Assembly (NCBI RefSeq): GCF_035593345.1 | Contig: NZ_CP141606.1 | Location: forward strand, 3,968,001 to 4,032,000 | Source: Lelliottia sp. JS-SCA-14 | GTDB lineage: Bacteria; Pseudomonadota; Gammaproteobacteria; Enterobacterales; Enterobacteriaceae | Direction of reading: 5' to 3' | DNA length: 64,000 nucleotides | Shown here: piece by piece, positions 1 through 64,000 of the stretch | How positions within the stretch are numbered: position 1 is the stretch's first letter | Layout of the letters: each line of letters begins with the position of its first letter | Made by a program: the position numbers and the translations under genes | The notes under the pieces: generated by a model | Told to the model about the DNA's origin: nothing | What the model saw: only the letters and a program-made list of their open reading frames with translations | The model's database searches: none

Positions 1-1864
1 TGAACCAGTAGTCAGCGATACCCGCTTCTACGGCAACGCGCGCAGAAACCGCTTTTGGCAGTACGGATTCACGGTAAGCGGCATCCTGCTTGTCGAACGC
101 GTCGGTAGACGGCATGGAAACCACGCGCGCTTTCACGCCTTCGGCAGACAGTTTGTCCCACGCAGCAACCGCCAGTTCAACTTCAGAACCGGTAGCGATG
201 ATGATCAGCTGCGGCTGCGAACCTGCGCAATCTTTCAGCACGTAACCTCCGCGAGCGATGTTAGCCAGCTGCTCTTCGGTACGATCCTGCTGTGCCAGGT
301 TCTGACGGGAGAGGATCAGCGCGGTAGGACCGTCCTGACGCTCAACGCCATATTTCCACGCTACCGCGGACTCAACCTGGTCACATGGACGCCATGTGGA
401 CATGTTCGGGGTCACACGCAGAGACGCGACCTGCTCAACCGGCTGGTGAGTCGGGCCATCTTCGCCCAGACCGATAGAGTCGTGGGTGTAGACCATCACC
501 TGACGCTGTTTCATCAGCGCAGCCATACGCACGGCGTTACGCGCATATTCCACGAACATCAGGAAGGTGGAGGTGTACGGCAGGAAACCGCCGTGCAGGG
601 AAATACCGTTCGCAATCGCGGTCATACCGAATTCACGCACACCGTAATGGATGTAGTTACCGGCGGTATCTTCGTTGATCGCTTTAGAGCCAGACCAGAT
701 GGTCAGGTTAGACGGTGCCAGGTCAGCAGAGCCGCCGAGGAATTCTGGCAGCAGCGGACCGAAAGCTTCGATCGCATTCTGAGACGCTTTACGGCTGGCG
801 ATTTTCGCCGGGTTAGCCTGCAGTTTGGCGATGATTTCGTTCGCTTTCGCTGCGAAATCTTCCGGCATGTCACCTTTCATACGACGGGTGAATTCAGCCG
901 CTTCCTGAGGGAAGGCTTTGGCGTAGGCCGCGAACTTCTCGTTCCAGACGGACTCTTTCGCCTGGCCTGCTTCTTTCGCGTCCCACTGAGCATAGATCTC
1001 AGACGGGATTTCGAATGGCGCATATTTCCAGCCCAGCTGTTCGCGGGTCAGCGCGATTTCTGCGTCGCCCAGCGGTGCGCCGTGGGAATCGTGGGTACCG
1101 GCTTTGTTTGGCGAACCGAAACCGATGATGGTTTTGCACATCAGCAGGGACGGTTTGTCAGTGACCGCACGCGCTTCTTCTACTGCGCGTTTGATCGCCG
1201 CTGCGTCGTGGCCATCAACGCCACGCACCACGTGCCAGCCGTAGGCTTCGAAACGTTTAGCGGTGTCGTCAGTGAACCAGCCTTCAACGTGACCATCGAT
1301 GGAGATGCCGTTGTCATCGTAGAACGCTACCAGTTTGCCCAGTTTCAGGGTACCAGCCAGGGAGCACACTTCGTGAGAAATGCCTTCCATCATGCAGCCG
1401 TCGCCCATGAAGGCGTAGGTGAAGTGGTCAACGATGTCGTGGCCCGGACGGTTGAACTGCGCCGCCAGGGTTTTCTCAGCAATCGCCATACCCACCGCAT
1501 TCGCAATACCCTGGCCCAGCGGACCGGTAGTGGTCTCAACGCCAGCGGTGTAACCCACTTCCGGGTGACCTGGGGTTTTGGAGTGCAGCTGACGGAAGTT
1601 CTTCAGCTCTTCGATTGGCAGCGCATAACCTGTGAGGTGCAACAGGCTATAGATCAGCATAGAGCCGTGGCCGTTGGACAGTACGAAACGGTCACGGTCA
1701 GCCCAGGACGGGTTCTGAGGGTTATGGTTCAGGAAATCACGCCACAGGACTTCGGCAATGTCAGCCATACCCATAGGGGCACCCGGGTGACCGGATTTGG
1801 CTTTCTGTACTGCGTCCATGCTCAGCGCACGAATAGCATTAGCAAGCTCTTTACGTGAGGACAT
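1..1864 (-). CDS. tktA: Transketolase 1 (3' end beyond the window)
   Basis: Thiamine-diphosphate enzyme of the non-oxidative pentose phosphate pathway; it moves two-carbon ketol units between sugar phosphates in the cytoplasm. The minus-strand translation starts [20 protein letters not shown] at the ATG 1864-1862 and stays open to base 1, giving about 621 of the roughly 663 residues of the family. The ThDP motif GDGCMMEG...DDNG lies near residues 154-190, and the active-site segment GHPGAPMG is near residue 25. The last 40 or so residues lie outside the window. It is divergent from loiP, as in E. coli. A long plus-strand frame antisense to it is a shadow. Confidence 0.97.
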
Positions 1865-2135
1865 TTTAACTCCAGATCGGACTGTTAAAGGCCGTGCCCT
1901 TGACGACAGCGCGTTTTGGGCTATGCCAGAAAAAAGTGCCAACAATGTAACCCAAGCGACAAAGCATGTACATGGAGCATTCTTTTGCCCTTTAAGAAAT
2001 CTCTGGATCATGCTCGCATGTTGCGCAATCTACTCGCCCGGGCCTCCAGATATTCCTTATACTTAGCTCGACTGCGGCTTCGCTGCCGGAGCATTTTTCA
2101 GACTTTTTTCAGTTAACGAGTACGGAAGCAACATC

Positions 2136-2894
2136 ATGAAAATGCGTGCAATAGTGCTGGCCCTGGGTACGACGCTGCTGCTGAGCGGCTGTCAAAATAT
2201 GGATTCAAACGGTCTGATGAGTTCTGGTGCAGAGGCTTTCCAGGCCTATTCCCTGAGCGATGCGCAGGTCAAAGCCTTGAGCGATCAGGCGTGCAAAGAC
2301 ATGGACGCCAAAGCGACCATCGCCCCCGCCAGTAGCACGTACGCACAGCGTCTGAATAAGATTGCCGCCGCGCTGGGCGATAACATCAACGGTCAGCCGG
2401 TGAACTACAAAGTCTACATGGCGAAAGACGTGAACGCGTTTGCGATGGCGAACGGCTGTATCCGCGTCTACAGCGGCCTGATGGATATGATGACGGACAA
2501 CGAAGTCGAAGCGGTGATCGGCCATGAAATGGGCCACGTCGCACTCGGTCACGTGAAGAAAGGGATGCAGGTAGCGCTCGGCACCAACGCCGTGCGTGCA
2601 GCGGCAGCCTCTGCGGGCGGGATCGTCGGTAGTCTGTCTCAGTCCCAGCTCGGCGACGTGGGTGAAAAACTGGTCAATTCCCAGTTCTCCCAGCGTCAGG
2701 AATCCGAAGCGGATGACTACTCTTACGATCTGTTGCGCAAACGCGGGATCAATCCGTCAGGGTTAGCCACCAGCTTTGAGAAACTGGCCAAACTGGAAGA
2801 AGGCCGTCAAAGCTCAATGTTTGACGATCACCCGGCTTCAGCCGAACGCGCGCAGCACATTCGCGATCGCATGGCGGCAGACGGCATTAAATAA
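2136..2894 (+). CDS. loiP: M48-family metalloprotease lipoprotein LoiP
   Basis: Outer-membrane zinc metalloprotease (E. coli LoiP/YggG), a family induced at low osmolarity and reported to act with the BepA protease. The 252-residue product has a lipoprotein signal peptide with lipobox LLLSGC, so the mature lipid-modified Cys is near residue 19. The zinc-binding HEXXH motif appears as GHEMGHVALGH near residues 129-139, followed by the downstream ESEADDYS segment that supplies the third zinc ligand. Length equals the E. coli protein. It is divergent from tktA and is followed immediately by a REP element before the convergent speB. Confidence 0.95.
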   Translation: MKMRAIVLALGTTLLLSGCQNMDSNGLMSSGAEAFQAYSLSDAQVKALSDQACKDMDAKATIAPASSTYAQRLNKIAAALGDNINGQPVNYKVYMAKDVNAFAMANGCIRVYSGLMDMMTDNEVEAVIGHEMGHVALGHVKKGMQVALGTNAVRAAAASAGGIVGSLSQSQLGDVGEKLVNSQFSQRQESEADDYSYDLLRKRGINPSGLATSFEKLAKLEEGRQSSMFDDHPASAERAQHIRDRMAADGIK

Positions 2895-2896
2895 AA

Positions 2897-2964
2897 AAAG
2901 CCGGGTGGCGGCTACGCCTTACCCGGCCTACAAAGGCCCGGTAAGCGCTGCGCCACCGGGCGAT
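2897..2964. repeat. REP/BIME element between loiP and speB
   Basis: Two inverted GC-rich REP units (gccgggtggcggctacgcc and ggcccggtaagcgctgcgcc) separated by a few bases lie between convergent genes. This is the usual position of enterobacterial REP pairs, which can stabilise mRNA 3' ends. Confidence 0.85.
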
Positions 2965-2971
2965 TTCTTGA

Positions 2972-3892
2972 TTACTCGCCTTTCTTCGCCGCCTGGATGT
3001 AGAGCATTTCCAGCGCCAGCGTTGCCGCCGCCAGAGCGGTGATTTCAGACTGATCGTAAGCTGGCGCCACTTCCACGACGTCCATCCCCACGATATTCAG
3101 ATCTTTCAGACCGCGAACCAGTTTGATTGCACGATCAGACGTCAGACCGCCGATCACCGGCGTACCGGTACCCGGTGCAAACGCAGGGTCCAGACAGTCG
3201 ATGTCAAAGGTGAGATATACCGGCATATCGCCCACAATCTGCTTCACCTGAGCGATGATATCGTCCACGCCGCGATCGTTCACCTGGCAGGCGTCCAGCA
3301 CGGTGAAGCCGTTGTCTTTGTCGAACTCAGTACGAATACCGATCTGCACAGAGTGGTTCGGATCGATCAGTCCTTCGTTCGGCGCAGTGTAGAACATGGT
3401 GCCGTGGTCAAACTCGCAGCCGTTCGCGTAGGTGTCGGAGTGGGCATCGAAATGGACCAGCGCCATTTTACCGAAATGCTTGGCGTGAGCACGCAGCAGC
3501 GGCAGCGTCACGAAGTGGTCACCGCCGAAAGAGAGCATACGCTTGCCGGCAGCCAGCAGTTTCTCGGCGTGCGCCTGTAGTTTTTCGCTCATCTCACGCG
3601 CGTCGCCGAAGGCATACACCAGGTCGCCGCAGTCGACGACATTCAGGCGTTCGCGCATATCGAAGTTCCACGGGAAGCGGTTGTGCTCCCAGGCCAGGTT
3701 GGTGGAAACCTGACGGATCGCCGCCGGGCCGTGACGGCCACCGGCACGACCGGAAGTCGCCATATCAAACGGAACGCCGGTGATGACCCAGTCAGCGTCG
3801 CTGTCGTACGGCTGGAAGTTCATCGGAAGACGTAAAAAACCAAACGCGTTAGATACCAGAGAGTTGTCGTACTGATGACCTAAAGTGCTCAT
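2972..3892 (-). CDS. speB: Agmatinase
   Basis: Hydrolyses agmatine to putrescine and urea, the second step of the arginine-decarboxylase route to polyamines. The 306-residue product has the ureohydrolase (arginase) fold signatures: GGDH near residue 124, DAHSDTY near residue 149 and [14 protein letters not shown] near residue 230, which supply the manganese ligands. Length equals E. coli SpeB. It lies downstream of speA on the same strand, with a terminator-like hairpin and a REP element between them, so it probably has its own promoter or receives only part of the speA transcript. Confidence 0.96.
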
Positions 3893-3931
3893 GTCCTGAC
3901 CTCGTGTAGAGTCGATACAAGAAAATAGATG

Positions 3932-3978
3932 AAAAAAAATCCCCTCCGCGTCGTTAAACCCGACGAGGAAGGGATTGA
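3932..3978 (-). terminator. Rho-independent terminator or attenuator between speA and speB
   Basis: Read on the minus strand, a strong GC-rich stem (aatcccttcctcgtcg pairing with cgacgcggaggggatt) is followed directly by a run of T. It lies between the speA stop and the speB start, so it should end or reduce transcription arriving from speA. Confidence 0.75.
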
Positions 3979-4038
3979 TTCGGAAACTGCATATTGGGGC
4001 GAATTATCGCCGTTAATTCGTACAGGTTCAAGTATCCC

Positions 4039-4070
4039 GTAGGCCCGGTAAGCGCAGCGCCACCGGGCAT
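4039..4070. repeat. Single REP unit downstream of speA
   Basis: A palindromic unit (taggcccggtaagcgcagcg followed by ccaccgggca) lies a few bases beyond the speA stop codon. It matches the REP family seen elsewhere in the window. Confidence 0.75.
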
Positions 4071-4076
4071 GAGCGG

Positions 4077-6053
4077 TTACTCGTCTTCCAGATAGGTGTA
4101 CCCGTACAGACCCGCTTCAAACTCTTCCAGGAACTGCTGCTGTAGCGCGGCGTCCAGGTCGGTGTTTTTCACCTGATCGCGGAACTGAGTCAGCAGTTTT
4201 TTCGGATCCAGCTGCACGTATTCCAGCATATCCGCCACAGTGTCGCCCTCGTCGGAAAGCTCCACTTCAACGTTGCCGTCAGGGAAGACAAACACGTCAA
4301 CCGCTTCGGTATCACCGAACAGGTTATGCATGTTGCCCAAAATTTCCTGATACGCGCCGACCATAAAGAAGCCCAGCATTGGCGGGTTCTCTGGATCGTA
4401 CTCCGGCATCGGCATGGTGGTGGCGATCCCGTCGCCGTCCACGTAGTGATCGATAGCGCCGTCGGAGTCGCAGGTGATATCCAGCAGCACCGCGCGGCGT
4501 TCCGGCGCGTGATTCAGCCCTTCCAGCGGCAGAACCGGGAACAGCTGATCGATACCCCAGGCATCCGGCATCGACTGGAACAGGGAGAAGTTGACGTAAA
4601 TCTTATCCGCCATACGTTCCTGGAGTTCGTCGATAATCGGACGGTGCGCACGGTTGCTCGGGTCGAGCTGTTTCTGCACTTCGTGACACATGTTCAGATA
4701 CAGCTGCTCGGCCCAGGCACGCTCCTGCAGGCTGAAAGTGCCGGATGAATAGCCGACGTGAATGTCGTGCAGATCCATCTGGCTGTCGTGCAGCCATTCG
4801 CGCAGGGAGCGACGGTTGCCCGGCTCATGCATCTCCTGCCAGGTTTCCCACATGTTTTGCAGGGCACGCGGCGCATCGTCCTGCGGCGGAGTCGCTTCGG
4901 TATTTTCGCTGCGCTCCACGCCGATGATGTTGGAGACCAGCACCGTGTGGTGCGCAGTCACCGCGCGACCAGACTCGGTGATCACCGTTGGATGCGGCAA
5001 ACCGTTCTCTTCGCAGGCATCGCCGATCGCCCAGATAATGTTGTTGGCGTATTCGTTCAGGCCGTAGTTCACGGAGCAGTCAGACTGCGAGCGCGTGCCT
5101 TCATAGTCCACGCCCAGACCGCCGCCCACATCGAAGCATTCGATGTTCACGCCAAGCTTATGCAGCTCAACGTAGAAACGCGCGGATTCACGTACGCCCG
5201 TGGCGATATCACGAATGTTGGCCATCTGCGACCCGAGGTGGAAGTGCAGCAGCTGGATGCTGTCCAGACGACCGCGCTCGCGCAGCATTTCCACCAGCTG
5301 CAGAACCTGCCCTGCCGCCAGACCGAATTTGGATTTTTCGCCGCCCGAGGACTGCCATTTACCGGAGCCCTGGGACGCCAGACGCGCACGCACGCCGAGG
5401 CGCGGCACCACGTTCAGACGCTCGGCTTCTTCCAGCACGATGGCGATTTCCGTCATCTTCTCGATAACCAGATAGACCTTGTGGCCCATCTTCTCGCCAA
5501 TCAGCGCCAGACGAATGTATTCGCGGTCTTTATAGCCGTTACAGACGATCACCGAGCGCGTCATACCGGCGTGCGCCAGTACCGCCATCAGTTCCGCTTT
5601 AGAACCGGCTTCCAGACCCAGTGGTTCACCGGAGTGGATCAGGGATTCAATGACGCGACGATGCTGGTTCACCTTAATCGGATAGACCAGGAAGTAGTCG
5701 CCCTTGTAACCATAGGACTCACGCGCACGCTTGAACGCGGCGTTAATGGAGCGCAAACGGTGTTGCAGGATCTGCGGGAAGCAGAACAGTGCAGGCAGAC
5801 GTTGGCCTTGCGCTTCGCGCGCTTTCACCAGTTTGGCGAGATCCACACGAGCTTCCGGTACGTCAGGATCCGGGCAAACGCTGATATGGCCCAGTTCGTT
5901 GACGTCGTAGTAGTTATTACCCCACCAGGCAATATTGTATGTGCGCAGCATCTTGCTGGCCTCTTCGGAGCTCATCGCAACCTCCTGCATAGAACGTAGT
6001 ACACCCTGTTCGCCCGCTGACGAAGGCGAAACCGAAGACATGTCGTCAGACAT
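4077..6053 (-). CDS. speA: Biosynthetic arginine decarboxylase
   Basis: PLP-dependent decarboxylase that converts arginine to agmatine, feeding SpeB. The product is 658 residues, as in E. coli, and starts [17 protein letters not shown]. The frame extends upstream to a TTG at 6065, but the ATG at 6053 is preferred: GAGG lies six bases upstream and the N terminus matches the family. The PLP lysine is in YPIKVNQHR near residue 127. HFHLGSQ and the glycine-rich [12 protein letters not shown] segment of group IV decarboxylases follow, and the catalytic [12 protein letters not shown] segment is C-terminal. The small gene yqgB ends eight bases upstream. Confidence 0.96.
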
Positions 6054-6061
6054 AGCGAACC

Positions 6062-6193
6062 TCAACTCTTTGTATTAAGTGTAAAACAGTTGACTACTAT
6101 CGCAGTGTCACACCGCGATAACAACCCATAAACGGCCCCGTCTTCCAGCAGAGTGTGCTGAAATCCAGACCGTGCGACCGGTTTCTTATTCAT
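6062..6193 (-). CDS. yqgB: Small protein YqgB
   Basis: A 43-residue product beginning [18 protein letters not shown] and ending [12 protein letters not shown]. The shape and the C-terminal IVVNCFTLN segment match E. coli YqgB, a small acid-induced protein of unknown function at the same place. The frame is open further upstream to 6268, but the ATG at 6193 gives the E. coli length. The TGA stop is only eight bases before the speA ATG and overlaps the sequence that carries the speA ribosome-binding site, so translation of the two may be coupled. The function is unknown; the assignment rests on similarity recalled by eye plus synteny. Confidence 0.75.
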
Positions 6194-6712
6194 ATCATTG
6201 TAAAACACGTAACCGAACTCTGTATGACAAGGTTCGGAGAAACCACGAGATAACTCCTGAATTAACAAGAGCGCCCTTGTTCAGTTTTCACAAAGCGGAT
6301 GGCCGGCCCTGGAATCCTGAGAAGCACCGAAATGGGTATAACATCGGCAGGTTTGCAGAATAGAAATGCGAGTGGCGGGAAACAGACGTACGCCAGAACG
6401 GCGTAACTGAGTTAGCGGAAAACGATGGTTCATTATCGGGTATCACCTCCACGGCCGCCTTCAGAAGACGAACCTCAAGCCAAAGCTAAGTATTCACTGC
6501 TCAACCCGGCTGGAAGTGGCGACACGATGAAATCATCGAGCGCTTTTTTGTATGAGCCGCGCGCCGCGTTTTATACCGATAAGAGGGGCAAAATGCAAAA
6601 CATTAATGCGCACCTTGCCAGCACCGTCAGGAAAAATTTCCACCTGCGATTTCAGCACAATGAGAGCGGGGTCAAAAAAAACTGGAAATCGGGCGAAGAA
6701 GTGACCTAAAAT
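6194..6712. other. Long intergenic region between yqgB and metK
   Basis: About 520 bases with no gene I can support. E. coli has poorly characterised small reading frames (yqgC, yqgD) here. Short frames exist on both strands at 6425-6709 and 6533-6814, but neither has a convincing start or a recognised product. A perfect six-base inverted repeat, cgatga/tcatcg, at 6525-6538 is followed by agcg and a run of six T at 6544-6549. It may be a weak terminator for a small plus-strand transcript. Confidence 0.45.
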
Positions 6713-6736
6713 AGCCGTCCAGATGTTAATCCATCT
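6713..6736 (+). promoter_or_regulatory. Candidate MetJ operator (three adjacent met boxes) upstream of metK
   Basis: Three contiguous eight-base units, agccgtcc, agatgtta and atccatct, each match the met box consensus AGACGTCT at five or six positions. MetJ binds tandem eight-base boxes upstream of metK and other met genes. The array lies about 120 bases before the metK start, which suits repression of its promoter. The match is by eye. Confidence 0.5.
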
Positions 6737-6856
6737 ATACTGATTAACACTCAGACTGCCGGTGTTATTTACCTGCAGGTCTTGGTAGAATCGTCTTCTA
6801 CGGCCATTGCGCACAGCAGTTTGAGCTTACCAAATACTCCTTAGGTGAAATATAAC

Positions 6857-8011
6857 ATGGCAAAACACCTGTTTACGTCCGAGTCTGTATCAGAAGGGCA
6901 TCCTGATAAAATCGCTGACCAAATCTCCGATGCAGTGCTGGATGCGATCCTGGAACAGGATCCTAAAGCGCGCGTGGCGTGCGAAACCTATGTCAAAACG
7001 GGCATGGTTCTGGTTGGTGGTGAGATCACCACCAGTGCATGGGTTGATATCGAAGAGATCACCCGTAACACCGTGCGTGAAATCGGCTACGTGCATTCTG
7101 ATATGGGCTTTGATGCCAACTCTTGCGCCGTTTTGAGCGCGATTGGCAAACAGTCCCCGGACATCAACCAGGGCGTTGACCGTACCGACCCGCTCGAGCA
7201 GGGTGCTGGCGACCAGGGCCTGATGTTTGGCTACGCAACCAACGAAACTGACGTGCTGATGCCTGCGCCAATCACTTACGCTCACCGTCTGGTGCAGCGT
7301 CAGGCTGAAGTGCGTAAAAACGGCACGCTGCCGTGGCTGCGCCCGGATGCAAAAAGCCAGATCACTTTCCAGTATGACGACGGCAAAATCGTCGGCATCG
7401 ACGCGGTTGTTCTGTCGACTCAGCACTCCGAAGACGTTGCGCTTAAAACGCTGCAGGAAGCGGTAATGGAAGAGATCATTAAGCCGGTTCTGCCTGCAGA
7501 ATGGCTGAATGCCTCGACCAAATACCACATCAACCCGACTGGCCGTTTTGTTATCGGTGGCCCAATGGGCGACTGCGGTCTGACCGGTCGTAAGATCATC
7601 GTTGATACCTACGGCGGCATGGCTCGTCACGGTGGCGGCGCGTTCTCCGGTAAAGATCCGTCTAAAGTTGACCGTTCTGCGGCGTACGCGGCACGTTATG
7701 TGGCGAAAAACATCGTTGCTGCGGGCCTGGCCGATCGCTGTGAGATTCAGGTTTCCTACGCCATCGGCGTGGCAGAACCGACCTCCATCATGGTCGAAAC
7801 CTTCGGTACTGAGAAGATCTCTACCGAACAGCTGACCCTGCTGGTGCGCGAGTTCTTCGACCTGCGTCCATACGGCCTGATCCAGATGCTGGATCTGCTG
7901 CACCCAATCTACAAAGAAACCGCTGCATACGGTCACTTTGGTCGCGAACATTTCCCATGGGAAAAAACCGACAAAGCCGCCCTGCTGCGTGAAGCTGCCG
8001 GTCTGAAGTAA
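6857..8011 (+). CDS. metK: S-adenosylmethionine synthetase
   Basis: Makes S-adenosylmethionine from ATP and methionine. The ATG at 6857 gives 384 residues beginning [20 protein letters not shown], identical in start and length to E. coli MetK; an in-frame upstream ATG at 6845 would add four unrelated residues. Family signatures are [12 protein letters not shown] near residue 117, [16 protein letters not shown] near residue 260 and the N-terminal HPDK metal and nucleotide site. It is preceded by a candidate MetJ operator and followed by a clear terminator. Confidence 0.98.
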
Positions 8012-8028
8012 TCGACCGATAGCGTTTG

Positions 8029-8057
8029 AAAAGGCCAGCCTTGTGCTGGCCTTTTGC
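8029..8057 (+). terminator. metK rho-independent terminator
   Basis: The inverted repeat aaaggccagc/gctggccttt with a short loop (cttgt) is followed by a T-rich stretch. It begins about 18 bases after the metK stop. Confidence 0.9.
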
Positions 8058-8076
8058 ATTTGTGCGTGCTGCCTTT

Positions 8077-8152
8077 GTCGGGTGGCGCTGCGCTTACCCG
8101 ACCTACGAGCTATGGTTTTGTAGGTCGGGTAAGGCGTAGCCGCCACCCGACA
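8077..8152. repeat. REP pair between metK and galP
   Basis: Two inverted REP units (gtcgggtggcgctgcgctta and gtaaggcgtagccgccaccc) flank a short spacer in the metK-galP intergenic region. Confidence 0.85.
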
Positions 8153-8164
8153 ATAAACCACCTA

Positions 8165-8180
8165 ATGAAACCGATTACAC
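8165..8180 (+). promoter_or_regulatory. Candidate GalR/GalS operator, distal
   Basis: The sequence atgaaaccgattacac matches the gal operator pattern GTGnAAnCGnTTnCAC except at its first base. It lies about 280 bases upstream of galP and 182 bases from a second, better copy. Confidence 0.55.
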
Positions 8181-8346
8181 CACCCTCTACAACCCTTCAT
8201 TTCAGATTAATCTCTTTGCATGTTCTGCCTTCATCTGCTGTTACATTTCATTTCAGTTAAGTCTGAAACTGTCCCAAACGGGATGCACATCAACAGAATT
8301 AACACTATATTTTCATAGCTTTAATAATACTGACAGTTTGCATCGA

Positions 8347-8362
8347 GTGTAACCGATTACAC
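8347..8362 (+). promoter_or_regulatory. GalR/GalS operator, proximal
   Basis: The sequence gtgtaaccgattacac is a full match to the gal operator GTGnAAnCGnTTnCAC. It lies 85 bases upstream of the galP start and immediately beside a CRP site, as expected for an inducible galactose permease. Confidence 0.8.
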
Positions 8363-8365
8363 CAA

Positions 8366-8381
8366 CGTGAGATATGTCACA
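8366..8381 (+). promoter_or_regulatory. CRP-cAMP site upstream of galP
   Basis: The sequence cgtgagatatgtcaca has the CRP half-sites (T/C)GTGA and TCACA with a six-base spacer. It lies four bases downstream of the gal operator, which points to catabolite control of galP. Confidence 0.75.
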
Positions 8382-8446
8382 TATTTTTACGTCGTACTCA
8401 CCTACCCTTTACATTGATAAAATTGATAACCCAACTGGAGGGCATA

Positions 8447-9844
8447 ATGCCTGACAATAAAAAACAGGGGCGTACGTCCAACAAGGCGATGACATTCTTT
8501 GTCTGCTTCCTCGCAGCCCTGGCAGGACTTCTTTTCGGCCTGGATATCGGCGTCATTGCCGGTGCTTTACCCTTCATCACCGATGAATTCCAGATTAGCC
8601 CGCACACCCAGGAATGGGTGGTGAGCTCCATGATGTTCGGTGCTGCCGTCGGTGCCGTCGGCAGCGGCTGGCTCTCCTATCGCCTCGGGCGAAAAAAGAG
8701 CCTGATGATCGGCGCGATTCTGTTTGTCGCCGGTTCGCTCTGCTCTGCCGCCGCGCCTAACGTCGAAGTGCTGATTATCTCTCGCGTACTGCTCGGCCTG
8801 GCGGTCGGCGTGGCGTCGTATACCGCCCCGCTCTACCTGTCGGAAATTGCGCCGGAGAAAATTCGCGGCAGCATGATCTCCATGTACCAGCTGATGATCA
8901 CCATCGGTATCCTCGGCGCGTACCTGTCTGATACCGCGTTCAGCTACAGCGGCGCATGGCGCTGGATGCTGGGTGTGATTATCATCCCGGCGATTCTGCT
9001 GCTGATTGGCGTCTTCTTCCTGCCGGATAGCCCGCGCTGGTATGCCGCTAAGCGCCGCTTCCACGACGCGGAACGTGTGCTGATGCGCCTGCGTGATACC
9101 AGCGCAGAAGCCAAACATGAACTCGATGAAATCCGCGAAAGCCTGAAGGTCAAACAGACCGGCTGGGCGCTGTTTAAAGAGAACAGCAACTTCCGTCGCG
9201 CGGTGTTCCTCGGCGTGCTGCTGCAGGTGATGCAACAGTTCACCGGGATGAACGTCATCATGTACTACGCGCCAAAAATCTTTGAACTGGCGGGCTACAC
9301 CAACACCACCGAACAGATGTGGGGAACCGTGATCGTCGGTCTGACCAACGTGCTGGCGACCTTTATCGCCATCGGCCTGGTGGACCGCTGGGGCCGTAAA
9401 CCGACGCTGACCTTAGGCTTCCTGGTGATGGCAGTCGGCATGGGCGTGCTGGGGACCATGATGCATGTGGGCATTCACTCCGCGACCGCGCAGTACTTTG
9501 CCGTGGGGATGCTGCTGATGTTTATCGTCGGGTTTGCGATGAGTGCCGGTCCGCTGATTTGGGTCCTGTGTTCCGAAATCCAGCCGCTGAAAGGGCGTGA
9601 TTTCGGTATCACCTGCTCAACCGCCACCAACTGGATCGCCAACATGATCGTCGGCGCAACCTTCCTGACCATGCTCAATACGCTCGGCAACGCCAACACC
9701 TTCTGGGTGTACGGCGGTCTGAACCTGTTCTTTATTGTTCTGACCCTGTGGCTGGTTCCTGAAACCAAACACGTTTCCCTGGAACATATCGAACGTAACC
9801 TGATGAAAGGTCGTCCGCTGCGCGAGATTGGCGCCAGCAACTAA
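8447..9844 (+). CDS. galP: Galactose:proton symporter
   Basis: Inner-membrane MFS sugar porter that imports galactose with protons. The ATG at 8447, with ctggaggg just upstream, gives 465 residues beginning [21 protein letters not shown]. coli GalP has 464. Twelve hydrophobic segments are visible. Sugar-porter motifs include RLGRKKSL after helix 2, [22 protein letters not shown] near the middle, DRWGRKP after helix 8 and the C-terminal PETK. Its operators and CRP site lie upstream. A paralogue with nearly the same sequence pattern lies at 56031-57458 in the sugar-acid cluster. Confidence 0.97.
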
Positions 9845-9847
9845 GAA

Positions 9848-9880
9848 CCCTGCCCGGCGGCGCAAGCTTGCCGGGCGAAA
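9848..9880. repeat. REP-like palindrome after galP
   Basis: A short palindrome (gcccggcggcgcaagcttgc followed by cgggc) lies directly after the galP stop. It probably protects the mRNA end or acts as a weak terminator. Confidence 0.65.
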
Positions 9881-9925
9881 CCTCCTCTTGCACCCGCCCT
9901 GTCTCCCGTTTTATCCTCTGCCCCT

Positions 9926-10423
9926 ATGAAAACCCCACGCCTTCCCATTGCCCTCCAGCAAGCCGTCATGCACGCATTGCGGGATAAACTCGCGCAAGCC
10001 AACCTTAAACTCGGGCGCAACTATCCTGAACCCAAACTGGTCTATCAGCAGCGTGGTACCTCGGCGGGCACCGCCTGGCTTGAATCCTATGAGATCCGCC
10101 TGAATCCGGTGCTGATGATGGAAAACGAGCAGGCGTTTATCGAGGAAGTGGTCCCGCACGAACTGGCGCACTTGCTGGTGTGGAAACACTTTGGCCGCGT
10201 GGCCCCGCACGGCAAAGAGTGGAAGTGGATGATGGAAGCCGTGCTCGGCGTTCCCGCCCGGCGCACGCACCAGTTCGAGCTGGAATCAGTACGGCGTAAC
10301 ACCTTCCCCTATCGCTGCCAGTGCCAGCAGCATCAGCTGACCGTCCGGCGTCATAATCGCGTGGTGCGCGGCGAAGCCACCTACCGCTGTGTCAAATGCG
10401 GTGAACCGCTGGTCGCAGAATAA
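9926..10423 (+). CDS. sprT: SprT family zinc metalloprotein
   Basis: A 165-residue SprT-like protein, the same length as E. coli SprT. It has the metalloprotease-type zinc motif PHELAHLL near residues 76-83 with a downstream H (APHGKEW). The C-terminal zinc ribbon has cysteine pairs CQC near residue 132 and CVKC near residue 156. The bacterial protein's role is poorly defined, while the eukaryotic SPRTN relative cleaves DNA-protein crosslinks. It lies between galP and endA as in E. coli. Confidence 0.93.
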
Positions 10424-10517
10424 TCAATTGAACAATCAGGAACTTTCCTGATCTGACTGATTGCATACTGGAACATCTTTAGCTACGTTGCGGGCTCGTT
10501 TTGACACGGAGTTTGAG

Positions 10518-11225
10518 ATGTCCCGTAATTATTCTTTCGCTGTTGCCCTTCTGGCGACAGTGCTCACAGGCCCTGCGCTGGCCGACGGTATCAACAATTT
10601 TTCTCAGGCCAAAGCCGCAGGCGTCAAGGTGAACGCCGATGCACCGGGTGATTTCTACTGCGGCTGCAAAATTAACTGGCAGGGTAAAAAAGGGGTCGTT
10701 GACCTCGAGTCGTGCGGTTACAAAGTGCGTAAAAACGAAAACCGCGCCAACCGAATCGAATGGGAACATGTGGTTCCGGCATGGCAATTTGGCCACCAGC
10801 GTCAGTGCTGGCAGGACGGCGGGCGTAAAAACTGCGCCAAAGATCCGGTCTATCGCCAGATCGAAAGTGATATGCACAACCTGCAACCGGCCGTGGGCGA
10901 AGTGAATGGCGACCGCGCCAACTTCATGTACAGCCAGTGGAACGGCGGCGAGGGCCAGTACGGCCAGTGCGGAATGAAGGTCGATTTCAAAGAGAAAGTC
11001 GCCGAGCCGCCGGCCCGCGCGCGCGGCAGCATCGCCCGCACCTACTTCTATATGCGCGATCGCTACGAGCTGAATCTCTCCCGCCAGCAAACTCAGCTGT
11101 TCAACGCCTGGGATAAGCAGTATCCGGTCACCGACTGGGAGTGCGAGCGCGATAACCGCATCGCCAAAGTCCAGGGGAATCACAACCCGTACGTGCAGCG
11201 CGCTTGCCAGGCGCAAAAGAGCTAA
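10518..11225 (+). CDS. endA: DNA-specific endonuclease I
   Basis: Periplasmic nuclease that cuts double-stranded DNA. The ATG at 10518 gives 235 residues, the E. coli length, with a Sec signal peptide ending GPALA near residue 22; an in-frame upstream start at 10461 would bury the signal peptide. The beta-beta-alpha metal motif appears as [14 protein letters not shown] near residue 82, with [15 protein letters not shown] downstream. Several cysteine pairs suit disulphide formation in the periplasm. Confidence 0.96.
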
Positions 11226-11276
11226 CCTACACTAGCGGCAATTGATTCATACCGTACTCATATGGAACTTCTGACT

Positions 11277-12008
11277 ATGCGCATCCCCCGCATTTATCAC
11301 CCGGAACTGATTGCCGCTGGCAGTGAAATTGCTCTTTCCGACGAAGCCGCCAACCATGTTGGCCGCGTACTGCGCATGGGCGCGGGCCAGGCCGTGCAGC
11401 TTTTCGACGGCAGCAACCAGGTTTTCGACGCCGAAATCACCCGCGCCGATAAAAAGAGCGTGCAGGTTAACGTCCTGCGCGGCGAAGTGGATGACCGGGA
11501 ATCCCCGCTGCATATCCATCTGGGCCAGGTGATGTCGCGCGGTGAAAAGATGGAATTCACCATCCAGAAATCGATCGAACTGGGTGTAAGCCTCATTACG
11601 CCACTTTTTTCTGAGCGCTGTGGCGTTAAACTGGATGCTGAACGTCTGAACAAAAAGATTCAGCAGTGGCAGAAGATCGCCATCGCCGCGTGCGAACAGT
11701 GCGGCCGCAACCGCATTCCGGAGATCCGCCCGCCGATGGATTTAGAGGCGTGGTGCGCCGAAGAAGAGAGCGGCCTGAAGCTCAACCTGCACCCGCGCGC
11801 CAGCGCCAGCATCAACACGCTGCCGCTGCCGGTCGAGCGCGTACGACTGCTGATTGGCCCGGAAGGCGGGCTGTCGGCGGACGAAATTGCCATGACCGCA
11901 CGTTATCAATTTACTGATATTCTGTTGGGACCTCGCGTTCTACGTACTGAGACGACTGCACTCACAGCCATCACCGCACTGCAGGTGCGTTTTGGCGATC
12001 TGGGTTGA
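11277..12008 (+). CDS. rsmE: 16S rRNA m3U1498 methyltransferase
   Basis: SAM-dependent methyltransferase that makes 3-methyluridine at position 1498 of 16S rRNA. The ATG at 11277 gives 243 residues beginning [10 protein letters not shown], as in E. coli. It has an N-terminal PUA-like domain and a C-terminal SPOUT knot with the signature [12 protein letters not shown] near residue 194 and [15 protein letters not shown] near residue 217. An alternative ATG at 11262 adds five residues. gshB starts 20 bases downstream and may share its transcript. Confidence 0.96.
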
Positions 12009-12028
12009 AGCATTAACGGAGAAGAACA

Positions 12029-12976
12029 ATGATCAAGCTCGGCATCGTGATGGACCCCATCGCAAGCATTAACATCAAGAAAGATTCCAGCTTCGCAATG
12101 CTGCTGGAAGCACAGCGTCGCGGCTACCAGCTCCATTACATGGAGATGGCCGATCTTTACCTGAACAATGGTGAAGCCCGCGCCCGCACGCGCATCGTTA
12201 ACGTCGAGCAAAATTACGATAAATGGTACGAGTTCGGTTCTGAGCAGGACATCCCCCTCGCAGAACTCGACGTGATCCTGATGCGTAAAGATCCTCCGTT
12301 CGACACCGAATTCATTTACTGCACCTATATCCTTGAGCGTGCTGAAGAGAAAGGCACGCTGATCGTCAACAAACCGCAGAGTCTGCGCGACTGTAACGAG
12401 AAGCTGTATACCGCCTGGTTCTCCGATCTGACACCAGAGACCCTGGTCACCCGCAACAAAGCGCAGCTGAAAGCCTTCTGGCAGAAGCACGGCGATATCA
12501 TCCTCAAGCCGCTGGACGGCATGGGCGGTGCGTCGATCTTCCGCGTCAAAGAGGGTGACCCGAACCTTGGCGTGATCGCAGAAACCCTGACCGAGCACGG
12601 CACCCGCTACTGCATGGCGCAGAACTACATTCCGGCCATCGTGGATGGCGACAAACGCGTGCTGGTGGTTGACGGCGAGCCGGTGCCTTACTGCCTGGCG
12701 CGTATTCCGCAGGGCGGCGAAACCCGTGGTAACCTGGCCGCCGGTGGCCGTGGCGAACCGCGTCCCCTGACCGACAGCGACTGGGAAATCGCCCGCCGCG
12801 TCGGCCCGATGCTGAAAGCCAAAGGGCTGATTTTCGTCGGCCTGGATATCATCGGCGACCGCCTGACGGAAGTGAATGTCACAAGCCCAACCTGTATCCG
12901 CGAAATCGAAGCCGAGTTCCCGGTCTCCATTACCGGCATGCTGATGGACGCGATCGAAAAACGTCTGAAGCAGTAA
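12029..12976 (+). CDS. gshB: Glutathione synthetase
   Basis: Joins gamma-glutamylcysteine and glycine to make glutathione, using ATP. The 315-residue product (E. coli 316) begins MIKLGIVMDPIASINIKKDS. ATP-grasp features are KPLDGMGGASIFRV near residue 160, RIPQGGETRGNLAAGG near residue 224, and the metal-binding EVNVTSPT near residue 280. It is preceded by a GGAGAA ribosome-binding site and followed by a terminator-like hairpin. Confidence 0.97.
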   Translation: MIKLGIVMDPIASINIKKDSSFAMLLEAQRRGYQLHYMEMADLYLNNGEARARTRIVNVEQNYDKWYEFGSEQDIPLAELDVILMRKDPPFDTEFIYCTYILERAEEKGTLIVNKPQSLRDCNEKLYTAWFSDLTPETLVTRNKAQLKAFWQKHGDIILKPLDGMGGASIFRVKEGDPNLGVIAETLTEHGTRYCMAQNYIPAIVDGDKRVLVVDGEPVPYCLARIPQGGETRGNLAAGGRGEPRPLTDSDWEIARRVGPMLKAKGLIFVGLDIIGDRLTEVNVTSPTCIREIEAEFPVSITGMLMDAIEKRLKQ

Positions 12977-12999
12977 CTCGCTTAACGGCGAAGTATATA

Positions 13000-13038
13000 C
13001 AAGGCCCAGGTTTCTCCGCATACTGGGCCTTGTCGCTT
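13000..13038 (+). terminator. Probable terminator after gshB
   Basis: The inverted repeat aaggcccag/ctgggcctt with a 13-base loop is followed by gtcgcttttt. It lies just after the gshB stop and before yqgE. Confidence 0.65.
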
Positions 13039-13066
13039 TTTAAACCAGGAATCAGAACCTCTGACA

Positions 13067-13627
13067 ATGAATTTACAGCATCACTTTCTTATTGCCATGC
13101 CTGCTCTCCAGGACCCGATTTTCCGTCGCTCGGTCGTTTATATCTGCGAATACAGCGAAGACGGCGCGATGGGGATTATCATCAACAAACCGCTGGAAAA
13201 TCTGCAAATCGAGGGCATTCTTGAAAAACTCAAGATCACCCCTGAAGATCGCGCCCCGGAGATCCGCCTTGATAAGCCGGTGATGCTCGGCGGCCCGCTG
13301 GCAGAAGATCGTGGCTTTATTCTGCACACCCCTCCGGGTTTCTCCTCCAGCATTCGCGTTTCCGATAATACGGTTATCACCACCTCACGCGACGTGCTGG
13401 AAACCCTGGGCACACACAATCAGCCTTCCGAAGTGCTGGTCGCGCTGGGCTACTCCTCCTGGGAGAAAGGCCAGCTGGAGCAGGAGATCCTCGACAACGC
13501 GTGGCTCACCGCCCCGGCCGACCTGAATATTCTGTTTAAAACTCCGATCGCCGATCGCTGGCGTGAAGCGGCGAAACTCATTGGTATCGACATCCAGACC
13601 ATGCCTGGCGTAGCGGGGCACGCATAA
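13067..13627 (+). CDS. yqgE: YqgE/AlgH family protein
   Basis: A 186-residue UPF0301 (AlgH) protein of unknown biochemical role. Family signatures are [13 protein letters not shown] near residue 7, [10 protein letters not shown] near residue 32 and [14 protein letters not shown] near residue 71. It overlaps ruvX by one base (TAATG), a coupling found across the gamma-proteobacteria. Confidence 0.93.
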
Positions 13628-14043
13628 TGAGCGGAACCCTTCTTGGCTTTGATTTCGGCACCCGAAGTATCGGCGTGGCGATCGGCCAGCGCATTACCGG
13701 CACCGCGCGTCCGCTAACGGCGATAAAAGCCCAGGACGGCACGCCCGACTGGAACATCATCGAGCGCCTGCTGAAAGAGTGGCAACCCGAAGCCGTTATC
13801 GTCGGCCTGCCGCTCAACATGGATGGCACCGAGCAGCCGCTCACCGCCCGCGCGCGTAAATTTGCCAATAAGATCCATGGCCGCTTTGGCGTCGTGGTTA
13901 AGCTGCACGATGAACGCCTGAGCACCGTTGAAGCCCGCGCCGGTCTGTTTGAGCACGGCGGCTTCCGTGCCCTGAACAAAGGCAGCGTCGATTCTGCCTC
14001 GGCGGTGATCATCCTCGAAAGCTTCTTCGAGCAAGGGTTTTAA
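13627..14043 (+). CDS. ruvX: Pre-16S rRNA nuclease / Holliday junction resolvase-like YqgF
   Basis: A 138-residue RNase H-fold protein (YqgF/RuvX), the family implicated in processing the 5' end of 16S rRNA. It begins [20 protein letters not shown], where the aspartate of GFDFG is catalytic. [17 protein letters not shown] and the C-terminal [12 protein letters not shown] with two acidic positions complete the site. The start codon overlaps the yqgE stop. Confidence 0.94.
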
Positions 14044-14048
14044 CGTCG

Positions 14049-15029
14049 CTAAAGCCTTCCCTGCGCTTTGCGCTCGGCGAGACTCTGGTCAAAGTTCTGC
14101 ATGCCCGCCTGCTGCCCGGTCTGAATCACGCCGGGCAACTGCCAGGTTTTCCCCTCGCGAATCAAGTTTGCCGAAGCCGGTGTGTTGACCAGCATCTCGA
14201 ACAGCGCCACGCGCCCGCCCTGAACGTCCCGCATCAGCTTTTGCGCCAGTACTGCACGTAAACTTCCTGCCAGCTGATTACGCACCGGATCTTTCTCTCC
14301 GGCCGGGAAAGTGTCCACCAGCCGTTCAATGGCCTGCGATGCTCCGCGCGTATGCAGCGTCGCCAGCACCAGATGCCCGGTCTCCGCCGCCGTGAGTGCC
14401 AGGCGGATCGTTTCGCTGTCGCGCAGTTCGCCCAGAAGAATGACATCAGGATCTTCGCGCAGCGCCGCCCGTAGCGCCTGCGCAAATGTCGGGCAGTGCA
14501 GGCCGATCTCACGCTGCTGGATCAGACAGCGGTGGCTTTGATAGACATACTCCACAGGATCTTCCAGCGTCAGAATATGCCCGTCGCAGTGGTGGTTGAG
14601 ATAATCCACCATTGCCGCCAGCGTGGTGGATTTGCCGCTGCCGGTCGCTCCCGTGACCAGAATCAGGCCATTGTCACTGGAGAGCAGATCGGGAATGACG
14701 CGCGGTACGCCGAGCGTCGAGAGCTGCGGGCACTCCACCGGCAGGAGCCTCAGCGTGAGCGAGACGCCATGAATATGCACAAACGCGCTGGCGCGTAATC
14801 GCTGACCACCGAGCAACGTCACCGCAAAATCCACGTGACCGTTCGCCCACCAGGCGCCCTGCTGTTCGTCATTCAGCCAGGACTTTAACAGCAGCGCAAC
14901 ATCGGGCGGGGGAAACGGCGCTGGTTCGAGTTTGCCTAATCTACGCCAGCGCGGCGGGGAATCGCTGCACAGGTGTAGATCCGAGACATTATGCTTTACA
15001 CTAAGGGCCACAATTTCTTCCATATCCAT
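14049..15029 (-). CDS. yggR: PilT-like type II/IV secretion ATPase YggR
   Basis: A PilT-family hexameric ATPase, 326 residues from the ATG at 15029, equal to E. coli YggR; an upstream start at 15065 is possible. It has an N-terminal PAS-like domain, Walker A in GATGSGKSTT near residue 130, the Asp box LTLEDPVEY, Walker B DVILLGELRD near residue 200, and the His box GHLVLATLHTRGA. No pilus genes lie nearby, so its partner is unknown. Its start codon is only 18 bases from that of the divergent yggS. Confidence 0.93.
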   Translation of the reverse strand: MDMEEIVALSVKHNVSDLHLCSDSPPRWRRLGKLEPAPFPPPDVALLLKSWLNDEQQGAWWANGHVDFAVTLLGGQRLRASAFVHIHGVSLTLRLLPVECPQLSTLGVPRVIPDLLSSDNGLILVTGATGSGKSTTLAAMVDYLNHHCDGHILTLEDPVEYVYQSHRCLIQQREIGLHCPTFAQALRAALREDPDVILLGELRDSETIRLALTAAETGHLVLATLHTRGASQAIERLVDTFPAGEKDPVRNQLAGSLRAVLAQKLMRDVQGGRVALFEMLVNTPASANLIREGKTWQLPGVIQTGQQAGMQNFDQSLAERKAQGRL

Positions 15030-15047
15030 ACAACCATCCTCGGACTC

Positions 15048-15752
15048 ATGAACGACATTGCGCATAACCTGGCACAGGTCAGGGACAAAATCTCAGCCGC
15101 TGCAACGCGTTGCGGCCGTGCTTCAGAAGAAGTTTCGTTGCTTGCAGTGAGTAAAACCAAGCCTGCGAGCGCCATCGCAGAAGCCATCGACGCCGGGCAG
15201 CGTGCTTTTGGTGAAAACTACGTTCAGGAGGGTGTGGACAAAATTCGCTATTTCCAGCAAGCCGGGAAGGCGAGCCTACAATGGCACTTTATCGGCCCGC
15301 TGCAGTCGAACAAAAGTCGGCTGGTCGCAGAGCATTTCGACTGGTGTCATACGGTCGACCGCCTGCGTATCGCGACGCGGTTGAGCGACCAACGCCCTGC
15401 CGGGATGGCTCCACTTAACATCCTGATTCAAATCAATATTAGTGATGAGAACAGTAAGTCAGGTATCACTCTGGCTGAGCTGGATGCGCTGGCCGAACAG
15501 GTGGCGGAACTGCCCGGTCTGACGTTGCGTGGACTGATGGCGATTCCGGCACCCGAAACGAGTTACGACAGGCAGTTTGCCGTAGCACAGCAAATGGCTG
15601 TAGCATTTGAGGCGCTTAAAGCGCGCTACACCACCGTAGACACGCTTTCACTGGGCATGTCAGACGATATGGAAGCCGCCATCGCGGCAGGCAGCACTAT
15701 GGTGCGCATCGGCACAGCTATTTTCGGTGCGCGCGATTACACCCCAAAATAA
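15048..15752 (+). CDS. yggS: PLP homeostasis protein
   Basis: A PLP-binding TIM-barrel protein of the YggS/PROSC family that buffers free pyridoxal phosphate and affects amino-acid balance. The ATG at 15048 gives 234 residues, the E. coli length. The PLP lysine is in LLAVSKTKPA near residue 36; FGENYVQEG, WHFIGPLQSNKS and LSLGMSDDMEAAI are family signatures. It heads a run of closely spaced genes, yggS-yggT-yggU-rdgB-hemW, and is divergent from yggR. Confidence 0.95.
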   Translation: MNDIAHNLAQVRDKISAAATRCGRASEEVSLLAVSKTKPASAIAEAIDAGQRAFGENYVQEGVDKIRYFQQAGKASLQWHFIGPLQSNKSRLVAEHFDWCHTVDRLRIATRLSDQRPAGMAPLNILIQINISDENSKSGITLAELDALAEQVAELPGLTLRGLMAIPAPETSYDRQFAVAQQMAVAFEALKARYTTVDTLSLGMSDDMEAAIAAGSTMVRIGTAIFGARDYTPK

Positions 15753-15770
15753 GGAAACCTGAGGAACGCC

Positions 15771-16337
15771 ATGAAGACGTTGACTTTCCTGCTCTCAACG
15801 GTCATTGAGCTGTATACGATGGCGCTGCTGTTGCGCGTCTGGATGCAGTGGGCCCGCTGTGATTTTTATAACCCCTTCTCGCAGTTTGTCGTGAAAATCA
15901 CGCAGCCTGTGATTGGGCCGCTGCGCCGCGTGATCCCGCCGATGGGGCCAATCGACAGCGCCTCCCTGCTGGTGGCGTTTGTGCTCAGTATCATCAAAGC
16001 CATCGTGCTGTTTATGGTGGTCACCTTCCAGCCGATCATCTGGATCGCCGCCGTATTAATCCTGCTGAAAACCATCGGCCTGCTGATTTTCTGGGTGCTG
16101 CTGGTGATGGCGGTAATGAGCTGGGTCAGCCGCGGCCGTAGTCCGGTCGAGTACGCCATGATTCAGCTGACCGAGCCGCTCCTGCGCCCGATCCGCAATC
16201 TGCTGCCAGCCATGGGCGGGATCGATTTTTCGCCGATGATTCTGGTTCTGCTGCTGTATGTCCTGAACATGGGCATCGCTGAACTGTTACAGTCAACGGG
16301 CAACATGCTGCTGCCGGGGCTGTGGATGGCGCTATGA
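15771..16337 (+). CDS. yggT: YggT family membrane protein
   Basis: A 188-residue integral membrane protein made of two YggT repeats. Each has hydrophobic helices around a conserved motif: [20 protein letters not shown] near residue 35 and a second [17 protein letters not shown] near residue 140. The family is linked to osmotic stress or membrane organisation, but its biochemical role is unsettled. The stop overlaps the yggU start by four bases (ATGA). Confidence 0.92.
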
Positions 16338-16630
16338 GTGCCGTCAGCTCCTGCGTCGACGGGCTGGTTTTACGGCTGTATATTCAGCCGAAAGCCAGCC
16401 GCGACAGCATTGTCGGATTACATGGCGACGAATTAAAAGTCGCCATTACCGCTCCTCCCGTGGACGGCCAGGCGAACGCGCATTTGACCAAATATCTGGC
16501 AAAACAGTTTCGCGTCGCCAAAAGCCAGGTCATCATTGAAAAGGGTGAACTGGGACGTCATAAACAGGTAAAAATCCTCAACCCGCAAAACATCCCGACG
16601 GAAGTCGCGGCACTGTCACAACAGGATTAA
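16334..16630 (+). CDS. yggU: DUF167 family protein YggU
   Basis: A 98-residue DUF167 protein beginning [20 protein letters not shown]. The signatures [20 protein letters not shown] and PPVDGQAN match E. coli YggU. The ATG at 16334 overlaps the yggT stop as ATGA, and rdgB follows after three bases. The function is unknown. Confidence 0.93.
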
Positions 16631-16633
16631 ATT

Positions 16634-17227
16634 ATGCAGAAAGTTGTTCTCGCCACCGGTAACGCCGGTAAAGTGCGCGAGCTGGCCTCGCTATTAAATG
16701 ATTTTGGTCTGGACGTGGTCGCGCAGACCGAGCTGGGCGTGGATTCGGCGGAAGAGACTGGCCTGACGTTTATCGAAAATGCGATCCTGAAAGCGCGTCA
16801 CGCGGCACAGGTGACCGGTCTTCCGGCGATTGCGGATGATTCAGGCCTGGCGGTAGATGCTCTGGGCGGTGCACCGGGTATTTACTCTGCGCGCTACTCC
16901 GGCGTGGATGCGACCGATCAGCAGAACCTGGAAAAGCTGCTGGAAACCCTGAAAGACGTACCGGACGCACAGCGTCAGGCGCAGTTCCACTGCGTGCTGG
17001 TCTATATGCGTCATGCAGAAGACCCGACGCCGATCGTCTGCCACGGCAGCTGGCCGGGCGTGATTGCTCGCGAATCGGCGGGTAACGGCGGCTTTGGCTA
17101 CGATCCGATTTTCTTTGTCCCTTCTGAGGGCAAAACCGCCGCGGAACTGACCCGCGAAGAAAAAAGCGCGATTTCCCATCGTGGGCGCGCGTTGAAACTG
17201 TTACTGGAAGCATTACGTAATGGCTAA
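16634..17227 (+). CDS. rdgB: dITP/XTP pyrophosphatase
   Basis: House-cleaning nucleotide pyrophosphatase that removes dITP and XTP and so keeps deaminated purines out of DNA. The 197-residue product starts [17 protein letters not shown] and contains [14 protein letters not shown] near residue 45, [13 protein letters not shown] near residue 67 and [10 protein letters not shown] near residue 150, all characteristic of the HAM1/RdgB fold. The end overlaps the hemW start by eight bases. Confidence 0.96.
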
Positions 17228-18362
17228 TTTGCCACCTCTGAGTCTTTATATTCACATCCCGTGGTGCGTGCAGAAATGCCCGTACTGCGATTTCAATTCG
17301 CACGCGCTGAAAGGCGAAGTGCCGCATGACGACTACGTTCAGCATCTGTTAACCGATCTGGATGCCGACGTACCTTACGCACAGGGACGTGAAGTTAAGA
17401 CCATTTTTATTGGTGGCGGTACGCCGAGCCTGCTCTCTGGCCCGGCGATGCAAACGCTGCTGGACGGCGTGCGAGCGCGCCTGAATCTGGCAGCCGATGC
17501 GGAAATTACGATGGAAGCCAACCCTGGCACCGTTGAGGCCGACCGTTTTGTCGAGTATCAGCGCGCCGGGGTGAACCGTATTTCGATTGGCGTCCAGAGT
17601 TTTAGCGAACCTAAACTCAAGCGACTGGGGCGTATCCACGGTCCGGAAGAGGCGAAGCGCGCGGCGCACCTGGCAACCGGCCTGGGGCTGCGCAGCTTTA
17701 ACCTCGATTTGATGCACGGTCTGCCCGACCAGTCTCTGGAAGAGGCGCTGGACGATCTGCGCCAGGCCATCGAGCTGAACCCGCCGCATCTCTCCTGGTA
17801 TCAGCTGACGATTGAGCCGAACACGCTGTTTGGTTCGCGCCCGCCGGTCCTGCCCGACGACGACGCCCTGTGGGATATTTTCGAACAAGGTCATCAGTTG
17901 CTGACAGCGGCGGGTTATCAGCAGTACGAAACCTCCGCCTACGCGAAGCCGGGCTATCAGTGTCAGCACAACCTCAACTACTGGCGTTTTGGTGATTACT
18001 TAGGGATTGGCTGCGGCGCGCACGGCAAAGTGACCTTCCCCAATGGGCGCATTCTGCGTACCGCCAAAACCCGTCATCCGCGAGGGTATATGGAAGGGCG
18101 TTATCTGGAGCGTCAGCACGACGTGGAAGTGGAGGATAAACCCTTCGAGTTCTTCATGAACCGCTTCCGCCTGCTGGAAGCCGCGCCGCGCGCGGAGTTT
18201 GCGCTCTACACCGGCTTGCCGGAATCGGTGATTCGCCCGCAGATTGATGAAGCGCTGGCGAAAGGGTATCTGACGGAGTGCGACGCATTCTGGCAGATCA
18301 CCGAACACGGGAAGTTGTTCCTTAACTCCCTGCTTGAGCTGTTCCTCGCCGAAGAGTCCTGA
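17220..18362 (+). CDS. hemW: HemW, radical-SAM heme chaperone
   Basis: A 380-residue radical-SAM protein of the HemN family with the cluster-binding [10 protein letters not shown] motif near residues 16-25, preceded by LSLYIHIPW. Further signatures are [26 protein letters not shown] and HGLPDQS. HemW proteins are heme chaperones rather than coproporphyrinogen oxidases, because they lack the extra N-terminal residues of HemN. Its start overlaps rdgB by eight bases, so the two are probably translationally coupled. Confidence 0.95.
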
Positions 18363-18425
18363 AGACGGCTTCAGGATTTTGCATCCCGTTCTGCTGGCCG
18401 AGGGAAAGGCTGGCAGAGTGTGGGG

Positions 18426-18791
18426 ATGGAAAAATCTAAACAACTCCGCAAAGGTATGACTCCCGAAGAACTTCACCTCTGGTATTTACTCCGGGGGCGT
18501 CGTTTTTACGGGTTCAAGTTTCGTCGCCAGATGCCCATAGGGTCATACATTGTGGATTTTGCCTGCTTTGAGGCAAGGTTGATTGTCGAGCTTGATGGCG
18601 GCCAGCATCAGGATGATTATGAGTATGACTTACGCAGGACTGCGTTTTTGAACGCCAGCGGCTGGCGAGTGATTCGTTTCTGGAATAATGAATTCAGGAC
18701 GAATGAGGAAGGGGTTTTGGGTGCCATTTTGGACGGTTTGAATCGTCTGGTCCCCTCACCCCAGCCCTCTCCCAAAGGGAGAGGGAGCTAA
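18426..18791 (+). CDS. DUF559 endonuclease-like protein
   Basis: A 121-residue protein (123 if the GTG at 18420 is used) of the DUF559, Vsr-like restriction-endonuclease fold. It has RRFYGFKFRRQMPIGSYIVD near residue 30, EARLIVELDGGQHQ with the acidic nuclease residues near residue 52, and GWRVIRFWNNE near residue 80. The last dozen residues (PSPQPSPKGRGS) are encoded by the adjacent palindromic repeat. It stands where E. coli has ansB and yggM. The substrate and role are unknown. Confidence 0.8.
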   Translation: MEKSKQLRKGMTPEELHLWYLLRGRRFYGFKFRRQMPIGSYIVDFACFEARLIVELDGGQHQDDYEYDLRRTAFLNASGWRVIRFWNNEFRTNEEGVLGAILDGLNRLVPSPQPSPKGRGS

Positions 18792-18892
18792 AACCGCACC
18801 TGACCGATCCCCTCTCCCCGCGGGAGAGGACCGCACCTGACAGATCCCCTCTCCCGTGGGAGAGGGTTAGGGTGAGGGCAACAAACCGCACC
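18757..18892. repeat. GC-rich palindromic repeat cluster after the DUF559 gene
   Basis: Three related palindromes: ccctctcccaaagggagagg, cccctctccccgcgggagag, and cccctctcccgtgggagagg followed by gttagggtgaggg. The same family recurs at 23408-23523 and 35086-35121. The first copy supplies the end of the DUF559 reading frame. Confidence 0.8.
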
Positions 18893-18893
18893 C

Positions 18894-19613
18894 TTACTTA
18901 AGCGTCCCCACCAGCGCCTTCCGGCTATCTTCCAGCGTCACGACGCGCTGGCACACGTCTTTACCAAACTTCTGGAAATCCGCTTCCTGATTCTTCCATT
19001 CGTTCTGAATCGAAGTCTGCAATCCGCCCAGGCTGCCTAATACGCCCTGCAGTGGATTACCGCCGCCTTTCAGCACGGCTTTCGCACCCATCTCATTGAT
19101 GCTGTCCTGCAGGATGCCGCCCATCGCCTGGTTCACCAGGTTCTGGCCGTCGGCACGGACCTGATCGATAGCCTTATAGTGGAACGTCAGGCCATCCGTA
19201 CGGTGCTCAATGATGCGGTTCATCTGCTCTTTCAGCTGGGCGTCCAGCTTGGTCAGGCGGGTGCGCATATTGCTGCTCTCACCCACCTCTTTAGCGATGA
19301 TCTTATCCAGCGCCACGCGGCCTTTCTCGACGCGCGTCAAAGCGCCTTCGTCGATCCACGGCAGCGCCGAGCGGAGATCCGCCTGATAATCTTTCGCCTG
19401 CTCGCGTTGGGCCGCGCTCAGGGTATATTGTTTGCCGTTGTACATCACGTTGCCATCAGGCGTGATCACCAGATTACCGTTCTCACCTTTTACCTGAACG
19501 GTTTGCGGGCTGAGAATCACATCGTCGCGCGGTGTGACTTCACATTTGTATTCCGCATGGGCAGTTAACGCGGTGGTCATCAATGCCACAGCCAGCAGCG
19601 TTTTGCGCATCAT
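18894..19613 (-). CDS. yggN: DUF2884 family protein YggN
   Basis: A 239-residue exported protein, equal in length to E. coli YggN. A Sec signal peptide (MMRKTLLAVALMTTALTAHA) is followed by YKCEVTPRDDVILSPQTVQV and a helical, charged C-terminal half. The function is unknown. It lies downstream of yggL on the same strand, separated by a terminator-like hairpin. Confidence 0.9.
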   Translation of the reverse strand: MMRKTLLAVALMTTALTAHAEYKCEVTPRDDVILSPQTVQVKGENGNLVITPDGNVMYNGKQYTLSAAQREQAKDYQADLRSALPWIDEGALTRVEKGRVALDKIIAKEVGESSNMRTRLTKLDAQLKEQMNRIIEHRTDGLTFHYKAIDQVRADGQNLVNQAMGGILQDSINEMGAKAVLKGGGNPLQGVLGSLGGLQTSIQNEWKNQEADFQKFGKDVCQRVVTLEDSRKALVGTLK

Positions 19614-19627
19614 ATTTATCCCTCAAG

Positions 19628-19660
19628 ACAAAACGGGCCGGCATTTGCCGGCCCTTTGCT
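19628..19660 (-). terminator. Terminator between yggL and yggN
   Basis: Read on the minus strand, aagggccggc/gccggcccgt with a short aaat loop is followed by tttgtcttg. It would end much of the trmB-yggL transcript before yggN. Confidence 0.7.
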
Positions 19661-19662
19661 AG

Positions 19663-19986
19663 TTAGTCCCACCAAATGTCGAAAAGTTCGCTAACGCGGA
19701 CCTCTTCGAATTTGCGGTCTTCCAGCCATTTGCGCACGAGTGCCTGCTGTTCTTCGGTGCACTTACCGATCTCTTGCTTGCAGATCAGGCCTTCCCAGGA
19801 GAGATAGCCGCTGCCATCAAACGCCAGTTTGTTCGGCTCGATCACTTCATCGATAAAGGCGTCAACTTCCTTATCAATGGTTTCTACGCTCGTCCCTTCC
19901 GGGAAACGCCATGCGACGGAAAAACCGACTTCCTGGAATTCCTCGATGTGCATCTTTTTACGCAGACGACGGCTACGGTTTGCCAT
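19663..19986 (-). CDS. yggL: YggL (DUF469), ribosome-associated small protein
   Basis: A 107-residue DUF469 protein starting [20 protein letters not shown]. The central WRFPEGTSVETIDKEVDAFI and the ending VSELFDIWWD are typical of YggL, which has been reported on the 50S ribosomal subunit. The start codon overlaps the trmB stop by one base (TAATG), so the two form a coupled pair. Confidence 0.93.
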   Translation of the reverse strand: MANRSRRLRKKMHIEEFQEVGFSVAWRFPEGTSVETIDKEVDAFIDEVIEPNKLAFDGSGYLSWEGLICKQEIGKCTEEQQALVRKWLEDRKFEEVRVSELFDIWWD

Positions 19987-20705
19987 TATTTAACCCTCTC
20001 GAACATTAAGTCCCATACACCGTGACCAAGACGATGGCCACGCTGTTCAAATTTCGTTACCGGACGTGAATCCGGTCGCGGTACGTAGTCGTTGCTCTGT
20101 GACTGGTTTTTATACCCGTCGAGTGACGACATCACTTCCAGCATGTGTTCCGCGTAAGGTTCCCAGTCGGTGGCCATATGGAAGACACCGCCCAGTTTTA
20201 GCTTACTTTTCACAAGCTCAGCAAATTCTGCCTGAACGATACGGCGTTTATTATGACGTGCTTTGTGCCACGGGTCAGGGAAAAAGAGTTGAACCATGTT
20301 CAAAGAATTGTCAGGAATCATTTTGTGCAGCACTTCGACCGCATCGTGGCACATGACGCGCAGGTTCTCGACGCCCTCTTCGTGCGCGGTGGCAAGGCAT
20401 GCGCCCACGCCCGGTGAGTGCACTTCGATGCCGAGGAAATTCTGCTCCGGACGCGCTTTCGCCATCGTCACCAGTGAAGAACCCATACCGAAACCGATCT
20501 CCAGGGTGATCGGCGCATCGCGACCAAACAGTTCGGCGAAGTCGACTGGCTGTTCGCTGAACTCAACGCCCATCACCGGCCAGTAGTTATCCAGCGCATG
20601 TTGCTGCCCTTTTGTCAGGCGCCCCTGACGGCGGACAAAGCTGCGAATACGGCGCAGCGGGCGACCGTTTTCATCAAATTCCGGTGAAATGACGTCGTTT
20701 TTCAT
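19986..20705 (-). CDS. trmB: tRNA (guanine-N7-)-methyltransferase
   Basis: Makes m7G46 in the variable loop of tRNAs with SAM. The ATG at 20705 gives 239 residues beginning [20 protein letters not shown], as in E. coli; an upstream start at 20747 would add 14 unmatched residues. The SAM motif is [12 protein letters not shown] near residue 70, with [11 protein letters not shown] and the catalytic-region segment [15 protein letters not shown] near residue 142. It is divergent from mutY. Confidence 0.96.
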
Positions 20706-20849
20706 AAAAGAGTAGTCTGCTTGTGAGATTGTTCGGGAAACGGGCATTATCCAAAGTTAAGCCCTGTATGCAAGCATGGGAAAGATCCGGTTTACAGTCG
20801 CAAGGCGCTGTGCTGCAATCTGCGTCCCTGATTATGCGAATCGATACTC

Positions 20850-23400
<2,551 letters not shown>

Positions 23401-23407
23401 GTTTTAC

Positions 23408-23523
23408 TTCACCCCTCACCCTAACCCTCTCCCAAAGGGAGAGGGGACGGTCCGGTGTTCTCCCTCCCCCGCTGAGGACGGTTTTTCTCCCTCTCCCTGC
23501 GGGAGAGGGCCGGGGTGAGGGCA
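23408..23523. repeat. GC-rich palindromic repeats between mltC and nupG
   Basis: Two copies of the ccctctcccaaagggagagg family, in the same style as at 18757-18892, separated by a less regular stretch. They lie directly after mltC. Confidence 0.75.
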
Positions 23524-23559
23524 ACAGACCGCACCAGCCACACCCCATCCATACGAAAA

Positions 23560-23575
23560 TGTTATTTGCATCACA
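23560..23575 (+). promoter_or_regulatory. Candidate CRP site upstream of nupG
   Basis: The sequence tgttatttgcatcaca has CRP half-sites (TGTTA, TCACA) with a six-base spacer, 145 bases upstream of nupG. E. coli nupG is activated by CRP-cAMP and repressed by CytR and DeoR. No CytR octamer pair was assigned here. Confidence 0.5.
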
Positions 23576-23719
23576 ATCTAAACTGCAAATTAATGAGGAT
23601 TGCATTTTTTTGCGGGAGGTAACAAAACATAACCTCGCCTGCTGATAGAATTGCATCAAATAACAACCCTGAATGTTCCCATAACAACATATCTCCCGCT
23701 CAATTGTGAGGAAAGTAAC

Positions 23720-24976
23720 ATGAACCTTAAGCTGCAGCTTAAAATCTTGTCGTTTCTGCAGTTCTGTCTGTGGGGTAGCTGGCTAACCACGCTCGGCTCC
23801 TACATGTTTGTGACGCTCAAGTTCGACGGTGCGTCTATCGGTGCCGTATATAGCTCGCTGGGTATTGCAGCGGTCTTTATGCCAACGCTTCTGGGGATCG
23901 TGGCGGACAAATGGATTAGCGCAAAATGGCTCTACGCGCTTTGTCACCTGGTGGGGGCAGGAACGCTGTTTATGGCAGCCGGGGTGACCACGCCGGGGGC
24001 GATGTTTATGGTGATCCTCCTGAACTCGCTGGCCTATATGCCAACGCTGGGGCTTATCAACACAATCTCCTACTACCGCATTAAATCTGCGGGCATGGAC
24101 ATCGTGACGGACTTCCCGCCAATCCGTATCTGGGGCACCATCGGCTTTATCATGGCGATGTGGGGCGTGAGCTTCGCAGGCTTTGAGCTGAGCCACATGC
24201 AGCTCTATATCGGTGCTGGCCTGTCCGTTCTGCTGGCCCTGTTCACGCTGACCCTGCCGCACATTCCGGTGTCTAATCAGCAGCAGAAACAGAGCTGGAG
24301 CTCCATGCTCGGTCTGGATGCGTTCGCGCTGTTCAAAAACAAACGCATGGCGATCTTCTTTATCTTCTCCATGCTGTTGGGCGCTGAGCTGCAAATCACC
24401 AACATGTTCGGGAACACCTTCCTGCACAGCTTCGATAACAACCCGCTGTTCTCCGGTAGCTTTATCGTTGAGCACGCGTCGGTGATGATGTCGATTTCGC
24501 AGATCTCTGAAACCCTGTTCATCCTGACCATCCCGTTCTTCCTGAGCCGCTACGGCATCAAGAACGTGATGCTGATCAGTATCTTCGCGTGGATGCTGCG
24601 CTTCGGTCTGTTCGCCTACGGCGACCCAACGCCGTTCGGCACCGTGCTGCTGGTTCTGTCGATGATTGTTTACGGCTGCGCCTTCGACTTCTTCAACATC
24701 TCCGGTTCGGTGTTTGTCGAAAAAGAAGTTAAGCCTGAAATCCGCGCCAGTGCTCAGGGTATGTTCCTGATGATGACCAACGGTTTCGGCTGTATTCTCG
24801 GCGGCATCGTGAGCGGTAAAGTCGTGGAAATGTATACCACCAACGGGATCACCGACTGGCAGCCAGTGTGGCTGATCTTCGCCGGTTACTCGCTGGTGCT
24901 GTTCTTCGCCTTCATCGCCCTGTTCAAATACAAACACGTCCGTGTTCCGAATGGCGCACAGCCAATCGCACATTAA
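23720..24976 (+). CDS. nupG: Nucleoside:proton symporter NupG
   Basis: Inner-membrane MFS transporter for purine and pyrimidine nucleosides. The ATG at 23720, preceded by gaggaaag, gives 418 residues starting MNLKLQLKILSFLQFCLWGS, the E. coli length; longer frames upstream have no family match. About twelve hydrophobic helices are visible, with the NHS-family segments GSWLTTLGSYMF near residue 20, TDFPPIRIWGTIGFI near residue 130 and FDFFNISGSVFVEKEV near residue 335. Confidence 0.96.
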   Translation: MNLKLQLKILSFLQFCLWGSWLTTLGSYMFVTLKFDGASIGAVYSSLGIAAVFMPTLLGIVADKWISAKWLYALCHLVGAGTLFMAAGVTTPGAMFMVILLNSLAYMPTLGLINTISYYRIKSAGMDIVTDFPPIRIWGTIGFIMAMWGVSFAGFELSHMQLYIGAGLSVLLALFTLTLPHIPVSNQQQKQSWSSMLGLDAFALFKNKRMAIFFIFSMLLGAELQITNMFGNTFLHSFDNNPLFSGSFIVEHASVMMSISQISETLFILTIPFFLSRYGIKNVMLISIFAWMLRFGLFAYGDPTPFGTVLLVLSMIVYGCAFDFFNISGSVFVEKEVKPEIRASAQGMFLMMTNGFGCILGGIVSGKVVEMYTTNGITDWQPVWLIFAGYSLVLFFAFIALFKYKHVRVPNGAQPIAH

Positions 24977-24988
24977 GATGTGATGCTC

Positions 24989-25066
24989 TTGTGCCGGGTG
25001 GCGGCTTCGCCTTACCCGGCCTAAGGCTTTTGTAGGCCCGGCAAGCCTAGCGCCGCCGGGCAACAT
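24989..25066. repeat. REP pair at the nupG/citG junction
   Basis: Two inverted REP units (gccgggtggcggcttcgcct and gcccggcaagcctagcgccg) between convergent genes. The right-hand unit encodes the last residues and stop codon of citG. Confidence 0.8.
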
Positions 25067-25860
25067 TCCGCCAGCACAATCCCCACCGACAGCAAATCCG
25101 CACTGCCTCCCGGGCTTAAGTTTCGCGCAATCAGCGCATTATCCATCTCCGCCAGCGCCGCCCGATCCCAGCCATGAGCCACGAGGTTCTGAGCGTATCG
25201 CTGCACATAGCGCAGCCCTTCCATCCCGCCGCGCGACACCAGATTACTGTCCTGATTCACCGCCATTAAGCGCAACAGCAAATCATGCAGCGACTGACGA
25301 TTCCACTGCGCCAGCACCTTTCTTACCGTCGTAAACCCGCTCTCCGCTTCGCCGCGCGCCCCCGTTAGACCATAATCCTGATATTGACGTTCACCGGCGG
25401 TTGCCCTGCCCGAACGGTCCACCAGCTCGCGATCCACCAGCCCGCGGCACATGTTACTTACCTCACAACAGAGTGTGTGTGCATTCACATTCAGCACCCG
25501 CCCGGCGGCATAACAGAGCAACCCCAGCGCAAAAATCCCGCCTTTGTGGGTATTGATCCCTCCCGTTGCGGCGTACATCGCCTGCTCGCAGGCCATCCCC
25601 ATCGGACGAATCAGGCGCAGTTGTTCTGAGGCCGGTTTCGCGGCATGTTCCGCGCCCAACTCCGCAAAGCGCGAAAACCACGGCGCGATGGCCGTGATGC
25701 TGCGGACAAACAGCCCGTGATCCATATCGCGATGCGAACCGCTATTGAGCTTGTCCACCAGCCCCGGCTTCGGTGTGAGCTCCAGCTCCAGCCACAGAGC
25801 CTCTTCGGCGAGCTGTGGCACATCTATGATGCGCGGTTTAGTCGCGAGCGAACCAGGCAT
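25021..25860 (-). CDS. citG: Triphosphoribosyl-dephospho-CoA synthase CitG
   Basis: Builds 2'-(5''-triphosphoribosyl)-3'-dephospho-CoA from ATP and dephospho-CoA, the precursor of the citrate lyase prosthetic group. The 279-residue product has the CitG signatures LELTPKPGLVDKLNSGSHRD near residue 26, GINTHKGGIFALGLLC near residue 101 and SPGGSADLLSVGI near the end. The last ten or so residues (ALGLPGLQKP) and the stop are encoded within a REP unit, so the natural C terminus has been extended or replaced. Its start overlaps citX by 23 bases. Confidence 0.93.
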   Translation of the reverse strand: MPGSLATKPRIIDVPQLAEEALWLELELTPKPGLVDKLNSGSHRDMDHGLFVRSITAIAPWFSRFAELGAEHAAKPASEQLRLIRPMGMACEQAMYAATGGINTHKGGIFALGLLCYAAGRVLNVNAHTLCCEVSNMCRGLVDRELVDRSGRATAGERQYQDYGLTGARGEAESGFTTVRKVLAQWNRQSLHDLLLRLMAVNQDSNLVSRGGMEGLRYVQRYAQNLVAHGWDRAALAEMDNALIARNLSPGGSADLLSVGIVLAECCPAALGLPGLQKP

Positions 25861-26377
25861 CGATCATCTTCTCCACGCGGGCGACAACCTGCTCGACCGG
25901 ATGCTGACGCGAGCGGGAACAGGCGTGAGCGGGTTCGTCACAGATCAGGCAGCGACGCATGTTCTCACCCAGCGAACGCCGCCCGACGTGCCCGACGCTC
26001 GGACAAATCACGTCCATATCCCACAGCCGCCCAAGCGGATGCGTCTGTTCCAGCTCGGCGCAGTGGGCTTTGATTTCCGGTGCCTGATGGGCCACGCACC
26101 ACATGGCTTCCGGCCCCGTCGGCAGCCACAAAACCTGACGATCGAGCACCTGCCAGCGGTGTTCCCACAGTAGCTGATCGCACATCTGCAACGCCACACC
26201 CATGGTATTGCGATAGCGCAGGCTGTCTTTGATTTCACCGGGCGTCACCAGGGTCAGGGAAATCACCGGTTGTTGATAGTGCGTAAGCCAGTCAGCCTGA
26301 CGCGCCGCACGGCTCTCTTTCGCCGCCAGCATCTGCGTAAGGCTGACACCCGTTTGCACGGGTGTCGCGGTTGTCAT
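25838..26377 (-). CDS. citX: Apo-citrate lyase phosphoribosyl-dephospho-CoA transferase CitX
   Basis: Transfers the prosthetic-group precursor onto the acyl carrier protein CitD. The 179-residue product has family signatures VSLTLVTPGEIKDS near residue 40, HPLGRLWDMDVI near residue 112 and RRCLICDEPAHACSRSRQH near residue 140. It lies between citF and citG with tight spacing: two bases to citF, and an overlap with citG. Confidence 0.93.
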   Translation of the reverse strand: MTTATPVQTGVSLTQMLAAKESRAARQADWLTHYQQPVISLTLVTPGEIKDSLRYRNTMGVALQMCDQLLWEHRWQVLDRQVLWLPTGPEAMWCVAHQAPEIKAHCAELEQTHPLGRLWDMDVICPSVGHVGRRSLGENMRRCLICDEPAHACSRSRQHPVEQVVARVEKMIDAWFARD

Positions 26378-26379
26378 GA

Positions 26380-27900
26380 TTATGACTCCTTAACCTGTCG
26401 GACGGTGTCGATCACGCTGCCGTCACGGTAGCGGATCACGCCGACGATTTTGTTGGTAAATTCAATAGGTTTTGGCTCGCCGGTGAGCGAAATTGCTCGC
26501 GCATATAGAGCCTCGATATCAACAACTTTTAGCCCGGCCGCTTCCAGCCGCTCGCGGATCTCCGGGCGTGCTGGATTGACGGCGATACCGTGATCGGTCA
26601 CCAGCACGTCGATACTTTCCCCTGGCGTTAAGCGCGTGGTCACACGTTTCACCACCGTCGGGATACGGCTGCGCAGCAGCGGTGCGACGACAATCGTCAG
26701 GTTCGCGGCGGCCGCCACATCGCAGTGCCCGCCCGATGCCCCGCGCATCACTCCGTCGGAGCCGGTAATGACGTTAACGTTGAAATCGACGTCAATTTCC
26801 AGCGCGCTGAGGATCACAACGTCGAGCTGATCGCAGCTCGCCGCTTTGCTGCCCGGATTGGCGTAGACGTTGGTGGAGATCTCCACGTGATTCGGATTGC
26901 GCGCCAGCGAGGCCGCGGCCTGTCCGTCAAAACATTGAGTATCGAGCAGTTTTTCAATCAGCCCTTTCTCATGCAGATCGACCAGGCTGCCGGTGATCCC
27001 GCCCAGCGCGAAGCGCGCCTTCACGCCGCTGCGCTCCATTTTTTCGCCCATAAAGCGCGTACAGGCGGTGGCCGCTGCGCCGGAGCCGGTTTGCATCGAG
27101 AAACCGTTTTTGAAATAGCCGGAGTGTTCAATCACATCTGCCGCATAGCGGGCAATCATCAGCTCTCGCGGATTACTGGTGACACGCGCCGCGCCGACGC
27201 TGATCTTCGCCGGATCGCCCACGCTCTCGACCTGCACGACATAGTCCACGCGATCCTGCACCAGGCTGGCGGGCATGTTCGGGAACGGCACCAGCTCCTC
27301 CGTGAGCAGCACCACTTTGCGGGCAAAATGGGCATCGACCATCGCATAGCCCAGCGAGCCGCAGCAAGATTTGCCCTGAGTGCCGTTGGCGTTACCAAAC
27401 TCATCGCTGCACGGCACGCCGAGGAACGCGACGTCGATGTTCAGCTCGCCGTCCTGCAGAAGTTTGACGCGTCCGCCGTGGGAGTGGATCTGCACTGGCT
27501 CGTCCATCAGCCCGTGAGAGATGGCGTCCGCCAGTTTGCCGCGCATCCCGGAGGTGTAGATCCGGGTGATCACACCGCTCTGAATATGTTCGATCAGCGC
27601 ATCGTTGCAGGTCATCAGCGAGCTGGACGCCAGGGTCAGATTTTTAAAGCCCATTTTAGCCAGCAGCGCGACAACGTTATTAATCACCCGGTCGCCTTCG
27701 CGAAACGCATGATGAAACGAAATGGTCATCCCGTCCTGCAGGCCGCTGCGCTTCACCGCCTCTTCCAGGCTTTCACACAGCTTGCGGTGATGTTTGGCGT
27801 CGACGTCGGCCAGCCACGGCGTGGCGCTGTGGGCCGTATCAAAGGGTTTGAGTTCCCGCAGATGGGGGAAATTCAGGTGGAGCAATTCTGTCTGATTCAT
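26380..27900 (-). CDS. citF: Citrate lyase alpha subunit (citrate:acetyl-ACP transferase)
   Basis: Swaps the acetyl group on the acyl carrier protein for citrate, forming citryl-ACP. The ATG at 27900 gives 506 residues beginning MNQTELLHLNFPHLRELKPF, close to the Klebsiella protein; the frame runs upstream into citE sequence without a family match. CitF segments include SFHHAFREGDRVINNV, IYTSGMRGKLADAISHGLM and TGSDGVMRGASGGHCDVA. It follows citE by ten bases in the order citC-citD-citE-citF-citX-citG. Confidence 0.95.
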   Translation of the reverse strand: MNQTELLHLNFPHLRELKPFDTAHSATPWLADVDAKHHRKLCESLEEAVKRSGLQDGMTISFHHAFREGDRVINNVVALLAKMGFKNLTLASSSLMTCNDALIEHIQSGVITRIYTSGMRGKLADAISHGLMDEPVQIHSHGGRVKLLQDGELNIDVAFLGVPCSDEFGNANGTQGKSCCGSLGYAMVDAHFARKVVLLTEELVPFPNMPASLVQDRVDYVVQVESVGDPAKISVGAARVTSNPRELMIARYAADVIEHSGYFKNGFSMQTGSGAAATACTRFMGEKMERSGVKARFALGGITGSLVDLHEKGLIEKLLDTQCFDGQAAASLARNPNHVEISTNVYANPGSKAASCDQLDVVILSALEIDVDFNVNVITGSDGVMRGASGGHCDVAAAANLTIVVAPLLRSRIPTVVKRVTTRLTPGESIDVLVTDHGIAVNPARPEIRERLEAAGLKVVDIEALYARAISLTGEPKPIEFTNKIVGVIRYRDGSVIDTVRQVKES

Positions 27901-27910
27901 TGTGTCATCC

Positions 27911-28786
27911 TTAGCGACGCACGCCGGAGGCAGCGGCGCGTTCCAGCACCCTCTGCGCGTGGTCAATAATCGGCGCATCGACCATTTTGCCGTTGAGCGA
28001 CACCACGCCCAGGCCGTTGCGTTCGCCCTCTTCTGCCGCTTCGATCACTAACTTCGCGTGATCCACTTCCTGCTGAGTCGGCGCGTAGGCGTTGTGCAGC
28101 AGGTCGATCTGGCGCGGGTTGATCAGCGATTTGCCGTTGAAGCCCATCTTGCGGATCAGGTTAACTTCGCGCAGGAACCCGGCTTCGTCGTTGACGTCTG
28201 ACCACACCACGTCGAAGGCGTCGATCCCGGCGGCGCGCGCCGCGTGCAGCACGGCGCAGCGGGCATAGAACAGCTCGGTGCCGTCGCCGCGTTCGGTTTG
28301 CATATCCATCACGTAGTCAAACGCCGCCAGGGCGATACCGATCAGGCGCGGGGAACTGCGGGCAATCGCCACGGCGTTAATCACGCCAATCGCCGATTCA
28401 ATCGCCGCCATTACGCGCGTTGAGCCGACTTCGCGGCCACACTCGCGCTCAATGCGCTCCAGATGGCCTTCCAGCTCGAAGATATCTTCCGGGGTGTCGG
28501 TTTTCGGCAGACGGATCACGTCCACGCCCGCGCGCACCGCCGCTTCGAGATCCAGCAGACCAAACGGCGTGCTCAGCGGATTGATGCGGACCACGGTTTC
28601 GATATCCTGATACATCGGGTGCTGCAGCGCGTGGAAGACCAGCAGGCGTGCGGTGTCTTTCTCGCGCAGGGCCACGGCGTCTTCGAGGTCAAACATGATG
28701 GAGTCAGGGCGATAGATAAACGCGGTAGAGAGCATGGCGGCGTTGGCACCCGGTAAAAACAGCATACTGCGACGGAGTTTATTCAT
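27911..28786 (-). CDS. citE: Citrate lyase beta subunit (citryl-ACP lyase)
   Basis: Cleaves citryl-ACP into acetyl-ACP and oxaloacetate. The 291-residue TIM-barrel product starts [18 protein letters not shown] and has the HpcH/CitE signatures [16 protein letters not shown] near residue 32, [10 protein letters not shown] near residue 65 and [14 protein letters not shown] near residue 124. The start codon overlaps the citD stop (ATGA), which should help subunit stoichiometry. Confidence 0.96.
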
Positions 28787-29076
28787 GACATTTTGCTCCA
28801 GTCGATCTGCTGCGTTTCTGAGGCGCGGATCAGCGCACTTTGCAGGCGGGCGCGGATCACACAGTCCAGCGCCCCTTTGTCTTCAACGATAATCAGCCCC
28901 TGGCGCACGTCCATGGCGCGCAGAGTTTCATCGACCACCTGGCGGATCTGCTCGCCAAACTGCTTAATCACTTCACTGTGGATGACAATCTCCAGCTCGC
29001 CGTGGGCGGGGGCGATTTTCACCATCAGGTCGCTGGACTCCTGCGTTCCGGCCAGCGCCTCCCTTACAATATTCAT
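28783..29076 (-). CDS. citD: Citrate lyase acyl carrier protein (gamma subunit)
   Basis: A 97-residue acyl carrier protein that carries the phosphoribosyl-dephospho-CoA arm. It starts [20 protein letters not shown]; Ser14 in GTQESSD is the attachment residue in the family. A longer frame upstream is antisense or out of frame with citC and is rejected. The 3' end overlaps citE by four bases. Confidence 0.95.
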
Positions 29077-29092
29077 GATAAATTCCTGATAG

Positions 29093-30118
29093 TTATGCGA
29101 CTTCCGCGCTCGCGCTGTAGTGCGCTTCGAGATGCGCGAAAGTGGACTCCGGGACAATTTCCCGAATGCGGGAAAACTGCTGTGTCTTGAGTAAACGGCG
29201 CACTTCTGACGCCGAAATAGCGTTTCCTGTCGCCTTGATGCGCGGCATTTCCACCACCTCGATTTCCGCTGCGAGGAGCTGATGCAGCGTCTGGTTGTAC
29301 TGACGGGTGATGTCGCAAAACGGCTCCGAGCCGATAAAGCGATGGGTGATCCCAAGCGCGGGGGCGATAAAGTCGCGGAAAATCAGTACGTCGATTTCGC
29401 TCCACGCCTGCTGCACCTTCCCGGTCTCTTTGAGGAAATAGGCCGGGAAGGTGGCGCGGGAGATGATGTACTGCGACCCTTCTTGCACCGAGACATTTGG
29501 CAGATGTGCCACACCCGCGCGGACCATCTCCAGACGGTCGCAAAACGGGAAGAACGACGCATCTTCGCGCACCACGAACAGGTGCAGCCAGTCGCACTGG
29601 TTCGCCGCCTGCTCCACGAGATGTCGATGCCCGAGGGTGAACGGATTGGCGTTCATCACTATCGCGCCGATTTTTTCCCCGCACTTGCGGCTACGTTGCA
29701 GCGAGCGACAGTAACGCTCGATACCCTGCGGCGTGTTTTCCAGCAGCACCGCGTTGTTGCCGCTCTGGGCAATCGGCCAGAAACCGCTGCGGGCGAAGCG
29801 CTCTTTGTTGCACGGGCGGGTGCAGAGAAAGAGGTGAAAATGGCCGCGCGCCAGCGCAGCGTTTTCCACTTCGGCCAGCAGACGAGCGCTGAGATTCGCG
29901 CCCCTTAGCTTTTCATCGACCGCCACGCACTTGATGACATTGGCAGCGAGCCCTGCGCATCCCACTAACTGCGTGCCGGACCAGGCCTCCACAAACAGCG
30001 TGATGTCGTTGTCCAGCCCCAGGCCGCTGTCCGCCAGCAGATAGCGAATCTGGCTTAAGCGTTCCGGGTGTTGCGCGACAATCGTATGGCGAAAGTCGAT
30101 AGGGAGTTGCGAGTGCAT
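29093..30118 (-). CDS. citC: [Citrate (pro-3S)-lyase] ligase
   Basis: Activates citrate lyase by acetylating the thiol of the CitD prosthetic group, using ATP and acetate. The 341-residue product has an N-terminal GNAT-like domain (AVDEKLRGANLSARLL near residue 67) and a C-terminal nucleotidyltransferase domain with NANPFTLGHRHLVEQA near residue 155, whose TLGH is the HxGH-type ATP site. AISASEVRRLL near residue 305 is also typical. It is the first citrate lyase gene of the run, 13 bases after the FAH-family gene. Confidence 0.94.
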   Translation of the reverse strand: MHSQLPIDFRHTIVAQHPERLSQIRYLLADSGLGLDNDITLFVEAWSGTQLVGCAGLAANVIKCVAVDEKLRGANLSARLLAEVENAALARGHFHLFLCTRPCNKERFARSGFWPIAQSGNNAVLLENTPQGIERYCRSLQRSRKCGEKIGAIVMNANPFTLGHRHLVEQAANQCDWLHLFVVREDASFFPFCDRLEMVRAGVAHLPNVSVQEGSQYIISRATFPAYFLKETGKVQQAWSEIDVLIFRDFIAPALGITHRFIGSEPFCDITRQYNQTLHQLLAAEIEVVEMPRIKATGNAISASEVRRLLKTQQFSRIREIVPESTFAHLEAHYSASAEVA

Positions 30119-30131
30119 GCTGCCGCCTTAA

Positions 30132-30995
30132 TCAGTGCGCTGCCGCCAGGGTTTGCGCGGGTGCTTCCATGATCACATTGCTCAGATGACCGATATTTTC
30201 GATCTCCACCTCAATACGATCGCCCTCTTTCATAAACAGTGGCGGGTTGCGTTTCTTACCCACGCCGCCCGGCGATCCGGTGATGATCACGTCGCCTGGG
30301 CTGAGGCGGGTAAAGGTACTGATGTATTCGATCAGCTCCGCGACCTTGTGGATCATGCTGCTGGTGTTGTCTTCCTGCACCATGCGGCCATTGAGCCAGG
30401 TGCGGATCGCCAGACTGTGCGGGTCCGGTATCTCATCGGCGGTGGCCATCCACGGGCCGAACGCGCCGGTCTGCCGCCAGTTTTTTCCGGCGGTGAACCA
30501 GGTGTGCTGCCAGTCGCGGGCGGAACCGTCCATGTAGCAGCTGTAGCCGCCGACGTGGCGCAGGGCGTCTTCACGGCGGATGTTCTCGCCGCCTTTACCG
30601 ATGATCACCGCCAGCTCGCCTTCGTAGTCAAATTCACAGGAGTGGCGCGGTTTGAGCACCGGCGAATTGTGCCCGGTCTGTGAATCCGCAAAGCGAACGA
30701 ACAGCGTCGGGGCCGGGTTGTGCTGGTCAAACTCTTTGCGTTTGTCGGCGTAGTTCATGCCCACGCAGAGGATTTTTTCCGGCTGCTCAATCACCGGCAA
30801 AAAGGTGATGGCGCTCATCGGAATATCCACGGCGTCGCTGAGATAACGCGTGGCATCCGCCAGGCCGTTACCCTGCAATAGCGCTTTGAGGTCGCTGTAG
30901 CGATCGCCCAGACGGCGACCTAAATCCACCACTCCGTCGGCCTGCACGATGCCGTAGCTGCGTTTACCCTGATACAGAAAACTTGCGAGTTTCAT
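30132..30995 (-). CDS. Fumarylacetoacetate hydrolase family protein in the citrate cluster
   Basis: A 287-residue protein with a C-terminal FAH domain: GMNYADKRKEF near residue 79, the metal ligands in FDYEGELAVIIGKG (two Glu near residues 123-125) and YMDGSARDWQ (Asp near residue 155), and ITGSPGGVGKKR near residue 238. FAH-family members include oxaloacetate decarboxylases and tautomerases (FAHD1 type) as well as hydratases and hydrolases. Its position between the citrate carrier and citC, with no oadGAB in the window, suggests that it acts on oxaloacetate. That role is inferred. It could also act on another beta-keto acid. Confidence 0.85.
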   Translation of the reverse strand: MKLASFLYQGKRSYGIVQADGVVDLGRRLGDRYSDLKALLQGNGLADATRYLSDAVDIPMSAITFLPVIEQPEKILCVGMNYADKRKEFDQHNPAPTLFVRFADSQTGHNSPVLKPRHSCEFDYEGELAVIIGKGGENIRREDALRHVGGYSCYMDGSARDWQHTWFTAGKNWRQTGAFGPWMATADEIPDPHSLAIRTWLNGRMVQEDNTSSMIHKVAELIEYISTFTRLSPGDVIITGSPGGVGKKRNPPLFMKEGDRIEVEIENIGHLSNVIMEAPAQTLAAAH

Positions 30996-31012
30996 TATTC
31001 TTTCCTGAAGAC

Positions 31013-32374
31013 TTAGACGAGGAAGTTGCCCAGAACCAGCAGCGAGACGGAGACGTTAATCGCGCCGCCAATTCGGGTAGCAATTTGGGCGAACGGCATC
31101 AGGCTCATACGGTTGCCTGCGGTCAAAATCGCCACGTCGCCAGTACCGCCCTGCCCGCTCTGACAGCAGGAGACGATGGCGACATCAATCGGGTGCATAC
31201 CAATCTTTTTACCGACGAAGAACCCGGTCGCCACCAGCGCGGAGACGGTGCTGACAATCACCAGCAGATTGCTGACGGTGAAGGCATTGACCAGTTCCTG
31301 CCATGGGGTGATCGCCACGCCAACGGCAAACAGAATTGGGTAGGTCACGGAGGTCTGGAAGAATTTGTACACCACCTGAGAACCTTCCAGCAGGCGTGGA
31401 GACGCGCCGTTGCAGAGCTTCACCAGCACCGCCACAAACAGCATGCCAACCGGAGCAGGCAGGCCAATCAGCTTGTGACCGAGCATCCCCAGCATGTAGA
31501 GCAGCACCGCCAGCAGTGCGCCGGAGGCAATGGTGGTCACGTCCGCTTTGCCGGAGAAGGCCGGTTGTGACACGCTGGCGTCGGCATTAGCGCGGTTTGG
31601 CATCAGCTGACCTTCGCCGGTCAGGTGCGGATAGCGTTTGCCCAGCTGGTTCAGGCAGCCGGAGATAATAATGGCGGTTAAGCCACCCAGCATCACCATC
31701 GGCAGAACGCGACCGAGGGCCACGCCCTGATCCATGTGCAGCAGCGTGGCATAGCCGATGGAGAGCGGAATCGCCCCTTCGCCTACCCCGCCCGCCATGA
31801 TCGGCAGAATAATAAAGAAGAAGATCTGGAACGGCTCAAGACCGAGCGCCATGCCGACGCCCATCCCGACGATCATGCCGACGATTTCGCCGCACAGCAT
31901 CGGGAAGAAAATGCGCAAGAAGCCCTGAATCAGCACCGTGCGGTTCATGCTCATGATGCTGCCGACAATGATGCAGCAGATGTAGAGATAGAGAATGTTG
32001 GTAGATTTGTAGAACTTGGTGGTGGACTCGACCACCACGTCCGGCAGCAGGCCGTAATAGACCATCGCCGACGGGATAAAGGTGGCGCAAATTGCCGCCG
32101 CACCGAGTTTGCCGACAATCGGTAGGCGCTTGCCGAACTCGCCGCAGGCAAAACCGAAGAACGCGAGGGTGGCGACCATCACCACGATGTCGCTCGGCAG
32201 CTTACCGCCCAGGCAATCAATGGCGATCAACGCACCGGCTAACACAAACAGCGGCAAAGGAATGATCCCGACTTTCCAGGTATCCATAATGTGCCACCAG
32301 CGCTCTTTGAGCGACGGCCGCTGAATATCAATCGGGTCGTGGGTAACAGAGAAAGAATCGTCAGTAGTGCTCAT
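31013..32374 (-). CDS. 2-hydroxycarboxylate (citrate) transporter, CitS/CitW-like
   Basis: A 453-residue membrane protein of the 2HCT family (CitS, CitP, MalP, CimH). It has about eleven hydrophobic segments and two re-entrant loop signatures, IMAGGVGEGAIPLS near residue 205 and CQSGQGGTGDVAIL near residue 405, each with the GGxG motif. PLFVLAGALIAID marks the first helix. Divergent transcription from citA and location in the citrate lyase operon point to citrate, by sodium symport or by acetate exchange. An aagagg ribosome-binding site precedes the ATG. Confidence 0.92.
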   Translation of the reverse strand: MSTTDDSFSVTHDPIDIQRPSLKERWWHIMDTWKVGIIPLPLFVLAGALIAIDCLGGKLPSDIVVMVATLAFFGFACGEFGKRLPIVGKLGAAAICATFIPSAMVYYGLLPDVVVESTTKFYKSTNILYLYICCIIVGSIMSMNRTVLIQGFLRIFFPMLCGEIVGMIVGMGVGMALGLEPFQIFFFIILPIMAGGVGEGAIPLSIGYATLLHMDQGVALGRVLPMVMLGGLTAIIISGCLNQLGKRYPHLTGEGQLMPNRANADASVSQPAFSGKADVTTIASGALLAVLLYMLGMLGHKLIGLPAPVGMLFVAVLVKLCNGASPRLLEGSQVVYKFFQTSVTYPILFAVGVAITPWQELVNAFTVSNLLVIVSTVSALVATGFFVGKKIGMHPIDVAIVSCCQSGQGGTGDVAILTAGNRMSLMPFAQIATRIGGAINVSVSLLVLGNFLV

Positions 32375-32473
32375 AATTAAGCCTCTTGGTTATTTGTCCG
32401 TTAAGCGTAGAGTCGCAAAGGCTTACTTAATGTGAGGAAAGGCATATTAAAACCGAAGTTTTAATGGCCTCTA

Positions 32474-32545
32474 TGGTTTTAATGGTTTCTTTTATTTAAT
32501 GTGATTAATGCCGTAATTATTGCCGTGGTTTTTATGGTTTCTTTT
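32474..32545. promoter_or_regulatory. Pair of 20-bp direct repeats, candidate CitB operators
   Basis: In the AT-rich divergent region between the citrate carrier and citA, tggttttaatggtttctttt at 32474-32493 and tggtttttatggtttctttt at 32526-32545 are identical at 19 of 20 positions. They lie 52 bases apart, about five helical turns. A weaker third copy lies at 32456-32475. The arrangement fits a response-regulator operator. The rest of the 345-base gap is AT-rich, with no further gene seen. Confidence 0.6.
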
Positions 32546-32719
32546 CCAGATTGTACAAACAAATAACATTGTTAAATTAGCATTAGGACACGCCTGAATT
32601 TTCTATTTTTGTTTTGCGATCAGCGCTGTGGAAATGATCACAAGTTTCAGGCAAAGCCCGTGGTTAGCGGGAAAAAGATGATATATTGGCACTCCCTGTT
32701 GATACCGTGCGTGATAGTC

Positions 32720-34357
32720 ATGAAAGTGTCGTTTCAGATTAAGCTCTTTATTTCGCTGGTCGTCTTTTTCTCAGTGCTCTTTGCATTACTGGGTGGATAT
32801 TATTATGTCGACGTCGGCAGGCAGCTTTATCAGGAGATGAGCACGCGCGCCAAAATACAGGCGGAGGAGATTGCGATTATTCCCACCTTGCGCAAAGAGG
32901 TGGAAAAAAAGGATATCAAAGCCATTCGTGAATTTATGTTCAAAATAGCGGTGCGCAGCGATGCCAGCTTTATTGTCATTGGTGACAATAAAGGTCTGCA
33001 CCTGTTCCATTCTGCGTTTGCAGATCGTATCGGTAAAACGCTGGTCGGCGGGGATAACGAGGAGGTGCTGCACGGGAAAAGCACCACCACCATCCGCAAG
33101 GGGGGGTTGGGGATTTCGTTGCGCAGCAAAGCGCCGATTTTCAACGATGCGGGAGAAGTGGTAGGGATTGTCTCTGTCGGGTATCTCACCAGCTATCTCG
33201 ATACCATTACCGTCAGCAAAGTGGTGAACATTATGATTGCCGCGGTGCTGCTGCTGATTGCCCTGTTTGTCTTCTCGTGGTTTTTCACCCGCAGTATCAA
33301 GAAACAGATCTTCTCCCTCGAACCGCGCGAGATTGGCTTACTGGTACGACAGCAAAAAGCGATGATGGAGTCGATCTACGAAGGGGTGATCGCTATCGAT
33401 GATAACTACCGGATCGAAGTGATCAACCAGGCGGCGCGTAATTTACTTGGTTTGCTGCAACCCGCACGGGAACTGCGCGGGCAGCCGATTAGCCAGGTCA
33501 TCGCTCCGGTGCCGTTCTTTGCACCGCAGACCATGCTGGCGAAAGATACGCACGATGAGATCTGCCGCTTTAACGATCTGACGGTGATCGGAAGCCGCGT
33601 GCGGATCATGCTCGAGGACTCCCTGCAAGGCTGGGTGATCACCTTCCGCGATCGCAACGAGATCGACTCTCTGAGCGCCCAGCTCAGCCAGGTTAAACGC
33701 TACGTCGATAACCTGCGCATCATGCGCCACGAGCAGTTGAATCGTATGACGACGCTGTCAGGATTGCTGCATATGGGGCGCTACGAAGAGGCGATTGGCT
33801 TTATTCAGGCGCAATCGGAACACGCCCAGGAGCTGCTGGACTTTATCTCCTCGCGCTTTAGCTCGCCGACGCTGTGCGGCCTGCTGCTGGGGAAAGCGGC
33901 CCGAGCGCGCGAGAAAGGCGTTGAACTGAACTTCGATCCCGCCTGTCGGATGGACAAGTCTTTTGCTCCGCTGCTCGAAGCGGAACTGATTTCCATCATT
34001 GGGAATTTACTGGATAACGCTATCGAAGCCACCCAGCGCGCACCGCATCCCCATGAACCGGTGGAAGTGCTGATCAAGCTCAACGATCGGGAGCTGATTA
34101 TTGAAGTGGCAGATCATGGCGTCGGCATTAAGCCCGAGATCCGCGAGCGGATCTTTGAGCGCGGCATCACCACCAAAACGCGTGGCGATCACGGTATCGG
34201 CCTGTACCTGATCGAAAGCTATGTCACCCAGGCTGGCGGCTCCGTTGAGGTTGCCGATAACTCGCCTCGGGGCGCGATTTTCTCGCTGTTTATTCCCGCC
34301 ACGGGAACTCCGCCGCGCCCCGTTCAGGAACTGGAAGAGACTGACTATGCAACATGA
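32720..34357 (+). CDS. citA: Citrate sensor histidine kinase, CitA family
   Basis: Membrane sensor of the CitA/DcuS/DpiB family, 545 residues from the ATG at 32720 (an upstream ATG at 32678 is possible). TM1 is near residues 7-28, followed by a periplasmic PASp domain of about 135 residues, TM2 (IMIAAVLLLIALFVFSWFF) near residues 170-190, a cytoplasmic PAS domain, the phospho-acceptor His in RHEQLNRM near residue 340, and an HATPase domain with NLLDNAIEAT. In the ligand pocket TIRKGGLGISLRSK is kept, but the family's RLYH appears as HLFH. It overlaps citB by eleven bases. Confidence 0.92.
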   Translation: MKVSFQIKLFISLVVFFSVLFALLGGYYYVDVGRQLYQEMSTRAKIQAEEIAIIPTLRKEVEKKDIKAIREFMFKIAVRSDASFIVIGDNKGLHLFHSAFADRIGKTLVGGDNEEVLHGKSTTTIRKGGLGISLRSKAPIFNDAGEVVGIVSVGYLTSYLDTITVSKVVNIMIAAVLLLIALFVFSWFFTRSIKKQIFSLEPREIGLLVRQQKAMMESIYEGVIAIDDNYRIEVINQAARNLLGLLQPARELRGQPISQVIAPVPFFAPQTMLAKDTHDEICRFNDLTVIGSRVRIMLEDSLQGWVITFRDRNEIDSLSAQLSQVKRYVDNLRIMRHEQLNRMTTLSGLLHMGRYEEAIGFIQAQSEHAQELLDFISSRFSSPTLCGLLLGKAARAREKGVELNFDPACRMDKSFAPLLEAELISIIGNLLDNAIEATQRAPHPHEPVEVLIKLNDRELIIEVADHGVGIKPEIRERIFERGITTKTRGDHGIGLYLIESYVTQAGGSVEVADNSPRGAIFSLFIPATGTPPRPVQELEETDYAT

Positions 34358-35039
34358 ACATATCGACGTATTGATCGTTGAAGATGAGAACGAACTGGCA
34401 CAACTTCACGCGGAACTGATTAGCAAACATCCGCGCCTGCGGCTGGTGGGGATCGCCTCTTCTCTCGCCGAGGCTCAGACCCTGCTTTCCAGCCTGCAAC
34501 CGCAGCTGGTTTTGCTCGATAACTATTTGCCGGACGGCAAAGGCATCACCCTGATCAGCAACCCGTTGCTGGTGCATGCCAACTGCTCGGTGATTTTTAT
34601 CACCGCCGCCAGCGACATGGACACCTGTAGCCTGGCGATCCGCAACGGCGCATTCGACTACATTCTGAAACCTGTTTCCTGGAAACGGCTCAGCCAGTCG
34701 CTGGAGCGCTTCGTGCAGTTCGCGGAGCAGCAGCGGGTATGGAAGATTGTCGATCAGCAAAACGTGGATTCGCTGTATCAGCTGCAGGCGAAAAACTACC
34801 GCCTGGACAGCGGGAGCAAAGGGATCGAAGAGAACACGCTGGCGCGGGTGCAAACCCTGTTCAACGACAAGGCGACGCACTGTTTTTCCGTGGATGAAGT
34901 GGTAAACGAAACAGGGCTGAGCAAAACCACGACCCGGCGCTATCTGGAGCACTGCGTGGATGCGGGGTTTTTAAGCGTGGAGATGCTGTACGGGAAGATT
35001 GGTCATCCGCGGCGGATGTATCGGCGGAGTGCGGAGTGA
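34347..35039 (+). CDS. citB: Citrate response regulator, CitB family
   Basis: Response regulator partner of CitA, 230 residues from the ATG at 34347. The receiver domain has VEDEN acidic residues, phospho-acceptor Asp58 in LVLLDNYLPDGKG and Lys in ILKPVSWKR near residue 110. The C-terminal helix-turn-helix (FSVDEVVNETGLSKTTTRRY) is typical of the CitB/DcuR group. It overlaps the end of citA and is divergent from the citrate operon it should activate. A REP element and a GC-rich repeat follow. Confidence 0.93.
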   Translation: MQHEHIDVLIVEDENELAQLHAELISKHPRLRLVGIASSLAEAQTLLSSLQPQLVLLDNYLPDGKGITLISNPLLVHANCSVIFITAASDMDTCSLAIRNGAFDYILKPVSWKRLSQSLERFVQFAEQQRVWKIVDQQNVDSLYQLQAKNYRLDSGSKGIEENTLARVQTLFNDKATHCFSVDEVVNETGLSKTTTRRYLEHCVDAGFLSVEMLYGKIGHPRRMYRRSAE

Positions 35040-35121
35040 AAAAAGCCGGGTGGCGGCTGCGCCTTACCCGGCCTACGGTCATGGTCCCCTCTCCTTTTGG
35101 AGAGGGTTAGGGTGAGGGGAA
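35040..35121. repeat. REP unit plus GC-rich palindrome between citB and speC
   Basis: One REP unit (aagccgggtggcggctgcgc followed by cttacccggc) and a copy of the cccctctccttttggagagg palindrome with the gttagggtgagggg tail lie between convergent genes. They mark the right edge of the citrate cluster. Confidence 0.8.
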
Positions 35122-35123
35122 AA

Positions 35124-37259
35124 CTACCTCAAAACATACCCATACAACCGCTTAATCCCGTCCGCATCTTTCTCGCTGTACACGCCCTGCAACTCAGGCG
35201 AGAAGCCCGGCAGCAGATTCACGCCCTCTTCCAGCGCCAGGAAATAGCGCTGCACCGCGCCGCCCCAGACTTCTCCCGGCACCACGCACAGCACGCCCGG
35301 CGGATATGGCAGCGCGCCTTCGGCCGCAATGCGCCCTTCGGCTTCGCTGATACGCACCAGCTCCACGTCACCGCGAATATAGGCCTGATTCGCATCCTGC
35401 GGATTCATCACCACCGCAGGCAAACTCGCTTTGCGGAACATCGCTTTCTGCAGATCTTTCACGTTAAAGCTGACGTACAGATCGTGCATCTCCTGGCACA
35501 GGTCGCGAATCGTATAGTCGCGATAGCGCACCGGGTACTTATTGAAGATGGTTGGCAGCACCTCGGCGAGCGGCGTGTCGTCTTCGATGTGCTGCTCAAA
35601 CTGCCCGAGCATCGCCACCAGCTGTGCCATTTTCTCGGCGCTTTCTGCGGGCGTCAGCAGGAACAGAATGGAGTTCAGATCGCACTTCTCAGGTACGATG
35701 CCGTTCTCACGCAGGTAATGGGCGAGGATCGTCGCAGGAATGCCAAAACCCGTGTAATCGCCCGTTTCCGCGTCAATGCCCGGCGTGGTCAGCAAGAGCT
35801 TGCAGGGATCGACAAAATACTGCTCGTCAGCGTAACCCTCAAAGCCGTGCCACTTCGCGCCCGGCTCAAAGCTGAAGAAACGACGCTCGCTGGCAATCGC
35901 ATGCGTCGGGTGATCCTGCCACGGCCGCCCCGCCACCACCGGCGGAATGAAGGGTTTGATCATCTTGCAATTGGCGATGATCGCTTTGCGCGCCTCAATA
36001 CCGAGCTCGACGCACTCCGCCCACAGCCTGCGCCCGCTCTCCCCTTCATGGATTTTGGCGTTGATATCCAGCGCGGCGAATAACGGATAAAACGGGCTGG
36101 TGGAAGCGTGGAGCATGAAGGCATTATTCAGACGCTTGTGCGGGCAGAACCGCGCCTGACCGCGAATGTGGTTGTCCTTTTTATGGATCTGCGACGTTTG
36201 CGAGAACCCGGCCTGCTGCTTATGCACCGATTGGGTCACAAAAATTCCCGGATCGTTCTCGTTGAGTTCCAGTAACAGCGGTGAGCTATCGGCCATCATC
36301 GGGATAAACTGCTCGTAACCGACCCACGCGGAGTCAAACAGGATGTAATCGCACAGGTGGCCAATCTTGTCGATCACCTGACGGGCGTTGTAGATCGTGC
36401 CGTCGTAAGTGCCGAGCTGGATCACCGCAAGGCGGAACGGTCGAGCTTCAGCGGCTTTTTCCGGCGCCACTTCGCGGATCATCTCGCTCAGATATGCATC
36501 GTCAAAACAGTTTTCGTCGATACCGCCGATAAAGCCAAACGGATTACGCGCCGCCTCCAGATAAACCGGCGTGGCCCCCGCCTGAATCAGCGCCCCGTGG
36601 TGGTTGGATTTGTGGTTATTGCGGTCAAACAGCACCAGATCGCCGCGCGTCAGCAGTGCATTGGTCACGACCTTGTTGGCCGCGGACGTTCCGTTAAGCA
36701 CAAAGTAGGTCTTATCCGCGTTAAACACTTTCGCCGCGAACTTTTGCGCATCTTTGGCGGAACCCTCGTGGATCAACAGATCCCCGAGTTTGACGTCTGC
36801 ATTACACATATCCGCACGAAAAACGTTTTCGCCAAAAAAGTCGAAGAACTGACGCCCCGCCGGATGCTTTTTGAAGAAGGCTCCGTGCTGATGGCCAGGG
36901 CAGGCAAAAGTGCTGTTGTTCATCGCCACATACTGGCTCAGGGTGTCAAAAAAAGGTGGCAGTAAGTTCTCTTCATAGCGACAGGCTGCCGCTTCCAGTT
37001 CCAGGAACTCTTGCGCTTTACCGCTGATGACTGCCATGACGCCTTCTGGCGCAACATCTGTCTCCTGCGAGAAGATAAACACCGGGAGCTGGAACCCTGT
37101 GCGTTTCAGTAACGCGAGAATGCCGCTGCGGCTCTCGGCCAGGGTAATGACGACTGCCGCCACATCCGTAAAATCGGTACTGTCCAGCGCCACCACTTCA
37201 CGGTGCGTGGACAGAGTGGAAATCAGCTCATGGCTGACGGCAATTTTTAGTGATTTCAT
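35124..37259 (-). CDS. speC: Constitutive ornithine decarboxylase
   Basis: PLP enzyme that makes putrescine from ornithine, complementing SpeA/SpeB. The ATG at 37259 gives 711 residues, exactly the E. coli length; a TTG at 37280 would add seven. It has an N-terminal receiver-like wing domain, then the catalytic fold with FACPGHQHGAFFKKHPAG near residue 125, the PLP lysine in TQSVHKQQAGFSQTSQ near residue 350, and a C-terminal domain ending GIKRLYGYVLR. The immediate upstream sequence has no strong ribosome-binding site. Confidence 0.96.
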   Translation of the reverse strand: MKSLKIAVSHELISTLSTHREVVALDSTDFTDVAAVVITLAESRSGILALLKRTGFQLPVFIFSQETDVAPEGVMAVISGKAQEFLELEAAACRYEENLLPPFFDTLSQYVAMNNSTFACPGHQHGAFFKKHPAGRQFFDFFGENVFRADMCNADVKLGDLLIHEGSAKDAQKFAAKVFNADKTYFVLNGTSAANKVVTNALLTRGDLVLFDRNNHKSNHHGALIQAGATPVYLEAARNPFGFIGGIDENCFDDAYLSEMIREVAPEKAAEARPFRLAVIQLGTYDGTIYNARQVIDKIGHLCDYILFDSAWVGYEQFIPMMADSSPLLLELNENDPGIFVTQSVHKQQAGFSQTSQIHKKDNHIRGQARFCPHKRLNNAFMLHASTSPFYPLFAALDINAKIHEGESGRRLWAECVELGIEARKAIIANCKMIKPFIPPVVAGRPWQDHPTHAIASERRFFSFEPGAKWHGFEGYADEQYFVDPCKLLLTTPGIDAETGDYTGFGIPATILAHYLRENGIVPEKCDLNSILFLLTPAESAEKMAQLVAMLGQFEQHIEDDTPLAEVLPTIFNKYPVRYRDYTIRDLCQEMHDLYVSFNVKDLQKAMFRKASLPAVVMNPQDANQAYIRGDVELVRISEAEGRIAAEGALPYPPGVLCVVPGEVWGGAVQRYFLALEEGVNLLPGFSPELQGVYSEKDADGIKRLYGYVLR

Positions 37260-37449
37260 AGGCGTAGAGACCCGTTTCAAGGGGAGAAGAGATCCAGACA
37301 GGAGGAGAAAATTCGCGCAATAATGTCACCTTTTATTTTGAGGTGCAAGACAGAAACTTTATGCATTTCAGGCAGCGAAAGCTACCCGTTCTCCGCCTTC
37401 CTCATGTAATAATAATGCAATATCAATGATTAAATAGCGGGAGTGTATT

Positions 37450-38163
37450 TTGGTTATTGGACCCTTTATTAATGCCGGTGCCGTACTACTCGGTGGCGTG
37501 CTCGGCGCGGTATTAAGCCAGAGATTACCTGAACGTATTCGCACTTCCATGCCCTCGATCTTTGGGCTGGCGTCACTCGGCATCGGCATTTTGCTGGTCA
37601 TCAAATGCGCCAATCTGCCGGTGATGGTGCTTGCAACCCTGCTCGGCGCACTGATCGGTGAGTTTTGTTACCTCGAGAAAGGCATCAACGGCGCGGTCAG
37701 TAAGGCCAAAAACCTTATCTCTCGCCCAGGAAAAGCCGCAAGCGGAACGCATGAGACCTTTATTCAGAACTATGTGGCCATCATCATCCTGTTTTGCGCT
37801 AGCGGGACGGGGATATTTGGCTCGATGCAGGAAGGGATGACCGGCGACCCCAGCATTCTGATTGCTAAGGCGTTTCTTGATTTCTTCACCGCCACCATTT
37901 TCGCCACCACGTTAGGCATTGCCGTCGCGGCGATTTGCGTGCCGATGCTAATGATTCAGCTGGCGCTCGCCACCTGTGCCACGCTGATATTGCCGCTCAC
38001 CACACCGGCGATGATGGCAGACTTCACCGCCGTGGGCGGCCTGTTGCTCCTGGCAACAGGACTTCGAATCTGCGGAATTAAAATGTTTGCGGTGGTGAAT
38101 ATGCTGCCCGCACTGGTGCTCGCGATGCCGCTCTCAGCCCTGTGGACGCACTTTTTCGCCTAA
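37450..38163 (+). CDS. yqgA: DUF554 membrane protein YqgA
   Basis: A 237-residue DUF554 membrane protein, orthologous in position to E. coli YqgA (235 residues). It starts at a TTG and reads MVIGPFINAGAVLLGGVLGA; the family N terminus matches this start. Six or seven hydrophobic segments are visible, with ASGTGIFGSMQEGMTGDPSI near residue 115 and LLATGLRICGIKMF near the end as conserved segments. The function is unknown. Confidence 0.93.
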   Translation: MVIGPFINAGAVLLGGVLGAVLSQRLPERIRTSMPSIFGLASLGIGILLVIKCANLPVMVLATLLGALIGEFCYLEKGINGAVSKAKNLISRPGKAASGTHETFIQNYVAIIILFCASGTGIFGSMQEGMTGDPSILIAKAFLDFFTATIFATTLGIAVAAICVPMLMIQLALATCATLILPLTTPAMMADFTAVGGLLLLATGLRICGIKMFAVVNMLPALVLAMPLSALWTHFFA

Positions 38164-38219
38164 GTTGTCATCAAAGTGGTGAGAGAGTGTGCACTCCGTT
38201 GCGAAATCGACAAATTTCG

Positions 38220-38248
38220 TTGACGCCGGATGCCCAATCGGGTTTAAT
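38220..38248 (+). promoter_or_regulatory. Sigma-70 promoter of the tRNA-Phe gene
   Basis: TTGACG at 38220-38225 and TTTAAT at 38243-38248 are separated by 17 bases. A GC-rich discriminator (gcgcccc) follows, as is usual for stringently controlled stable-RNA promoters. The mature tRNA begins 11 bases after the -10 element. Confidence 0.8.
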
Positions 38249-38258
38249 GCGCCCCGTT

Positions 38259-38334
38259 GCCCGGATAGCTCAGTCGGTAGAGCAGGGGATTGAAAATCCC
38301 CGTGTCCTTGGTTCGATTCCGAGTCCGGGCACCA
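38259..38334 (+). tRNA. pheV: tRNA-Phe (GAA)
   Basis: A 76-base cloverleaf: acceptor gcccgga pairs with tccgggc, the D arm is gctcagtcggtagagc, the anticodon stem ggggat/atcccc holds GAA at 38292-38294, and the T arm contains ggttcgattcc. CCA is encoded. The position after yqgA matches E. coli pheV, a frequent insertion site for genomic islands. Confidence 0.97.
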
Positions 38335-38344
38335 CTATTTAAAG

Positions 38345-38374
38345 AACCCGCCCTCGTGGCGGGTTTTTGCTTTT
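38345..38374 (+). terminator. Terminator of tRNA-Phe
   Basis: Stem acccgcc/ggcgggt with loop ctcgt is followed by ttttgctttt, starting about ten bases after the CCA end. Confidence 0.9.
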
Positions 38375-38629
38375 GGGATTCTGAGGTTCTTCAGACCTGT
38401 CCAGGCCCTTATCCTTAGCCCCACTCTCCTCGATTAAACCAGAGCCGTTTTATGTAAGGCTGAAAACGAAGTGCTATTAAAATAGACACCCCCCAAACAC
38501 ACTCCTATTAAATGCATTGAGCAAATGAATATATTTATTCCATTTTGCCAACGCCAGATGCAGGTATATAATCAACACAACATATAAAATATCAGCGGAA
38601 TAATTTAATTATCATTCAGGGAGCGAATT
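38375..38629. other. AT-rich start of the island after pheV
   Basis: About 255 bases without a gene. The composition becomes clearly more AT-rich toward 38629 than in the backbone. No integrase, insertion-sequence end or copy of the tRNA 3' end was recognised here. It probably holds the promoter of the following lipoprotein gene. Confidence 0.5.
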
Positions 38630-39403
38630 ATGAATTTCAGGTCAATAGCATTGCTATATATGTCAGCACTTTTACTCACAGGATGCGCAGTCCACTCCCC
38701 TATTGACGCGAAAAAAACAGGTGTGTCAGGTACGGAGAGTAACGTCAATAAAAACGCTTCTGTCCAATTAACGGATAAAGATATTTTTGGCAACGAAACC
38801 ACACTGGCAGTGACTGAAGAGGATATTCAGGCAGCACTCGAAGAAGACGAATTCCATGTGCCACTAAATTCAAAAATCATTTTGGTACAATCCGGTAGTC
38901 GCGCACCCGAGACGCTTATGCAGCAGGAGATGAGTCAGTATTATTCCGTGGCAACGTTCTCAGGTATACCTGACCGACAGAAAGTGATTTCCTGTAACAA
39001 AGAAAAAGATGAAAACAATGAAGCTGTCATCGCAGAGAATATGAACTGGATGCAGGCTCTACGCTATGTGGCAGCAAAAGGCCATCAGAAAGCCATCATC
39101 GTTTATCAGGATTTACTGCAGTCGGGTAAATATGATCCCGCCACCAAAACCACTGTCTGGTCAGACTATAAAAATGAAAAGGTAACGAACACAGCCTCAC
39201 TGCGTTACCTGGTGCGATTTACCCTTGTGGACGTGGCAACGGGCGAATGGGCAGCCTGGTCACCAGTGAACTACGAATATAAAGTGATGCCACCTCTTAC
39301 GGATAAAAAAGTCAGTACGGATGCTATCGACCAGCAAATAACTCAGTTGAAGCAAAACACTTATGCATCTATGGTTAAGGATCTGGCGAATCGGTACAGG
39401 TAA
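38630..39403 (+). CDS. Hypothetical lipoprotein
   Basis: A 257-residue protein that I do not recognise. It has a lipoprotein signal peptide with lipobox LLTGC (Cys near residue 19), followed by a charged, soluble domain. A ggagcgaatt ribosome-binding site precedes the ATG. The core has a mixed alpha/beta look ([34 protein letters not shown]). Base composition is more AT-rich than the backbone, and it is the first gene after pheV, so it was probably acquired. It is too long and lacks the pattern of a TssJ lipoprotein, so membership of the adjacent type VI locus is not supported. Confidence 0.7.
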
Positions 39404-39553
39404 ATGCGTTTTTCATGTCGCCAGTAATTTAAACTCTCACAAAAAATTGGTTATAACTCCTCCGCGTCACAAACCGACGCGGGAGGATTTAGTTATACAA
39501 GATGATTTACACCCTCACACCACTCCTTTACGCCTCATCTCTTTAATTATTAT

Positions 39554-40033
39554 TTAGAAAATTCGCTCTTCCCACAAACTGTATGCACTGGTTCCTGCGA
39601 TGCAGTGTTCCTGGGTAATGCTTTCATAGGTGAACGATATTGTTTCTTCTGGCTGTCCCTGGCTGTTGGTGATCGTATGAGGCACATCAGTATGAATACT
39701 CGAGATACGAGCTTTAATCAGCTTCACTTTATAATAGAGTTCATTAATACCAAAACGGTTGGTTCGATAGTACTCAAAATCGCAGGTCAGGCACTCATTT
39801 TCAGTAATAGATTTGCTCAATAAAGGGGAAGATTTATCCACGGGTTTATGAATGCTCAGGGTCAGATGGTTAACATTCTGTGATCTTGTCAAACCATGGC
39901 TCAAAGCCAGCACCATAATCTGATCTGTATGCGCAATCTGCGCTTTATTACCAATAGAGTCCTGCGATGAACAGCCTGCCGAAATCAGTCCCTGCAGGTC
40001 ACCGTTCAGTGTGAGATAAACAAGATTTGCCAT
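39554..40033 (-). CDS. hcp: Type VI secretion tube protein Hcp
   Basis: A 159-residue Hcp protein, the stacked-ring inner-tube subunit of type VI secretion. It starts MANLVYLTLNGDLQGLISAG and has SSQDSIGNKAQIAHTDQIMV, HLTLSIHKPVDKSSPLL and the ending SYSLWEERIF, all typical of the enterobacterial Hcp1 group. The length is normal, so it appears intact. It lies downstream of the TagA/VasL-like gene on the same strand. Many other locus components are missing, so its use would depend on another type VI system in the genome. Confidence 0.88.
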   Translation of the reverse strand: MANLVYLTLNGDLQGLISAGCSSQDSIGNKAQIAHTDQIMVLALSHGLTRSQNVNHLTLSIHKPVDKSSPLLSKSITENECLTCDFEYYRTNRFGINELYYKVKLIKARISSIHTDVPHTITNSQGQPEETISFTYESITQEHCIAGTSAYSLWEERIF

Positions 40034-40054
40034 AATAAACTCCTCCGGCCAGGG

Positions 40055-41395
40055 TTATTCCCCGGCACCTGTATTAGTCGTTGCCGCTTCCGGCTGGGAA
40101 TGGGCTTTCAACAACAGCCAGCGGCTTAATATTCCATCCAGCCGCTCGTTGATTTGTTTTTCCAGCGTGTCGGTATTCTGGCCCTGCGCCTGCGCGTCCT
40201 GATATTGCGTTAACAGGGATTCTAGTGGGGTTTCCTGGCCTAACCCTCGCTCCGCCTGCCAGACCACGTTTTTGATATACGAAAGCGTCAGCCCCTCTTT
40301 TTCACGTCTCATTACCAGATCGGCAAAAGCGCGTAGATCCTGCCGCGTTTGCAACCAGCCCCTGAGCTGCGGGCTGTTTTGCGCGCGGGTTTTTAACGTC
40401 TCATTCCATCTGGCAGTCGCCTGCTGCTGTTGCTGACTTTCCGGCCATCGGCTATCTGCGGTGCGCATTATCTGCATCCCGATCTCCAGCGGCTGTAGCG
40501 AGGAGGATCCGAGCTGTTGCTCAAGTCTGCGTTGATAACTTCCCAGCTCTGGCGAGGCCAGCCAGACCGTCGCCGCACCCTGCACGCTGTCGTTGACCTG
40601 TGCGAGCACCTGCTGCGTGGGGTACACCTGCCACCACCAAAGTGCAGCAGCAATCGCGACGCTACTGGCCATACCCGCAATAAAGCCTTTGAAAGTACTG
40701 CCCTCTTTCACGCGCTTGCCGTCTGTCAGTCCGCGCACCTGCACCTTCATTTCAGGTAGATCGGGCAGTGGGGGAATGACCTCTGCCGTGGATGGCGCAC
40801 TCTCTGGGGCATAAACCAGCGTTCTGACGGGGTTTTGTGCCGCTGTATCTGCACTGTGCCTGGGCTGTGGCTCGAACTTTTTGCGCGTGTTCTGCACAAA
40901 ATACAGAAGGTTTTCCACACGCGGTTGCCGTTTGAGTTCCACCTGCTGAAGTTTGTCGCAAATAAGCTGCAATGCGCGTTCGGTGCGGTATAGCAGCGAA
41001 AGGTCAGACTCCGAAAAGGCGATTTGCTGACGCAGAATCGTGCCAGTGCGGATGTTGAGCCAGTCCAGCATCTCGGTGCGCGCCGGGCCGCTTTGCGGCC
41101 AAAAGGTCTCCCACTCATGGCTGATCATCGCCGCGAGCAACTCGACGCCTTCGCAGAAACCTGCCAGGCCCTGCGAGCGGGTCCGGGCCAGGGTGTAGTA
41201 AGTTGCGGTATGCAGATCCACCCCATTTGTTTTAAAGATCGACAGCGCCAGCGACTCCACCAGCTTCCAGTTCAGCTCCGGCTGCGACGGATGGTTGGCC
41301 TTGTTAATCTCCTCCCGAATGGCGCTGAACTCCGGCAGATCCCGCGGATCGCTGCCGGTCATGATGGTCTGTGTCAGTGCGTGATTGCTACTCAT
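40055..41395 (-). CDS. TssA-like TagA/VasL type VI protein
   Basis: A 446-residue protein from the ATG at 41395. The N-terminal ImpA-like domain (residues about 10-160, with GSDPRDLPEFSAIREEINKA and LSIFKTNGVDLHTATYYTLA) is followed by a linker, one membrane segment (GFIAGMASSVAIAAALWWW, residues about 237-256) and a C-terminal VasL-type helical domain. TagA proteins of this build are reported to hold the distal end of the contractile sheath at the membrane. It follows the tssM remnant by ten bases. It looks intact, although its upstream partner is not. Confidence 0.82.
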   Translation of the reverse strand: MSSNHALTQTIMTGSDPRDLPEFSAIREEINKANHPSQPELNWKLVESLALSIFKTNGVDLHTATYYTLARTRSQGLAGFCEGVELLAAMISHEWETFWPQSGPARTEMLDWLNIRTGTILRQQIAFSESDLSLLYRTERALQLICDKLQQVELKRQPRVENLLYFVQNTRKKFEPQPRHSADTAAQNPVRTLVYAPESAPSTAEVIPPLPDLPEMKVQVRGLTDGKRVKEGSTFKGFIAGMASSVAIAAALWWWQVYPTQQVLAQVNDSVQGAATVWLASPELGSYQRRLEQQLGSSSLQPLEIGMQIMRTADSRWPESQQQQQATARWNETLKTRAQNSPQLRGWLQTRQDLRAFADLVMRREKEGLTLSYIKNVVWQAERGLGQETPLESLLTQYQDAQAQGQNTDTLEKQINERLDGILSRWLLLKAHSQPEAATTNTGAGE

Positions 41396-41405
41396 CCCTG
41401 CCTCC

Positions 41406-44312
41406 TCAGTACAGCGTGTCCGGCAGCCGGAACTGGCTGAAAAGCCCACCGGCAAACGGGTTGTCTTCCGTATCGGTATGCACCCGGTAAACCATCGCCC
41501 CGCCATCAACGTTGAAACGTACGCTGAATGTGCCGTCCTGAACGCCGGTTAACTGCCCCGCGCCCAGTAGCCTGAACTGTGCCCACGGCCCGCTGAAGCT
41601 GATACTGCGCGGCGAGTTTCCGCTGGTGCCAATCAGCGTCAGCTTACTTTCATTGCCTTCGCGCATATTGTTTGGCCATACCAGGTGCGCGGTGTAGTTG
41701 CGCCCCTGGCTGTAGTCGACTAACTGGCCGTCGAGATTCAGCACGCTCCGGCGTTTGTTGCCCGAAAGCGATACGGTTTCCACCGCAAACTGTGTCCCTA
41801 ACCCATTCTGTTTGCTGAAGAAAATATTGCGGATTTTCTGCGCGGCATCCAGCTGTTGGCGGATGTCCTCGCGAATGATGACCGCATTGTCGCCGTCCTC
41901 CAGGCTAAGATCGTTTTCCATAAACAGGCGAAGGTTCTGCTGATAAAACGTATCCAGCACTCCATCCGGTTTAAAGAAGCGTTCAAACGCATCGAGGGAT
42001 GCATCCTGCCTGGCGTCAGGGGTAAACGGATAGGCATTCGCCAGCTGCTCGTTAAAGGGTTTCACCACGGTGTCACGCCAGTCCATTTCCATATAGTGAA
42101 CGGCTTCCACCATCACCACATGCCAGGCCTGGTCGGCGAGCTTACCCACCCAGCGATTGAGCGGTGCAGGCAGGGTTTTCGCCATCTGACGCGTGGCAAA
42201 AATTGGATCGCTGCTGTTCTGATCCAGCCTGATCTGTACTGCTTTCAGGGCGGATTTCCCCGGTACGGGTGCGTTCTGTATCGCCAGCAGATAACGATGT
42301 AACTCGGTTAACTGCTGATAAACCGCCTGCATCGTGTTTTCTTTATCTTTCTGCACGGCCAGTGCGCTGTTCTCCGGTGCAAATTCATGCCCGAGCCGGG
42401 TCAGCAGGCGATAGTCTGGTTCAGCCAGGGCCTCTTCGCGCGCCGAGTCTGAAAGTTTTTCCGACAGAACGATAGGCTGAGTGTTGTCACGCAGAGCGGT
42501 TAACGCCCGCTGGAGCGGCTGGTCGCCGCTAATCACTTGCTCCAGCGCGCCGGTCAACTGCGCGATGGACTCATAATCGCGGACGTTGAGATTGTCCATC
42601 CCGACTCGCCATGTGGCGGTGTAGTCGCTGAGATATTGCTCGGTGAGCTGACGCTGGATCTCCGTGCGATCGGCATCGCTGTACTTCACGCTGCGGGTCA
42701 GGTTCAGCACCCAACTGTCCATTGCGGTGAGTTCCACCAGTTCATCCCGCTGTTTTACAAAATAATTTTGCAGACCGTAGCGGGTGAGGAACTGAGGGAC
42801 CACCAGTTTGTCATCCTCCGCAGAGGTAAATACCCGTTCAAAGCTCGGCCCGACCTGGTCGCGTAAGTTCAGGTCGGCAGGCAGCACTCCCAGGGCCCGC
42901 GTTTTCAGGCTCTGATAAACACGTTGGTAGACCGGTAATTTGCTGAGTTCTTTCTGAGCGGCAGCCACCGGGCTGTCGTAAGGCATCCAGCGGCTGATGG
43001 CGTCGCCGTCTCCCTCCTCGCGCTCGGCGTGCCAGTCGGTGTGCGCCAGCGCGTAATCGAGATGGGACATCAACTGGGCCTGGATATCACGCTGGCCGTG
43101 GAATTTTTCACTCCAGCGCTTCGCCATGTATTGCTTCACGACTTCATTGTTGCGTCCGCTTTTATCTTCGAGCATGCGAATCACGCGCAAAATAGCGAGT
43201 TTTTCCTCGCTCTCTGGCGGTGCCGCGTTCATATCCTTGACCAGTCCGTTGAGCAAGGATGGGAGATAACGCTGCTCCAGCAGTTGCAGGTAGGTTTGTT
43301 CTACGTACGGCCCGATGCGTCTGCCCTGGTATAACCCCAGATCGGCCAGACGACTGCGATCTCCCCAGTCGCCGTAGGCCAGAGTGGCTTCGCGGACCGG
43401 ATTCAGCAGCGGCAACTGCAGATTGCCGTACTCATCCATGCCCTTCGGTGCCTGAACGGCCATAAAGGCGTTCGCCTGCTTCAACACCTGAATGCCCGAT
43501 GCATAGTTGTCATTGTAATAATGGTGCCATCCGACGGTCAGCAGCACGACGACCATACCCGACGCAACCGAGAAGACCGTCAGGCGACGGCGGGCGTTAG
43601 TTAGCCAGGAATAGCTCTCGCCCGCCAGATTGGGTTCTGCGAGCAGTACCTGAGGAAACAGGTTACGCGTAAAATAGGGAGCCATATCCACCAGCGGCCA
43701 GGCCGCCAGCGGGCTGCTGCCAAGCCCATACTGACGGGCTGCAGACTGCATAAAAATGTCATCCATCTGGCCGCGCTGCAGCGATGACGTGAGATAGACG
43801 CCGCGCAGCATGACGTCCATGTTTTCGCCATCCAGCAGGCCGTTAAGCAGAGCCACCAGCGGCTCCCTGCTGCCCTGCATCTGACGGGCGAAACTGAACA
43901 GAGCACTGCGAGTGTGGTTCTGCGCCAGCATCAGGTCGGGCAGAGCATGGTTCAGCTGCTCGCTCCATGTCTGCCAGAAACTGTTCAGTTCGCCGCGCCA
44001 GTCATCATTCTCGTGGGCGCGACGGGTGAAGGTGACGCCAAGGATGGCGTCACGCCCCTGCTTATCCAGCGACTGAAATAACGCGGAAAATCCGTGCAAC
44101 AAATCGAGCCGGGTCAGCACCACGTAGACGGGTAACTGGCAGTGAAGATGCTGGCGCACGTCCTGTAAACGGCTGCGCAGCATCTGTAGCAGGTACTCGC
44201 GGCGGCGTTTATCAGCCGTCAAAAGATCGGGGAAATCCAGAGTCAGGATGAGACCGTTCAGCGGCTGACGGGCGCGTTTCTGCACCAGCCACTCCAGCAG
44301 ATGCTCCCACAT
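41406..44312 (-). pseudogene. tssM: tssM (IcmF) lacking its 5' end
   Basis: The longest open stretch has 968 residues and matches the TssM/IcmF middle and C-terminal parts: [14 protein letters not shown] at the start, PVYVVLTRLDLLHGF near residue 60, one membrane helix near residue 250, and a C-terminal beta domain. TssM proteins normally have 1,100-1,200 residues, starting with two membrane helices and a GTPase-like domain with Walker A. Here roughly the first 230 residues, including Walker A and the DTAG motif, are gone. Similarity stops at about 44312, where the truncated vgrG begins on the other strand. The shortened protein could not span the inner membrane normally. Confidence 0.85.
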
Positions 44313-44323
44313 CCCCCCTCCCT

Positions 44324-45229
44324 AAACCCAAAGTCGACGGTCCACAGAGCGCCATCGTCACCGGCCCTGCAGGAGAGGAAATCTTCTGCGACGAACATGG
44401 CCGCGTGCGTGTGCAGTTTCACTGGGACAGGTATAACCCGAAAGATGAGAGCAGTTCCTGCTGGGTGCGGGTATCGCAGGCGTGGGCAGGCGCAGGGTTT
44501 GGCAACCTGGCTATCCCGCGCATCAACCAGGAAGTGATTGTCGATTTCCTCAACGGAGACCCGGACCAGCCCATCATTATGGGGCGCACCTATCACGCGG
44601 ATAATACCTCCCCCGGTGGCCTGCCCGGCACCAAAACCCAGATGACTATCCGCTCGAAAACTTACATGGGCAGTGGGTTTAACGAGCTTCGTTTTGAAGA
44701 TGCGACCGGCAAAGAGCAGGTCTACATCCATGCCCAGAAGGACATGGAAACCGAGGTGCTGCATGACCGGAAGACGACGGTAGACCACGATCACACTGAA
44801 ACAGTGAAGAACAATCAGGCGATTACGGTCATCGTCGGTCAGACAGTGAATGTCGGCAGCAAAAAAGAAGGCGGTCACGATCAGAAAGTCACCGTTGCCA
44901 ATGATCAGACCATTACCGTGCAGAACAACCAGACGCTGGATGTCACTGAGAATCGCACGAAAACCGTTGGCGGCGATCAAGAGACCACGATCACCGGGAA
45001 TGATACTGAAACCGTAATCAAGGATCAGCAAATCACCGTGAACAAGAGCTATTCACTCGACGTTACGAACGCCGCCACCGTCCATTCTGCCGAGAAAATC
45101 GAACTGACGTGTGGCGCCAGCTCTATCACGCTGGAGGCTGGAGGGAAGGTCACTATTACCGGGACAGCATTTGAATTTACGGCCAGCGGTCCGGCCACTA
45201 TCAAAGGCAAAGACGTTCTCATTAACTAA
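44324..45229 (+). pseudogene. vgrG: vgrG lacking its 5' end
   Basis: From 44324 the frame reads [20 protein letters not shown] and [19 protein letters not shown]. This is the VgrG gp5-type OB region, followed by the C-terminal spike made of repeated segments such as [17 protein letters not shown]. About 300 residues remain. The N-terminal gp27-like half, some 380 residues, is missing, and no ATG precedes the homologous part. A GTG at 44405 could start a 274-residue fragment, but it could not form the VgrG hub. The 3' end is intact and is followed by the adaptor gene. Confidence 0.87.
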
Positions 45230-45239
45230 GGCGTGAAAA

Positions 45240-46430
45240 ATGGAATTTCGTAATCTGACGCCGTTTTCAGTAATGGAATACGCCATGGATGACCAACATA
45301 ATGAGCGCCATCGTGTCGTTGTCATGAAAACCGGCTTCAAACTTAAGCAGGACGAGAGTGGACAATGGCAGCCACAACTGATGGAAAGTCCTCCATTACC
45401 TTTGTGCGTGGAGGATGAGTTCGTCGGGGAAATGAATAACTCCCCTGTGCTTCGTGAAAGCGACCTTGCCCCCTTTAAACCCGCCTGTGACATCATCATC
45501 AACGGAACCGCTTACACACCGGGCGGCGGCACAATACCAGAAATGACAGTGGGCGTGCTGATGCGTTCACCCACGGATGAAGTCATTCTGGACAAAAAAT
45601 TACGGGTGATGGGTAAACGTTTTTACCAGCGTCAGGCACTCACGGGCCAGTGGAGTGAAACAGAACCCGAGCCGTTCACCTCCCTGCCACTGGATTACCG
45701 CCATGCCTTTGGCGGCGAATGTCGCGTGGTGGCTGACAGTAAGTATGCCAGCCGAATCCCTGAACAATACCGCCTTACCGAGGCCCAGCTCCGCGAACAT
45801 CCTGACCAGGATCACCCGCCACTGGCGCACATCGCCTGCGAAGTGAATCCGCTGGGGCTGGGTTATACGCAGCCGTGGTACCTGAAAGCCTGTGACATTC
45901 ACCAGGTTGAAGCGCCGCGAATTATCGCCACTGACAGCCCGTTCACTCTTGCTCATTTTTTTGCCTGCCTGGGCGGAAAAGCCGACTGGTCTGCGCCTCA
46001 ATTTCAGCCTGCGGGTTTTGGCTGTATCAGCCGAACCTGGTTGCCGCGTCTGCCGCTGGCTGGCACTTATGACCGGGAATGGCTGGAAAACCGCCATCCC
46101 AACCTGCCTGATGATTTCAATTTTAGTTACTGGAACAGCGCACCGGGCAATCAGCAAATTCCCTTTCCTGAACCCAGTTCAACAATCACCCTTCAGGGGC
46201 TGCATCCTGATGGGGACATCACCTTCACGCTGCCCGCAAACCAGGCCGTTATTTTGCTGCGGACGAATACGGGGGCGTTAGCACCCCAGAAAATGTGGGT
46301 CGACACATTAGTCATTGATACCGATGCTCTCACGGTAGCGCTGACATGGCGTTATTTGCTGCCAGCCAATTCGCCAGTACGGGCAATGGAAGCACGCTAC
46401 AGCATGGAAGGAGAATCAATATGGCGCTGA
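45240..46430 (+). CDS. DUF2169 type VI effector adaptor
   Basis: A 396-residue DUF2169 protein; this family is reported as chaperone or adaptor for loading PAAR-domain effectors on VgrG. It starts MEFRNLTPFSVMEYAMDDQH and has PLPLCVEDEFVGEMNNS near residue 50, LDYRHAFGGECRVVADS near residue 155, EVNPLGLGYTQPWY near residue 210, PAGFGCISRTWLPRLPLAG, and the C-terminal WRYLLP. It lies ten bases after the vgrG remnant, and its stop overlaps the start of the rhs gene, so adaptor and effector are coupled. It appears intact. Confidence 0.85.
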   Translation: MEFRNLTPFSVMEYAMDDQHNERHRVVVMKTGFKLKQDESGQWQPQLMESPPLPLCVEDEFVGEMNNSPVLRESDLAPFKPACDIIINGTAYTPGGGTIPEMTVGVLMRSPTDEVILDKKLRVMGKRFYQRQALTGQWSETEPEPFTSLPLDYRHAFGGECRVVADSKYASRIPEQYRLTEAQLREHPDQDHPPLAHIACEVNPLGLGYTQPWYLKACDIHQVEAPRIIATDSPFTLAHFFACLGGKADWSAPQFQPAGFGCISRTWLPRLPLAGTYDREWLENRHPNLPDDFNFSYWNSAPGNQQIPFPEPSSTITLQGLHPDGDITFTLPANQAVILLRTNTGALAPQKMWVDTLVIDTDALTVALTWRYLLPANSPVRAMEARYSMEGESIWR

Positions 46431-49400
46431 ATTATATCGCACGTCAGGATGCGTCGTGGACGGTAGTCAGCACCACGCCGGACGTCTGTAAAACCCCGAT
46501 GGGGCCAGCGACCCCGCCTGTCCCCTATCCGGTTACTGCCGATATGGTGAGTTCAGTGCTGACGGTACCTGACGTGCTGGCTAACGACTGCCCGGTACTG
46601 GTGCTGAATCAGAGCTTTATTCCCAAAACCAAAGGTGATGAACCGGGTGTCGCTAAGGGCATTAAAAGCGGCACCGTGGGTGATATCTGTGAGCCATTGG
46701 AATCTAGCACCACAGTGCATGTCGGAGGAAAACCGGTTCTGCGGCACCTCGATAAGTTCTGGATGAATGCCCGCAATACCACGGGCATTATTTTGGGTCA
46801 GCCTCCTGCCGCCAGCGTGCCAGCCAGTCAGGCCGATCCGGTTGTGGTGCCCGAAACAGCAGAAGAACAAAGCTACACAGACGGCCTGAAAAATCTCTAT
46901 AAAAAACAAGCGGAGTCACAGCCTGACGACGAGCAGGCAAGGGAAGCCTTTAAGGATTTTACGACTGACCATACGCCAGACGGGGTGATGAACAGCCAGC
47001 AAATCGGTGCAATGCTCTATGCGTCCGGTTACTACAACACGACTCCGGAAGCTGCACGGAACGCGGCAGAACAGATTGGGGGGGAGGCTCTCGAGACCTA
47101 TAATGCAGCGGATACCCCTCAAAACAGGGCATTGATGACTGTAGCACAAAGTCTGGTCATGGGCTTTGCGCTAAGAACAGCCGGTAGTGCAACAATGGAC
47201 GGCGCCAATATCAGTGGGAAAATCAAAGTACTGGAAGGCGAAGGAGAAGGTGTTTTCAGCGGCATGTGCACCAAACCCGGTGACCCCGTCGATGCCGGAA
47301 CCGGTGATTTTCTCCAGCATTTCAGCGTCCTTTCCCTGCCCGGTTCACTTCCCCTGTCACTTTCCCGCTTTTATCGCTCAAAGGCAAAAGGCAGCGGTAT
47401 TTTCGGTCCTAAATGGACCGATGAGTGGTCATGCTCACTGACCCTGCACGGTGATAATCTGCACTTCACCGACGCCGAAGGCGTGGTGCTCTATTATCCC
47501 ATTCCGCAGGACGGTATTTTCCGTGATGCAGTGAATGGCCGCCAGGCCCATTACCGACTTTCCGGCAGTCTGCACGACGGGCTGTCACTCTTCGACCGCC
47601 GTTCGCAGCTGACGCAACAGTTTACGCTGACGCAAAATAGCGCCTGTCGGCTCTCCGCCCTGCACGACCGTCACGGCAACCGGGCTGATTTCCTTTACAC
47701 CGACGATTTGCTGACGGCCATCCACCACAGCGACGGCTATAGGCTCGAACTTGACTGGCAACAATCCCGGTTAATGAACATCGACCTCGCAACCCCGCAG
47801 CGCCAGCGCATGGTCACCTGCCAGTACGACGAGCAGGGTTTTCTCGCCGAATGTGAGACCTTCCAGTTTACCCATCTGTGGCATGAGTACTCGCCTGAAG
47901 GCTTTATGACGCGCTGGCGAGACACCGATAAAACCTGTGTCGATATTGGCTATGACGCACAGGGCCGGGCCATCAGCACGCTGTCAACGGAAGGCTACTA
48001 CGATGACCGTTTCGTCTATGACGACGAAGAGCGCTGCACCACTTACCTTGATGCCGAAGGCGGCGAAACCCGCTACTGGTATAACGACGACGGACTCGTC
48101 ACCCGCAGCATCGACCCGCTGGGGCGCGAAGAGCACTCCGTCTGGGACAACACCCAACTTCAGTCCCGCACCGACGCGCTCGGGCGCATCACAAAATATG
48201 ATTACAACCGTGAAGGCGGCATCCGTCAGGTCGCCCTCCCGGGCGGATACAGTCTGTATTACGACTACAACGAAAACGGACAGCTGACCCGCCTGAGAGC
48301 CCCGGGCGACCAGGTGTGGCGGTGGGACTACGACGACAACGGCAGCGTGGTCACTCTCACCGACCCGCAGGGCCGCAAGCAGCAGTTCAGCCACAGCGCA
48401 CAGGGCGACCTGCTGACCCATATGCTGCCCAATGGTGCCACCTGGGTATGGCATCATGATGCCCTGCATCAGGTTCAGGAAACCGTAGCCCCTGATGGCG
48501 GTGTCACTCACACCGAAACCGATTTTCTCGGCCGCCTGCTAAGCGTGAAAGACCCGCTGGGTTTCACCACACAGTTCCGTCACAGTAAAACCCACGCGGG
48601 GCCACAGGGCAGCGTTGAGGAAATCAACCGCCCCGACGGCGTACGCGAGCTGATGCGCCAGAACAGCGAGAAACTGCCGGAGAGCTTCACCGATGGTGAA
48701 GGGAAAATCACCCGATATGAATACGGTGCCTTTGACCTGCTGGCCGCCGTCATCCGCCCGGACGGCGAACGGCTGACATGTCGCTACGACAGGCTCACCC
48801 GTTTAACAGAAATCACCAGTGCAGCAGGCGAGCGCTACAGGCTGGAATACGACAAGGCCGGGCAGCAGACTGCCGAAACCGACTTCACCGGGCGCACGCT
48901 GCGCTATGAATATGATGCCGCTGGCCGCTGTATTCGCACCACTTTCCCTGATGGCACGCATCTCAACCGCCGCTATAACGTGACCGACCAGGTGACGGAT
49001 GAGGAAGTCACGCAGGGCGACAGTGACCGCATCCTCAGCACCACCACCTTCCGCTATGACCCCCTGTGCCGTCTGGTGGAGGCTAAAAATGACGATGCCA
49101 CCGTCACGTATGAGTATGACGACGCCAGCCACCTCATCGCCGAAACCCTGAACGGCAGGCGCACGGAGTACGGCTACGATGAACAACGTGATTTCGTCAC
49201 ACAGCGTACGACCGGCAGCATCACCGAGCGCTTCACCCGTGGTCTGATGGGTGAGCTGAAGGCATGGCAGCTCAACGACCACGCGCAGCTTACCTTTGAA
49301 TATGACCTGCGCGGTCAGGAAACCGTCCGCCGCAGCGACGCCGGGTTCTGTCAGCAACAGGGTTACACGCCCACCGGCATGCTGACGCAGCAGAAAGCCG

Positions 49401-50767
49401 GAGACCACCGCGCCGGACCGCACGAGCGCAATAAAAGTCTGGCGCGGGAATGGCTGTACGACAAAGCGTTCAACATGACGATGATAACGGACTCCCTGCG
49501 CGGTACGGCCTTCAACACCCTGACAGCCAACGACCAGATAAGCCACGCCACCTGGACCGGCAACCGTCACATTCCGATGCGTGAGGAGCGCTTCACATAC
49601 GACAAAAACCTCAACATCACCCGCCGACAGACCTGGGTCAATGAGGTTCTGGAGAGTGAAACCCATCTGCAGCAACGGCATGGCCGGGTGACATCCAGCG
49701 AACACCGGGGCTGGCGTCACTCGACATCCCGCATCAATCCGGATACCGGCAAACCAGAAGAAGGACACTTCGTCCGGGTGGTCAACGCTCACAACATCAC
49801 CTGGAAATACGATGTTAACGGCCGTCTGGTGGAGAAGCTGGTTGATAAAGGCGGCTACCGCCCCCAGCAGTGGCGCTATCGCTGGGACGCCCGGAGCCAG
49901 CTCACGGGCCTCGAAACCCCGGACGGTGAACGCTGGGAATACCGGTACGACCCGTATGGCCGGCGCATCAGCAAACGCTGCACCAGCCACGCTAAACCAG
50001 GGATGGATTTTCACTGGAGCGGCGACCAGCTGACGGAAGAAATCCCGGTCGGTACTAACAGTCAGCCAGACCACGACAACGCCATTCGCTGGATATATGA
50101 GCCCGGTAGTTTCACTCCGTTTGCGCGCCATGAAAAGGGACAGCTGCACTATGCCGTCACGGATATCACCGGGCGTATCCAGGAGCTTCTGACCGAAGAC
50201 GGGACCATTGTCTGGCAAGGCAGACAGCAGCTATGGGGGCGGGAGGAAGGCAGAAATCAGGACAATGCTCCCGCCTGCCGCCTGCGTTTTCCGGGGCAGT
50301 ACGAGGACGAAGAATCAGGGTTGTACTACAACCGTTTCCGGTACTATGATGCGGAGACGGCGCAGTATCTGAGTCCGGACCCGATCGGGCTTTCGGGTGG
50401 AGTGAATCCATACGGGTATGTCAAAAATCCGTTGGGGTGGATAGATCCACTGGGACTAGTTTGTTGTAAGGAGTCATTTGAGCAAGCCATGAATAAAGCG
50501 TTACAATGGCTAGAGGCTAAAGATTTTAAAGCAGAGAGAGTTAATACTGGTAAATTTGGGGCCACTAAAGGAAAAGCTGTAGGGATGACAACTGCAGATG
50601 GAAAAACAGGTTTTAGGGTTGAATATGACGAGAGAAGTGGTGCACATATCAATGTGTTCAGTGGCAAAGAAAAAGGGGAACACTATCAATTTGATGCAAC
50701 TGAACCGACAACGACAAAACATCAAGACCGGTATGATCACCCCACAAAGCCGAGGAGAGGTGAATGA
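46421..50767 (+). CDS. PAAR-like Rhs effector with C-terminal toxin
   Basis: A 1,448-residue Rhs polymorphic toxin from the ATG at 46421, with an aaggagaatc ribosome-binding site. Residues about 10-135 form a DUF4150 PAAR-like tip (CKTPMGPATPPVPYPVTADM). The Rhs cage starts near residue 300 (GDPVDAGTGDFLQHFSVLSL) and continues with many YD-type repeats such as YDYNREGG and YEYDDASHLI. The core ends at DPIGLSGGVNPYGYVKNPLG and IDPLGL. The last 100 residues, from VCCKESFEQA, are AT-rich in coding sequence and form the variable toxin. It contains GFRVEYDERSGAHINVFSGK and may be a nuclease of the small RNase-like class, which is not proven. The stop overlaps the immunity gene (ATGA). Confidence 0.88.
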   Translation: MALNYIARQDASWTVVSTTPDVCKTPMGPATPPVPYPVTADMVSSVLTVPDVLANDCPVLVLNQSFIPKTKGDEPGVAKGIKSGTVGDICEPLESSTTVHVGGKPVLRHLDKFWMNARNTTGIILGQPPAASVPASQADPVVVPETAEEQSYTDGLKNLYKKQAESQPDDEQAREAFKDFTTDHTPDGVMNSQQIGAMLYASGYYNTTPEAARNAAEQIGGEALETYNAADTPQNRALMTVAQSLVMGFALRTAGSATMDGANISGKIKVLEGEGEGVFSGMCTKPGDPVDAGTGDFLQHFSVLSLPGSLPLSLSRFYRSKAKGSGIFGPKWTDEWSCSLTLHGDNLHFTDAEGVVLYYPIPQDGIFRDAVNGRQAHYRLSGSLHDGLSLFDRRSQLTQQFTLTQNSACRLSALHDRHGNRADFLYTDDLLTAIHHSDGYRLELDWQQSRLMNIDLATPQRQRMVTCQYDEQGFLAECETFQFTHLWHEYSPEGFMTRWRDTDKTCVDIGYDAQGRAISTLSTEGYYDDRFVYDDEERCTTYLDAEGGETRYWYNDDGLVTRSIDPLGREEHSVWDNTQLQSRTDALGRITKYDYNREGGIRQVALPGGYSLYYDYNENGQLTRLRAPGDQVWRWDYDDNGSVVTLTDPQGRKQQFSHSAQGDLLTHMLPNGATWVWHHDALHQVQETVAPDGGVTHTETDFLGRLLSVKDPLGFTTQFRHSKTHAGPQGSVEEINRPDGVRELMRQNSEKLPESFTDGEGKITRYEYGAFDLLAAVIRPDGERLTCRYDRLTRLTEITSAAGERYRLEYDKAGQQTAETDFTGRTLRYEYDAAGRCIRTTFPDGTHLNRRYNVTDQVTDEEVTQGDSDRILSTTTFRYDPLCRLVEAKNDDATVTYEYDDASHLIAETLNGRRTEYGYDEQRDFVTQRTTGSITERFTRGLMGELKAWQLNDHAQLTFEYDLRGQETVRRSDAGFCQQQGYTPTGMLTQQKAGDHRAGPHERNKSLAREWLYDKAFNMTMITDSLRGTAFNTLTANDQISHATWTGNRHIPMREERFTYDKNLNITRRQTWVNEVLESETHLQQRHGRVTSSEHRGWRHSTSRINPDTGKPEEGHFVRVVNAHNITWKYDVNGRLVEKLVDKGGYRPQQWRYRWDARSQLTGLETPDGERWEYRYDPYGRRISKRCTSHAKPGMDFHWSGDQLTEEIPVGTNSQPDHDNAIRWIYEPGSFTPFARHEKGQLHYAVTDITGRIQELLTEDGTIVWQGRQQLWGREEGRNQDNAPACRLRFPGQYEDEESGLYYNRFRYYDAETAQYLSPDPIGLSGGVNPYGYVKNPLGWIDPLGLVCCKESFEQAMNKALQWLEAKDFKAERVNTGKFGATKGKAVGMTTADGKTGFRVEYDERSGAHINVFSGKEKGEHYQFDATEPTTTKHQDRYDHPTKPRRGE

Positions 50768-51195
50768 CTTTAAATGATGAAATTAGATTGCAAATTACAA
50801 AACTCCCGGATGCTCCAGAAATAATTGATAACTGGGAACCTATTGCTGATTCACTATCCGGAATGTTCAACTGGGTGGGTTCAAAAATCGATTGGAAAAA
50901 AACGACTAAACATATGCATCAAGAACTTGGGGAGGATAAAAAATGTTGGCCTTCCTTAGTTAAAAAATTCTCCTGTAAATATCTGAGGGATTTCATTTAT
51001 AACTCAAAAAAAATCCATTACATCAATGATTCATCATTGGATTTTGCTCTGGCAATATCAGCCGATAAAATTGATACAATGTTTGATTTATTAATAGAGC
51101 ATGTCCCTCAACATCATTACTTTTTTAATCTTGATACTAAATGGTGTTTTGTAATTAGCTCAGAAGGTTATTTGGATTTTGGATTTTCCAATTAG
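50764..51195 (+). CDS. Probable Rhs immunity protein
   Basis: A 143-residue, AT-rich gene whose start overlaps the rhs stop codon by four bases. I do not recognise a domain. The product is soluble and rich in aromatic and charged residues (KCWPSLVKKFSCKYLRDFIY, PQHHYFFNLDTKWCFVIS). The immunity role follows from position: Rhs toxin tips are followed by a cognate inhibitor that is usually as AT-rich and as variable as the toxin. Confidence 0.7.
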   Translation: MTLNDEIRLQITKLPDAPEIIDNWEPIADSLSGMFNWVGSKIDWKKTTKHMHQELGEDKKCWPSLVKKFSCKYLRDFIYNSKKIHYINDSSLDFALAISADKIDTMFDLLIEHVPQHHYFFNLDTKWCFVISSEGYLDFGFSN

Positions 51196-51393
51196 ATTCA
51201 TTAAATAATAACGAACAGCTTGCTGATAAATACGCAAGCTTAAACCCACACTATTGATATTCTCCAGCAAAAGCTGCAAAAGCTACAAAAGCTACAAAAG
51301 CTACAAAAGCAGTTAATTGGGAGTGGAATAACACTGTACGCAAACAGCCACGACGTATAAATAAAGCACCCATTGACTTTATGCTGTAGGACA
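51196..51393 (+). pseudogene. Remnant reading frame with a lysine/alanine/threonine repeat
   Basis: In one frame from about 51205 the sequence reads NNNEQLADKYASLNPHY, a stop, YSPAKAAKATKATKATKA, then VNWEWNNTVRKQPRRINKAP and IDFML before a final stop. It is too short and too broken to assign. It lies between the intact immunity gene and the orphan rhs fragment, where displaced toxin tips or immunity genes normally sit. Confidence 0.4.
51266..51310 (+). repeat. Nine-base tandem repeat (aaagctaca)
   Basis: Four full units and a partial fifth: aaagctgca once, aaagctaca three times, then aaagc. In the readable frame it encodes Lys-Ala-Thr or Lys-Ala-Ala triplets. The length is prone to slippage. 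Confidence 0.85.
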
Positions 51394-51414
51394 GTTGAAG
51401 CTGATTACGTTATG

Positions 51415-51740
51415 AAATGTCACAACTACACTACACCGTGACCGACTTCACCGACTGTATTTAGGAACTATTGATCAAAGACGGAACCATTATCTGGCAG
51501 GGAAAACAGCAGCTCTGGGGCCGGGAAGAAGGCATCAACAAAGACGATGCGCCCGTCTGCCGCCTGCGTTTTCCGGGGCAGTATGAGGATGAAGAGTCCG
51601 GGTTGTACTACAACCGTTTTCGGTACTATGAAGAGGAGACTGGGGAGTACATTTCGGCCGACCCGATAGGGCTTGCGGGGGGAATGAGCCCCTATAGTTA
51701 CGTTAATGATCCGCTGAAATTTTTGGACCCATTGGGGTAA
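51415..51740 (+). pseudogene. Orphan rhs core-end fragment
   Basis: This piece repeats the end of the Rhs core: LHYTVTDFTDCI, an in-frame TAG, then ELLIKDGTIIWQGKQQLWGR and on to DPIGLAGGMSPYSYVNDPLK and FLDPLG. It matches 50140-50455 of the intact gene closely. The frame ends at a TAA exactly after DPLG, where the toxin should begin. It is a displaced Rhs tip that has lost its own start and picked up at least two stops. Confidence 0.85.
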
Positions 51741-52123
51741 TGTAAAACGGATATCACTGACAAAGCTTCGAAGTGGCAAGGTAAAGGTGATTATCCTGGA
51801 GTTGATGATTGGCAAATTGCAAAAAGGCGATACTATCTACGGCGCCGTCCCGAGACAATCTGAATTTTATTTGTCAGGCGCTAGCTTAGAGATTGCTGGA
51901 GGTTAAAGAGTTGCTCTTGGAAAAATAACACAGGTTAAGCCTCATGATATCTATGGCTACATACCACAAGTGCAGACGTATGAGGTTTTACAGGATACTA
52001 AGATAGCTACTTCAACCGCTAAAGCTAACCCTCATTTTGGTGAAGGTGGGGCCACTCAGTATTTTGTAGAAGACTTCCCGTCAGTATTACGTCCAACTGA
52101 AAATCCAATAGGATTAGAGTAAT
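51741..52123 (+). pseudogene. Decayed second Rhs toxin tip
   Basis: After the TAA the frame continues CKTDITDKASKWQGKGDYPG and VDDWQ. It then shifts near 51815 to LQKGDTIYGAVPRQSEFYLS, reaches a TAA at 51904-51906, and continues KITQVKPHDIYGYIPQVQTY to the TAA at 52121-52123. The content (WQGKGDYPGVDDW, GDTIYGAVPRQSEFY, an ATQYFVEDFPS end) looks like a known style of Rhs C-terminal domain, but I do not assign an activity. One frameshift and two stops make it non-functional as it stands. Confidence 0.75.
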
Positions 52124-52124
52124 C

Positions 52125-52364
52125 ATGAGAATAGATGACATTGAGGTTTGTCAGCCAATAACTGAATTAGTTTCTTTTTTAATAAAGAATGATTTCACAA
52201 TCATTGAACAAAAAATTGCTGATTATCATTTTCATGAAGTTATTATAAAAATGAAAAAAGACTCGTCACCTAAAGCATTGGACATTAGTATTGAAAAAAT
52301 AAGCCAACCAAAACCGGGGACATTTTTCTGCGAATGTCACTGGTCTAGCTTAATAATTGAATGA
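52125..52364 (+). CDS. Small AT-rich gene, possible immunity protein of the decayed toxin
   Basis: A 79-residue product starting MRIDDIEVCQPITELVSFLI at an ATG one base after the toxin remnant's stop. I recognise no domain. Low GC and position suggest the immunity gene of the second tip. It still has an open frame, so it might protect against kin that carry the intact toxin. It may also be truncated. Confidence 0.5.
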   Translation: MRIDDIEVCQPITELVSFLIKNDFTIIEQKIADYHFHEVIIKMKKDSSPKALDISIEKISQPKPGTFFCECHWSSLIIE

Positions 52365-52751
52365 CTATCTTAAATGCATGGTAAAAAGCCGGAAAGATTA
52401 TCAAACATCTCCAGCTTTATATTATCCCCATCCCGATAACCAACCAGTTTTTTCATCCCCTTAACCACTTGCTTAACCTGACAAAGCACAGCCCGTAGTT
52501 CCTGCACCTCGCTGCTGCCAGAAATAATCGTCAGACATTTCTTTAATCTTTTCATCGTCACCCAGTCCAGGTATCAAATCCCACTTAGTTCGGCCAGTAA
52601 TCTTTAAAGGTGAAGCGAGAAATAACGCGTCTGGAAGGTGCGCAGATCGGCACCGCGCAAGGATATCCCGCCTCCCCCACCACACTCTCCATTTCCCCCC
52701 CCTCCCAATATCCCTTACTATACCCTCATAATTTATTGATCTCTGGATACC
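52365..52751. other. Gap between the island and the sugar-acid cluster
   Basis: Two short minus-strand frames (52370-52561 and 52473-52685) overlap in different frames and may be one frameshifted remnant; neither product is recognised. A run of eight C followed by tccc lies at 52695-52706. The last 40 bases before 52752 should hold the promoter of the regulator gene. Confidence 0.4.
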
Positions 52752-53483
52752 ATGAGCCTACCGCAAACCACCCTTGCCGAATCCGTCACGCAGCATATTG
52801 CCTGTCGTATTCTTCACGGCGACCTCCATCCGGGGCGCTCGTTGCCCGGCGAAAATGAACTGGCGGGCGAATACGGGGTTTCGCGAACATCTGTGCGTAA
52901 TGCGCTGCAGTTCCTGGCCGCCAAGGGGCTCATCACGATTCAGCCCAAAAAACGCACCACGGTGAATAACCGTGAGATGTGGAACCTGCTCGATGCCGAT
53001 GTTCTGAACTGGCTGGCGGAAGGGGAAGTTGGGCCAGAGCTGGTCGAGCAGCTGATGGTGGCGCGACTCATTTTTGAACCTGACGTAGCGACCCTCGCCG
53101 CGCTGAACGCTACGGGCCACGATCTTGCCGCTCTGGAAGATGCGCTGAGCCTGATGCGCCGCGGGCAAACCGAAGCGGAACGGGCATTATTTGAAGAAGG
53201 CGATCTCGCTTTCCATCAGGCGCTGCTTCGCGCGACCCACAACCCTTTCCTCCTCGCACTCGGTAATGCACTCTCTGCGGCGATGGTGCTGTCATTCCGC
53301 CAGACGCTGGAAAAAGACGTTCGTGATTCCCACGCCGCCGTTGACGATCATTTTTTGTTGTTTGAAAACATTCGCTTAAAACAACCAGACGGCGCTCGTC
53401 AGCAGATGCGCACCATTCTGATCAACGCCGCCAGAAAGCATCTCTGGAAAGATCTGCCGGAACTCTTCAACTTCATCTCCTGA
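52752..53483 (+). CDS. FadR/DgoR-type GntR family regulator
   Basis: A 243-residue transcription factor with an N-terminal winged helix-turn-helix (residues about 10-75: SLPGENELAGEYGVSRTSVR, NALQFLAAKGLITIQPKKRT) and a C-terminal FCD ligand domain. The domain carries metal-binding-type residues in EGDLAFHQALLRATHNPFL and AAVDDHFLLFENI. It is similar in build to DgoR, the galactonate-responsive repressor, but clearly diverged. It is the first gene of the sugar-acid cluster, with a repeated operator-like motif between it and the kinase gene. The effector is probably an aldonate or a 2-keto-3-deoxy acid. Confidence 0.88.
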   Translation: MSLPQTTLAESVTQHIACRILHGDLHPGRSLPGENELAGEYGVSRTSVRNALQFLAAKGLITIQPKKRTTVNNREMWNLLDADVLNWLAEGEVGPELVEQLMVARLIFEPDVATLAALNATGHDLAALEDALSLMRRGQTEAERALFEEGDLAFHQALLRATHNPFLLALGNALSAAMVLSFRQTLEKDVRDSHAAVDDHFLLFENIRLKQPDGARQQMRTILINAARKHLWKDLPELFNFIS

Positions 53484-53543
53484 TCATTCCTTAAAATAAT
53501 TTCGATCTTCCTCACAGATCGTGGGGATTTTTTGCTCTAGCAT

Positions 53544-53578
53544 TCTTGTATTACAAGATTGCATAGGTTGTATTACCT
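53544..53578 (+). promoter_or_regulatory. Two TTGTATTAC boxes, candidate operators of the GntR regulator
   Basis: The near-palindrome tcttgtattacaaga (53544-53558) and aggttgtattacct (53565-53578) each contain ttgtattac, 22 bases apart, ending three bases before the kinase start codon. FCD-type GntR regulators bind short palindromes of the form TTGTA-TACAA. Binding here would block expression of the downstream genes. Confidence 0.65.
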
Positions 53579-53581
53579 GAT

Positions 53582-54481
53582 ATGAGCAGATACTGGATTG
53601 CCATCGACTGGGGCACCACCAACTTCCGCGCGTTCCTGATGAACCAGGCGCAGCGGATAGATCAGATTAACCACCCTTGCGGGTTGTTATCGGTGGAAAA
53701 CGCGCAGTTTGGCCCCACGCTTTACGCCATGCTCCAGCCGTGGCTTGAGCAATATGGAAAATTACCTGTCGTGATGGCAGGCATGGTGGGATCGCAGCAG
53801 GGCTGGCATGAAGTTCCGTATGCGCCGCAACCCTGCGGAGCCCGCGATCTGCTCGCACGCACTCACGCCTTCACCACATCCTGGGGCAGTCCGGCGTGGA
53901 TCATTCCCGGCGTCAGCGGCACCAGCCATTTCGGTCAGCCGGACGTGATGCGCGGCGAAGAAGTGCAGCTTCTCGGTCTGTGCCAGTTACACCCCGCGAC
54001 TCACCATTTTGCCCTGCTGCCCGGCACGCACAGCAAACATGCTCAGCTCGTTGAGGGAAAAATATCTGTCTTCTCAACGTTTATGACCGGCGAGATCTTC
54101 TCCCTTATGAGCCAGCGCTCTCTCCTCGGCAAAGATTTGCCAGAGCAGCAGGAAGACAACGCCGCATACCTGCTCGGTGTTCAAACTGCCCTTCGCGGCG
54201 CGCCCTTCACGCATCTTATTTTCTCTGCCCGCACGCGCCGTCTGGCAGGGGAAATCGCGACATCGCATGTCCACAGCTATCTCTCCGGTCTGACGATTGG
54301 TCACGAACTGCTGGCGATACCGGCCGGACAGCAGGCATGGGTTGTCGGCAGCCCTGCGCTCACCGCGCGTTATCAGCTGGCCGCCTCACTGATGGATCTG
54401 CAACTCACGCCGGTCAACGGTGACGACTGCTTTATCCGTGGCCTGAGCCACCTCTTCTCCCTGATTCAAGGAATCGCATAA
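53582..54481 (+). CDS. dgoK: 2-dehydro-3-deoxygalactonokinase
   Basis: Phosphorylates 2-keto-3-deoxygalactonate at C6. The 299-residue product (E. coli DgoK 292) has the sugar-kinase-like start YWIAIDWGTTNFRAFLMN, MAGMVGSQQGWHEVPY near residue 65, VMRGEEVQLLGL near residue 122, LLPGTHSKHAQLVEGKI near residue 145 and FMTGEIFSLM. No strong ribosome-binding site is visible, and the candidate operator ends just before the ATG. The stop overlaps the dgoA start by one base. Confidence 0.92.
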   Translation: MSRYWIAIDWGTTNFRAFLMNQAQRIDQINHPCGLLSVENAQFGPTLYAMLQPWLEQYGKLPVVMAGMVGSQQGWHEVPYAPQPCGARDLLARTHAFTTSWGSPAWIIPGVSGTSHFGQPDVMRGEEVQLLGLCQLHPATHHFALLPGTHSKHAQLVEGKISVFSTFMTGEIFSLMSQRSLLGKDLPEQQEDNAAYLLGVQTALRGAPFTHLIFSARTRRLAGEIATSHVHSYLSGLTIGHELLAIPAGQQAWVVGSPALTARYQLAASLMDLQLTPVNGDDCFIRGLSHLFSLIQGIA

Positions 54482-55128
54482 TGGATCCGAAGACGTTTTC
54501 GACCCGCTGGAAACAGGAGCCGCTGCCGCTGGTCGCCATCCTGCGCGGTATCACACCGGCACAGGCCTGCGAGGCAGCAGACATTTTACTGAGCTGCGGT
54601 TTTCACTGGCTGGAAGTCCCGCTGAATAGCCCTGAGCCGCTTGAATCTATCCGGCTGATGCGCAAAACCGTCGGCAGTGAGGGTTTTGTCGGCGCGGGTA
54701 CGGTCCTCACCGTTGAGCAGGTCGATCAGGTTGCCGACTGCGGTGGTCAGCTGATCATCTCGCCAAATTGCGATCCCGAGGTCATTCGCCACTCGGTGAA
54801 ACGCGGGTTGATCAGCATGCCGGGCGTGATGACACCGAGCGAGGCGTTTAGCGCTATCGCCAGCGGCGCCAGTGCGCTAAAACTGTTCCCCGCGGAACAC
54901 GTCACCCCAGCGATCACCAAAGCCTTCCGCGCCGTGGTGCCTCATGACGTGGCCTGTCTGCCGGTGGGCGGTATTCAGCCGGATGCCGCACAGATGCGCA
55001 GCTATATCCAGGCTGGCGCGAACGGTTTTGGTCTCGGCGGCGGGCTGTATCAGGCCGGTATGAGTATGAATTTACTGCGTGAGCGCGCCCAGGCTTATCA
55101 GAAAGCCTGGCGTGAGTGCGCGGAGTAA
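54481..55128 (+). CDS. dgoA: 2-dehydro-3-deoxy-6-phosphogalactonate aldolase
   Basis: Class I aldolase that cleaves KDPGal to pyruvate and glyceraldehyde 3-phosphate. The 215-residue product of the KDPG aldolase family shows LPLVAILRGITPAQACEAAD near residue 15, EVPLNSPEPLESI, GAGTVLTVEQVDQV, IISPNCDPEVI and the Schiff-base lysine in ASALKLFPAEH near residue 127. It is coupled to dgoK by a TAATG overlap. In E. coli this enzyme is fused or paired with DgoD; here the dehydratase gene is of a different family. Confidence 0.93.
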   Translation: MDPKTFSTRWKQEPLPLVAILRGITPAQACEAADILLSCGFHWLEVPLNSPEPLESIRLMRKTVGSEGFVGAGTVLTVEQVDQVADCGGQLIISPNCDPEVIRHSVKRGLISMPGVMTPSEAFSAIASGASALKLFPAEHVTPAITKAFRAVVPHDVACLPVGGIQPDAAQMRSYIQAGANGFGLGGGLYQAGMSMNLLRERAQAYQKAWRECAE

Positions 55129-55133
55129 TCCCC

Positions 55134-56003
55134 ATGAAACGCGTCGTCACCGGTCCTCTCAAAACCATCGGCCATTATCGCGCGCAGCTTGGTGAAACTC
55201 CGGTCTGGTGCGCCCGCAGCCAGTCGCTGCTGTGGGTGGATATCCTTGCTCAGCGTCTGCTGCGCTACTGGCCGGGAGAGAATGCAAGAACCCAGATCCA
55301 CGCCATGCCGCCTTTTACCAGCGCGGTGCTGCTGACGACGCAGGAAGAGACATTTTTGACCGTCAGCCAGAGCGGAATCGCGTTGTACGACTACGCCCAG
55401 TCGCGCTTCGCCCCACTCTGCGATTACCCGGCTGACGCCATAGGTACGCGCCCAAACGAAGCCGCCATTGCCCCGGACGGGGCGCTGTGGTTCAGCACCA
55501 TGGACCCAAAGGCCGAAAAGGCCATCGGCAGCTGGTATCGCTTTGCTTCTGGCGATAACGCCCCGCAGCGTCTGCTCGGCGACCAGCTGGTGCCGAACAC
55601 CCTGCAGTGGCATGGCGACAAAATCTGGTTCGCCGACTCCCTGCTGCACCGTTTTTACTGCGCGCAGATGTCCCGGTCAGAAATTTTGGAACTGATGGCA
55701 CACAGCGTGGACGGCATTCCGGACGGGTCTGCGCTTACCGCAACGGGTCAGCTGATCAACGCCCGCTGGGGACAGTCGCGCCTGGTGCGGTATCAACTCT
55801 GTGAGACGAACCTTGAGGAGCTGGACAGCCTGGCGCTCCCCGTCATGCAGCCGAGCAGCTGTACCTTCGGCGGTCCGGACCTTAATGAGCTGTACATCAC
55901 CTCAGCCCGCGACGGGCTTGAGCGACCGAATGAAACGGAGGGTGCGCTGTTAAGCATCTCCACCACGTTAACCGGGCTGCCAGCCGGTCTTTTTCAGCTT
56001 TAA
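55134..56003 (+). CDS. SMP-30/gluconolactonase family lactonase
   Basis: A 289-residue six-bladed beta-propeller lactonase from the ATG at 55134; a GTG at 55116 would add six residues. The metal ligands are visible in GETPVWCARSQSLLWVDI (Glu near residue 15), PNEAAIAPDGALWFSTM (Asn and Asp near residues 103-112), PNTLQWHGDKIWFADS and VDGIPDGSAL (Asp near residue 195). These enzymes open aldono-lactones formed by sugar dehydrogenases. Next to dgoK-dgoA it would supply an aldonate such as galactonate. It follows dgoA by five bases. Confidence 0.88.
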   Translation: MKRVVTGPLKTIGHYRAQLGETPVWCARSQSLLWVDILAQRLLRYWPGENARTQIHAMPPFTSAVLLTTQEETFLTVSQSGIALYDYAQSRFAPLCDYPADAIGTRPNEAAIAPDGALWFSTMDPKAEKAIGSWYRFASGDNAPQRLLGDQLVPNTLQWHGDKIWFADSLLHRFYCAQMSRSEILELMAHSVDGIPDGSALTATGQLINARWGQSRLVRYQLCETNLEELDSLALPVMQPSSCTFGGPDLNELYITSARDGLERPNETEGALLSISTTLTGLPAGLFQL

Positions 56004-56030
56004 AAAAACGAAAACAATCAAGGTGTCATT

Positions 56031-57458
56031 ATGAACACAGCATTGAACCCTACAAAAACTAACCGGCAAACGCTGCTTGTTTGCTTTCTTGCCGCCCTCG
56101 CTGGCCTGCTGTTTGGCCTCGATATGGGGGTGATTGCCGGGGCTTTACCCTTTATTGCCAATGAATTTGGCCTCAGCAGCCATCACCAGGAAATTGTGGT
56201 CAGCGTGATGATGTTCGGTGCCGCACTCGGCGCCCTGTGCAGCGGGCCGATGTCCTCCAGCCTTGGCCGCCGTAAAAGCCTGCTGCTCGGTGCCATTCTC
56301 TTCGTGATCGGCTCCGTGGGCTGCGCCTTTGCAGACAGCATGGCGGTGCTCTCCGTGTTCCGCTTTGTGCTCGGTCTGGCGGTGGGCGTGGCGTCCTTTA
56401 CGGCTCCACTTTACCTGTCTGAAATCGCGCCGGAACGTATTCGCGGCAGCATGATTTCCCTCTATCAGCTGATGATCACCATCGGCATTCTCGCCGCCTT
56501 CCTGTCCGACACCGCCCTGAGCGCTGGCGGCCACTGGCGCTGGATGCTCGGGGTGATCACCTTCCCGGCCATCGTGCTGTTCCTCGGGGTGCTCACCCTG
56601 CCGGAAAGCCCGCGCTGGCTGGCGATGAAAGATCGCCACGCTCTGGCAGGTAAAGTGCTGAAGCTGCTGCGTAACTCCGATAAAGAAGCCCAGTACGAGC
56701 TGGATCAGATCCGTGAAAGCGTGAAGATGAAACAGCGCGGCTGGCAGCTGTTCCGCCACAACCCGCACTTCCGCCGCTCCACCTACATGGGCGTGCTGCT
56801 GCAGTTTATGCAGCAGTTCACCGGCATGACGGTGATCATGTACTACGCGCCAAAAATCTTCGAAATCGCCGGTTTCTCCACCACCCGCGAGCAGATGTGG
56901 GGCACGGTGATCGCCGGTCTGACTAACGTGCTGGCAACCTTTATCGCCATCGGTCTGGTCGACAGATGGGGACGTAAGCCGATCCTCAAGCTGGGCTTCG
57001 CCGGGATGGCGGTGTGCATGGGCATTCTCGGCTACATGTTCCACAGCGGCATCACCAATCCGACCGAGCAGTACACCGCCGTGATCGTGCTGCTGATCTT
57101 TATTACCGGTTTTGCGATGAGCGCGGGCCCGCTGATCTGGGTGCTGTGCTCGGAGATCCAGCCGCTGGCAGGACGCGATTTTGGCGTCACCTGCTCCACG
57201 ATGGCCAACTGGATCGCCAACATGATCATCGGCGCAACCTTCCTGACGCTGATCGACACCATCGGCAGCCCAAACACCTTCTGGCTGTACGGCGTGCTGA
57301 ACGTGGCGTGCATCGTGCTGACCATCCTGTTTGTGCCTGAAACCAAAAATATTTCGCTGGAAAACATCGAGCGCAACCTGATGAACGGCGAAGCGCTGCG
57401 CAATATCGGACAGACAAAACACCACGCCCCGGCTGGCCAGAGTATCACGGCCAAATAA
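56031..57458 (+). CDS. GalP-like sugar:proton symporter
   Basis: A 475-residue MFS sugar porter closely resembling Gal[21 protein letters not shown] near the start, [55 protein letters not shown] and the C-terminal PETKNISLENIERNL. Compared with galP at 8447-9844 the same motifs are kept with scattered substitutions, and the C terminus is about ten residues longer. Its place in the cluster suggests import of an unphosphorylated aldose (galactose, or a related sugar such as arabinose or fucose) for oxidation. A hairpin follows it. Confidence 0.9.
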   Translation: MNTALNPTKTNRQTLLVCFLAALAGLLFGLDMGVIAGALPFIANEFGLSSHHQEIVVSVMMFGAALGALCSGPMSSSLGRRKSLLLGAILFVIGSVGCAFADSMAVLSVFRFVLGLAVGVASFTAPLYLSEIAPERIRGSMISLYQLMITIGILAAFLSDTALSAGGHWRWMLGVITFPAIVLFLGVLTLPESPRWLAMKDRHALAGKVLKLLRNSDKEAQYELDQIRESVKMKQRGWQLFRHNPHFRRSTYMGVLLQFMQQFTGMTVIMYYAPKIFEIAGFSTTREQMWGTVIAGLTNVLATFIAIGLVDRWGRKPILKLGFAGMAVCMGILGYMFHSGITNPTEQYTAVIVLLIFITGFAMSAGPLIWVLCSEIQPLAGRDFGVTCSTMANWIANMIIGATFLTLIDTIGSPNTFWLYGVLNVACIVLTILFVPETKNISLENIERNLMNGEALRNIGQTKHHAPAGQSITAK

Positions 57459-57465
57459 AAACGCA

Positions 57466-57492
57466 GGCGGCCTGCCACGTCGCAAGGCCGCC
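57466..57492 (+). other. Intercistronic hairpin between the two MFS genes
   Basis: A perfect eight-base stem, ggcggcct/aggccgcc, with an eleven-base loop and no T run. It may be an mRNA stabiliser or processing site that sets different levels for the sugar and acid importers, rather than a full terminator. Confidence 0.5.
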
Positions 57493-57510
57493 GCATCCTG
57501 GAGAGTCGTC

Positions 57511-58899
57511 ATGAACAAGAGTCTTACAAAAGAGTCGTCAGGAAAGGCCGTCGAATCGCAGGTTTACGCGAAGATCACGCGCCGTCTGATCCCCTTTTTG
57601 ATCCTCTGCTATTTCTTCGCCTACCTGGATCGCGTCAACGTCGGGTTCGCCAAGCTGCATATGCAGGATGCGCTGAACTTCAGCGACACGGTCTACGGCC
57701 TGGGCGCGGGCATTTTCTTCATCGGCTACTTCCTGTTTGAGATGCCGAGCAACCTGCTCATGCAGCGCTTCGGGCCACGGTTCTGGATCGCCCGCATCAT
57801 GGCGACCTGGGCGGTGCTGTCGGCGGCGATGATTTTCATCACCACCCCCACGCAGTTTTACGTGGTGCGCTTTTTACTCGGCGTGGCGGAAGCGGGCTTT
57901 TTCCCTGGCATCGTGTTTTATCTCACCCTGTGGTTCCCGTCCTGGCGCTCCGCCCGCACCCTCGGGCTGTTTATTCTGGTGACGCCGCTCTCGACCATTA
58001 TCGGCAGCCCGCTTTCCGGCCTGATCCTCAAACTGTTCGAAGGCGTCGACGGGCTGCATAACTGGCAGTGGCTATTCCTGGTCGAAGCGATTCCATCATT
58101 CCTGCTGGCCTTCGTGGTGCTGCGCTATCTGGATAACGACGTGAAGTCCGCCAGATGGCTGACCGACGCGGAAAAACAGGTGGTGGTGGACGATCTGGCG
58201 AAAGATGCCGCCAACCGCGAACGCGCTAACCAGGGCAAGGTCGACAGCACCCTGAGAGGGATGCTCAGCAACGGCTACGTCTGGCTGCTGGCGCTGGTCT
58301 TTTTCAGCTTCAACATTGGCTATTACGGGATCAACTTCTGGCTGCCGTCGATCATCAAAAGCTCCGGCGTGAGCGATGATTTCCACATCGGCCTGCTCGC
58401 CGCCCTGCCGTACGTCTTCGGCGCGTGCTTTATGGTGTGGAACAGCCGTCACTCGGATCTGAAACAGGAGCGCCGCTGGCACATTGCCATTCCGGCGATG
58501 ATTGGCTGCGTCGGCCTTGCGCTCAGCGCGTATTGCAGCGGATCGACCTTCTGGATGATGGCGTGGATCTGCCTGGCGATGTCCGGCACCCTGGCGTTAA
58601 TCCCCACTTACATTAGCCTGCCCGGCGCGCTGCTTTCCGGCACCGCCGCAGCGGCAGGTATCGCCTTCGTCAACTCCGTGGGCAACCTCGCCGGTTTCTT
58701 CGGCCCGACGGTGCTGGGCTGGCTGAAAGATGCCACCGGGCGCACCGACACCGGTTTGTACATTCTTGCCGGATTCCTGTTGCTGTGCGCTCCGCTGATC
58801 CTGACGCTGCCCGCCCGTCTGGCAAACCCGAAAAAAGTGATCCCTGAACCCGAACAGAGCGATGTGCAGTCTGAATCTGCGCATCACATCAGTCGTTAA
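57511..58899 (+). CDS. MFS anion:cation symporter, DgoT/RhmT-like
   Basis: A 462-residue MFS transporter of the anion:cation symporter family. It has ITRRLIPFLILCYFFAYLDR near residue 24, the signature YLDRVNVGFAKL, FEMPSNLLMQRFGPRFWIAR near residue 75 and AEAGFFPGIVFYLTLWFP near residue 125. Twelve hydrophobic segments are visible. Close relatives carry galactonate, glucarate, rhamnonate or hydroxyphenylacetate, so an aldonate is the likely cargo here. Ribosome-binding sequence tggagag precedes the ATG. Confidence 0.88.
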   Translation: MNKSLTKESSGKAVESQVYAKITRRLIPFLILCYFFAYLDRVNVGFAKLHMQDALNFSDTVYGLGAGIFFIGYFLFEMPSNLLMQRFGPRFWIARIMATWAVLSAAMIFITTPTQFYVVRFLLGVAEAGFFPGIVFYLTLWFPSWRSARTLGLFILVTPLSTIIGSPLSGLILKLFEGVDGLHNWQWLFLVEAIPSFLLAFVVLRYLDNDVKSARWLTDAEKQVVVDDLAKDAANRERANQGKVDSTLRGMLSNGYVWLLALVFFSFNIGYYGINFWLPSIIKSSGVSDDFHIGLLAALPYVFGACFMVWNSRHSDLKQERRWHIAIPAMIGCVGLALSAYCSGSTFWMMAWICLAMSGTLALIPTYISLPGALLSGTAAAAGIAFVNSVGNLAGFFGPTVLGWLKDATGRTDTGLYILAGFLLLCAPLILTLPARLANPKKVIPEPEQSDVQSESAHHISR

Positions 58900-58919
58900 C
58901 GTAGAAAGAGATAAAGCAT

Positions 58920-60626
58920 ATGAGTGGATGTGGAGGATGTGCCAGCTGTGGCACGCATTTCAACCCAATCCTTGAAGGTGATGACGGCGCGCTGAAACGT
59001 GCGCTGTACAAATCGATGGGCCATACGGACGAACAACTGCGCCGCCCGGTGATTGCCGTGGTGAACAGCTATACCAATGCCACGGCGGGCCACGCCAATC
59101 TGAATGAACTGACGGCGAAAGTGCTGGAAGGCATTGAAGAGGCGGGCGGCGTCGGCATGGTGTTCGGCACCATCGCCCCGTGCGACGGCATCGCCGAGGG
59201 CCACCTCGGTATGCGCTATATTCTCGCCGCGCGCGAGGTGATTACCGCCTCCATCGAAGTGATGATGCGCGCCCACCGCTTCGATGGGATGGTGCTTCTC
59301 GGCTCGTGCGACAAAATTGTCCCGGCGATGCTGATGGCCGCCGCCCGACTCGATATCCCGGCCATTATGGTCAACGGCGGCCCGATGTACCCCGCGGAAT
59401 ACAAAGGCAAACACTGGGACGGCAACATCGTCACCGAAGCCATTGGCTGGAAAAAACGCGGTGAAATCAGCGAAGAAGAGTTCGCCCATATCGAGAACAT
59501 CGCCGAGCCTGGCCCAGGCTCCTGCACCATGTACGGCACGGCGAATACCATGTGTTGCATCGGCGAAGTGCTCGGCATGAGCCTGCCGGGCAGCAGCACG
59601 CTGCCTGCGGTGTCTCAGGAGCGCCGCGACTGCGCAACCGAGACGGGCCGCCAGGCGGTGAAACTGGTGCAGAACGGCGTCAACGCTCGCCAAATTATCA
59701 CCCCGGAATCGATCCGCAACGCGATGGTTTACCTGCTGGCGACCGGCGGTTCCACCAATGCCATTCTCCATCTGCAGGCGATCCATTACGAAGCCGAACT
59801 CGGCCATCTGCCGCTCTCCGCCTTCGACGAAATGAGCCACCACGTGCCGCTGGTCGCCTCGCTCTATCCGGCTTCGGAACACGACATGATCGACTTCTGG
59901 GAAGCGGGCGGCGTGCAGGCGGTGGAGAAAGAGATCAGCTCCCTGATGGATCTCAACGCCCTGACGGTGGCCGGGAAAACCAAAGGCGAACTGCTGGCGC
60001 AGGCCAAACGCAGCAGCCGTCCGGAGGTTGTCCACACCCTGGCGATCCCGGTACGTAACGAGGCGGGCGTGGCGGTGCTGCACGGCAACCTGTCGCCACT
60101 TGGCTGCGTGGTGAAACCGGCGGCGGTACCGGAAAACCTGATGGTGTTCCGCGGCCCGGCGGTGGTGTTCAACAGCGAACAGGAGTCCGTCGAAGCCATT
60201 ATGTCCGGGGAAATTCAACCTGGCAGCGTGCTGGTGCTGCGCTACGAAGGGCCGAAAGGCGGGCCAGGCATGCCGGAAATGTACAAGCCGATGAAATCCC
60301 TCGAAGGCATGGGGCTGTCGGACAGCTGCGCGCTGATCACCGACGGACGTTTCTCCGGCTCCAACCGCGGCCTGTTTGTCGGCCATATTTCACCGGAAGC
60401 GGTGGATGGCGGCGAGCTGGGCCTGGTGGAAAACGGCGACGAGATCTCGATTGATATCCCGACCCGCACCCTGACGCTGCACGTGGCAGAAGAGGTACTC
60501 GCCACCCGCCGCGAAAGCTGGAAGCCGGTCAACAAAGAGGTGCCGCGCGGCTTCCTGCGCCTCTATCGCCGCTGGGCGTTGCCTGCTGCGCAAGGCGCTG
60601 TGCTGGCAGACCGGGAGGACGACTGA
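58920..60626 (+). CDS. IlvD/Edd-family sugar-acid dehydratase
   Basis: A 568-residue Fe-S dehydratase of the IlvD/Edd family. It has [20 protein letters not shown] near residue 42, [13 protein letters not shown] near residue 82, the cluster cysteine in [14 protein letters not shown] near residue 127, the second in [16 protein letters not shown] near residue 197, and [20 protein letters not shown] near residue 445. The position of the IlvD PGH motif reads AGH, so it resembles the 4Fe-4S-type members. The N terminus is unusual: [16 protein letters not shown] holds four cysteines in ten residues. In this cluster it should convert an aldonate to the 2-keto-3-deoxy acid, taking the role of DgoD. 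Confidence 0.87.
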
Positions 60627-61528
60627 TGACTCACTACACCGCGCAGCACATTGCTGGCGTTAACCCAATTGTCGCCATGCCCTTCACCGCCCACGGTGAC
60701 GTGGATGAGAAAAGCATGGTCCGCCTGCTGGAGCACCTCGCCACCAGCGGCGCGCAGGGCACCACGCTGTTTGGCATCGCCAGCGAATTTCCTAAGCTCA
60801 ACGATCACGAACGGGACCGTCTGGCGCAGCTGTTTGTCTCCACGCTCGACGGGAGCCCGCTCTATCGGGCGATGTCGGTCACGGACCACAGCACGGAACA
60901 GGCGGTAAAACGCGCTCGTGACTACGCGAAACTCGGCGTCGATGCCCTGATGCTGCTCCCGCCGTTCTTCCTGAGCCCGAGCCCGCAGGCAATTCAGGAA
61001 CATATTTTTGCCGTCCTCGAAGCGGTAGATATTCCGGTGATGGTCCAGTACGCCCCGGGCGAAACCGGCCTGCCGATCACCCCTGAGCAGATGGCGGCGA
61101 TCGCGGCCCGCTATCCCCATGCGGTGTTTAAAATCGAGTGCAATCCGCCGGTCGACTACACCCGCGAGTTTCTGGCGAAAGCCCCGCAGGCCAGCGTGCT
61201 GAACGGTTATGCCGGGCTGTACATGCTGCAAATGCTGGCTGCAGGCGGCAAAGGCGTGATGCCGGGCTGCTCGTTCACGGAAGTCTATGTGCGTATCTAT
61301 CGCCACTGGCTGAACGACGAAATTCAGCAGGCCGAAGCGCTGCACCAGAGCCTGCAGCCGTACATCCAGCGCTGGATGAGCCACTGCGAATACATCATCC
61401 AGGTGGAAAAAACCATCCTCATGCGCCGGGGCATTATTGCCAGCGATTACTGTCGTCGTCCGGGATGGAAACTCACGCCGGAAGACGAGCAGCTCATTCA
61501 CCAGTTTATTCACCAATTCCAGCTATGA
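60626..61528 (+). CDS. DHDPS/NAL-family lyase, possible 2-keto-3-deoxy acid aldolase
   Basis: A 300-residue class I TIM-barrel lyase of the dihydrodipicolinate synthase/N-acetylneuraminate lyase family. It has VNPIVAMPFTAHGDVDEKSM near residue 12, GTTLFGIASEFPKLNDHER near residue 45 (the usual GTTGE is altered), MVQYAPGETGLPITPEQM with the Tyr near residue 138, and the Schiff-base lysine in AVFKIECNPP near residue 169. Members next to IlvD-type dehydratases (compare yjhG/yjhH in E. coli) cleave or dehydrate 2-keto-3-deoxy acids. The start overlaps the dehydratase stop by one base, so the two are coupled. Confidence 0.85.
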   Translation: MTHYTAQHIAGVNPIVAMPFTAHGDVDEKSMVRLLEHLATSGAQGTTLFGIASEFPKLNDHERDRLAQLFVSTLDGSPLYRAMSVTDHSTEQAVKRARDYAKLGVDALMLLPPFFLSPSPQAIQEHIFAVLEAVDIPVMVQYAPGETGLPITPEQMAAIAARYPHAVFKIECNPPVDYTREFLAKAPQASVLNGYAGLYMLQMLAAGGKGVMPGCSFTEVYVRIYRHWLNDEIQQAEALHQSLQPYIQRWMSHCEYIIQVEKTILMRRGIIASDYCRRPGWKLTPEDEQLIHQFIHQFQL

Positions 61529-61571
61529 TCATAGGGCTGCGGCCAGCCCGCAGCCTGCAATGAGGTTCAAC

Positions 61572-62354
61572 ATGACCACGAAAACAACACCCCGTATTGT
61601 CATTGTCACCGGCACCAGCCAGGGTATCGGCCAGGCCATTGCGCAGACCTTTTTAGATAACGGCGATATTGTTATTGGCTGCGCCTTCTCCGCTCTGGAA
61701 AAAGCACCCGCCGCGCAGCAAATGCTGAGCGACTATCCGGATCGCTATTTCTATTTTTCCGTGGATGTCACCTGCACGGAGGCTATCCAGCAGTTTGTCG
61801 ACAGCGCAGAAAAACTGTTCGGCAGAATCGATGTTGTGGTGTCGAATGCGGGGAAAAATGTCTTCAAAGGCATCGACTGCGAAGAGAGCGACTGGGAGCA
61901 TAACTTCAGTCTGAATTTGCGCTCGCACTGGTATCTGGCGAAATGCGCCCGCCCGGCGCTGCGCAAAAGCCAGGGGACGATCATTATCATCACCTCAAAC
62001 CATGCGTTTTCGACCATGCCGGGCTGCGCGCCGTATAACATCAGCAAACGCGCCCTGCTTTCCCTGGTGCAGAGCCTGACGATTGAATGGGGCCCGGAGA
62101 TCCGCACCGTCGGCATCGCCCCCGGCTTTATTGATACTCTCGGCAACCAGGCGTGGTTTGATTCCCACCCCGACGCGCAAATCGCCCGCGACCGCACCAT
62201 CAAAAAACACCCCGTTGGGCGCATCGGTCGCCCGGATGAAGTCGGCGAATTATGCCTGTTCCTCGCCAGCGATAAGGCGGGCTTTATTGCGGGGACCACT
62301 ATCGTGATGGACGGTGGCCGCAGCGCCATAATGCAGGATGAAGAAGATCTTTAA
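61572..62354 (+). CDS. Short-chain dehydrogenase/reductase, possible aldose dehydrogenase
   Basis: A 260-residue classical SDR from the ATG at 61572 with a tgaggttc ribosome-binding site. NAD(P) binding is shown by IVIVTGTSQGIGQAIAQTF near residue 11, followed by VVVSNAGKN near residue 90. The catalytic Ser is in IIIITSNHAFS, and Tyr and Lys are in APYNISKRALLSLV near residue 155. Glucose, galactose and fucose dehydrogenases belong to this family. As the last gene of the cluster it is the best candidate for the first oxidation step, sugar to lactone. Confidence 0.85.
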   Translation: MTTKTTPRIVIVTGTSQGIGQAIAQTFLDNGDIVIGCAFSALEKAPAAQQMLSDYPDRYFYFSVDVTCTEAIQQFVDSAEKLFGRIDVVVSNAGKNVFKGIDCEESDWEHNFSLNLRSHWYLAKCARPALRKSQGTIIIITSNHAFSTMPGCAPYNISKRALLSLVQSLTIEWGPEIRTVGIAPGFIDTLGNQAWFDSHPDAQIARDRTIKKHPVGRIGRPDEVGELCLFLASDKAGFIAGTTIVMDGGRSAIMQDEEDL

Positions 62355-62363
62355 GCTGTTCTG

Positions 62364-63203
62364 CTAACAGGCTGGCACGCCCTGTGCCAGCCATTGCGGC
62401 CAGATAGCGGCCCAGTCAGAGCCATGGCTCATCCCGCTTATCACGGCCGTGCGAATACAGTTTCCGCCAACCGCCTGTACAAAACGGCGGGCGACGTCCG
62501 GGGGAACGGTTTTGTCGGCCTCGCCGCTGAGATGAAGCTGCGGGATATGACGCAGCGCCTGAGCGCGATCGATGGCATTGATCGCACCGGGCATGGCGCT
62601 CACCTGATGCAGCGCATTCACATAAGCGACATCCAGATTCCCCGCCACCGTGCGTAGCGAGCGCACATCCGTTCGCCTTTCCGCCAGCAGCGCCGCGATA
62701 TTTCCGCCGCCCGAATATCCCGTTAAATCAAGCTGAACGCCTGGGTAGCGCGCCACAAACCGATCGAGCGCCTCGTTCATTGACTCCAGTACAACGGGTG
62801 AAAAACGATCCTCCGTCCACCAGCGAACGCTGCACTCAGCGGGCAACGGCGGCCCGGCAAACTGGCAGGGCCTGGCGAGATACAGCACGCTGGCTTGCGT
62901 ATCGGCAGCGGCCAGCGTCAGGCCGACCGGGTTATGGGGCGTTGGATCGTCCGAAGGCCGCGTGCGGCTTTGCCAGGCAAACCCATCCCCTTCGATGTAG
63001 ACGTGTAATGACCTGACCGGCGGGGTCATTCGACTCCAGCTGGCAATCAGAAAGTCATTCGTCTGCACATTCTCTCTGGTAAGACCTGCCTGTTGCGCAA
63101 TTTGGCTCGCCGTATTGCGCGGTTGTACTGCAGCACAGCCTGTAAATAAAAAAGATAAGCTAATCAATAAGACTGCGAAGAATATATTCTCTTTAACCCA
63201 CAT
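62364..63203 (-). CDS. Lipoprotein alpha/beta hydrolase
   Basis: A 279-residue predicted lipoprotein (signal MWVKENIFFAVLLISLSFLF, lipobox FTGC near residues 20-23) with an alpha/beta-hydrolase domain. The nucleophile elbow is LTGYSGGGNIAALL near residue 160, an Asp lies in LSGEADKTVPPDV near residue 232, and the catalytic His is in GMSHGSDWAAIW near residue 260. It is convergent with the SDR gene, ten bases apart, and has no clear link to the sugar cluster. The substrate is unknown, possibly an esterase acting on envelope or external lipids. Confidence 0.8.
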   Translation of the reverse strand: MWVKENIFFAVLLISLSFLFTGCAAVQPRNTASQIAQQAGLTRENVQTNDFLIASWSRMTPPVRSLHVYIEGDGFAWQSRTRPSDDPTPHNPVGLTLAAADTQASVLYLARPCQFAGPPLPAECSVRWWTEDRFSPVVLESMNEALDRFVARYPGVQLDLTGYSGGGNIAALLAERRTDVRSLRTVAGNLDVAYVNALHQVSAMPGAINAIDRAQALRHIPQLHLSGEADKTVPPDVARRFVQAVGGNCIRTAVISGMSHGSDWAAIWPQWLAQGVPAC

Positions 63204-63393
63204 ATCCGTGAATCACTTAAGTAAAATTAAAAACAACACTATTTCTATGGGAAAATTCCACCCAGAAATAATTAAGCAAAGCTTATTGTTTTTTGCAACA
63301 AATTGTATATTCTGCGCCCGAACAATATCGGATTAATCCGAAGTTTATTTATCTGCAATTTTTACAACAATCGCAACTTTGTGACGGCACACC

Positions 63394-64000
63394 ATGAGAA
63401 AAAAATACCTAAGCCAGCTGATCTCTTTGCTGGTGGCTTCAACGGCGGCGCAGGGGCTGCTGACGACACACTCTATCGCTTCATCGGACGTTATCATTGA
63501 TGCACCAATAACTGAATTCAGCAACACCGGAATCATTGAAAACCTCGATCCCTTCCGTACGGGCAGCATTGTGACAGTCACCCCCACCGGGGTTGTGGAT
63601 AGTTTTATTAACCACGGCACCATCCAGAATATGCCGAATAATATATTTCTCGGCTCGAACAATACTGGCGCAGTGGGGAATAACGGTCACATCCTTAATC
63701 TGTTCAATACCAGCACAGGAACAATCACGGGCTATCGCGGGATTAATAACGCGGGCACCATTGATTATTTAACCAATGATGGCGTTATTACCGCCGCCAA
63801 TAATAATATGATGCCGATGCCGGGACAAAATGGGGCCATTTACAACCAGGGTCTCATTGGCACGCTGCACAATACCGGAACGCTTCAGACCGGCACCCTC
63901 AATTTTTTCGGCAGTGCAGGTGTTGTGAACTGGGGAACGATCAATTCTGTTATTAACGATGGTTTAATTAGCGGCAGCGCGGACGGTATTACCAACCACG
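63394..64000 (+). CDS. Autotransporter-like surface protein, N-terminal part (3' end beyond the window)
   Basis: From the ATG at 63394 the frame stays open to the window end (202 residues): a signal peptide (MRKKYLSQLISLLVASTAAQ), then a passenger built of short repeats around NTG-I or N-x-G-x-I (EFSNTGIIENL, FINHGTIQNM, VGNNGHILNL, INNAGTIDYL, LHNTGTLQTG, VNWGTINSVI, ending INDGLISGSADGI). Such repeats form beta-helical passengers of type V autotransporters in enterobacteria. The beta-barrel is not in the window, so the class is inferred. The preceding 190 bases are AT-rich and should hold the promoter. Confidence 0.72.
   Translation, partial: MRKKYLSQLISLLVASTAAQGLLTTHSIASSDVIIDAPITEFSNTGIIENLDPFRTGSIVTVTPTGVVDSFINHGTIQNMPNNIFLGSNNTGAVGNNGHILNLFNTSTGTITGYRGINNAGTIDYLTNDGVITAANNNMMPMPGQNGAIYNQGLIGTLHNTGTLQTGTLNFFGSAGVVNWGTINSVINDGLISGSADGITNH

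Follow-up and report, generated by a model that had tools for sequence, protein, structure and literature searches.

A putative GntR-regulated operon for D-galacto sugars and their acids, with a detachable sugar-oxidizing front end, in Lelliottia

The De Ley-Doudoroff pathway comprises an aldose dehydrogenase, a lactonase, an aldonate dehydratase, DgoK and DgoA, and candidates for each are encoded at the locus of Lelliottia sp. JS-SCA-14 described here. The locus differs from that pathway in carrying an IlvD/Edd-family dehydratase instead of DgoD, an extra DHDPS-family gene, two importers, one for a sugar and one for an acid, and a front end that is detachable; its substrate is one that we infer. 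The canonical dgoRKADT operon likewise has a GntR regulator, DgoK, DgoA and an MFS acid importer. However, the new operon is without DgoD, its DgoK-like and DgoA-like proteins are 36–37% and 44–45% identical, respectively, to those of E. coli and to the second copies in the same genome, and its acid importer is only 22% identical to DgoT of that other operon. The D-xylonate gene sets yagEFG and yjhFGH of E. coli and xynABC of Salmonella share with it a transporter, an IlvD/Edd dehydratase and a DHDPS-family protein, but they have an IclR-like regulator rather than a GntR regulator and, as shown, are without a DgoK-type kinase, sugar porter or SDR. In addition, our DHDPS-family protein is 20–23% identical to YagE and YjhH, and the dehydratase reaches 240 bits on the YjhG/YagF model, whose cut-off is 808. 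The system that contains KdaD draws on the same two superfamilies, and the Gln, Lys and Glu of its second enzyme are kept here, whereas the C-terminal His of its dehydratase and Glu199 and Glu200 of KdaD are not. A hexonate cluster of Salmonella Enteritidis was also considered and set aside, as the gene set given in the available part of PMC5428311 is a different one.

The operon lies in a window of 64,000 nucleotides, the whole stretch of DNA that was analysed, and consists of a GntR gene followed by eight structural genes. A preliminary description had named eight gene families between positions 52752 and 62354, all of which were found there as intact open reading frames on the plus strand; it had left unnamed the DHDPS/DapA-family gene at 60626–61528. 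From the dgoK-like gene onward, neighbouring genes overlap by 1 base or are separated by 5–52 bases. For comparison, 56 loci were gathered by means of their DHDPS gene, so that the constancy of this gene across the loci is built in, and 37 of them carry the acid importer. Relatives repeat both the set of genes and their order, and the arrangement is therefore not due to chance. We hold with moderate confidence that this is a GntR-repressed operon for D-galacto sugars and their acids, in which a front end for the free sugar is attached to an acid-utilization core. Gene families, the palindrome, gene order, the joint occurrence of porter and SDR, and the residue changes in the dehydratase and the DHDPS-family protein come from computation; all substrates, reaction directions, repression by the GntR protein and the part played by the DHDPS enzyme are inferred. 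The alternatives weighed below are not mutually exclusive, and two of them, an epimerase and a KdaD-like enzyme, concern the DHDPS step only.

The first gene (52752–53483, plus strand) encodes a regulator that family models place in the GntR/FadR type (FCD), 35% identical to E. coli DgoR and present at 80% or more of its length in 46 of the 56 related loci. This protein is probably the repressor of the operon. The palindrome TCTTGTATTACAAGA at 53544–53558 (given without strand), which starts 38 bases before the start codon of the dgoK-like gene, is probably its operator. In 36 of the 37 acid-importer loci the pattern CTTGTnnnACAAG lies upstream of the first structural gene at a distance of no more than 260 bases, and its total over the 755,271 bases of those loci is 37 sites. 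In the Lelliottia genome the site is unique when up to two mismatches are allowed, no further operator site being found at that limit, and the reversed control pattern gave 8 + 4 matches. Where the DgoK and DgoA genes are gone (L066 and L100), the palindrome is still found upstream of the importer. A promoter scan returned two sites, with 3.4 expected by chance, and 25 terminator-like sites were found against 10.0 expected, most of them intragenic and one between the GntR and dgoK-like genes.

Family membership supports two of the core activities, a 2-keto-3-deoxygalactonate (KDGal) kinase encoded at 53582–54481 (plus strand; Pfam DGOK, 275 bits) and a 2-keto-3-deoxy-6-phosphogalactonate aldolase encoded at 54481–55128 (plus strand; NF006600, 273 bits, cut-off 207). 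The candidate sugar-acid importer (57511–58899, plus strand), an ACS-type MFS protein resembling anion:cation symporters, has as its best model TIGR00893, 'D-galactonate transporter', at 318 bits, below the cut-off of 395. Galactose is the likely sugar. The same genome, however, holds galK and an ordinary dgoRKADT operon, whose DgoD is 93% identical to that of E. coli, and the new operon would therefore be a parallel route. Typical dgo operons do use DgoD, as the preliminary description said, and one of them is present in this genome. The new dehydratase is an IlvD/Edd member, and no enolase-type DgoD is present within 52752–62354.

One could also suppose a strict De Ley-Doudoroff pathway for D-galactose only, in which the IlvD-type enzyme would convert D-galactonate to KDGal for DgoK and DgoA, with the DHDPS-family protein as a spare KDGal aldolase. 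The DgoK and DgoA family assignments agree with this proposal, as do galactosidase-type neighbours among distant relatives and the fact that E. coli YagE and YjhH, encoded next to D-xylonate dehydratases, are annotated as aldolases of the DHDPS family. We nevertheless regard it as improbable. A genome that has canonical dgo and galK can already use galactonate and galactose, which weighs against this proposal and also against our own reading. Moreover, seven Vibrionaceae loci hold DgoK, DgoA, a TRAP importer, a DgoD-family gene, this dehydratase and the DHDPS gene together, and the DgoD would be redundant there if the adjoining dehydratase were a galactonate enzyme.

The dehydratase (58920–60626, plus strand) was placed in the IlvD/Edd family from family models and residue alignment. 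It scores 641 bits on TIGR00110 (IlvD), above the cut-off of 618, has Cys88 as Edd and YjhG do, and shows some Edd-like residues. Its Glu93 aligns with the conserved Met of DHAD (Met100 in the M. tuberculosis enzyme, the numbering offset having been reckoned by hand), a column that holds Glu in 46 of 47 aligned rows and Ala in the Pseudocolwellia locus L088. The idea of a second amino-acid IlvD was dropped, as the Met is replaced in all 47 rows and an IlvD is encoded elsewhere in the genome. The C-terminal His of the sugar acid dehydratase subfamily is absent, the protein terminating in ...LADREDD. In the available part of PMC11316719, the substrates of a known IlvD/Edd enzyme are D-fuconate, D-galactonate and L-arabinonate. 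An IlvD-type dehydratase is the commonest neighbour of the DHDPS gene, being present in 49 of the 56 loci collected through it.

The front end consists of a candidate lactonase of the SMP-30/gluconolactonase family (55134–56003, plus strand; SGL domain, 170.6 bits), an MFS sugar porter as candidate free-sugar importer (56031–57458, plus strand; TIGR00879, 445 bits, cut-off 238) and an SDR as candidate aldose 1-dehydrogenase (61572–62354, plus strand). The start codon of the SDR gene was picked by eye, the listed reading frame beginning further upstream. The porter would bring in a free aldose, the SDR would oxidize it at C1 to a lactone, and the SMP-30 protein would open the lactone ring. The porter had been called GalP-like; it does belong to the sugar porter family, but the label is loose, as the next named models, GlcP (337 bits) and XylE (272 bits), both fall under their cut-offs. 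Family models support the SDR assignment, and its tetrad is intact, with Asn115, Ser142, Tyr155 and Lys159 invariant in 26 aligned sequences. Of its relatives with solved structures, the closest in sequence bears the name glucose 1-dehydrogenase, and a gluconate 5-dehydrogenase is also among them.

Comparison of the loci shows that porter and dehydrogenase come and go together and leave an acid-only version behind. Both are present at 80% or more of full length in 19 of the 37 acid-importer loci and both are absent from 16; in the remaining two (L072 and L074) the porter alone is broken and the SDR kept. The two genes lie approximately 4.1 kb apart with core genes in between. On the core-gene tree their state requires at least seven changes, at least six of them forced by well-supported branches, against a mean of 12.3 in a shuffled control that reached a value as low in 0 of 500 trials. 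The core tree and the porter-plus-SDR tree have 14 of 16 splits in common, the outcome to be expected from repeated loss of the front end by a complete ancestral operon. Less favourable are the changes counted gene by gene, which are nine for the porter, seven for the SDR and nine for SMP-30, and an independent-pairs test in which porter and SDR agreed in five pairs, opposed each other in none and were undecided in two (p = 0.0625), as well as the two loci with a broken porter. On balance, this joint presence and absence speaks for an acid-utilization core to which a free-sugar front end is attached.

SDRs of sugar-acid clusters are often ketoreductases. The SDR might accordingly interconvert the acid consumed by the core and its keto counterpart, a keto-sugar or keto-aldonate, rather than oxidize an aldose at C1, the porter importing that keto compound and SMP-30 being incidental. 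The gluconate 5-dehydrogenase among its solved relatives fits such a role. So does the distribution of the lactonase, which is less tied to the front end than porter and SDR are to each other: it is present in 14 of the 37 acid-importer loci (as well as in L088) and missing from 5 of the 19 that have both porter and SDR. All 14 of these SMP-30 genes, however, are confined to loci with a full-length porter, and SMP-30 adjoins an SDR again in Pseudocolwellia; we therefore consider this alternative unlikely and retain the free-sugar front end. The complete oxidative pathway proposed in the preliminary description is partly supported: the comparison favours such a front end joined to an acid core, whereas the DHDPS gene falls outside the scheme and the lactonase is not constant.

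The DHDPS/NAL-family gene (60626–61528, plus strand), which has a one-base overlap with the end of the dehydratase gene, encodes a core protein of 300 amino acids placed by family models and alignment in a subfamily without assignment. QYAP and K[IV]E are present in all 171 collected sequences. Identification as DapA was dropped (TIGR00674, 95 bits, cut-off 206). In the alignment, Gln141 occupies the Tyr column of the YNFP motif of YagE and YjhH; Tyr142, one residue on, was rejected as the catalytic aldolase Tyr for this reason. Together with the low identity to YagE and YjhH, this argues against a spare KDGal aldolase.

The KdaD-type Gln141 and Glu171 are kept, with Schiff-base Lys169, and the protein could be KdaD-like, converting 2-keto-3-deoxy-L-arabinonate to ketoglutarate semialdehyde. 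Family-profile matches favour KdaD (105 bits) over YagE (83 bits), and one source's automatic annotation so names some orthologues. Yet the best profile match is the uncharacterized 3dz1 (108 bits), a single-sequence search places T. maritima DapA first (89 bits versus 73), Tyr195 and Ala196 stand where KdaD has Glu199 and Glu200, and the window cluster has no gene for a ketoglutarate-semialdehyde dehydrogenase, all of which makes a KdaD-like reaction decidedly unlikely.

Alternatively, the pathway might require the protein between the dehydratase and kinase reactions, where C4 dehydration and rehydration of a 2-keto-3-deoxy acid would yield the epimer that DgoK accepts. The retained Gln, Glu and Lys, with no C5 base of the KdaD-type active site found in the alignment, are compatible with this chemistry. 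Streptomyces shows the same order of dehydratase, DHDPS, kinase and KDPG-type aldolase, its kinase being a different one (the family judged by eye from the N-terminus). All four enterobacterial genomes tested that have no intact local DgoK keep dgoRKAD elsewhere, which is weak evidence because a canonical dgo operon is to be expected in many enterobacteria. Against it, the dehydratase is missing beside DHDPS in 6 of the 56 loci, the genomes of L101, L102, L103 and L106 yielded no gene of the DgoK family, and we know of no DHDPS-family epimerase. An obligatory epimerase step is thus very improbable, and the new activity itself, in which the C4 hydroxyl would be reversibly eliminated on the Schiff-base lysine so that C4 epimers of 2-keto-3-deoxy acids interconvert, is put forward as highly speculative.

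The surroundings of more distant relatives are varied. In Pseudocolwellia (L088), a single cluster unites an SDR (59%), SMP-30 (31%), DgoK, DgoA, dehydratase and DHDPS, in line with our reading of the operon. This cluster adjoins a PL8 lyase, however, and a haloarchaeal relative (33% identity) has an alpha-L-rhamnosidase and an enolase-type gene as neighbours; both settings point away from galactose. Galactosidase-type neighbours, which favour a D-galacto sugar but belong to these distant relatives, also occur: in Bacillus sp. SD088 (L106) a truncated DHDPS gene and an SDR (46%) adjoin a GH2 gene whose product has a LacZ domain, and in a Bacillota MAG (L101) a GH36 melibiase gene is next to a DgoD-like gene and a DHDPS relative (43%), L102 having the same families by clustering. 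Searches with the SDR in 369 genomes of the class (1e-70) returned one match, the window's own, and with the DHDPS profile in 299 genomes of the phylum (1e-50) three, its own included; the system thus looks rare. An E. coli origin was rejected, as 1 of 5426 E. coli genomes gave a near (megablast) match, a plasmid that carries the short form.

Among the matches listed, the literature contained no description of the cluster or of this DHDPS subfamily, and no reaction assigned to the subfamily, whose active site lies between those of known dehydratases and aldolases and whose relatives span enterobacteria to haloarchaea. If the epimerase proposal is true, acids of the wrong configuration could enter the DgoK–DgoA route, and the operon would be a linear dehydratase–epimerase–kinase–aldolase pathway with a detachable sugar-oxidizing front end. 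The locus is a natural example of an aldonate pathway whose sugar-oxidizing half acts as a module of its own. Simple knock-outs in pairs of closely related strains that differ in the module, such as Buttiauxella brennerae (L056) and B. gaviniae (L059), which are sisters on the core tree, could therefore assign the aldose dehydrogenase and the importer.

The operon lies at 52752-62354 of the window (C1:3968001-4032000, genome 5.0 Mb) and comprises nine genes, all on the plus strand. All eight gene families named in the preliminary description were found there, together with a ninth gene absent from that list, which encodes a DHDPS/NAL-family protein (60626-61528, plus strand). From the dgoK-like gene onward, neighbouring genes either share a single base or have 5 to 52 bases between them. 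A short distance upstream, 46346-51195 encodes what appears by eye to be a 1473-aa Rhs/YD-repeat-like protein; after it comes a 143-aa ORF, a possible immunity gene for it. A gene for a lipoprotein-like alpha/beta hydrolase (62364-63203, minus strand; 279 aa, Pfam Hydrolase_4) runs convergently to that of the SDR.

The observation of the cluster is confirmed and extended. Within the family, orthologues of the DHDPS protein occur in 19 of 198 genomes and those of the SDR in 9 of 198, the own genome being counted in both cases; the window's DHDPS protein shares 99% identity with its counterpart in Lelliottia sp. V86_10 (L051). A scan of named genomes by two patterns, one being LFGIASEF, yielded 56 loci; their selection was via the DHDPS gene. 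With presence counted at 80% length or more, these loci carry the dehydratase (49), GntR (46), DgoK (43), DgoA (43), the SDR (23), the sugar porter (19) and the SMP-30 protein (15). DgoK in L068, and both the dehydratase and DHDPS genes in L105, are broken or partly lost. The ACS importer is present in 37 loci, 36 of them Enterobacterales-like and the other from Silvimonas.

In 36 of these 37 ACS-importer loci the palindrome CTTGTnnnACAAG precedes the first structural gene by no more than 260 bases. In all, 37 sites occur in the 755,271 bases of these loci, the extra one (in L078) being well away from the operon. The sole locus without the upstream palindrome, L074, also lacks GntR, DgoK and DgoA; L066 and L100 have lost DgoK and DgoA, and the palindrome is still found upstream of the importer. 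When up to two mismatches are allowed, the palindrome occurs at one place only in the own genome, and a reversed control pattern gives 8 + 4 matches. We infer that GntR binds the palindrome and that the operon is co-transcribed. TCACA, possibly a CRP half-site, precedes the palindrome by no more than 60 bases in 35 of the 36 palindrome loci (the exception is L070), but the window's copy coincides in part with a terminator-like hairpin.

Within the front end (sugar porter, SDR and SMP-30), the porter and SDR are present or absent largely together, and SMP-30 is less closely tied to them. The porter is found in 19 of the 37 ACS-importer loci, all of which carry the SDR, and both are absent from 16; L072 and L074 keep the SDR and have a broken porter. 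SMP-30 occurs in 14 of the 37, always with the porter. On a tree of the core genes (L051-L085, L100 and the window; L099, in which several operon genes are broken or partly lost, was omitted), the front-end state requires seven changes, at least six of them forced by well-supported branches, compared with 12.3 changes for shuffled states and none of 500 shuffles as low as seven. Counted singly, the porter requires nine changes, the SDR seven and SMP-30 nine. An independent-pairs test of porter against SDR gave five pairs in agreement, none opposed and two undecided (p 0.0625), which by itself is short of 0.05. The porter and SDR tree has 14 of 16 splits in common with the core tree for the same 19 rows; the DgoK-DgoA-GntR tree has 11 of 16 in common with the core. 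We favour a reading in which a full operon was ancestral and its front end was then jointly lost repeatedly, gain and loss being indistinguishable by the tree itself.

The dehydratase passes the ilvD equivalog (641 bits, cut-off 618) and falls below the cut-offs for L-arabinonate dehydratase (402 of 882 bits), Edd (265 of 708) and YjhG/YagF (240 of 808). Its Glu93 aligns with the conserved Met of the branched-chain enzymes, a column that holds Glu in 46 of 47 rows and Ala in Pseudocolwellia (L088), whereas Edd and YjhG carry Gln. Cys88 is shared with Edd and YjhG, in contrast to the Asp of E. coli IlvD, and the CTMYGTANT stretch is nearest to that of Edd. Sugar acid dehydratases are reported to share an invariant C-terminal His (PMC11316719), which this dehydratase lacks. 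With the Met replaced and this His missing, the enzyme falls outside both described subfamilies. Its residues and neighbours suggest that the substrate is a sugar acid.

The DHDPS protein represents one unassigned enzyme subfamily within the system, for which aldolase, dehydratase and epimerase are candidate activities. All 171 sequences collected (120 among the matches listed of 535 homologues, plus 51 loci) carry QYAP and K[IV]E, as do the relatives from Streptomyces, Embleya and haloarchaea. In their place, E. coli YagE and YjhH, at 20-23% identity, have LYNFP and IKD. A closer relation to the KdaD-type dehydratase of 2-keto-3-deoxy-L-arabinonate was considered. The best profile match is the uncharacterised 3dz1 (108 bits), with the arabinonate enzyme at 105, and a single-sequence search places a DapA on top; these rankings count against a close tie. 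Gln141, Lys169 and Glu171 align with active-site residues of the arabinonate enzyme, whose Glu at that place is described as conserved in no other DHDPS/NAL enzyme (PMC9795676). The C5 base of the arabinonate enzyme, Glu200, aligns with Ala196. On Streptomyces and Embleya plasmids (L114, L115), dehydratase and DHDPS relatives adjoin a DgoA-like aldolase, with a PfkB-looking kinase (by eye) between them in Streptomyces, replacing DgoK.

The proposal of a complete oxidative sugar pathway is partly supported: the DgoK and DgoA families point to 2-keto-3-deoxygalactonate (KDGal) as an intermediate, but galactose as the sugar is not established. Dehydration of D-galactonate, or of its C2 or C3 epimer, would in each case yield KDGal. 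Among distant relatives, a GH36 melibiase gene is a neighbour in L101 (Pfam-tested) and L102 (by clustering), with DHDPS at 43-44%, and a GH2 gene in Bacillus sp. SD088 (L106; SDR 46%, DHDPS truncated), which favours galactose. Counting against it, a PL8 lyase gene adjoins the Pseudocolwellia cluster and an alpha-L-rhamnosidase gene a haloarchaeal relative. On that Halocatena marina plasmid (L113) an enolase-superfamily gene adjoins that of the DHDPS relative, and sulfatases lie close by along with the alpha-L-rhamnosidase, neighbours that suggest another sugar for this branch. Galactose is the likeliest single sugar.

The own genome also carries galK and consecutive dgoR, dgoK, dgoA, dgoD and dgoT-like genes adjoining yidA, which match E. 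coli at 82-94% (dgoT compared over a part only). An E. coli plasmid (L050; NZ_AP022088.1, 184 kb, 153947-175188) holds a short form (DgoK, DgoA, importer, dehydratase, DHDPS and GntR) and, at a distance of about 2 kb, an ordinary dgo operon; both sit amid transposase remnants. Seven Vibrionaceae loci (L087, L089, L090, L091, L094, L095 and L104) combine GntR, DgoK, DgoA, three TRAP-family genes and a DgoD-family gene with the dehydratase and DHDPS; family checks covered DgoD in L089 (677 bits) and L104 (646 bits; cut-off 311) and TRAP in L104. The dehydratase is absent from two Vibrio loci: in L097 the DgoD-family gene adjoins DHDPS, and L098 has GntR, DgoK, DgoA and DHDPS. A search of 16 handles found a DgoK-family gene in 12 (10 of 14 distinct genomes) and none in the genomes of L101, L102, L103 and L106. 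Shimwellia, Serratia quinivorans, Serratia AKBS12 and Hafnia GB001 have no intact DgoK at this locus; each of these four enterobacterial genomes has dgoRKAD elsewhere. The operon is no replacement for dgo.
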